Positions 1 to 32,067 of a stretch of DNA of 32,067 nt are shown in pieces. The stretch is from Zoogloea sp. 1C4. Its GTDB lineage: Bacteria > Pseudomonadota > Gammaproteobacteria > Burkholderiales > Rhodocyclaceae. The stretch is from the NCBI RefSeq assembly GCF_009469605.1, contig NZ_SSXU01000029.1, positions 1-32,067 on the forward strand. Reading direction: 5' to 3'. Position 1 is the stretch's first letter. Every line of letters starts with the position of its first letter. Both the position numbers and the translations under genes were made by a program. Under the pieces are notes generated by a model. It saw only the letters and a program-made list of their open reading frames with translations, made no database searches and was not told where the DNA came from.

Positions 1-1
1 G

Positions 2-238
2 CTGGGCAAGCGTACGCGCTGGCTGAATTCAAAAGAAATTGAAGCGTATTCGTGTCCACGTCGTTCGGCGTGGACACGAATACGCTATTTGGGCTGCCCG
101 GGGGAGATGGGGTGGCCGGACGCTTACGATGCTTGGGAGTACCACCCGCCCAAGATCGGCTGGCTGTGTTACGTCGAGGACGAAGCCAAGCTCTCGGCCT
201 TCAAGTCCACCGGCTGGAGCGCTGGCATCGCCATCTGA
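2..238 (+). CDS. 3' end of a phage structural-type protein, truncated by the window edge
   Basis: An open frame enters from the left edge and stops with TGA at 236-238. The last 45 or so residues look like real protein: a pattern of W-x-Y-x-x-P-P-K-x-G-W, then E-D-E-A-x-L, then a final aromatic-rich W. This resembles the C-terminal end of DUF2793-type repeats found on phage tail-associated proteins, but that is a weak pattern match. The first 30 residues are odd because a 17-bp perfect inverted repeat (44-85) sits inside the frame, so the part before about position 86 may not belong to the original gene. It lies just ahead of a terminator and a lysis cassette, as expected for the end of a tail module. 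The start is outside the window. Confidence 0.45.
   Translation: MGKRTRWLNSKEIEAYSCPRRSAWTRIRYLGCPGEMGWPDAYDAWEYHPPKIGWLCYVEDEAKLSAFKSTGWSAGIAI
44..85. repeat. Perfect 17-bp inverted repeat with 8-bp spacer
   Basis: The left arm GCGTATTCGTGTCCACG (44-60) and the right arm CGTGGACACGAATACGC (69-85) are exact reverse complements. They are separated by TCGTTCGG, and one further A-T pair (43/86) extends the stem. There is no T-run, so it is not a typical terminator. It could be a recombination or protein-binding site, a remnant of an insertion, or a foldback artefact of assembly near the sequence edge. Confidence 0.85.
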
Positions 239-261
239 TTTCCCATCTTCTTACCCACCAG

Positions 262-284
262 AAACCCGCTCACGAGGCGGGTTT
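262..284 (+). terminator. Likely intrinsic terminator between tail-type gene and lysis cassette
   Basis: AAACCCGC (262-269) pairs with GCGGGTTT (277-284) around a seven-base loop, giving an eight-base-pair stem ending in Ts, followed by CGCATTT. The position, just after the upstream gene and 20 bases before the lysis operon, suits a transcription terminator or attenuator. The T tract is interrupted, so efficiency is uncertain. Confidence 0.6.
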
Positions 285-304
285 CGCATTTCTGGAGACC
301 TGCA

Positions 305-610
305 ATGACTAAACCCGAACAACAACCAGCCGCCCTCGTGGAAAACATGCTCCTGCTGCGCCGCGAGGACTTCGACGAACTGCTTGACCGTGCCGCCGAA
401 CGCGGAGCCGAGCGTTGCCTTGCCCATCTCGGGCTGGAGAACGGCAGTGCCGCGAAGGACATCCGCGAACTGCGCGATCTGCTGGAAGCGTGGCGCGATG
501 CCCGCCGCACGGCGTGGCAGACCACCATCAAGGTCGTGACCACCGGCATCCTGGCCGCGCTGCTGGTGGGGGCCGCCATCAAGTTGAAGCTGATGGGAGG
601 CGTCCAATGA
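305..610 (+). CDS. Small phage membrane protein of the lysis cassette
   Basis: This 101-residue protein has a charged, probably helical N-terminal two-thirds rich in E, R and D. It ends in a single hydrophobic segment (about residues 76-97, TIKVVTTGILAALLVGAAIK) close to the C-terminus, as in tail-anchored or holin-accessory phage proteins. It is the first gene of a cassette in which every junction overlaps: its stop shares ATGA with the next start at 607. The start at 305 follows a purine-rich CTGGAGA stretch, a usable ribosome-binding site. I do not recognise a specific family. Location makes a role in host lysis or membrane association likely. Confidence 0.75.
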   Translation: MTKPEQQPAALVENMLLLRREDFDELLDRAAERGAERCLAHLGLENGSAAKDIRELRDLLEAWRDARRTAWQTTIKVVTTGILAALLVGAAIKLKLMGGVQ

Positions 611-834
611 CCGCCAAGCCGAAGATCTGCCTTCTGGACGACTGGCGGCGCGTGTTGCGACGTGCCTGGAGCATCCGCTTCTCGCTGCTGGCTGCTGCCT
701 TCACGGCGGCGGAAGTGGTGGTGCCGCTGTTCGGGGACGTGCTGCCGCGCGGCGCGTTTGTGCTGCTGGCCTTTGCCGCCAGCATCGGCGCAACCGTTGC
801 GCGCATCGTGGCTCAGCCGGAGATGCACCAATGA
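607..834 (+). CDS. Putative holin or holin-like lysis protein
   Basis: This 75-residue protein has two hydrophobic segments (about residues 22-42 and 48-68) joined by a short proline/glycine turn, with a basic N-terminal tail (DDWRRVLRRAW). Size, topology and position immediately before an endolysin are typical of holins, which form lesions in the inner membrane at the end of phage infection. For a SAR endolysin such as the next gene, a pinholin that depolarises the membrane would be the expected partner. The start overlaps the preceding stop (ATGA) and its own stop overlaps the next start (ATGA), so translation is coupled. The family assignment rests on topology and context, not on a signature motif. 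Confidence 0.7.
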   Translation: MTAKPKICLLDDWRRVLRRAWSIRFSLLAAAFTAAEVVVPLFGDVLPRGAFVLLAFAASIGATVARIVAQPEMHQ

Positions 835-1331
835 TCCGGCCACCGCAACGAAAAACTGTGGCTGCATTGACCTTGTCCGCCGCCGCCCTAGTCGGCATCG
901 TGCTGCACGAGGGCTACACCGACCGCGCAGTGATCCCCGTCAAGGGCGATGTGCCGACCATCGGGTTCGGCACCACCACCGGGGTGAAGATCGGCGACAC
1001 CACCACGCCGCCGAAGGCGCTGGCTCGGGCGCTCACCGATGTGCAGCAGTTTGAGGGTGCGCTCAAACAATGCGTAACCGTGCCGCTGGCCCAGCACGAG
1101 TACGACGCCCTGGTGAGCTTCTCCTACAACGTCGGCAGCCGCGCATTCTGCCAGTCCACTCTGGTCAGAAGACTCAACGCCAAGGACTACGCCGGGGCCT
1201 GTGCCGAGCTGCTGCGCTGGCGCTTCTTCCAGGGTAAGGACTGCGCGCTGCCCGCCAATGCGCGCCTGTGCGGCGGGTTGGCCACACGGCGCGAGGCCGA
1301 GTACCGGCAGTGCATCGGGGAGGCATCGTGA
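831..1331 (+). CDS. Phage endolysin, GH24 lysozyme family with probable SAR domain
   Basis: This 166-residue endolysin is predicted to cleave the MurNAc-GlcNAc bond of peptidoglycan. The T4/P22-type lysozyme core is visible: the catalytic Glu in HEGY (E27), then GDVPTIGFGTT (D40, T43), and later QHEYDALVSFSYNVG, which is typical of the family. Spacing between E27 and the Thr is one residue longer than in T4 lysozyme, so D40 rather than the canonical Asp position is the likely acidic partner. The N-terminus (residues 9-25) is a weakly hydrophobic Ala/Gly/Ser/Leu-rich helix directly before the catalytic Glu, the arrangement of signal-arrest-release endolysins that reach the periplasm without holin pores. 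It overlaps both neighbours by four bases. Confidence 0.92.
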   Translation: MIRPPQRKTVAALTLSAAALVGIVLHEGYTDRAVIPVKGDVPTIGFGTTTGVKIGDTTTPPKALARALTDVQQFEGALKQCVTVPLAQHEYDALVSFSYNVGSRAFCQSTLVRRLNAKDYAGACAELLRWRFFQGKDCALPANARLCGGLATRREAEYRQCIGEAS

Positions 1332-1822
1332 GTGTGATTCCATGGCCGTACCGGCTGCTGGCCCTCGCGGTGCTCGGCATCGCCCTGGTCGGCTTCGGCT
1401 GGATCAAGGGCGCAAGCCACGTTCAAGCGCAATGGGATGCCGCCGTCCAGCAACAAGCCCTACAGACCGCAGCCATCCGCGAGCGGCAGGCGCAAGCCAC
1501 CGTCAAGGTCGTCACCCAGTACGTCGACCGCGTCCGCGTCGTTCGCGAGAAGGGCGAAACCATCATCAAGGAGGTTCCCGTCTATGTGCCCTTTCAAGCC
1601 GATGCTGCTTGCACTATCAACCGTGGCTTTGTGCGCCTGCACGACGCTACCGCCGCCGGTGAACTGCCCGATCCCGCCCAAGATGCTGATGCTGCCGCCG
1701 CAGGCATTGCGCTCTCTGCCGTCGCCGGAACCGTTGCCGCCAACTACCAGACCTGCCACGAAAACGCCGAGCAGTTGAGAGCGTTGCAGGCTTGGGTCAA
1801 GGAGATCGGAGCATGTCAATAG
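1328..1822 (+). CDS. Rz: Rz-like i-spanin (inner-membrane spanin subunit)
   Basis: This 164-residue protein starts at a GTG overlapping the endolysin stop (GTGA). A single N-terminal transmembrane segment (about residues 8-25) is followed by a long periplasmic region rich in Q, A, V and charged residues, probably alpha-helical and coiled-coil. This is the hallmark of phage i-spanins, which pair with an outer-membrane lipoprotein (Rz1) to fuse the inner and outer membranes in the last step of lysis. The matching Rz1 is nested out of frame inside this gene, which strongly supports the call. Rz proteins are poorly conserved in sequence, so the call rests on topology, position and the nested partner. 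Confidence 0.88.
   Translation: MSVIPWPYRLLALAVLGIALVGFGWIKGASHVQAQWDAAVQQQALQTAAIRERQAQATVKVVTQYVDRVRVVREKGETIIKEVPVYVPFQADAACTINRGFVRLHDATAAGELPDPAQDADAAAAGIALSAVAGTVAANYQTCHENAEQLRALQAWVKEIGACQ
1568..1574 (+). promoter_or_regulatory. Shine-Dalgarno site for nested Rz1
   Basis: AAGGAGG lies nine bases before the ATG at 1584, inside the Rz coding frame. A near-perfect ribosome-binding site at this place decides the Rz1 start and shows that the nested frame is translated independently. Confidence 0.8.
1584..1778 (+). CDS. Rz1: Rz1 o-spanin lipoprotein nested within Rz
   Basis: This 64-residue protein is encoded in a different frame wholly inside Rz. A short lipoprotein signal (KPMLLALSTVALCAC) gives a lipobox ending at Cys19. 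The mature part is short and strikingly proline-rich (TTLPPPVNCP and further P-rich repeats), just like lambda-type Rz1. The lipidated protein would sit in the outer membrane and bind the C-terminus of Rz across the periplasm. The start at 1584 is chosen because of the AAGGAGG site upstream and because it leaves a normal-length signal peptide. The longer open frame upstream of 1584 has no such site. Confidence 0.9.
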   Translation: MCPFKPMLLALSTVALCACTTLPPPVNCPIPPKMLMLPPQALRSLPSPEPLPPTTRPATKTPSS

Positions 1823-1834
1823 TTGTCGCCTGAT

Positions 1835-1978
1835 TCATGCAACCAACCGTGTTCTGTTTTCAGCGCGCAGGATGTCTTGAACGACGGCATCGAGCTCAGG
1901 GTTGAGGGTGACGGCATCGATCGGTGACAAGTTGCGCGTGTTCTTTGACCAGCGAACTTGGTTGGCTCCACTTTTTTC
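1835..1978 (-). pseudogene. Orphan C-terminal coding remnant, unrecognised
   Basis: On the minus strand an open frame ends with TGA at 1835-1837. It reads 47 codons of protein-like sequence (key stretches NQVRWSKNTRNLSPIDAV and LNPELDAVVQDIL) with strong C or G at third codon positions. That composition contrasts with the A+T-rich glycosyltransferase that abuts it. The frame has no start codon with a ribosome-binding site, and upstream it runs out of frame into the end of the glycosyltransferase gene. The simplest reading is the 3' end of an older gene whose 5' part was replaced when the glycosyltransferase arrived. I do not recognise the family. It could be a chance open frame. Confidence 0.35.
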
Positions 1979-4085
1979 AGGCTGCCTCAGTATTGCATAT
2001 GGCAGCTTTTTCAAAGTAATTTAGCTCGGCCTCAGCAGCTAAAAAACCATAGAATGCGTGGTAGAGACTTTTCTTGTTTAAATAGTCGCCTAGACAAGTA
2101 AACTCTTGCTCCAAATCCTTTCTCAAATACCCTGGGATTACCAACAAATCTACTTCTCGACAGATATCAATACGCCCATCTAGTGAGGTTGAAATGCCAT
2201 CCCACGTATCCATCTCCCCCTCAATAAAACATTGCAACATCTTTCTAGGTGAAGCTGGCTCATAAGAAGTTTTTCCACGGCAGAATATGTCGGAGATAGC
2301 ATAAGGGCCATGCGCAAGCGCGGTTTCCTTACCACTTCTATGTATGCTCTGCACTACAACCTCTCCAAGCAATTCTGGTTGCCTGGTAATGATAAGATGG
2401 TAGATAGAGTAATGGACATGATACTCATTCAGGAAACTTATTTTACCTAAGCCATACTCTATAAATGGCGGATAATCCTTGTAGTCTTTATCGGATGTTT
2501 TCCACTTCCAGTACTTGTCGATTTCACAGTTAAAAATCCGCAGGATATTAGACTTTTGTTTTGCGTACAAAACGCCTAATTCAATGCCATCTTTTGCCTC
2601 TTCAAAGTAATTACGCCCTTTTTCATCCTTGCGAGTAAATGTCACGTTTGCATAGCCAGCCAGCGAAGCACTCGTTGAATAAATAAGATTCTTGTACAAG
2701 GACACTTCGTCAAAGTTATTCCTGAGAAAAATAGTGCTCGTATCTAGATAAACACCACCATATCTTTCCAAAAGCCTAAGCCTGATAATGTCACTATGAT
2801 TTCCATGCTGAACGCTAGGATCGCCAGCCTTCTCTATCAGTTGATGAAAGTACGGCGGGAGGGGTATGTAGTTTTCAATGTAATCAGGCGCGCGCTTGTC
2901 TAACGTGGTAACGATAACAATCCAATCACTGTTACTTAGCCTAGTCTCTAAATTTCTTATGTTTAAGGCATGGCCGATAGGCATGTCCTCTTTAGAAGAG
3001 TGCCAGTACAAGAAAACCACTTTTTTATTTTCCAATCTATCACTGTTCTTAATTCGGTTTAACGCATAATCGACGTCTGCGTTTTCGAATTGATTCATAT
3101 CCTTAATGCCTCCAAAGTCAACCAGACCTTTGCTCTGAACAACTTCAAAGTTTCGACTTGTTGTCGGTTGCCAAATATTAAAATACCTAGTCTCAGGGTA
3201 GATAGCGACAACACCTTTATTTAGTACCTTAGAAACATGGACAAGAGATGTGTCTACTGAGATCAATAGTCCTGATTTGCGAATGATCGGAATAACACTT
3301 TCAAAATTTGTTATTCCTTTTACCAACTCAGTATTAGGCAAGCTCAAGTCGTCAACCAACTGTGAGGCTGACAGTAAAGAATTAGGAGAGTGCATAACGC
3401 CAAAGCTACTATCACGATGATACGTAGCTAGGTGTCTTATAAGAGACTTAGTTTTTTCGATAGAAAGCGACTTGTCATTCCGACTCCCGTAAGGGTTGAT
3501 CAGAAAATCATAACTTTTTGAAAAACAGTCGTTCTCTACACAAAATGAAGCTCCAGCCAAAGTATTGTTCCCGCTAATTGCCATATCGACAATCGACTGG
3601 TAGATTCCGTAGATATCATTGTTTTTCGACTTATCTATGAATTCCTTACTTGACATCTTTAAGGCGCTATCTGTGCTAAAAATGACTCGAGGGTTCAAGA
3701 GAAGAACACACAGAACATCCTTAACTCCAAGCTTGCCAAAGAGTGGGACGATTGCATCACACCTTTTTACATTGAATGCGATATTAACTAGATCAAACCA
3801 TCCAAAATTCTTCTCAAGTACGTGAACTGAATCTACTTGTGTCACCGAGCAATAGAGCGCACGCAGTGGTTCGTTGGTAATTACACTAACTCTTACACCG
3901 CAGTGAGAGGTTAGGAATTCGATGATGGGAGCCGAAGCGATAGCGTCACCGTACTTACCATTCCAGTTAACGAAAACAATATGCCTGACGTTGCTATTTT
4001 TTTTCGTAAGCCGCTTGATGAGTACAAATGACCAATCAAGAAGCCGTATCAGGAGCTCACTAAGCACAGGAAATAGAGTCTTCAT
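1977..4085 (-). CDS. Bifunctional glycosyltransferase: GT9-like plus capsule-synthesis (GT32-like) domain
   Basis: This 702-residue protein has two glycosyltransferase regions. Residues about 34-330 resemble GT9 (heptosyltransferase-like) enzymes, with VNWNGKYGDAIASAPII near the start and DTSLVHVSKVLNKGVVAIY later, the usual nucleotide-sugar side of that GT-B fold. Residues about 355-560 resemble the capsular polysaccharide synthesis/GT32 group, with SDIIRLRLLERYGGVYLDTS. D448 is the first acid of the metal-binding motif and a Ser takes the place of the second, a variant accepted in the capsule family. The likely role is adding sugars to a surface polysaccharide. The gene is about 40% GC by eye, far below its neighbours, so it is a recent import, possibly prophage cargo that alters the host surface. 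The ATG at 4085 has GGAG ten bases upstream. Confidence 0.82.
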   Translation of the reverse strand: MKTLFPVLSELLIRLLDWSFVLIKRLTKKNSNVRHIVFVNWNGKYGDAIASAPIIEFLTSHCGVRVSVITNEPLRALYCSVTQVDSVHVLEKNFGWFDLVNIAFNVKRCDAIVPLFGKLGVKDVLCVLLLNPRVIFSTDSALKMSSKEFIDKSKNNDIYGIYQSIVDMAISGNNTLAGASFCVENDCFSKSYDFLINPYGSRNDKSLSIEKTKSLIRHLATYHRDSSFGVMHSPNSLLSASQLVDDLSLPNTELVKGITNFESVIPIIRKSGLLISVDTSLVHVSKVLNKGVVAIYPETRYFNIWQPTTSRNFEVVQSKGLVDFGGIKDMNQFENADVDYALNRIKNSDRLENKKVVFLYWHSSKEDMPIGHALNIRNLETRLSNSDWIVIVTTLDKRAPDYIENYIPLPPYFHQLIEKAGDPSVQHGNHSDIIRLRLLERYGGVYLDTSTIFLRNNFDEVSLYKNLIYSTSASLAGYANVTFTRKDEKGRNYFEEAKDGIELGVLYAKQKSNILRIFNCEIDKYWKWKTSDKDYKDYPPFIEYGLGKISFLNEYHVHYSIYHLIITRQPELLGEVVVQSIHRSGKETALAHGPYAISDIFCRGKTSYEPASPRKMLQCFIEGEMDTWDGISTSLDGRIDICREVDLLVIPGYLRKDLEQEFTCLGDYLNKKSLYHAFYGFLAAEAELNYFEKAAICNTEAA

Positions 4086-4096
4086 TTAGAGCTGGC

Positions 4097-4163
4097 TCCG
4101 GTTGTTTGGACAGTTTTTCCTGACCGATAATTGGACGCCTGCGGGTGGCTGTCCAATCCCGGA
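4097..4163. repeat. Nested inverted repeats in the 4086-4338 intergenic region
   Basis: TCCGGTTGTTTGGACAG (4097-4113) is an imperfect inverted match to CTGTCCAATCCCGGA (4149-4163). Inside them ATTGGAC (4130-4136) pairs exactly with GTCCAAT (4151-4157). Four copies of TTGGAC/GTCCAA thus sit within 67 bases. This could be an operator, an old insertion-sequence end, or a structured leader. The rest of the interval to 4338 shows no gene I can support. Confidence 0.55.
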
Positions 4164-4338
4164 CGACTCCTTGACCTTGAGGTTTGCCAGAAGATTACCT
4201 TTAACAAAATCTCGCGTGCCGTTGCAAGTTTCAGGATGCGGTGATAAATGTGATCATACGGAACTAGACCCCGCCTTTGGCCAGGATCGTCTATCGTCGG
4301 CAAGACGCTGGTCAAATTCGGCGTACCGGCAGAAGGAT

Positions 4339-4869
4339 ATGAATGCGTTATCGACAGAGGTTCTATTGGACAATCCTTATGAGTTGTTAGCCACAATGCC
4401 CGATGCTGAGCGAATCCATTCGCTTAAAGCACGGATAGTGCCCGGCCTAGGCGTGGCGCAGGGAACTCTCGCTCGCCAGTTGCCACTGATCAGCCAAGGC
4501 TTCCCCGAGGTCGTAGACTGTTACCCTGGGACCATAAATATGGAGCTCGAATGTCCTCTCGAAGTGACGCAGCCCGATCATCGCACTCCTCCGCTCGCCT
4601 GGACTCCGAGCGGACGAACGACTGAAGTATTCGACCTAGTACGTATTGAGCTCGAGTTCGGCCCACTACCGACGCGTGTGCCCGCTTGGTTGTACGTTGC
4701 CCACGCATCCCCTCACCGTGGCACCCCGACCGTTCATGAGGTGATAACTCAGCAGTTAAACCTGAGTGAGGTCAGTGAGTGCCAAATTCATCTGCGCGCA
4801 AGCGCAGTAACACTGACACCCACACATTCACAAACGAAGCCTCAAGGCTGGCTGCTCACGGGTAAATAG
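4339..4869 (+). CDS. CTP-dependent riboflavin kinase (DUF120)-like protein
   Basis: From the ATG at 4339 this is 176 residues. The order of short motifs recalls the archaeal CTP-dependent riboflavin kinase fold: a G-L-G-x-A-x-G stretch (about 36-42), then Y-P-G-T-I-N-M-E-L (62-70), a central beta region ending WLYVAHASPHRG, then VHEVITQQL and a final beta-strand. In RibK the PGTLN-type loop and the later H/R-rich segment line the CTP and riboflavin sites. Here the substrate is unknown, and the bacterial setting makes ordinary riboflavin metabolism unlikely. The start is uncertain: AGAAGG lies only two bases upstream, so 4396 or an earlier start is possible. Its 3' end overlaps the convergent PRTase gene by 14 bases. 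Fold call is by eye only. Confidence 0.55.
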   Translation: MNALSTEVLLDNPYELLATMPDAERIHSLKARIVPGLGVAQGTLARQLPLISQGFPEVVDCYPGTINMELECPLEVTQPDHRTPPLAWTPSGRTTEVFDLVRIELEFGPLPTRVPAWLYVAHASPHRGTPTVHEVITQQLNLSEVSECQIHLRASAVTLTPTHSQTKPQGWLLTGK

Positions 4870-5980
4870 CCCTGCCATTGGTACTTAACAACCCGGCATT
4901 TGTCAGGTACTCCCTCAGCAGCACCAAGGAAGGAGCACATTGCGGCTGGCCTAGAAACTCGTTGCCCAAGGCAGACTTGTACAGGCGCAGCCAGGTCGAC
5001 GCAGGCACCTTCGGCAGGAAGGCGGCGAGCGACTCTCGGTTTCCCTCCCCGAACAACAAGCGCAGGGTGCGCAGGATTGGCTGGTAGTCCCGCGCAGACA
5101 ACAGCTCCGCAACGGTATCGTCCAGCCGTTGCTCGACCACCACACTATTCAGCCGATCCTCAACCGAGGCGTCGCCTAGCGCCACCCGGGGGTCGATCGC
5201 CACCGGATAGATTGCGCGGAACGACTTTGCACCGTTACGCATGGATTCATAAAGCACTTTGTCGGCAGTAGATCCGGTAACCAACACATCGTCGCCGAAG
5301 ATCACATGCACACCGCTCCATCGATAGAAATTTTCAGCCGGAATGACGTGGTCTTGGACCAGATTGACGCGCTCCCGCTCCTCGGTACTGAGGCTGGCGT
5401 AGTCCTCGCAGGGCGGCGCAATTCTGGGTAGCTTAACGTTGATGATGGTCGGCAACGCCATATGCGCCAGTTTGACGTTGACCTCCTCGACCACGAACTC
5501 ATAGAGCACGTTCGCCGTGGACGGCACGTTGCGCCAACCAGTGGTCATCATCACCACGTTGTCACCACGGACCTTGGCGTTCTGGAACAGGTATGACCAC
5601 TGCGAGTCTGGCCTATCCAGCTCACCACAGAGGTAGTCGATCAGTTGTCTTGCGAGATACCGGATGTCATGCACACCGCCGTATTTTGCACGGCTGTAGA
5701 TCCCCGCCAGTGCTGAGGCATCGCTGCCCGTGGCCATGTCGCGAAACACCCCCGACTCGGCAGGTGTAAGGCAGTGCAGGGCAGTACCGCCAAAAATCGA
5801 AACATACTCGGTCATGCTGATCAGGTCACGTGCAAACAGCTCGGCAGCGAACGCGCGGAATCCAGTTTTCACATCATTCGCACGGGGCTGAGCGGAAGCC
5901 TGACGGAACATCGCCAACTGGACATCAATCGGGCTCTTAAGTACCTCGAACCATGGCGGAGAATTTTCGGGGTAAATCAT
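4856..5980 (-). CDS. Phosphoribosyltransferase-like protein
   Basis: This 374-residue protein carries a type I PRTase signature at about residues 227-238: VIFGDDVLVTGST, the loop that binds the ribose-5-phosphate of PRPP (D230, D231, T235, G236), followed by KSFRAIYPVAID. Before it lie about 225 residues with well-formed blocks (VKTGFRAFA, KYGGVHDIRYLA, MMTTGWRNVPS, NVKLPRIAPPCE), suggesting a specialised family rather than a housekeeping purine or pyrimidine enzyme. It follows the PHP gene with a two-base gap and is the last gene of the operon. A TTG at 5986, overlapping the PHP stop, is an alternative start. PRTase activity with PRPP is the inferred reaction. The base or acceptor is unknown. 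Confidence 0.7.
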   Translation of the reverse strand: MIYPENSPPWFEVLKSPIDVQLAMFRQASAQPRANDVKTGFRAFAAELFARDLISMTEYVSIFGGTALHCLTPAESGVFRDMATGSDASALAGIYSRAKYGGVHDIRYLARQLIDYLCGELDRPDSQWSYLFQNAKVRGDNVVMMTTGWRNVPSTANVLYEFVVEEVNVKLAHMALPTIINVKLPRIAPPCEDYASLSTEERERVNLVQDHVIPAENFYRWSGVHVIFGDDVLVTGSTADKVLYESMRNGAKSFRAIYPVAIDPRVALGDASVEDRLNSVVVEQRLDDTVAELLSARDYQPILRTLRLLFGEGNRESLAAFLPKVPASTWLRLYKSALGNEFLGQPQCAPSLVLLREYLTNAGLLSTNGRAIYP

Positions 5981-5982
5981 GT

Positions 5983-6849
5983 TCAAGGCCGTTCAAGTCC
6001 TGCTGTCAAAGTTGCCGGTGTGCCCGGTAACGTCAGGCTGTCGAGGGAGACATCGATTCGTCGGCGCCTCTCGTAGTAACTAATGCTCTTCAGCCCCAAA
6101 GGCCTCAGGGCCTCAAGCAGTTCAGCAATGCCCGCACCAGCGTCGCTCGGGTCATGGGTATCAGATCCAATCGTGAAAGGCACCCCGTGTGCGATAAGCT
6201 GTGCCACCAATTCCCGAGACGGATGAGACCAAAAGCCTTGGACCTCCCTGCCCGTTGTAGGGTCCAGGCTCGACTTTCGAAGACCTGAGGCATTGAGCTC
6301 GAATGCGATACCGCTTCTGGCGAGCTGCGCTAGCAAAGGTTCGAAACGGCGCAGGAAAATATCTTCCGGCACGCCACGCAGCAAGGTGTCAGCGTGCCCT
6401 ACAGCATCGAACAATCCACTGTCTAGCAGACCTTCGAGATTGGCGAAGTAGCGATCTAGAAACGCCTGTCCGGCAAGGCGTGGCAGCTCCCAGACCTTCA
6501 CCATCGCCTCATCTGGAACTTCCACGTAATGAATTGAGCCGATTACAAAGTCCATCGGGTAACGAGCAAGCAGCTCGCGATTGAAGGCATCGGTGCCCGG
6601 CATGTAGTCGAGCTCAAGGCCACACAGGATGGTGATATGCCCCTGATAAATCTCCCGCGCCCGTTCGATGTCAGCGAAATAGCGATCAAGTTCGGACGCG
6701 AGCAGACGATTGTCCATATCCACGGGGAACGGCGCGTGGTCGGTGATGGTTAGGACGGTCACGCCTGCGGCGATCGAGGCACGAACTAACTCGTCGACAG
6801 TGCCGATCGCATGCTTCGAATATAAGGTGTGGCTGTGTGAGTCGATCAT
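5983..6849 (-). CDS. PHP-domain metal-dependent phosphoesterase (histidinol-phosphatase-like)
   Basis: This 288-residue protein is full length for a HisK-type PHP phosphatase. All metal-binding motifs are present in order: DSHSHT (H5, H7), TDH (D37, H38), GLELDY (E79), GSIHYVE (H107), GHAD, and GSDTHD (D230, H232). Such enzymes remove phosphate from small phosphorylated metabolites, or act as phosphodiesterases, with a trinuclear metal centre. There is no histidine operon here. The gene is fused translationally to the radical SAM gene (ATGA overlap) and followed two bases later by the PRTase-like gene, so it probably trims a phosphorylated intermediate of that small pathway. The start at 6849 is chosen for this overlap over an upstream in-frame start at 6861. 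Confidence 0.88.
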   Translation of the reverse strand: MIDSHSHTLYSKHAIGTVDELVRASIAAGVTVLTITDHAPFPVDMDNRLLASELDRYFADIERAREIYQGHITILCGLELDYMPGTDAFNRELLARYPMDFVIGSIHYVEVPDEAMVKVWELPRLAGQAFLDRYFANLEGLLDSGLFDAVGHADTLLRGVPEDIFLRRFEPLLAQLARSGIAFELNASGLRKSSLDPTTGREVQGFWSHPSRELVAQLIAHGVPFTIGSDTHDPSDAGAGIAELLEALRPLGLKSISYYERRRRIDVSLDSLTLPGTPATLTAGLERP

Positions 6850-7874
6850 GCAGCGTCCCACTGTTCAAGCAACCCTGCATGACCTGCCAGCTCCTTCACC
6901 AGCCAGTAGGGGTTGTTCGCCTTGGCGATGATCGAACGAAGCAGGTCTGTGTTATCAAGGCGCGCCAGCAACTCGGTCAAGGGTTGCGTATAAAGTGCTC
7001 GGGTTAACGGTGTTTCCCGCACGTGGTCGACCAGCCGTTGCCAGTCGACCTGGTCAAAGTGAATGTTGCCCAGGCGCTGATTCTCGATGCCATACAGGTA
7101 TATATCGCCGCTAGGCTTTACCGTGACATCCAAACCGTTGGCCTGCGGCGGTTTATTCAGGCTGCCGAAGGTGAAGGGCTTGTTGACCTTTGACTCGATC
7201 GCCTCGATGTAGCCCAGCATATCCAGATAGCCGGGGGCGGTTTCTGGAGCAGGGTGAACGAGGTTCTTGTAGTCGATGCCGAAGCGCTCGCCGCCCGCGA
7301 CCAGTACATCTTCCAGCACGCTCCACGGCTCGATGGCAGCCTCAAGCCCCCAGCAGGCCAGTTCGGACTTTAGGTACTCGCGAGTGAAATCGCGATCGGT
7401 ATCGATTGAGCGGAACGAGAAACTCAGCCCAGAAGGTCGCCGACGCCGCAGGAAGTCCAAGCTGAAACCATGGGCCCGCCATTTGACCTTCTCGATATGA
7501 TGGCTGTCTGCACTGAGGCGGATGTTGCAGGTGTCGCCACTGGCCACGACAATCCGGTTTGTCGTATCGTAGAACTCCTCCATCTTGTCATGTGGATAGA
7601 ACCCACTGGTGATGAATTCGAAGCACTTGCCACCTTCGGACAACCCGAGAATCTCGTGGAACACTTTGGCGTTGTTGAGTGGCTCGCCTTCACCACTGAT
7701 GGAGATACGCTTGACCTCCGAGGCATTGATCAACCTGGCAAGGTTTTCCCGCGCCAACGTTGAAAGCTCCATGCTAATGCCCGCTTTGTGCTTGTCGGCG
7801 TACATACAGAAGGCACAGCCGATGCCACATATTTGTGTAATGTCGATGTATAGGAGGTGCCCCTGAAGATGCAT
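6846..7874 (-). CDS. Radical SAM enzyme
   Basis: This 342-residue protein has the radical SAM [4Fe-4S] motif CGIGCAFC (C16, C20, C23) right after a beta-strand, and SGEGEP (60-65) as the SAM-binding GGEP-type motif. Near the C-terminus TVKPSGDIYLYG followed by a LGNIHF segment resembles a SPASM-like extension, but without its auxiliary-cluster cysteines. The motif and length do not fit viperin-type nucleotide synthases or QueE. The start at 7874 is chosen over 7907 because GAGG lies seven bases upstream and the cluster motif then sits near the N-terminus as usual. First gene of the radical SAM-PHP-PRTase operon. Substrate unknown, probably a small molecule later phosphorylated or ribosylated. 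Confidence 0.85.
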   Translation of the reverse strand: MHLQGHLLYIDITQICGIGCAFCMYADKHKAGISMELSTLARENLARLINASEVKRISISGEGEPLNNAKVFHEILGLSEGGKCFEFITSGFYPHDKMEEFYDTTNRIVVASGDTCNIRLSADSHHIEKVKWRAHGFSLDFLRRRRPSGLSFSFRSIDTDRDFTREYLKSELACWGLEAAIEPWSVLEDVLVAGGERFGIDYKNLVHPAPETAPGYLDMLGYIEAIESKVNKPFTFGSLNKPPQANGLDVTVKPSGDIYLYGIENQRLGNIHFDQVDWQRLVDHVRETPLTRALYTQPLTELLARLDNTDLLRSIIAKANNPYWLVKELAGHAGLLEQWDAA

Positions 7875-7992
7875 TAAAAGCCTCAATCCAACCTTGCGCC
7901 AATGCATAGGTTTTTGTTGTAAACAATTTCAAATGGCTGCGATGACGGATGAAATCTATGTGAACCAATACCGTCTGTCAGCGCCAAATCAT

Positions 7993-8064
7993 TCAGCGCA
8001 ATACTTTTTCTGCGCCAACAAACCAGCTCGCCTGTGCGCTCGAGTTCTCTGTTTTTGTGTTCAT
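7993..8064 (-). CDS. Possible 23-residue small ORF after brxA
   Basis: TGAGGACATCCATG places a strong GAGGA ribosome-binding site, overlapping the brxA stop, six bases before an ATG at 8064. The frame runs 23 codons to TGA. It could be a translated leader peptide, a small protein, or chance. The surrounding 198 bases between brxA and the radical SAM gene hold nothing else I can support, although a second minus-strand frame also stays open across most of this stretch. Confidence 0.3.
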   Translation of the reverse strand: MNTKTENSSAQASWFVGAEKVLR

Positions 8065-8072
8065 GGATGTCC

Positions 8073-8795
8073 TCAGATAGTGCTGCGCAATGCGACGAAC
8101 TGGTTATTCGGCCCCTCAGACCAGATGTCGAGGTGTGGGCAATTCGACACCAAGTAGGCCAAGGGCCTCGTCAAGCTGAACGGGAAGAGGACCGGCAACG
8201 ATTGCAGGCTGTTGACCGACACGGGCTTGCCGGCGTAGCGCACGGCCGCCTCGATCAACCAGGCCGTCAGTCCGTCGTTGTCGATCGCGGTTGGTGCCAG
8301 CCGGATGACCCGCTTGCCTTTCTCGACCCGCTCCACGGCGCCCCAACTCGCCTGGCTCTGGATGACCATGTTGGTCATACGCCGGGTGCCTTCGCGCTCT
8401 CCGTAGGTCTCGCTCATCCGGCGATGCACTTCGGCGGACGCGCAGTCGCCCTGGATGGCGGAGAGGCGGCCCACCAGCTCGGCCACTTTGCCAAAAAACG
8501 GGTAGGTCGCCACCGACATACCCCAGCACAGCGCCGCGACCGGTATGTCCGGCTGCGTCTTGTGGATGGCCACGCCGCGATCCGCGTAATCGACCAGTTC
8601 GGCGCGCGGCTCCAGCCACAGCCGATTCAATACGGTGCGTGTTTTCTTCTTGGCTTCCACGCCAAGCTCGGCTGCATCGAGCAGTGCATTCAGATCATCT
8701 AGCCCAGCCACGCCCGCACGAATATTCAGTGCCGCAGCCGCCCAATCAAGCTGAATGAACCGATCAAAGCCTATTTTTGGGGCTGATGAATTCAT
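8073..8795 (-). CDS. brxA: BREX-3 BrxA (DUF1819-like)
   Basis: This 240-residue, mostly helical soluble protein is the last gene of the BREX operon. BrxA proteins (DUF1819) are small helical proteins of about 200-250 residues present in most BREX types, and in type 3 the gene sits directly after pglZ, exactly as here. No catalytic motif is visible. BrxA from other systems has been shown to bind DNA. Its start overlaps the pglZ stop by four bases (ATGA), so translation is coupled. The identification leans on size and synteny more than on a diagnostic motif. Confidence 0.72.
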   Translation of the reverse strand: MNSSAPKIGFDRFIQLDWAAAALNIRAGVAGLDDLNALLDAAELGVEAKKKTRTVLNRLWLEPRAELVDYADRGVAIHKTQPDIPVAALCWGMSVATYPFFGKVAELVGRLSAIQGDCASAEVHRRMSETYGEREGTRRMTNMVIQSQASWGAVERVEKGKRVIRLAPTAIDNDGLTAWLIEAAVRYAGKPVSVNSLQSLPVLFPFSLTRPLAYLVSNCPHLDIWSEGPNNQFVALRSTI

Positions 8796-10803
8796 TCGGT
8801 ACCAATCACATAACTGACTTTCACAAAGGGCACGATCAACTCTTCGATCGACACCCCGCCGTGGACCACCACCTGCTCGCCCTCCGGCACAAAGGCGGTT
8901 CGTCCGCCTGCGAATAGGGGCATGAAGTTCGCGGGTAGTCCAGCGATGTCCAACCTGACTGTGGTGGGATAGGCCGCAGCGGAATCGGCCAGCAACGGCT
9001 CACTCCGGTAGACCCGAACGCGCTCGCCGCGCGTCTCGGCAATCACGCCCTGGTTGGGTCTGCCGACGCCGGTGGACTCCACATTGCCGTGGTCCGCCGT
9101 GAGATAGATGTGGTATCCCCTGTCCAGCAGCAGCGAGAACAGTCGGTCGACGAATCCGGTCGACAACCAGTTGCCGATCCACATCGCCACGTCCTTCTTA
9201 GACCGCTCCTTGTGGAGCCGATCGTCCACCTCATCGATGACCAGGCCCACCACCTTCGGACGCCGGTCGTTCAAGTCCGCCTCAAGCACATCCAGTTGAT
9301 CAATCTGGCGCAGCGCGCGTCGGTACATCACCTCATTCGAGTTGACGCCTTCGTTCTGCCAGAACGTCTTCCACAAGGATTCCTCCTTGTCCGTCCTGTC
9401 GATGGAGTCGTCGAACTCTCGCGGTTTCAGGCCGGAGAACAGCGCCTGGCGCGACACCGATGTCACAGTCGGCAGCCATGCAAACGCGGTTCCCTCGTCG
9501 AACGCGAAACGTTTCGTGGTGGCGATCAGGCGCTCGCGGATCTGCACCCACTGGTCGAAGGCCAGCCCGTCGAATACCAGTAGAGCCACCTTGTTTTCCC
9601 CTGCGGACCGCCGATGGCGCAAGAAGCGCGGCACGTGGTGCACCATCACCGGACCTTTGGTCACCGGCTGCAGGATCAGGTCGGCGTAATGCTTGGCTGC
9701 GACCCAGGCTTGCAGATGCTCGTCCGATTGCGCCTGCAAGGTCTTGATCCGCTCTCGAATCACCGGCAGGTGTTCGCTGCCTTCCGTGCCTGGTAGACCA
9801 TGCGTGCGGGCCAGGATCTCACCGTAGCGTTTGGCGAACTCGCTCCAGTCCTTGTGCGAAGAGGCCGCCGTTGGGGTCGCTGCGATCAGGCCATCGATGC
9901 CTTTGAGCACCAAAGCCTGCAACGCCGCCGGGTCCTGAACAATGCCGGCCTTGATCCAACTCGGCATCCCCGCCGGAACGCTGTGCACCGCCAACGGATG
10001 CAAGCTGCCGTCGAGGAACATGGAATCGACCAGCACCTGCACATCGGAGTGGTCGAACGGAATCTCGATCTTGGCGAGGTAGTCTGGCGGTGGCGGTTCA
10101 CCCGTGCGCGTGCCATCCAGCCCCAGGGTCTTCAGATAGCGGTACCACGCATCCTGTACCACGCGCAGCAGCGCGCTCTTGGATGCCAGCCATGTGGCGA
10201 CGGGAAGGTCCGGGAACAGTCCCTTGCCCTGGAGGATGCTTGCCGCGTGCTGGGCGAACAGGGGTGGCAACGAGCGGTTGGCGAAGTGCATGCGCAGCAG
10301 CTCACGCCAGAAGTCGACCGGGTTGCGAATGGATCTCGGCGTCAGTTGGTAGACGTGTTCGAGAATGAAGTCCTTGGACTCGTTCTCACCGCGCGCTGAC
10401 TGCAATTCGGTCTGGTGGGCATGAAACAGCCCGGCAAAGTGCTCCGGCTCGACTTGCTGTACCGCACTGTATGCCAGCCTGGGGAAGAGCTCCGCAAGGC
10501 TGAGCCGGACCACACGTCCGTGGTGCACGATGTCCCACGGCAACTCATTCGCGTCGGCGCTGCGCAGATGCAGAACCAGCGAAGGTGCTGGCCCCGCCTC
10601 ACCGCGATCCCAGGCTGCGCGATAGCGTTCCTCGTATTCCGCCCGAAAGGCAAACGGGTCTTCGTACAGCATGACCTCGAAGCCCCGGCTGCGCAGTTCG
10701 GACAGGAGCTTTTCGTCCAGCAGCACATCGTCGGGGTCGCACGCCACCCACAGCCGGGTGAGATCGGCCGTGAAGTGGCTGAGAATGCGTTCTGACCACT
10801 GAC

Positions 10804-10807
<4 letters not shown>
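8792..10807 (-). CDS. pglZ: BREX-3 PglZ, alkaline-phosphatase-superfamily protein
   Basis: This 671-residue protein is the BREX signature component. In the C-terminal half it shows the alkaline phosphatase superfamily core: LLVFDGLAFDQW (metal-binding D413), LPTVTSVSRQALFSG with the Thr/Ser nucleophile segment, VVGLVIDEVDD, and YLTADHGNVEST (D572, H573). PglZ homologues act as metal-dependent nucleases or phosphodiesterases and interact with the methyltransferase. The N-terminal 390 residues are the usual helical PglZ region (FWRELLRMHF and similar). The start overlaps the helicase stop by four bases and the stop overlaps brxA by four, so the protein is made in step with its neighbours. All key metal ligands I looked for are present. 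Confidence 0.92.
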
Positions 10808-13632
<2,825 letters not shown>

Positions 13633-13634
13633 GT

Positions 13635-16412
13635 TCAGATCCCGTCTTCTGTACGGGTCAGCGCGAGGTCATAGAGGGTGAGCAGTTTCTCGTCCTCTTG
13701 CAGTGTTTCCTCAGGCAGCTTATTAGCGACGCTGATGATCGTCGCGTAGTCCTTGCTGGCCCATGCCGCGCGGAAACCTGCACGCAGCACCTCCAGACGT
13801 GACTCCTTGATCTTGCGACCTGTGAACGACCGATAGGCCTCGAATTCCTTGAGCAGCGCCTTCTCGCGCTTTTTCTCCAGGTCTTGTGCCTTGTTCGGGT
13901 CGGGCACGTACCAGCGATCCTTCGCCTTGGCTACCAGCGCTGGACTGTTCTTCTCCAGCCCGCGCAGATCCTTGTGGTTGGTCGATAGGTAGCTGTGGAT
14001 TTGGCTCGGCACCTCGCCGGTACCGTCGTAGCGCAAGAAGTTGTCCTCAAGCAGCTGGTCCAACTCCGGAATGATCTCGCCCTTGCGCTTGGCCGAACCG
14101 ATCTGCGGGATGTACTCGGGGTGAATCTCCGAGCGAGTCGACGGGCGCTTGAGCAGGAAGTTGGTCAGCCAGTCGATGGCACTGCGCTCATCGGAAACGA
14201 ACAACTCTGCCTGCTTCACCTGCGGTATGCGCGACCGCGCCTTCTCGTACTCGACCAATTGGTCGGGCAGGAACACCATGCCATCCATCTCGCGGAAACG
14301 AACGGGCAACTCAGCCAGAAACTCCGGCGTCGAGATCGGCACCATCGCACCGTGGCGGATAAACCAGGACGCCATGCGGTCGTAGATACGACGTGGATCG
14401 CGCTCTACGATGTTCAATAGTTCCTGCGGATATCCGGAAGTGACTTTGACGGAGGGCAATTGTTTCAAGTGGGTCTGCACGAAGTCCCAAGCTGTCTCGA
14501 CAGTCGCGCCAGCTCGGTTGAAGCGGTCCTCCAAGCCACCATTCGGCTTGTAGGCGGAAATCACCAAGTCCTGCTTCACTGCCGTGGTCGAAGTGACCTG
14601 CCGGTAGCTACCCTGCACCTTGTCGAGTGCTGTCACCTCGGCCACCACAAATCCCGCTTGCTGCAACGCGACTTGAATCGCGTTCCAGACAGCGGCTTTG
14701 CTGTTTGAGAACACGACCGTCATCCAGCGCCCGGGCTTAAGCACGCGGTAGTACTCCGCAAAGCAGCGCTGCATCAAGTGTTGATACTCCGGCAGACCCT
14801 TTTTCTTAGGCTTGTCGACAATTGCCTCAGATGTGGATGCGGTTACAACACCATGCCAACCTTCAACGAGAAAATTCAGATCTGCATAGAAAATATTCTC
14901 TCCGAACGGCGGGTCCGTAAAGATGTAATCAATGGAAGAGTCTGCGACAGGAAGATCACCAATTGATCCTGTCGAAATAGCAGCGTCAGAATCTTTCCAA
15001 TGGGTGGGCTCAAAGGCTTTCGCAAGCCGCTTTAGCTTTCCACCCAAGACGTACCAAGGGCTGAGTTCAGCATGCTGTGATGGGACGTAATAGACGCCCT
15101 TCATGTATTGAGATACTTGCGAAAACCCGGCTGGGCGGTAGGAGTTGCAAACTGACATGTTCCATATCGCCTGCTCAACGAAATAGAGCAACATCGATCG
15201 AATCCGCAAGTCCGGCTCAGAATTCGCCTTCTCCCACATCAAACCCAAGGCCTGCGCTGCCCTCGGCAGAAAAAAGTGGTGGATCTGAGAAAAGCCTTTT
15301 GGCGCAATTCGCGACCCGTGATACATCTGCTCAATTGGAAATCTCGCAGTGGGCATCGTGGTGGGCAAATCAAGCGCCTCAATGCGGCTCAGAACACCTA
15401 AATCTGCCTGATCCGGATGCTTTTGATGGCGACTGCCTGCAGCCTCATAGATGATGAGTGCAGGCTGAAACTTCACACGTTTCCAGCCTTCGCCGTTAGA
15501 TGGATCGATTCGACTTTCAAGCACTCGATCCATATTGTCCTTGCTTAGCTCTGCTCCACAGTGCGGGCAAGGAAATTTGTCTCTGACATGTTGATTGTCA
15601 GCGTCGTATGCCTCGTTTAGAAAATTTACTTCACCAGCGCAGTCTGGGCAGGTGAATATTTCGCTCCACACGGTGTATTCAATCCGCCCCTTCGTCCTAC
15701 CATCCTTGTGTAGGGTTTCGTACATCCAGCCGATTTCCCGATCCACTTCGGCAAGTAGTCTCTGGCCCGCTTTAGAGAAGGCGTCGATATTGAACGGCAA
15801 GTTGTAGTTGGCCGCGATAAATGTTGCTGCAGGTGAAAGGTCGTTCAAAATGACTCGGCGCGAACCCCAGTTGGGCGCGGCTTTGCCTTGCTTCTTCCAC
15901 TCCATCTCCAGCCCGTGTCGATAGGTGGCTGGTGCTGAACCGCACCACTGAGCCGCTACACCGGTCATGCCTGATCCACCAAAACCATCCAGCACAATGT
16001 CACCAGGCTCGGTGTAATGAAGGATCGACGGGACGATCGCAAGGTGCGGTACCTTCGTGTGATACGAGTGCGCTTTATAGATCGGGTCGGTCTTGCCGAC
16101 GGAAACGTCGATAGTCTGCGGCTCGCGGCTGTACTTCACGCTCGGGTCGTATGGCTTGCCGTAGTGACGCACGAAGTCTTCGAGGAAGGGATTCGGGCAC
16201 GCGGTGTAGTACGGCGGGTCCGACATCGCCAAGATGGCCTCATCCGTACCCTGCGGGAAGCCTTCGATCTTGCGGAACGCCGGATCTTTCAGCTTCTCGG
16301 CCAGCAGCTTGGTGAAGTGCTCGCGCCGGGCTCGTTCGCTTGAGAATGTCTGGCCAAGGCATTCCACCGGGCCAGTCGCGCCAGTTTTTTGGCCGTGCAG
16401 TAAGTCGTTCAT
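13635..16412 (-). CDS. pglXI: BREX-3 PglXI, adenine-specific DNA methyltransferase
   Basis: This 925-residue N6-adenine methyltransferase marks host DNA and gives the system its self/non-self mark. The catalytic SDPPYY motif (D65-Y68) precedes the SAM-binding DGFGGSG motif (about 142-148), and a second TDPPFGEN motif lies at 500. Between them CPDC and CPHC (C255, C258, C282, C285) form a probable zinc ribbon. The C-terminal third is helical and probably holds part of the target-recognition region. The ATG at 16412 has GAGG nine bases upstream and is preferred to the TTG at 16427. The middle (about 14820-15810) is lower in GC, near 45-50% by eye, than the ends at about 60%, suggesting a mosaic gene. 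Confidence 0.92.
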   Translation of the reverse strand: MNDLLHGQKTGATGPVECLGQTFSSERARREHFTKLLAEKLKDPAFRKIEGFPQGTDEAILAMSDPPYYTACPNPFLEDFVRHYGKPYDPSVKYSREPQTIDVSVGKTDPIYKAHSYHTKVPHLAIVPSILHYTEPGDIVLDGFGGSGMTGVAAQWCGSAPATYRHGLEMEWKKQGKAAPNWGSRRVILNDLSPAATFIAANYNLPFNIDAFSKAGQRLLAEVDREIGWMYETLHKDGRTKGRIEYTVWSEIFTCPDCAGEVNFLNEAYDADNQHVRDKFPCPHCGAELSKDNMDRVLESRIDPSNGEGWKRVKFQPALIIYEAAGSRHQKHPDQADLGVLSRIEALDLPTTMPTARFPIEQMYHGSRIAPKGFSQIHHFFLPRAAQALGLMWEKANSEPDLRIRSMLLYFVEQAIWNMSVCNSYRPAGFSQVSQYMKGVYYVPSQHAELSPWYVLGGKLKRLAKAFEPTHWKDSDAAISTGSIGDLPVADSSIDYIFTDPPFGENIFYADLNFLVEGWHGVVTASTSEAIVDKPKKKGLPEYQHLMQRCFAEYYRVLKPGRWMTVVFSNSKAAVWNAIQVALQQAGFVVAEVTALDKVQGSYRQVTSTTAVKQDLVISAYKPNGGLEDRFNRAGATVETAWDFVQTHLKQLPSVKVTSGYPQELLNIVERDPRRIYDRMASWFIRHGAMVPISTPEFLAELPVRFREMDGMVFLPDQLVEYEKARSRIPQVKQAELFVSDERSAIDWLTNFLLKRPSTRSEIHPEYIPQIGSAKRKGEIIPELDQLLEDNFLRYDGTGEVPSQIHSYLSTNHKDLRGLEKNSPALVAKAKDRWYVPDPNKAQDLEKKREKALLKEFEAYRSFTGRKIKESRLEVLRAGFRAAWASKDYATIISVANKLPEETLQEDEKLLTLYDLALTRTEDGI

Positions 16413-16459
16413 ACGTTCGTTCCTCAAATTCTTCTTGTCATGATCGAGCGGTCACCGTG

Positions 16460-19400
16460 TCACTCGATCACGAAGCGCAGCTTGGTGGCATCCTTGCCCT
16501 TGCATCGCTCGTTCATGAAGGTGTCGAAGCGCTTGCGCAGATCGTCCGGCGTGGCCGGCGAGCCGCCTTGCAGCAGCGCCTGTTTGATCTCGTCGCCCTT
16601 GACCGCGATCTTCTCCAGCCCCGACAGCGCCTCTTGCACGGCGTTGGCAAACTCGGAGGTCATCGGGTCCGGCAGCTTGCGTGAGGCCAGGAAGGCGTCG
16701 ATCAGTTTCTTGGACGCGGGCGGCAACAGCCCCAGGCTGTCCTGCGTGAACGGGTCTTCCAGGTTCTCCAGCAGGGTCTGCTGCCAGTTGGCCACCAACT
16801 GATCCAGGTCGTCGTCCAGCTTGTGCAGGCGGTTGGCCGCCGGGATCAGCTCCAACTGCTCGGCAGACGGGCGGAACTGGCAGTGCGGGCAGACGGCGGC
16901 CGTAACCAAGGTCGGCTCATCCAGTGAGGAACAGCTCTTCAGGCCATTCAGGGATTCTTCGAAGGCGGTGAGCTGGCTGGTGGGCATCAGCGACACGCCG
17001 GCCAACACACGCAGCGCCAGCAGGCGGTCGTCCTTGCGCAGCGCGTTGCGGGTCTTGTCCTCAGCCACGCCCAGCCGCGCCTTGCTGTGGCTGGCGATGT
17101 AGGCGGTGATGTAGTCCTTCTTGAGCTGGTTGAGCGTTTGCCGATATTCGGCGGCGTGCTCGGCTGTGCGGTCCTGGCTCAGCTTTTCCTGCAGTGCCTT
17201 GCGGGCGGTTTCGGCCTGCTTCACCCACGGGTGCTCGGCGGGCAACACCATCTCGGCCTGCGAGAGGTAGGACGCCGTGCTGCCCAGCTCGACCACCAGC
17301 TCAAGCAGACGCTCGACGGCGGCCAGGATCTCCAGATTCTTCTTCTGACCGTCCAGGTCTTCCTGGGTGACGCGCAGATTCTTGAGCTTGCCGACGGTGT
17401 TGTAAGGCGCCAGCGACTCGGTGAACTTCTTCAGCGAATCCAGCCGGGCGTGCCAGTCTTTGGCTTCTTCTTCGCGCAGCATGTTCTGGCCCCAGAAGCC
17501 GAGCTTGCCTTGCTGCAGGTCGGAACCGGCCTTGAGCACACGCGGCACCAGGCCGCTGACTTTCTCCTGCAGTTTGATGACCGGCTCGGTGTCGCCCTGG
17601 CTGGCCTTCTGGGCCAGGCCGGACGGCAGGTCGAACAATTCGAACAAGGCACGCAGCACCGCGAGGTTGATCTCCTTGGGTGCCTCGACGTGCTTGAACT
17701 GTTTGAGTTCCTCCAGCGAGCGTTCTGCCAGTTGCGCCAGCTTGCCGGAATCGATCTTGTCGCCGGTGATCGACAGCACGATGTCGCCGGAATAGACCAG
17801 CCCACCCAGCACGGTGACCAGCAGATCGGGTTCCAGCCGGTACTTGATGGGCGCGAAATACTCGACGTCAGACGTGCCCGACAGCAGTTCGCTGCGGTTG
17901 AGCACCTGGCCGTGGCCCTTGGCCTTGAGTCGGTTGAGCACTTCCTGCGCGTAGCGGGAGTTGGCCGGATCGACGCGGTCGCCATCGAGCAGCTCCAGCG
18001 CATCGAGCACAGCGAGGGCATCCTTGGTGCGAGTACCGCCGGCCAGTGCGCGTAGCGCGTTGCCGATCAGTTGCTTGCGGTTGGCCTCGGTGACCAGCAC
18101 CGAGAAGGTAGGGTATTCCGGCGAGAGATCGACGAAACGCTGGCCCAGCACCAGACCTGAGATGACGTTCACCACGTCGCGGAAGTTGATGCGTTCGTCC
18201 GCACCGAGCCGCGCCCGGTCGCGCAGCGACACGCCCTTGGCCCACTCCTGCAGGTTCTTTTTCTTGCCCTGGTAGGTGACCTCGAACGCGGTCATCTGCT
18301 TTTCCTGCAGCCACTTGCTCATGGCGCGCAGGAAATCCTGTGCCTTGGAGAGGTAGATGGCCTTGGCGCCGCCGCTGGCGGTGGAGGCCAGATCGAGCGC
18401 CGCCGCGTAGGACGACAGGTGCCGCTTGAGATCATCGTCCAGCCCGGTGAGGCGGAAGAACACCTCGTCCGACAGGTTGTTGTCGGCGAACTTCGGCTTG
18501 TCGAAGGGCTGGATGAAGTAGACGTAGAAGTCGCGCTCGGGTTGGGCCGTGGGGCGATCGTTCGGCGCCCCGAAGAACAGGTAGCCCATGCGTTCAACAC
18601 GGCGCTCCTGCCATTCGAGCTGGTACTGCCAGATCTGGAAGCCGGGGTAGCGCAGGTCGTCGCTGCACTCCATCAGCGCCTTGACGGCGCTGTAGTAGGC
18701 GCGGTCAAGTGCGTCGTCTGACAGGGCTTCGGCGCGTTTTTCGATCTGCGCGTCGTAGTCGATGTCCTTCTTGAGGTCGAGGTAGTACTGCTCGGTGTCC
18801 GGTGCCTTGGAGATGAACTGGCCGTTGACGGTCTTCAGCACTTCCCGCATCACGGTCTGCACCATCGACAGCAGGTTCTCGGCCGGATCGCCCGGCATGT
18901 CCTCCACGCCCGGCTGGAACAGGCACAGAGCGTCGCGCAGCTCGGCGGCGGTGGGCCCGATGGGGATGTGGATGTCGCCACCCGTGGTCAGGCGGTGCAC
19001 GGCCAGCGCGTTGATGACGCGCAGCGCCATCGGCTTGTAGGCCGGACGCGTGAAGGCTTGCTGGACCCGCGACTCCAATACCTCGGAGACGCGCATCACT
19101 TCCTTGATGTTGGGGTCGGCGCGCAAGACCGAGTTGGTCTTGATGGTGTTCCAGAAGCTCTCGTAGCTGATGAACAGCGGCTTGTCGGTGGGCACTTCCT
19201 GATCGAGGATGGCCAGCATGGCGGACTCGATGGTCTTGAGCGCGCCACGCTTCTCGGTGAAGTGGATCTGCTCGAAGGTCTTCAGGTAGTCCGGGTGGAC
19301 CGGGAACAACCGCACGTATTCGTCCATGCGCTCGTTCATGGAGCCGTAGAACTTGGCGAACGGCGTGAGGTATTCGCGGATCTTGTTCTGCTGGTCGGCC

Positions 19401-20200
19401 GTTTTCTTGAGCAGGCGCGCGGAGACGACGAAGCTGACGTCCTGGCGGTCGATCAGGATCTGCGTGAAGCGCTCGTTGACGCGACGCATGCTGTCGGCAA
19501 CGTGCTGGAAGCGCACGCTGTCGAAGATGGCTTCCTGCACGCCGGCCACGAAGCGGAACTTCAGGTGCTTGGTGACTTCGCCAATCTGACGCAGGATGGC
19601 CAGATCCTGCACCAGTTCGTGGTCGCGACGGGACTGCAGGTACTCCAGGAACTCGTCGACAACGAGCAGCACACCCTGGTCCGGGAATTTCTCCGCGAAC
19701 GCGGCCATCATCTCCTCGAAGGAGTCCTTGTTATTGAGCTCCTTGTCGGCGGTCGGGAAGGTGTAGTCGACGCCGATCTTTTCGAGGAAACGCTCAAGCT
19801 GCAGGGTGATGATCTGGCGCAGCGGCATCTGCAGCCCGCCCACCTCGATGCGCAGCACCTTGAAGCAACCAGCAATCGGGGCAACCGCCTCGGCGACCTT
19901 GGGGTGGCGGATCATCGGAGCGTAGGCCGCATCCTCGGCCACCAGCGACAGCACCGACATCAAGTGCGACTTACCGGTGCCGTAGTTGCCGACGATCAGC
20001 ACGCCCTTGTGATCGACCGAGTCGTCGAAACTGAGCTGGGGAACCATGAGCTTGGAGATCCGCTCGGCCATGTCGTCGGAGATGACGTATGTCGCGACGA
20101 GCTTCTTGGCCTCGTCCGGGCGCCCGGCATCGAGCAGCTGAATGACTGACTCGATCTGCTCGAACTGGATCAGATCTCCGTATTTCATGTTCTTGGCCAT
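16460..20200 (-). CDS. brxC: BREX-3 BrxC/PglY, large P-loop ATPase
   Basis: This 1246-residue ATPase is the largest BREX-3 component. Walker A is GNYGTGKS (residues 71-78) and a hhhhDE Walker B-type segment, VLLVVDEFLEYLQ, follows about 100 residues later. The C-terminal half is long, helical and coiled-coil rich, with a CPHCQF pair near the end as part of a possible zinc site. BrxC is an AAA+-like protein thought to assemble with PglX and PglZ on DNA. The start at 20200 is chosen over the TTG at 20227, which would overlap brxF, because AGGGGAAG lies ahead of it. It starts 23 bases after the brxF stop. Confidence 0.92.
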   Translation of the reverse strand: MAKNMKYGDLIQFEQIESVIQLLDAGRPDEAKKLVATYVISDDMAERISKLMVPQLSFDDSVDHKGVLIVGNYGTGKSHLMSVLSLVAEDAAYAPMIRHPKVAEAVAPIAGCFKVLRIEVGGLQMPLRQIITLQLERFLEKIGVDYTFPTADKELNNKDSFEEMMAAFAEKFPDQGVLLVVDEFLEYLQSRRDHELVQDLAILRQIGEVTKHLKFRFVAGVQEAIFDSVRFQHVADSMRRVNERFTQILIDRQDVSFVVSARLLKKTADQQNKIREYLTPFAKFYGSMNERMDEYVRLFPVHPDYLKTFEQIHFTEKRGALKTIESAMLAILDQEVPTDKPLFISYESFWNTIKTNSVLRADPNIKEVMRVSEVLESRVQQAFTRPAYKPMALRVINALAVHRLTTGGDIHIPIGPTAAELRDALCLFQPGVEDMPGDPAENLLSMVQTVMREVLKTVNGQFISKAPDTEQYYLDLKKDIDYDAQIEKRAEALSDDALDRAYYSAVKALMECSDDLRYPGFQIWQYQLEWQERRVERMGYLFFGAPNDRPTAQPERDFYVYFIQPFDKPKFADNNLSDEVFFRLTGLDDDLKRHLSSYAAALDLASTASGGAKAIYLSKAQDFLRAMSKWLQEKQMTAFEVTYQGKKKNLQEWAKGVSLRDRARLGADERINFRDVVNVISGLVLGQRFVDLSPEYPTFSVLVTEANRKQLIGNALRALAGGTRTKDALAVLDALELLDGDRVDPANSRYAQEVLNRLKAKGHGQVLNRSELLSGTSDVEYFAPIKYRLEPDLLVTVLGGLVYSGDIVLSITGDKIDSGKLAQLAERSLEELKQFKHVEAPKEINLAVLRALFELFDLPSGLAQKASQGDTEPVIKLQEKVSGLVPRVLKAGSDLQQGKLGFWGQNMLREEEAKDWHARLDSLKKFTESLAPYNTVGKLKNLRVTQEDLDGQKKNLEILAAVERLLELVVELGSTASYLSQAEMVLPAEHPWVKQAETARKALQEKLSQDRTAEHAAEYRQTLNQLKKDYITAYIASHSKARLGVAEDKTRNALRKDDRLLALRVLAGVSLMPTSQLTAFEESLNGLKSCSSLDEPTLVTAAVCPHCQFRPSAEQLELIPAANRLHKLDDDLDQLVANWQQTLLENLEDPFTQDSLGLLPPASKKLIDAFLASRKLPDPMTSEFANAVQEALSGLEKIAVKGDEIKQALLQGGSPATPDDLRKRFDTFMNERCKGKDATKLRFVIE

Positions 20201-20223
20201 ATGGTTTTCACTTCCCCTGTACG

Positions 20224-20679
20224 TCAAATTTCTAGAACGACCACGCCGTCACGGCTGTAGTCGCGATGTTCTGGATGGCTCATGTCGGCGTAGATCAGCC
20301 GATCACCGCGCAGCTCGCCCGGCCAGACGGCCACGACGCGCTTGGAGTGCGCCAGCCGCTTGACCAGGTCAAGCGGGTTGATTTGCAGGCTGGGCTCGAA
20401 CAACAACTCCAGGTTGTCAAGCAGCAGCGGGGCTTCAGCACGTTCCTTGTCCGCGATCTCCCGCAGCAGTTCGCCTGCCGAGAAGCCGCGCTTGTTGTTC
20501 GGCGTGGCGGCCAAACGGCGCCCCAACTCCAGGCCGACGTTGAGCGGCTCGATGTTGAGCTTGGCGCTGAGTTGGCGCAGCAGTTGGGTCTTGCCACTGC
20601 GGCTGGGACCGACCAGCAGGATCAACTTGCTGTTGAGGTCGCCGATTTCGCCGATGAGTCGTTCGAGTTTTGCGAGCAT
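20224..20679 (-). CDS. brxF: BREX-3 BrxF, small P-loop NTPase
   Basis: From 20679 this is 151 residues. Walker A GPSRSGKT (residues 24-31) is followed by a Walker B-type LLLDNLELLF. BrxF is the small ATPase that marks type 3 BREX and stands first in its core operon, as here. The start at 20679 is preferred to an in-frame ATG at 20685 because GAGGGG is eight bases from the former and directly abuts the latter. It begins 10 bases after the brxR stop, so regulator and system are probably transcribed together. Confidence 0.88.
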   Translation of the reverse strand: MLAKLERLIGEIGDLNSKLILLVGPSRSGKTQLLRQLSAKLNIEPLNVGLELGRRLAATPNNKRGFSAGELLREIADKERAEAPLLLDNLELLFEPSLQINPLDLVKRLAHSKRVVAVWPGELRGDRLIYADMSHPEHRDYSRDGVVVLEI

Positions 20680-20689
20680 GCTCATCCCC

Positions 20690-21604
20690 TCAGTCCGACT
20701 CGGCTTCGAGCCGTTGTTGATCAGGGGAGCGGTAGCCAGGCGCCAGCACGGCATTTCGCACGCCATAGATGGCCAGGTGGTCCTTCAGCCACAACCGATA
20801 CTCGTGCCCGCGCAAGCTGTGGTCGGGCGTGCAGTCCACACTCCATTGGCGAAGGATGTAACCGGCGGTGGCTGCCCGCAGCTTCATCCGCAGCACGCCA
20901 CCCTGCATGCTGTAGTCCATCTCGGTGATCTCCGGCCGGGGTTGATCCGGGTGCGGCACCAGCTCCAGCTCGACGAACCGGGTCCACTGAATGTCCTGAT
21001 CACTCATCTCGTGGGGAGCCACAGGCTGCCCCTTGAGCACCATCGGGCGCTTGATCCGGGTGATGACGAAATCCCGGAACTCCTGCGACTTCCGGTCGAA
21101 GGCGCGGACGTGCCAGCGCAGACCGTTGTCGATCAGCGCGAACGGGACGATCTCCCGCTCGGTGCGGCCACTGGAGATGGAGTTGTACTCGATGCCGAGC
21201 GGACACTCTTGGTGGATCGCCCGGGTCACGCTCGCCAGCACATCCAGATCCGGATGCGTGAGCCGTGACGGGCTCTCGCTGGCCACCCACGCCTTTAGCC
21301 GCATCGGCTCGCCGTCGCCAAAGCCCCGGGTCAGCCACGACAGCACCCGCTCCGGGGGGAAGTCGAAGACTGGCCGAAAGTCCGGCCCCAGGACGTAGGA
21401 CTTGCCCTTGGAGTCGTAATCGATGTTGCCCGGGGCTAACTCCTTGTACAGCGCCAGATCCCTGGATGCGGCGGCGGACTGGATGCCAAACCGCGTGACC
21501 AAGTCCTGACGGCGTATCTCCCCGATGAAGCGCACGCGCAACTCCACAAACGCGAGCCGGTCGCGTTGTGGCTGGGTTAGATCTGTAAGCTGTTCGGTTG
21601 GCAT
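20690..21604 (-). CDS. brxR: BrxR-type WYL-domain transcriptional regulator
   Basis: This 304-residue regulator has an N-terminal winged helix-turn-helix (about residues 12-75, including RRQDLVTRFGIQSAAASRDL), then a WYL domain (about 130-215, with LRWHVRAFDRKS) and a C-terminal WCX-like region. BrxR proteins of this build repress BREX promoters and may respond to a ligand such as nucleic acid through the WYL domain. The gene lies between the divergent promoter region and brxF, 10 bases upstream of the latter. The start at 21604 removes a 30-residue upstream extension that would run through the promoter elements. It probably binds the direct repeats at 21629-21680 and controls both itself and perhaps the opposite operon. 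Confidence 0.88.
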   Translation of the reverse strand: MPTEQLTDLTQPQRDRLAFVELRVRFIGEIRRQDLVTRFGIQSAAASRDLALYKELAPGNIDYDSKGKSYVLGPDFRPVFDFPPERVLSWLTRGFGDGEPMRLKAWVASESPSRLTHPDLDVLASVTRAIHQECPLGIEYNSISSGRTEREIVPFALIDNGLRWHVRAFDRKSQEFRDFVITRIKRPMVLKGQPVAPHEMSDQDIQWTRFVELELVPHPDQPRPEITEMDYSMQGGVLRMKLRAATAGYILRQWSVDCTPDHSLRGHEYRLWLKDHLAIYGVRNAVLAPGYRSPDQQRLEAESD

Positions 21605-21628
21605 CCTATTCGGCTCACGCGGGTTAGG

Positions 21629-21680
21629 TAGAATGTGTGCGGATTGTTGCGAAGAGTATATGATGTACTTTAGAATGTGT
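21629..21680. promoter_or_regulatory. Two exact 10-bp direct repeats around the brxR promoter
   Basis: TAGAATGTGT occurs at 21629-21638 and again at 21671-21680, 42 bases apart centre to centre, about four helical turns. The second copy touches the brxR -35 box and the first lies just downstream of the expected transcription start. Placement on one face of the helix either side of a promoter is what a cooperative repressor site would look like. Confidence 0.55.
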
Positions 21681-21683
21681 CCA
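21655..21683 (-). promoter_or_regulatory. Sigma-70-type promoter for brxR and the BREX operon
   Basis: On the minus strand TGGACA (21678-21683) and TATACT (21655-21660) are separated by exactly 17 bases. Each differs from consensus at one position. Transcription would start near 21648, about 44 bases before the brxR start codon. Confidence 0.7.
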
Positions 21684-21696
21684 TTGGTGTTCAATG

Positions 21697-21724
21697 TTCA
21701 CATCGTGCGTCGCATAATGATAAT
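21697..21724 (+). promoter_or_regulatory. Sigma-70-type promoter for the five-gene operon
   Basis: TTCACA (21697-21702) and GATAAT (21719-21724), spaced 16 bases, each match consensus at five of six positions. The -35 box is only 13 bases from the -35 box of the divergent brxR promoter, so the two promoters stand back to back. The leader to the helicase start would be about 77 bases. Confidence 0.6.
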
Positions 21725-21732
21725 CATTGCGA
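21710..21732. promoter_or_regulatory. Palindrome over the -10 region, resembling a Fur box
   Basis: The centre AATGA-TAA-TCATT is an exact palindrome and TCGCA/TGCGA flank it. The 15 bases ATAATGATAATCATT (21714-21728) are identical to the core of the classical 19-bp Fur box consensus. It covers the -10 box of the operon promoter, a repressing position. Whether Fur, BrxR or another dimer binds cannot be told from sequence. Confidence 0.5.
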
Positions 21733-21807
21733 CAATCGGGACTTCAAGAACGGCGCTAGTGGCATGCGCCTTCCTCCATCTGCATCTATGAGTGACGTTC
21801 ATCGACT

Positions 21808-24800
21808 ATGGCCAATCTTTACGTCTGGGTTGACGACAGGAACCGTGAACGTGTTTCGCGCACGGTAGGAGATCTGGCGCGCCGACATCCTCAGTTCCGG
21901 GATTTCCTGAGCGGGGGCGATAGCATCGAAGGTGTCTTGAATCTGCTGTTCCCACACGGGATGCCGATGGAGTACCACGGGGCGAACCTCAGCATCGAGA
22001 ACCGCCCTGACGATAACTTGAACCTTGCTCTTCGCCCGGTCATCAACCCGGAGCAGCCCTGGCCGTTTCCCAGGGGATGTTCGTTGGCGGTAAGGGGCTT
22101 CTGGCCGACTCGCGTTCCCAGCCCTGTGTTCATGGTTCAGGACTTGTTTGAAGTCGCTGATGCGCCTGGGCACAGCTACGAGCGCAGCCTTTCGGTGGTG
22201 GTGTATCAGGACAACCCGCAGCTGCCACGAATCCAACGCAACAACAATGCCTTGACTCGCGAGTTGGCATTCGAGCTACCTCCCATTTCAATCACCACCC
22301 GGGAGAAATTGGTCGATTGGACCGAATTCCTGAAATGGAAGCGCAAGCTCGTGTCGGAGAAAACCCGTGGGTTGAGGTTTATTCAGCGCGAGTGGCAAGA
22401 GGACAGGATCGTCTTCAGCGTGATTGGCGAGAGCGAGCAGTCCCTGCGTGAAGTTCATCGGTCGCTCTCACGACAAGACGTGATGGCATTTGACCTTAAT
22501 GTGTCTGTCGATCCCTGGACCTTTCGAATCAGCGATCGGGAAGGGGCTAAGCGTGCTCCGAGAGGTTTTGAACTCGGCCAACCTGAGGCGATGGCGAAGA
22601 TCGCTCCACACAAGGACAAGATTAAGGACTGCGAATGGAATGAGCCACACCTCGCTGAAGTCGTGGTTGCTCTCTCTGAAGACGATCAGAATCAGCTAAC
22701 AGTTGCGGAAGACTTGGCGAACATTCGCCAGATGATCCTCTCCAGAATCCCTGAGCAAGGGTTCTTGTCCGTATCAGCTGCGGGTGATCTTGCTTTGATT
22801 CGGCGCCATGAGATGGCGATCAAGCGCTTGCAAGATCAGGGAGGCTATGCCCCTTACCTCTCCTCCTACCTGTTTGATGCCCGACAAGCTAAGAAGCCTT
22901 CAGCCAAAGAATCGATCACGCACTGGTTCCGAGATGATCTGAACCCATTCCAGAAAGAGGCAGTCGAGAAGATCTTGACCGCGCCTGACCTTTGCCTGAT
23001 TCAAGGGCCGCCGGGAACTGGTAAGACAACCGTGATCGCCGAAGCCATCATGCAATTGGCCCGTCGCGGTGAGCGCGTACTGCTGGCCAGTCAAGCCCAC
23101 ACGGCCGTTGACAACGCACTAGAACGGCTCGGCAAACATCCTGATTTGCGAGTCATTCGTTTGGCGCGCGACCTGGATAAAGTCTCTGGTGATGGAAAGT
23201 CCTTTGTCCAGCAAGCGGCTTTGTCCCGGTATTACTCATCCCTGGCGGAGCATGCGAGCGACCGATTCTTGAAGCCTTGGCGTGAAACCGCCGATCGGAT
23301 GAGCCAGCTTCAGTCCTGGCTGAACAGAGCCGAGTATGTGCGCCGCGACATTGTCGAAGCACAAAGAGGTATTGCTCTATACGAGCAAGGTCGTGTCCGG
23401 GCAAAGCTTGAGAGAGACTTGGCCTGGCAGAGGCTGCAGGAGCAGGCACAGAAGCACGAGGACGCGAAACGAAAGCGGAACCGCCTTTCGACCCTAAGGG
23501 AATTCTTGGTGACAGGTGACGATGATGTTGCAGATGGCTGCCCGCTGCCTGAACCACTGTCATCAGAGCTAGCTTCCAGCCTCTTCGGGTTGACGATAGC
23601 GCGAACAAAGCTCCCGGTCTCGAAGGCCGATTGGGACGCCGTGCCACAACAACGTCCTCAAATGCTTGCAGGACTGGTGAGGTGTTGGCGCAAGTTGAGG
23701 ACACGTGAACAGGAGCTGGAGAAGGATGTGGCTCGCTTGTATGCGGCGGGGCCACGATCTCTACAGAGTCCTGATGTGGCTATTCGCATTGCGGAACTGG
23801 AGGCCGAAGAAAAGGCCCTGGCTGAGCGGGTTGACGATGACGATAGCTTGGTCTCGGCCTGGAGAGCCAAGCGTCAGGAGATCAAGCAACTTCGAAACAG
23901 TTCTGCCGGTGGGCTGAGTGCCGATCTGTACAGCGATCTCTTCGTGGACGCTGATCGCTGGTGTGCGGCCATCGACAACGCAGAACAGGTCGGCGCAGAG
24001 CTTGCCGATCGTTTGGCCACATTGCGTACCAGCAATGCGGCCATTGATCAGGCTTTGGAACGACTGATTGCAGAGGTGCACAGGCTCATTGATCTCTGTG
24101 AGGTTCCTGAAATCGATGAATCTGAGTGGCGGCAGCGCGAACTGGAGCTCGAGCAGCACATCAGGACAGAGCCGAGGGTAAATCAGTCCCTGACAAGTTC
24201 TCTTGCCCGTGCATCAGAGCTTCTTCTTGCGCAGGCAGCAGAAAACTCTGCAAACGACAAACCAGTTGATGTCGCTGCCTTGCTCAGCCAAGAAATCTTG
24301 GTTCGTCAAGGCGAAGTCCGCACGCTGGAGGAACAAATACAAAATCAGAAGGATGAGCAGTATGTGTGGGGGCAACTGATCCAGGACTGGGTGAATGATC
24401 TTCGCAGGCCTGCTTCAGCCCAGTCTGATTGGGAGCACTTCAAAGAAGTCTATGTGCCGCAGTGCAACGTCGTCGCCATCACATGCAATGAACGTGAACA
24501 AACGCTCGAAGACTCTGGTCAGGTAAGTTTTGACGTTGCGATCATCGATGAAGTCAGCAAGGCGACTCCTCTGGAGATGCTGCTGCCCCTAATGCGTGCG
24601 CGGCGCTCGATCCTGGTGGGTGACCACCGTCAGCTTCCGCCACTGTTTCAGGAGGGGGCAGATGCCCAGACATTCAGCGACGTGGTTGAAGAGGCGGAGC
24701 AAGACGAGCAAGAGAGTCGAACGGCTTTGACCCGGCAAAATCTGCACCGATTCGAAAAGATGGTTACGGCATCCTTGTTCAAGTCGCACTTTGAAGCGGC

Positions 24801-25752
24801 AGACGATGCGATCCGCGCACGCCTCGAGGTTCAGTTCCGTATGCATCCGCAGATCATGACAATGGTGAACCATTTCTATGAGCGCCGCCTGACCTGCGGG
24901 CTAGCGTTCCCAAATTACGATCGAAATCACGGGCTGGTGCTGGTAGACGCGGATGGGAAGACCATCATCAAGCCCGCGCTTGACGGCGAGGGCAATCGAA
25001 TTCCCAAAAACATCAGTTTGCCGTCGTCAGAAATTCCTCGTGAAGAAAAAGAGAAAGTCGTTCACGAGGGTGACCACGTCCTGTGGGTGGATACATCTCG
25101 CAATTTGGAAGGGCAGATCCACAAGGAGGACATGGACGCAGCGGGTAAACCTGCGCGTAGCAACCGCCTCGAAGCACAGTTGATTGCCCACACATTGCTT
25201 CAGCTCGACAAGCAGAGCGCCCTTCTTGGATATTCACCTCAAAAGCGGCGTCAAGTCGGCGTGGTTTCCTTCTACGCGCGTCAATGTAGGTTAATCCGCG
25301 AGGCGATCCGTGCGGTTAAACCTTCCGGGCGATTCGAATGTCTGGATGTAGAGGTCAACACCGTAATACGGTATCAGGGCAAGGAGAAACCAATCATTCT
25401 GGTTAGTCTGGTCCGCAATGACGGAATCGACACCAGAAGTCAGGGTATGGCAAGGCGCAGGTCTAGTCGTGCGAATGTCGCACGATACGAGTTCATCAAC
25501 GTGGCCTTCTCTCGAGCGCAGGAGCTACTGATTGTTTTTGGTGCAAGAAGTATGTACGAGTCATATGAGGTAACGCTGCCGCATATGGATCGAGAGGGCT
25601 CAACGACACGCACGGTTTACAAGGACATTCTCGATCAGCTGGATAGAGACGCCCGTCTGATTCCGGCGAGCCGACTCATGCGAAACGACAACCCCGGTCA
25701 GCGCAAGTTCTCGCCGCGACCCAGCAACGGCAATCGAGGTAATCAGCGATGA
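21808..25752 (+). CDS. SF1 helicase, UPF1/DNA2-like, first gene of an unnamed five-gene operon
   Basis: This 1314-residue protein has SF1B helicase motifs: Walker A GPPGTGKT (400-407), the Q-motif-like LNPFQKEAVEKIL just before it, IIDEVSKATPLEM (Walker B, D914/E915), GDHRQLPPLFQ, LEVQFRMHP, VNTVIRYQGKEK and YEFINVAFSRAQ (motif VI). These are the AAA_11/AAA_12 halves of UPF1-like helicases. About 500 residues separate motifs I and II, largely charged and coiled-coil-like, an unusually long insertion. The N-terminal 380 residues have no domain I recognise. It probably unwinds or translocates on DNA or RNA. Its stop overlaps the PIN-protein start (ATGA). GC is about 50-57%, below the BREX genes. 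No strong ribosome-binding site precedes the ATG. Confidence 0.85.
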   Translation: MANLYVWVDDRNRERVSRTVGDLARRHPQFRDFLSGGDSIEGVLNLLFPHGMPMEYHGANLSIENRPDDNLNLALRPVINPEQPWPFPRGCSLAVRGFWPTRVPSPVFMVQDLFEVADAPGHSYERSLSVVVYQDNPQLPRIQRNNNALTRELAFELPPISITTREKLVDWTEFLKWKRKLVSEKTRGLRFIQREWQEDRIVFSVIGESEQSLREVHRSLSRQDVMAFDLNVSVDPWTFRISDREGAKRAPRGFELGQPEAMAKIAPHKDKIKDCEWNEPHLAEVVVALSEDDQNQLTVAEDLANIRQMILSRIPEQGFLSVSAAGDLALIRRHEMAIKRLQDQGGYAPYLSSYLFDARQAKKPSAKESITHWFRDDLNPFQKEAVEKILTAPDLCLIQGPPGTGKTTVIAEAIMQLARRGERVLLASQAHTAVDNALERLGKHPDLRVIRLARDLDKVSGDGKSFVQQAALSRYYSSLAEHASDRFLKPWRETADRMSQLQSWLNRAEYVRRDIVEAQRGIALYEQGRVRAKLERDLAWQRLQEQAQKHEDAKRKRNRLSTLREFLVTGDDDVADGCPLPEPLSSELASSLFGLTIARTKLPVSKADWDAVPQQRPQMLAGLVRCWRKLRTREQELEKDVARLYAAGPRSLQSPDVAIRIAELEAEEKALAERVDDDDSLVSAWRAKRQEIKQLRNSSAGGLSADLYSDLFVDADRWCAAIDNAEQVGAELADRLATLRTSNAAIDQALERLIAEVHRLIDLCEVPEIDESEWRQRELELEQHIRTEPRVNQSLTSSLARASELLLAQAAENSANDKPVDVAALLSQEILVRQGEVRTLEEQIQNQKDEQYVWGQLIQDWVNDLRRPASAQSDWEHFKEVYVPQCNVVAITCNEREQTLEDSGQVSFDVAIIDEVSKATPLEMLLPLMRARRSILVGDHRQLPPLFQEGADAQTFSDVVEEAEQDEQESRTALTRQNLHRFEKMVTASLFKSHFEAADDAIRARLEVQFRMHPQIMTMVNHFYERRLTCGLAFPNYDRNHGLVLVDADGKTIIKPALDGEGNRIPKNISLPSSEIPREEKEKVVHEGDHVLWVDTSRNLEGQIHKEDMDAAGKPARSNRLEAQLIAHTLLQLDKQSALLGYSPQKRRQVGVVSFYARQCRLIREAIRAVKPSGRFECLDVEVNTVIRYQGKEKPIILVSLVRNDGIDTRSQGMARRRSSRANVARYEFINVAFSRAQELLIVFGARSMYESYEVTLPHMDREGSTTRTVYKDILDQLDRDARLIPASRLMRNDNPGQRKFSPRPSNGNRGNQR

Positions 25753-28181
25753 AGTTGGGATCTTTCTCTGTCGGCATGCCGCTCTACGAAGTGGAGTCGG
25801 AGGTGACGTACCAGACCGTGCGCACGCCGACAGTATTTGAGCGGACGGTAATGAAGCTATGCGGTAGCTATCGGGCGACCCCGGGGCTCGCTGACATGAC
25901 GCTGTCTCAAATATTTGAGCATCAACTTGGCGTGGCTTCGGCCAATGAACTGGTCGGGCCAAGCGTTGAAAATCTGATCTACATGGGCGTCTTGAGCGGC
26001 CCAACATCGCAAGATTATATGGATCTTCGGCTCGCAGAGCTTGCGCTTACCGCCGATGGCGTGACATTTCTCGAGCGAGATCGGTTGCCTAGCCGGTCTC
26101 AGCAAACGACCGTATCACACTTGTATTTTCCGCTTTCCAATTCGATCAAGCCTCATCGAAGTGAAAATCGGCTAACAAGATCACCTAGCCGTCCGTTCAT
26201 CGCAGGTGCAGTGCTTGAGCCTTCCGATTGCTCCGCGTTGGTTCGGGAGTCTGTCGAAAAAGAGCGGCATGCTTGGAGAACCCCGAATACTGAGATTCAC
26301 TCCGTTCAACCCAAAGTTGTCGGAGTTGTTTGGGAGCAGCATCAAGTCACGCTGGAGTGTGATGAGTCAGGCGTACTTGCTGTCAGCGCGAAGGGGGCTC
26401 CTGACTTCCAGCGATGGCTGGCAGCAGCAAATCCCGAAGTGATCTGGGAACACGTTCTAGAGCCAATCCTCGCCAGTGAGGCAGCATCCGATTGGCCAGC
26501 GCTCAGTGAAGCAAGCGTTCGCAGTGCTGTTGCGATTGCTCTGCAGGGCGCAGACTCTCCAGTTGATCGTAACAAGGCGACCCCATCGAGGGCAGCGCTG
26601 CGCGTATTGGTTGATGAGGATCAGCTGGAAAATCACATTGGCGAAGACATCGTTCTGCTGAAAAATGACGGTCATGTCTTCCAGCGGTTGACCGCGCTGT
26701 TCAGAGGTGCTGATCACGCCCTTCGTCGGCTGCCATCTCAAAAGGGAACGATCTGGCTTGAAATGGCTCCGCCATCGGATCTGCCAACAGGATTTGACGG
26801 ATTGGTGCTTCGCAAAGACGATCACGCACCAGAGGTGCGAATGACTGGATCGTCGCGAGTCTTTTGGGCGGGCCAGGAGCGTCGAGCAGTGCTCACGCTG
26901 ACCGCCGAGAAAGGTTCCAGCGCGCGCGTTTGGCAAACTGTGCAGACCGAGTTGAGTGCCGCCCTGAGTTCGGCACAGCCTGCTGACGTCTATGCGATCG
27001 CTTCGCTGTGGGAAGCGCCACAGGAAACCATTCTGCGCTGGCGATCGCGAGTCGAGGCATTGCCTATCGGCGAGTTGCTCACAGACGCCTCTGGCTTCAT
27101 CACCACGCTGGAGCGATTTTCATCCGATGCTGGGGATGGTTGGCGAGCAGGCTGGTATAGCGCCTTGGCGGATCGCCTGATGTCGGCGATCGAGCGCTTG
27201 GCTGATGGCGTTGATCTCGCCGAGGTGTTGGCCTATTTCGCCGGAGTCGAACGGCTGATGCCAAATCAGTCGGATGAGATCAAGTCTGCTCTTTTGAAGC
27301 ACTGCCACCCGATCTCTGATACCGAGTCGCTGGATTCGCTCCGCAGAGCTGTCGGGCCATCACTATCCCTGCCTGATGCCGTGATTGGCGATGCGCTTCT
27401 GCAGACCTGGGTCGCCCAAGTCCTGGCCGATTCCAGTTTGGCCCTTCATGGCCCCCATTCGTATTCACAACCACTGACGGCGATTAGGTCCGCTCATCAA
27501 GCGGTGCTGCGCGATGTTGGCCTGAAATCCCTTCAGGATGCCTCCAAGGGAAGCCTTAGCCTTCAAGGCGTGAAGACTTCTGCTCTGGCCAGCGTCACAA
27601 AGTGGCAGGAGGCTTGCAAGAATGTTCTTAATATGCGGAGCTCACTCACGGGCGACACACTTTTGCCGATTCATCAATTTGATGGGTTGGTCGGTTCATG
27701 GCGCGAACTGGCAGTGCAGAAACTTGCGTACCCGACAACGCCCGGCCAAAGACTAATCGTGCTTGATACCAATGCCTTGATGTTGGCCCCCGATCTGCTC
27801 ACTACCATGCGTCGAAACGACATTCCTGTTGTTGCCCGACGCGTGCTTGAAGAACTGGACGGAATCAAGGAATCCTCCGAAGAGGAAAGAGCCCAGAAGG
27901 CTCGGGCCGCAATTCGTTCTTTGGAGCGTGCCGGGCAAGCCATCCGCTACGAGTCTGAGGTGCTGGATCTTTTGCCGCCAGACTGGGAGCCAACAGCAGA
28001 CAATCGAATCTTGTCGGTGGCGCTCTATCTCCGGCTGAGTGACGTCATCGTGGTGACCGGCGACAGAAACTTCAGAAACAAGGCGCGTGCAGAGAACATC
28101 ACTGCCATGCTGCCGGAAGAGTACAGGGGTGGAAGTCCAAATCAGACAGGACGTCGCGACGCAGGAGGAAAACGTAAATGA
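25749..28181 (+). CDS. Large protein with C-terminal PIN nuclease domain
   Basis: This 810-residue protein ends in a PIN domain (about 668-795). The conserved acids are visible in order: LIVLDTNALM (D673), VARRVLEELDGIK, TADNRILSVAL and VVTGDRNF. All four acidic positions of an active PIN ribonuclease appear intact. The N-terminal 120 residues contain a possible winged-helix-like region ending LALTADGVTFLERDRL. The central 500 residues are unrecognised. It is coupled by four-base overlaps to the helicase before it and the coiled-coil gene after it. A likely role is RNA (or single-stranded DNA) cleavage guided or triggered by the helicase and the AAA+ partner. That is inference. Confidence 0.8.
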   Translation: MKLGSFSVGMPLYEVESEVTYQTVRTPTVFERTVMKLCGSYRATPGLADMTLSQIFEHQLGVASANELVGPSVENLIYMGVLSGPTSQDYMDLRLAELALTADGVTFLERDRLPSRSQQTTVSHLYFPLSNSIKPHRSENRLTRSPSRPFIAGAVLEPSDCSALVRESVEKERHAWRTPNTEIHSVQPKVVGVVWEQHQVTLECDESGVLAVSAKGAPDFQRWLAAANPEVIWEHVLEPILASEAASDWPALSEASVRSAVAIALQGADSPVDRNKATPSRAALRVLVDEDQLENHIGEDIVLLKNDGHVFQRLTALFRGADHALRRLPSQKGTIWLEMAPPSDLPTGFDGLVLRKDDHAPEVRMTGSSRVFWAGQERRAVLTLTAEKGSSARVWQTVQTELSAALSSAQPADVYAIASLWEAPQETILRWRSRVEALPIGELLTDASGFITTLERFSSDAGDGWRAGWYSALADRLMSAIERLADGVDLAEVLAYFAGVERLMPNQSDEIKSALLKHCHPISDTESLDSLRRAVGPSLSLPDAVIGDALLQTWVAQVLADSSLALHGPHSYSQPLTAIRSAHQAVLRDVGLKSLQDASKGSLSLQGVKTSALASVTKWQEACKNVLNMRSSLTGDTLLPIHQFDGLVGSWRELAVQKLAYPTTPGQRLIVLDTNALMLAPDLLTTMRRNDIPVVARRVLEELDGIKESSEEERAQKARAAIRSLERAGQAIRYESEVLDLLPPDWEPTADNRILSVALYLRLSDVIVVTGDRNFRNKARAENITAMLPEEYRGGSPNQTGRRDAGGKRK

Positions 28182-29311
28182 GCAGACATGACGAGGCACG
28201 CTATCAGATCGAACGCCAACGGCGTCAGGATCTTTTTAACCAGCGTGTTCGAGAAACGACTCGCACTTACCTCGCACGATATCGCGGCATCCTGGAGGAT
28301 GTGCAAAGCCAGGGGCTCAACGAATATGTTCAGGCAGAGTTCTCTGAGCTGGAGAGGGAGCTGGCAAGCCTGACTCGCCTTGTCGAGAGCGATCCTGCCG
28401 CTGCGCGTGACCGCAGCATTGAGTTGGGGCGACAGGTGCATGCACTGCCACGACATGCACGCGGAATGAGACAGGCATACGTCGAAGCACAACGCCAAGC
28501 CGAAGAAGCCGCCAGAGAAGAGGCTCGCCGTAGAGTCGAACAAGAGGCTAAAGCGCGGGACGAGTTGGAAACCGCATGGCAAGACGAGTTGATGCGGTGG
28601 GCGGACCCATTGGCCAGGCAATTGGCTTTCAAAGCGCTGTCCGAGGCTCGGGCACGCCTGATGGGGGCGAATAGCCAAACGTCGATCGCTGAGCTGCGAA
28701 CGGCGATTGGGACGATCAAGGCCGAATACGAGCAGCGATCTCGGCAGATCAGAGAGAAGGAGTCCAAAGCAGCAGAGGAAAGTGCGTCAGTGGATGCGTT
28801 GCAATTATGTCGTGAGCAGATCGCGTCCGTCGGTGGTGGAGCTGCAGAGCGCGCTCAAGCATTGGGATCGATGCTCAATTCAACCAGCGCGATGTCGCCC
28901 GAAGAGGTTTCTAGGCGACTGGTTGAAATCACCCGAGATCTCGATGCTGTCGTGGTTGACGAGAGTTGCAGGCGGGAGGTTGTTCAGGCCGTATACCGCG
29001 CACTGGAGGACGCTGGGTTTGTCACGGAAAAGCCTCGACTCGTTCGCGAAGGTAGCTCCAACGAGGTAGTGATTCGCGGAAAACGCCCCGCTGGTGCCCA
29101 GGCAGAGTTCAAGGTTGAGCTCAGTGGAAAGCTGAATTACAAGTTTGATCACTATCACGGCGCTGCGTGCAAAAAGGACATTGATACGGTCCTGCCGCGA
29201 CTGCAATCAATCTATGGAATACAGCTTTCCACCGAACGCACGATTTGGGAGAACCCGGATGACAAGGACAGCGATGCGAAGCCACAGCCTGGCATGACAA
29301 GGGAGAAGTAA
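28178..29311 (+). CDS. Coiled-coil protein of the five-gene operon, function unknown
   Basis: This 377-residue protein is extremely rich in R, E, Q and A from about residue 5 to 215, with runs such as EAQRQAEEAAREEARRRV, consistent with a long coiled coil. A more ordered C-terminal domain (about 260-345) contains VVIRGKRP, FKVELSGKLNYKFDHYHG and CKKDIDTVLPRL. That end might be a substrate-binding or cofactor domain. No known family is recognised. It starts by an ATGA overlap with the PIN gene, and its TAA is followed at once by the ATG of the ATPase, so a fixed complex is likely. The coiled coil could be an adaptor or scaffold between the Clp-like ATPase and the nuclease. Confidence 0.7.
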   Translation: MSRHDEARYQIERQRRQDLFNQRVRETTRTYLARYRGILEDVQSQGLNEYVQAEFSELERELASLTRLVESDPAAARDRSIELGRQVHALPRHARGMRQAYVEAQRQAEEAAREEARRRVEQEAKARDELETAWQDELMRWADPLARQLAFKALSEARARLMGANSQTSIAELRTAIGTIKAEYEQRSRQIREKESKAAEESASVDALQLCREQIASVGGGAAERAQALGSMLNSTSAMSPEEVSRRLVEITRDLDAVVVDESCRREVVQAVYRALEDAGFVTEKPRLVREGSSNEVVIRGKRPAGAQAEFKVELSGKLNYKFDHYHGAACKKDIDTVLPRLQSIYGIQLSTERTIWENPDDKDSDAKPQPGMTREK

Positions 29312-31165
29312 ATGGCATCTGGACAAACATCTTGGCAAGACGCTTTCCTTCGGGAATGCGGCATTCGGAGAGGGATCATCCTGCACGGCAATGTTGTCGA
29401 TGTGGTGGCTGATCCAAGCTCGCTTGATCGTTGGCAGAGCGTGCCCGACGCAGTGGACACTATTCTCAAGCAGCGTGGTTATCGTCACGTGATCCGATGG
29501 GATCGTGTTGCAGGCGTTTCCGGCGTCGACTCGAGAACCTGGCGAGAGCTGGCGGCATCTGCCGTTGCCACTGCGCCTCCTGCGGCAGGAGAAGACTACG
29601 ATATGGGCGAACCGCTCGCCCCCAGTCGCCAAGTTCAGGACACGGGTTCACTTGAGGTAACCCCACAGGACTTTCTGTCGGTGGTTTCGCGTTTGATGAA
29701 GCAGCCTGGTCCAGATCGCGTTGCGTTCGTTTTGGACTGGTCACATCTCCTGTTTGGACAAGCCAATGCCTTGAGCGAAGCCGAAAGAGGATGGTTGCTG
29801 ATGATGGGCAAGGCGACCAGGGATGCGCAAATTACGCTCAGCCCAGCCGATGTAGATAGGCCGCAAACACTGATGGTCTTCCTGTGTCAGGGGCTCTCGG
29901 TCTTGCCGCCATCGCTCTATCTGAATAACCCGCTGTTCAAAGAAATCAATGTCCCCCTGCCATCTCGTGTCGTGCGGGAGGCCGCCGTGCTTCAGCTTTC
30001 TTCTGTACTCAGTGTTGAGCCGCCAGTGCTTCCTAAGAGCCGAGTCCTCGCAGATATTGTCGACTCCCTAGAGGGGCTCACACTTCGCGACATTCACAAT
30101 CTTGCGAAGCTTTCGCGCCAGCTGCCGAAGATGAGCGCTGAGTCGTTAGTCAGCATGTATCGCTACGGTGAACGCCATAGCCCGTGGGAGCAATTAAACC
30201 GGGACAAACTTGGCAAGGCTGTCGAGACACTGAAAGTCCGAGTCAAAGGCCAAGATCAAGCAATCGATGCAGTCAATCAGATCCTAGTTCGGGCATACAC
30301 CGGATTGTCAGGGCTGCAGCATTCCAGCAAGCAAAGAACACCGAAAGGCGTATTGTTCTTTGTCGGCCCTACTGGCGTGGGCAAGACGGAACTGGCCAAG
30401 GCCCTCGCGCAGTTTCTGTTCGGCGATGATGAGGCCTGTCTTCGATTCGATATGTCGGAGTTTAATCACGAGCATGCTGATCAGCGCTTGGTCGGAGCGC
30501 CTCCAGGCTACGTTGGCTATGAAGAAGGAGGGCAGCTCACCAATGCAGTCAAGAAGCGCCCATTCTCCTTGCTTCTATTCGACGAGATCGAAAAGGCGCA
30601 CCCGAGGATTCTTGATAAGTTCCTTCAGATCCTGGAGGACGGAAGACTGACTGACGGCAAGGGGGATACCGTTCTGTTTTCCGACACCGTTATCGTGTTC
30701 ACGTCGAACATTGGGGCGGCACAGATCGAAGCGGACAACCCGGACGCGCGATCAGCCTTTGTCGAGAGAGTCCGTGCGCACTTTGTGAATGAACTGAAGC
30801 GGCCGGAATTGCTTGGCCGTATCGGCGAGGGGAACATCATCCCATTCAACTTTATGGCGGATGACAAGTTTCTCGTCGACATTGCTCGATCAAAGCTCGA
30901 GCCACTACGGCACCGCCTCAGCGAAAAATGGGGAGCTTCTGGGCTGCAATTCGTTGACGAGACCAAGGCGCTGCAGTCGATCGTTGGCATGGTCGATCGA
31001 AGCAGCGGAGGGCGTGGTGTTCTCAACGCGCTGACAATTTACTTGTTCGACCCACTAGCTCAGTTCCTATTTGATCAGGTCGGCTCGCCAGACAGATCGC
31101 AAGGTCGAACCATTAGGGTTGTACAAGCTGGGTCCAAACCGAACTTCGACTTCGAACTGGAGTGA
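29312..31165 (+). CDS. Clp/HSP100-like AAA+ ATPase with an extra N-terminal domain
   Basis: This 617-residue protein contains a second-type Clp AAA+ module in residues about 320-600: Walker A GPTGVGKT (352-359), RFDMSEFNHEHA, LVGAPPGYVGYEEGG (pore-loop region as in ClpB), LLLFDEIEKAHP (Walker B, D424/E425), VIVFTSNIG (sensor 1) and ELLGRIGEGNIIPF (arginine finger R503). The N-terminal 300 residues begin GIILHGNVVDVV and include a Walker-B-like VAFVLDWSHLL, but I see no Walker A, so this may be a degenerate AAA domain. It differs from ClpB and ClpA in lacking a normal first AAA ring. It probably remodels a protein or nucleoprotein complex made by its operon partners. Confidence 0.85.
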   Translation: MASGQTSWQDAFLRECGIRRGIILHGNVVDVVADPSSLDRWQSVPDAVDTILKQRGYRHVIRWDRVAGVSGVDSRTWRELAASAVATAPPAAGEDYDMGEPLAPSRQVQDTGSLEVTPQDFLSVVSRLMKQPGPDRVAFVLDWSHLLFGQANALSEAERGWLLMMGKATRDAQITLSPADVDRPQTLMVFLCQGLSVLPPSLYLNNPLFKEINVPLPSRVVREAAVLQLSSVLSVEPPVLPKSRVLADIVDSLEGLTLRDIHNLAKLSRQLPKMSAESLVSMYRYGERHSPWEQLNRDKLGKAVETLKVRVKGQDQAIDAVNQILVRAYTGLSGLQHSSKQRTPKGVLFFVGPTGVGKTELAKALAQFLFGDDEACLRFDMSEFNHEHADQRLVGAPPGYVGYEEGGQLTNAVKKRPFSLLLFDEIEKAHPRILDKFLQILEDGRLTDGKGDTVLFSDTVIVFTSNIGAAQIEADNPDARSAFVERVRAHFVNELKRPELLGRIGEGNIIPFNFMADDKFLVDIARSKLEPLRHRLSEKWGASGLQFVDETKALQSIVGMVDRSSGGRGVLNALTIYLFDPLAQFLFDQVGSPDRSQGRTIRVVQAGSKPNFDFELE

Positions 31166-31168
31166 CCC

Positions 31169-31750
31169 GTGTCTTGGTTGAATCTGGCGTCATGGATACC
31201 TTGCACGGAAGTTGAGGGGCCTGGAAAACGTGCGGCACTCTGGGTCCAAGGCTGCGATAAGCGTTGTATCGGGTGCTGCAATCCGGGCTACCTGAAGATC
31301 ATGGAACGCGACATTCTGAGTGCGGAGACCATGATTGAACGCTTGCTCGCGGCACACGATGAGTGGGATCTGGAGGGGGTCACATTCCTTGGTGGCGAAC
31401 CATTTCTTCAGGCGCAGGGACTTGCTGTGGTAGCCGAGGCGGTATCACGTGCAGGGTTGTCGGTCATGACGTTCACCGGCTACACGCTTCAGGAGCTGAA
31501 AGATTTGTCACTCCCTGGCACTCGTGGCTTGTTGGCATGGACCGATGTGCTCGTCGATGGTCCTTACGAAGCCTCGAGCCCAGACCGCTCAAGGAACTGG
31601 GTCGGCTCCACAAACCAGCGATTTCACTATCTGACAGACAGGTACAGCGCTTCTATTGAGGGGGCAGATATTCCGGATCGAGAGGTAGAGTGGCGAGTCC
31701 GCGATGACGGCCGATTGGTCGTCAACGGCTGGCCTTGCACCATCAGATAG
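31169..31750 (+). CDS. Radical SAM activase-like protein (NrdG/PflA type)
   Basis: This 193-residue protein has the size and motif order of the small activases NrdG and PflA. C29, C33 and C36 in GCDKRCIGCCN bind the [4Fe-4S] cluster. TFLGGEPFLQ is the SAM-binding motif, and MTFTGYTLQEL and VDGPYE follow as in NrdG. Such enzymes make a glycyl radical on a partner enzyme, but no glycyl-radical enzyme is present here. A GTG start lies three bases after the ATPase stop, so it is the last gene of the operon. It may modify a protein of the same operon (the ATPase or coiled-coil protein). That partner is unknown. Confidence 0.85.
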   Translation: MSWLNLASWIPCTEVEGPGKRAALWVQGCDKRCIGCCNPGYLKIMERDILSAETMIERLLAAHDEWDLEGVTFLGGEPFLQAQGLAVVAEAVSRAGLSVMTFTGYTLQELKDLSLPGTRGLLAWTDVLVDGPYEASSPDRSRNWVGSTNQRFHYLTDRYSASIEGADIPDREVEWRVRDDGRLVVNGWPCTIR

Positions 31751-31940
31751 TCTGACATCCAGCCCCAAGTGTCGGCGGCCTGTCGGAATGGACTGCAGGG
31801 CGCTGGTGTCGATAAAGATCGGATCGATCTGGGGTAAAGAAGGTAGGAAGTGCGCGGGGGGCTGCGAACTTTCCTCGGACTTCCGTATTCGTATATAATC
31901 CTGCCTACGGTGTCCTCGCCGACGAGGCAGGGCGGTTTCC
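31751..31940. other. Non-coding junction after the five-gene operon
   Basis: No convincing gene is seen in these 190 bases. A perfect TATAAT (31894-31899) is present on the + strand but without a good -35 box 16-18 bases upstream. CCTCG/CGAGG (31914-31918, 31923-31927) can form a small hairpin. A minus-strand open frame crosses here and into the radical SAM gene, but it looks like a shadow. Confidence 0.5.
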
Positions 31941-31955
31941 TGAACCGCCCCGCCT
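31925..31955. repeat. Head-to-head 13-bp inverted repeat at the IS boundary
   Basis: AGGCAGGGCGGTT (31925-31937) and AACCGCCCCGCCT (31943-31955) are complementary at 12 of 13 positions, with only TCCTG between. The right copy, starting at TGAACC, is probably the terminal repeat of the IS3-family element. The left copy looks like the same repeat reversed. Confidence 0.65.
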
Positions 31956-32067
31956 TCCGTGGAGGCCATTTGGTTTAAGTCAGGCCGGCGTTTCGGCCTG
32001 ACTGGCGAGTTGCCGGTAGTAGTTTGCCTCAGCTTCGGCCGGGGGGATGTAGCCGATGGGTTCGAGC
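31941..32067 (-). mobile_element. Right end of an IS3-family insertion sequence (partial)
   Basis: The end of an IS3-family OrfB gene lies on the minus strand with its stop 39 bases inside a TGAACCGCCCCG-type terminal repeat, whose TG start is typical for IS3 elements. The rest of the element, its other end and any target duplication lie beyond the window. Confidence 0.75.
31980..32067 (-). CDS. IS3-family transposase OrfB, C-terminal end
   Basis: The last 28 codons before TGA (31980-31982) read LEPIGYIPPAEAEANYYRQL followed by a short tail. This is the near-invariant C-terminal signature of IS3-family (IS2/IS51-like) integrase-core transposases. The 5' part is cut off by the window edge. 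It points out of the island and has no role in the neighbouring operons beyond possible mobilisation or boundary formation. Confidence 0.85.
   Translation of the reverse strand, partial: LEPIGYIPPAEAEANYYRQLASQAETPA

Follow-up and report, generated by a model that had tools for sequence, protein, structure and literature searches.

A co-inherited five-gene cassette combining a UPF1-like helicase, a PIN domain, a Clp-type unfoldase and a radical SAM enzyme: a candidate defence system found repeatedly beside BREX

The window analysed here, a stretch of 32,067 nucleotides from Zoogloea sp. 1C4, carries at positions 21808-31750 a cassette of five genes that is one conserved, co-inherited unit, present in distantly related bacteria. 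The active sites of the helicase, the PIN domain, the Clp ring and the radical SAM (rSAM) enzyme are conserved among the copies, and BREX is a recurrent neighbour. In our judgement, the cassette is probably a discrete, horizontally moved and hitherto undescribed system, most likely one of anti-phage or anti-mobile-element defence. That it has a defence role at all, as its context suggests, is considered quite likely.

Layout and components of the cassette

The five ORFs lie tightly packed on the + strand, as do all the features given in this section, and are joined by two ATGA overlaps, one TAAATG abutment and one 3-base gap; coordinates, strand and junctions all agree with the initial annotation. 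Gene 1 (21808..25752, 1314 aa) encodes an SF1 helicase of the UPF1/SMUBP2/DNA2 kind, which was matched by the Pfam families AAA_11 (136.7 bits) and AAA_12 (105.4 bits), and whose profile gave SMUBP-2, DNA2 and UPF1 as the top PDB matches. Its score against the NCBIfam model of PLuB (NF040671), 152 bits, lies under the cut-off of 999. Walker A (residues 400-408; 23005..23031) and the Walker B region (residues 914-918; 24547..24561) are invariant in the 36 aligned helicases (36 of the 38 copies found, with L037 and L048 excluded), and C893 is likewise invariant.

Gene 2 (25749..28181, 810 aa) consists of an N-terminal part of about 660 residues with no assigned fold, for which the fold search gave no convincing match, and a C-terminal PIN nuclease domain (residues 668-790; 27750..28118), with a PIN_4 match at residues 670-787 (70.4 bits). 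The AlphaFold model of the protein has a mean pLDDT of 85.5 and a pTM of 0.54. By profile, the nearest solved structure of the PIN domain is SMG6/EST1A; by Foldseek, SMG6 and the bacterial PIN protein TTHA0540 of Thermus tie, and Nmd4, which was solved bound to Upf1, comes next. In the alignment of 37 copies (L060 and the contig-cut copies stand outside it), D673, E702 and D772 are kept in all 37 and D751 in 36. In L060, and probably in L032 as well, no PIN domain can be recognised in gene 2, so that the nuclease appears dispensable in some copies. Within the cassette, conservation is lowest in the N-terminal part of gene 2 and in the insert of the helicase (mean identity of 0.27 each), a pattern that would be consistent with surfaces engaged in an arms race.

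Gene 3 (28178..29311, 377 aa) encodes a coiled-coil protein with a small C-terminal domain. In its AlphaFold model (mean pLDDT 82.6, pTM 0.48), helices run through residue 278 and are followed by four strands and a helix. The C-terminal domain (residues 281-361; 29018..29260) is the best conserved part, with a mean pairwise identity of 0.55 versus 0.36 for the coil, and Cys331 (29168-29170) is kept in all 44 aligned sequences. No Pfam family was matched, the model gave nothing at E < 0.001 in a fold search, and no match was found to three neighbour clusters of FtsH-type loci. As for DUF2997, 4 of the 44 members matched it with their C-terminus (best E 0.014), one of 10 fragments gave a weak match (E 0.13), and a search for the family itself found it in one of 150 genomes.

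Gene 4 (29312..31165, 617 aa) encodes an AAA+ unfoldase of the ClpB/ClpC/Hsp104 type (AAA_2, 170.4 bits), in which the second ring of ClpC/ClpB is matched from about residue 287 onward. The pore loop GYVG of this active ring occupies residues 399-402 (30506..30517), and Y400, V401 and G402 are found in 44 of the 44 aligned sequences. The 12 sequences examined for it have one GxxxxGK[ST] motif per protein, at residue 352 in the window protein. The N-terminal part (residues 1-290; 29312..30181) is likely a first, inactive AAA domain, judging from one pairwise profile match, in which hhalign aligned residues 186-267 with a cluster of FtsH-type AAA domains (probability 72.6, E 3.2e-5). Finally, gene 5 (31169..31750, 193 aa, GTG start) encodes an rSAM enzyme resembling NrdG and the PFL activase, with matches to Fer4_12 (110.2 bits) and Radical_SAM (32.9 bits), and with 89 bits against TIGR02491, under its cut-off of 126. 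Its CxxxCxxC motif (C29, C33, C36) and the following C37 lie at 31253..31276; these four cysteines are present in all 45 aligned rows, which comprise 44 cassettes (L029 is not among them) and the decayed copy L049.

Conservation and genomic surroundings

Because the loci were collected with two rSAM peptide patterns, and 80 of 382 relatives were kept, the census given here is a lower bound. A Clp gene together with the rSAM gene was found in 39 of these 80 loci: 32 carry the complete set with identical order and strand, six are cut by contig ends, and one, L017, is truncated, the break lying inside Clp with unrelated DNA upstream. The decayed copy L049 is truncated as well. The same gene order also occurs in five plasmid lineages. 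With start codons picked by script, junctions of 30 nt or shorter were found between helicase and PIN genes in 35 of 38 cases, between PIN and coiled-coil genes and between coiled-coil and Clp genes in 41 of 44 each, and between Clp and rSAM genes in all 45. The protein distance matrices correlate in all ten pairs (Mantel r 0.92-0.99; 35 loci), none of 1000 permutations reaching as high, and a single clade of the rSAM tree unites all 45 cassette rows with the decayed copy L049 (99/90). That the five genes form one unit is thus borne out by order and strand, by distance matrices and by the rSAM tree.

The cassette is rare. In a phylum sample, the coiled-coil protein occurred in one of 398 genomes, the window's own. 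None of the 80 viral-contig Clp relatives kept (of 218) had a further cassette component, phage records contained no match to the coiled-coil protein, and none of 5426 E. coli genomes contained 80% of the stretch that spans the coiled-coil and Clp genes in L018; a short clpB-like match was found in 5372 of them. The set as a whole is not covered by any family of PADLOC or NCBIfam, in keeping with the earlier statement that it matches no named defence system, and no matching description was found in the open-licence literature searched. In these database and literature searches, the five genes were not found to co-occur rarely, nor did the set prove to be a described system or a housekeeping pathway.

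Outside the cassette, the window contains a divergent BREX-3 operon with a WYL protein (8073..21694, - strand). By family models, the BREX-3 assignment rests on BrxF (NF033453, 176 bits; cut-off 50) and on BrxA and PglZ, both matched by PADLOC; the WYL protein was matched by Pfam. The start codons of the two operons are 113 bp apart when the WYL ORF is taken to begin at its mechanically assigned TTG, or 203 bp apart when it is taken to begin at the ATG within it (codon 31). Since promoter-like sites exist on both strands in this intergenic region, the claim of a promoter region shared with BREX-3 holds at the level of the region.

BREX adjoins the cassette in the window and in 4 of 17 other upstream flanks, and in none of 18 random stretches. 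The systems are of BREX-3 type in the window and L021 and BrxL-bearing in L030, L031 and L042, and a second BREX-3 copy adjoins the cassette at L194. BrxL from three loci was compared with solved BrxL, and the BrxL-type queries were derived from one of the flanks, L201. No BREX was found in the other 13 upstream flanks, some of which are short, or with identical queries in the downstream flanks. PADLOC families numbered 200 among 85 upstream proteins and 93 among 126 downstream proteins versus 67 among 111 control proteins, a crude count because a single protein may match many models. Accordingly, the location in defence surroundings, on which the initial annotation had based a defence role, is upheld by BREX beside other copies, and more weakly by the PADLOC counts, which exceed the control upstream but hardly do so downstream.

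Proposed mechanism and alternative explanations

Since the predicted active sites of the helicase and the PIN protein are both intact, it is plausible that this pair senses and cuts nucleic acid. In the mechanism that we propose, the UPF1-like helicase and the gene-2 protein would load onto invader nucleic acid, most likely RNA, which the PIN domain would cut. RNA is suggested by the likeness of the PIN domain to SMG6 and Nmd4 and of the helicase to SMUBP2, DNA2 and UPF1. However, DNA is also a substrate for UPF1-like helicases, and the bacterial TTHA0540 matches the PIN fold as well as SMG6 does, so that RNA is only slightly favoured here as the target. The coiled-coil protein would be an adaptor linking the helicase-PIN pair to the Clp hexamer. 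The protein of an inactive AAA domain and a ClpB-type ring would act as an unfoldase without a docked protease, remodelling the assembly and turning the nuclease on or off; for such gating of the nuclease the chances seem somewhat short of even. The rSAM enzyme would modify a partner and so decide whether the unfoldase engages, the first candidate being the C-terminal domain encoded by gene 3, which contains the invariant cysteine. That the coiled-coil protein is its substrate is a tentative suggestion; C331 is one candidate target among others, and C893 of the helicase is equally invariant. Taken as a whole, an immune machine of RNA surveillance resembling nonsense-mediated decay, licensed by the rSAM enzyme through the adaptor, discharged by the pseudo-AAA/ClpB unfoldase and sharing its control module with FtsH ternary systems is a somewhat unlikely combination; if true, it would represent a new class of immunity gated by an rSAM enzyme and an unfoldase.

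The same SMG6/Nmd4-like PIN domain and UPF1-like helicase would also suit an RNA quality-control or stress machine carried on mobile elements and not directed against invaders, in which Clp would clear stalled complexes and the rSAM enzyme would serve as an oxygen- or iron-status switch. A Fur-box-like site (15/19) upstream of the window's cassette points in this direction; however, among 36 other upstream regions only L053 reaches 15/19 and only L004 reaches 14, and since the site is not generally common to the cassettes, Fur-box regulation was not retained as a property of the system. Together with the sporadic, partly plasmid-borne occurrence described above and the BREX neighbours, this makes the quality-control explanation unlikely. 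These neighbours might instead mean that the cassette is a BREX accessory module, functional only with the BREX machinery. This is quite improbable, because the linkage is not constant, two differing BREX types are involved, and the window's cassette is a separate operon on the opposite strand.

Another neighbourhood feature bears on a third alternative, namely that the cassette serves peptide maturation, with a peptide as the substrate of the rSAM enzyme and quality control as the task of the remaining genes. Of 45 cassettes, 16 have a further rSAM gene in their vicinity, including an rSAM/SPASM gene in 8, mostly with a gene for a JmjC-type cupin; the queries for the second rSAM, SPASM and cupin genes found nothing in 18 random stretches. 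The cassette itself, however, has no small precursor gene, the neighbour modules are not always present and do not keep one orientation, and one of them resides on three enterobacterial plasmids that are absent from the coiled-coil search matches, so that this explanation is very unlikely. A recurring rSAM/SPASM neighbour was found in none of 398 genomes, a scan that is not informative without a known positive. Lastly, the NrdG/PFL-activase-like sequence of gene 5 would suit the name "activase" in its glycyl-radical sense, but a system in which the enzyme places such a radical on one of the other cassette proteins is scarcely credible, as the partner proteins share no conserved glycyl-radical motif (R[VIC]xG[YFW] in 1/36, 1/37, 1/44 and 0/44 of them).

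Defence by the cassette thus remains our preferred explanation, and it would matter in several respects. One is that rSAM enzyme, unfoldase and helicase-nuclease are co-inherited, so that the role of rSAM enzymes in AAA+ conflict systems, hitherto only predicted, would become directly testable in one operon. Another is that the cassette would, if the reading is true, be a bacterial instance of a UPF1-like helicase partnered with an SMG6-like PIN nuclease. The last is that hardly any rSAM enzymes other than viperins are known to act in immunity.

Comparison with known systems

Two familiar arrangements were considered and rejected: a type II toxin-antitoxin pair (VapBC-like), as the PIN domain forms the C-terminal end of a protein of 810 aa and no small gene lies between the abutting genes, and a ClpP-dependent protease, as the 12 Clp sequences examined of the 44 have no common IGF-type ClpP-docking loop. 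The UPF1-SMG6 and Upf1-Nmd4 pairs of nonsense-mediated decay likewise join a UPF1-type helicase to an SMG6/Nmd4-like PIN protein, but they belong to eukaryotic RNA surveillance, without Clp, rSAM or the cassette's adaptor, and the likeness is one of resemblance only. In PADLOC, the models closest to the cassette helicase are those for MkoA of Mokosh (339 and 298 bits, with partial profile coverage and no curated cut-off), while the other four proteins gave no Mko match at E 0.01 that would be a second component; we know of no Clp or rSAM protein in Mokosh.

CoCoNuTs, which are type IV restriction systems with a predicted RNA target, share with the cassette a UPF1-like helicase (CnuH), coiled coils and nucleases, but they are built on a McrB-type GTPase core, and their main text mentions no ClpB, radical SAM or PIN (PMC11090510); the sole AAA+ protein of the cassette is of Clp type by Pfam and NCBIfam, and a McrB-type GTPase is absent. 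In a BREX survey, PIN endoRNases are among the nucleases recruited next to BREX as back-up effectors, but those described there stand alone or beside OLD-ABC ATPases, and its main text contains no "Clp" and a single 4Fe-4S mention, which refers to BrxP (PMC12839542). Other Clp-rSAM pairs, in Rhizobium (L006, L008) and Aristaeella (L007), also have a Clp-type AAA gene adjoining a Fer4_12-type rSAM gene, with a large helicase near. Their rSAMs are very distant from those of the cassettes in the tree, no match of the cassette PIN or coiled-coil profile was found in the three loci, and L007 has extra kinase, FHA and phosphatase genes.

In design, the cassette comes nearest to a predicted group, the FtsH ternary conflict systems (Kaur et al. 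2020, PMC7159879; vWA-MoxR subsystem 3). It differs from them, as far as their description there goes, by the coiled-coil protein, the PIN protein and the helicase of UPF1 type, and its AAA+ protein is a Clp-type AAA_2 rather than an FtsH-type one; no vWA, MoxR, M41 or fvmX domain was found in the five proteins (Pfam, E 0.01). Four rSAMs (L052, L062, L070, L072) are directly sister to those of the cassettes, and no AAA+ gene of the ternary kind was found near them. Nevertheless, the cassette clade falls in the tree within the associated rSAM family of FtsH ternary systems, among rSAMs of 41 loci. In 15 of these loci, an AAA+ gene belonging to a single cluster lies no more than 7 kb away; their rSAMs are 43-50% identical to the window rSAM, and the most closely examined locus, L079, encodes an FtsH protein with M41 and fvmX5/fvmX7 domains. 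According to the same description, the ternary systems combine a tandem AAA+ protein, whose first domain is inactive, with an rSAM enzyme, and their effectors include an SF1 helicase that usually goes with a PIN domain (PMC7159879). The cassette and the FtsH ternary systems thus have in common an rSAM enzyme and an AAA+ protein with an inactive first AAA domain, the inactivity being likely in the case of the cassette.

Conservation of the five-gene cassette

The five open reading frames that the initial annotation had placed at 21808..31750 were all confirmed, all on the + strand, together with their junctions: ATGA overlaps of four bases at two of them, an abutting TAAATG at another, and a three-base gap at the last. 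According to Pfam, the first gene encodes an SF1-type helicase (AAA_11/AAA_12), the second an 810-residue protein with a PIN_4 domain at its end, the fourth a protein with a ClpB-type AAA_2 domain, and the fifth a protein with a Fer4_12 radical SAM (rSAM) domain; no Pfam family was found for the 377-residue third protein, referred to as the coiled-coil protein hereafter. The window is one entire contig of 32067 bases from a 5.0-Mb genome in 140 contigs. At its right end (31980-32067), the - strand resembles by eye the C-terminus of an IS3-family transposase, and an insertion element may therefore be what interrupts the assembly there. The left end carries a phage lysozyme gene (PF00959; 831-1331, +), possibly a prophage remnant.

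The proposal that these genes form one unit was borne out. When 84,980 species genomes were scanned with an rSAM alignment and 80 of 382 relatives were kept, profile searches of the open reading frames found the Clp protein (> 600 bits) and the rSAM together in 39 of the 80 loci, and the complete set occurs in the same order on one strand in 32 of these 39. The 32 include L060 and two loci with damaged helicase genes, L037 (an in-frame stop) and L048 (two pieces). The contig ends inside the cassette in six of the 39 (L014, L029, L032, L035, L046, L051), and L017 (2314-4216) retains the rSAM and a Clp protein truncated to about residue 206 onward, preceded by 2.4 kb of unrelated DNA. Outside the 39, L049 (7789-10576) is a decayed copy consisting of a helicase fragment, the last 66 Clp residues, and the rSAM. 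When searched against 72,556 plasmid records, the coiled-coil and Clp proteins led to plasmids from Moellerella, Polaromonas, Photobacterium, Acinetobacter, and Leisingera that carry all five genes in the identical order. By record titles, the carriers are beta-, gamma-, and alphaproteobacteria, Microbacterium, and Paenibacillus, along with metagenome bins, which can be contaminated, labelled Ruminococcus, Synergistaceae, Cloacimonadota, Lentisphaerae, Thermogutta, and Myxococcales.

With script-chosen start codons, the gaps at the successive junctions are at most 30 nt in 35/38, 41/44, 41/44, and 45/45 cases. The distance matrices of the five proteins from 35 loci correlate at r = 0.92–0.99, a level reached for any pair by none of 1000 permutations, and in an rSAM tree of 89 sequences the 45 rows from cassettes group with L049 in a single clade (support 99/90). 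The cassette is rare, since among 398 genomes of a phylum sample the coiled-coil protein was found only in the window's own.

Predicted activities of the five proteins

Walker A and Walker B of the helicase are invariant (36/36 aligned), and its profile is closest to the solved structures of SMUBP-2, DNA2, and UPF1. In gene 2, the PIN residues D673, E702, and D772 are present in 37/37 aligned proteins and D751 in 36/37. The closest solved structure to the PIN profile is SMG6/EST1A (E = 8.5e-10, compared with 3.7e-4 for the bacterial TTHA0540). In a Foldseek search with the gene 2 AlphaFold model (mean pLDDT 85.5), SMG6 ties with TTHA0540, and Nmd4 is also listed, including a structure with the Upf1 helicase domain; because of this tie, the likeness to SMG6 is a resemblance and does not prove an RNA target. 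Conservation is lowest in the helicase insert and in the N-terminal portion of gene 2 (mean identity 0.27 each vs 0.72 for the Clp ring), which fits possible invader-facing surfaces. No recognisable PIN domain was found in gene 2 of L060 (5874-7022), and it is probably missing from gene 2 of L032 (2-1120), which begins at a contig end; this suggests that the nuclease may be a replaceable end effector and the other parts the core.

The model of the coiled-coil protein shows long helices and, after them, a small domain of four strands and a helix (overall pLDDT 82.6; mostly 74–82 in this C-terminal domain and < 50 in the tail). The domain is the best conserved part of the protein (mean identity 0.55 vs 0.36) and contains its one invariant cysteine, C331 (44/44 aligned). 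We take it as the first candidate substrate of the rSAM enzyme, whose C29, C33, C36, and C37 are present in 45/45 aligned sequences. We infer this assignment with reserve, since C893 of the helicase is invariant as well.

The Walker residues and the GYVG pore loop of the Clp protein are found in 44/44 aligned sequences. Its profile aligns with the ClpC and ClpB second ring starting at about residue 287, and with two Hsp104 chains starting at residue 173. Because residues 186–267 match the sensor and lid portion of an FtsH-type AAA domain (one pairwise hhalign match, probability 72.6, E = 3.2e-5), and each of the 12 sequences examined among the 44 has a single P-loop motif, the N-terminal part is probably an inactive AAA domain. 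These 12 sequences show no ClpP-docking loop in common, which points to a putative unfoldase rather than part of a protease. The mechanism considered most likely, in which the helicase and PIN protein would cut invader nucleic acid under gating by the Clp and rSAM proteins via the coiled-coil protein, takes its steps from conserved active sites and family behaviour.

Genomic surroundings

In the window, a BREX-3 operon (BrxF, BrxA, PglZ) runs opposite to the cassette strand, with a WYL protein gene nearest the cassette. A second BREX-3 adjoins the L021 cassette upstream (L194:4503-13968); it has copies of the window's PglZ (91% identical) and of the protein encoded by one of the window's large middle genes, 10804-13632 (94% identical). 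Among the upstream flanks fetched for 17 loci (4.9–14 kb), four match the BREX queries (L021, L030, L031, L042), the window, where the link was first seen, being counted apart and a more distant helicase match in L206 (34% identity) being left out; the same queries had no match in 18 stretches of 10 kb drawn at random from the phylum's genomes. Since the BrxL-type queries came from one flank itself (L201), solved BrxL served as a further check on the BrxL of three loci. At E = 1e-15, PADLOC gave 200 families among 85 upstream proteins (13/17 loci), 93 among 126 downstream proteins (19/22 loci), and 67 among 111 control proteins: the upstream excess over the control is clear, while the downstream count is near it. 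Among the 25 families listed for each, the downstream set includes type I restriction, DrmD, and JukA, and the control set PDC-S06, PD-T4-6, mads, GajB, and RTasHel. Plasmid cassettes neighbour restriction-system pieces, ArdA, and integrases. We regard a defence role of the cassette as likely.

Between the divergent operons, a Fur-box-like site (21713-21731) agrees at 15 of 19 positions with the consensus; no other site in the window reaches 14. Fur-box regulation was rejected as a cassette trait, the site not being generally common to other cassettes.

A second rSAM gene lies near at least 16 of 45 cassettes (flank lengths differ): one rSAM family near six, the window counted, an rSAM/SPASM family near eight, and two plasmid loci by annotation. 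The same queries found none in the 18 random stretches. In the window, the module at 1977-7907 comprises, on the - strand, a glycosyltransferase (1977-4085), an unknown 376-aa protein (4856-5986), a PHP phosphoesterase (5983-6861), and the second radical SAM protein (6846-7907). This rSAM occurs, in differing orientations, near the cassette in 5/39 genome loci (L018, L024, L025, L029, L031); the other 397 genomes sampled from the phylum gave no hit. The module is also found on three enterobacterial plasmids, adjoining DUF262 gene pairs in both plasmids viewed and AbpA on one. In L021:10688-13829, L033:10678-13927, L048:10721-14236, and others, a radical SAM/SPASM protein accompanies a JmjC-type cupin, joined in some loci by a leucine-rich-repeat protein. 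These modules may act together with the cassette or may just share islands.

Relation to known systems

The initial annotation could name no matching defence system, and indeed no model for the five-gene set was found in PADLOC 2023 or NCBIfam June 2026, nor a description in the open-licence PMC literature searched. Against PADLOC, the Clp protein scores 101 bits with PDC-M37B and 68 bits with DolB, while the rSAM scores 17 bits with pVip; the partner models of these systems matched no other cassette protein.

Among the 41 of 80 rSAM loci outside the intact cassette (L049 included), 15 have an AAA+ gene of one cluster within 7 kb. Of three cluster members scanned, that of L079 combines an FtsH AAA with an M41 peptidase, and those of L065 and L090 show just the AAA domain; the L079 neighbours carry fvmX5 and fvmX7 domains, named by Pfam after FtsH ternary systems. 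In the midpoint-rooted tree, the cassette clade lies among the rSAMs of these FtsH-type loci, its direct sister being four rSAMs that lack such an AAA+ gene in their vicinity. So rSAMs of one family accompany two different AAA+ proteins with a predicted dead first domain, one FtsH-type and one Clp-type. In a looser form of the arrangement, Rhizobium L006 and L008 and Aristaeella L007 have a Clp gene adjoining that of a Fer4_12-type rSAM and a large helicase gene not far away, but their rSAMs are very distant from those of the cassette. On the Aristaeella plasmid, L007:1119-18999 is a single run of genes for a DUF4011 helicase, kinases, an FHA protein, an rSAM, a Clp protein, and a phosphatase.

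FtsH ternary systems were predicted by Kaur et al. (PMC7159879). Their article describes two FtsH-type AAA+ domains in one protein, the first inactive, a simpler variant whose distinctive radical SAM enzyme is suggested to modify an effector peptide, and, among the effectors of ternary systems, a superfamily-I helicase typically going with a PIN domain. The cassette is not a member of these systems, because its proteins include no vWA, MoxR, or M41. The five-gene system appears to be undescribed; its design idea is not wholly new, since the control module follows the one already predicted for FtsH ternary systems and the helicase-nuclease side recalls Mokosh and CoCoNuTs.
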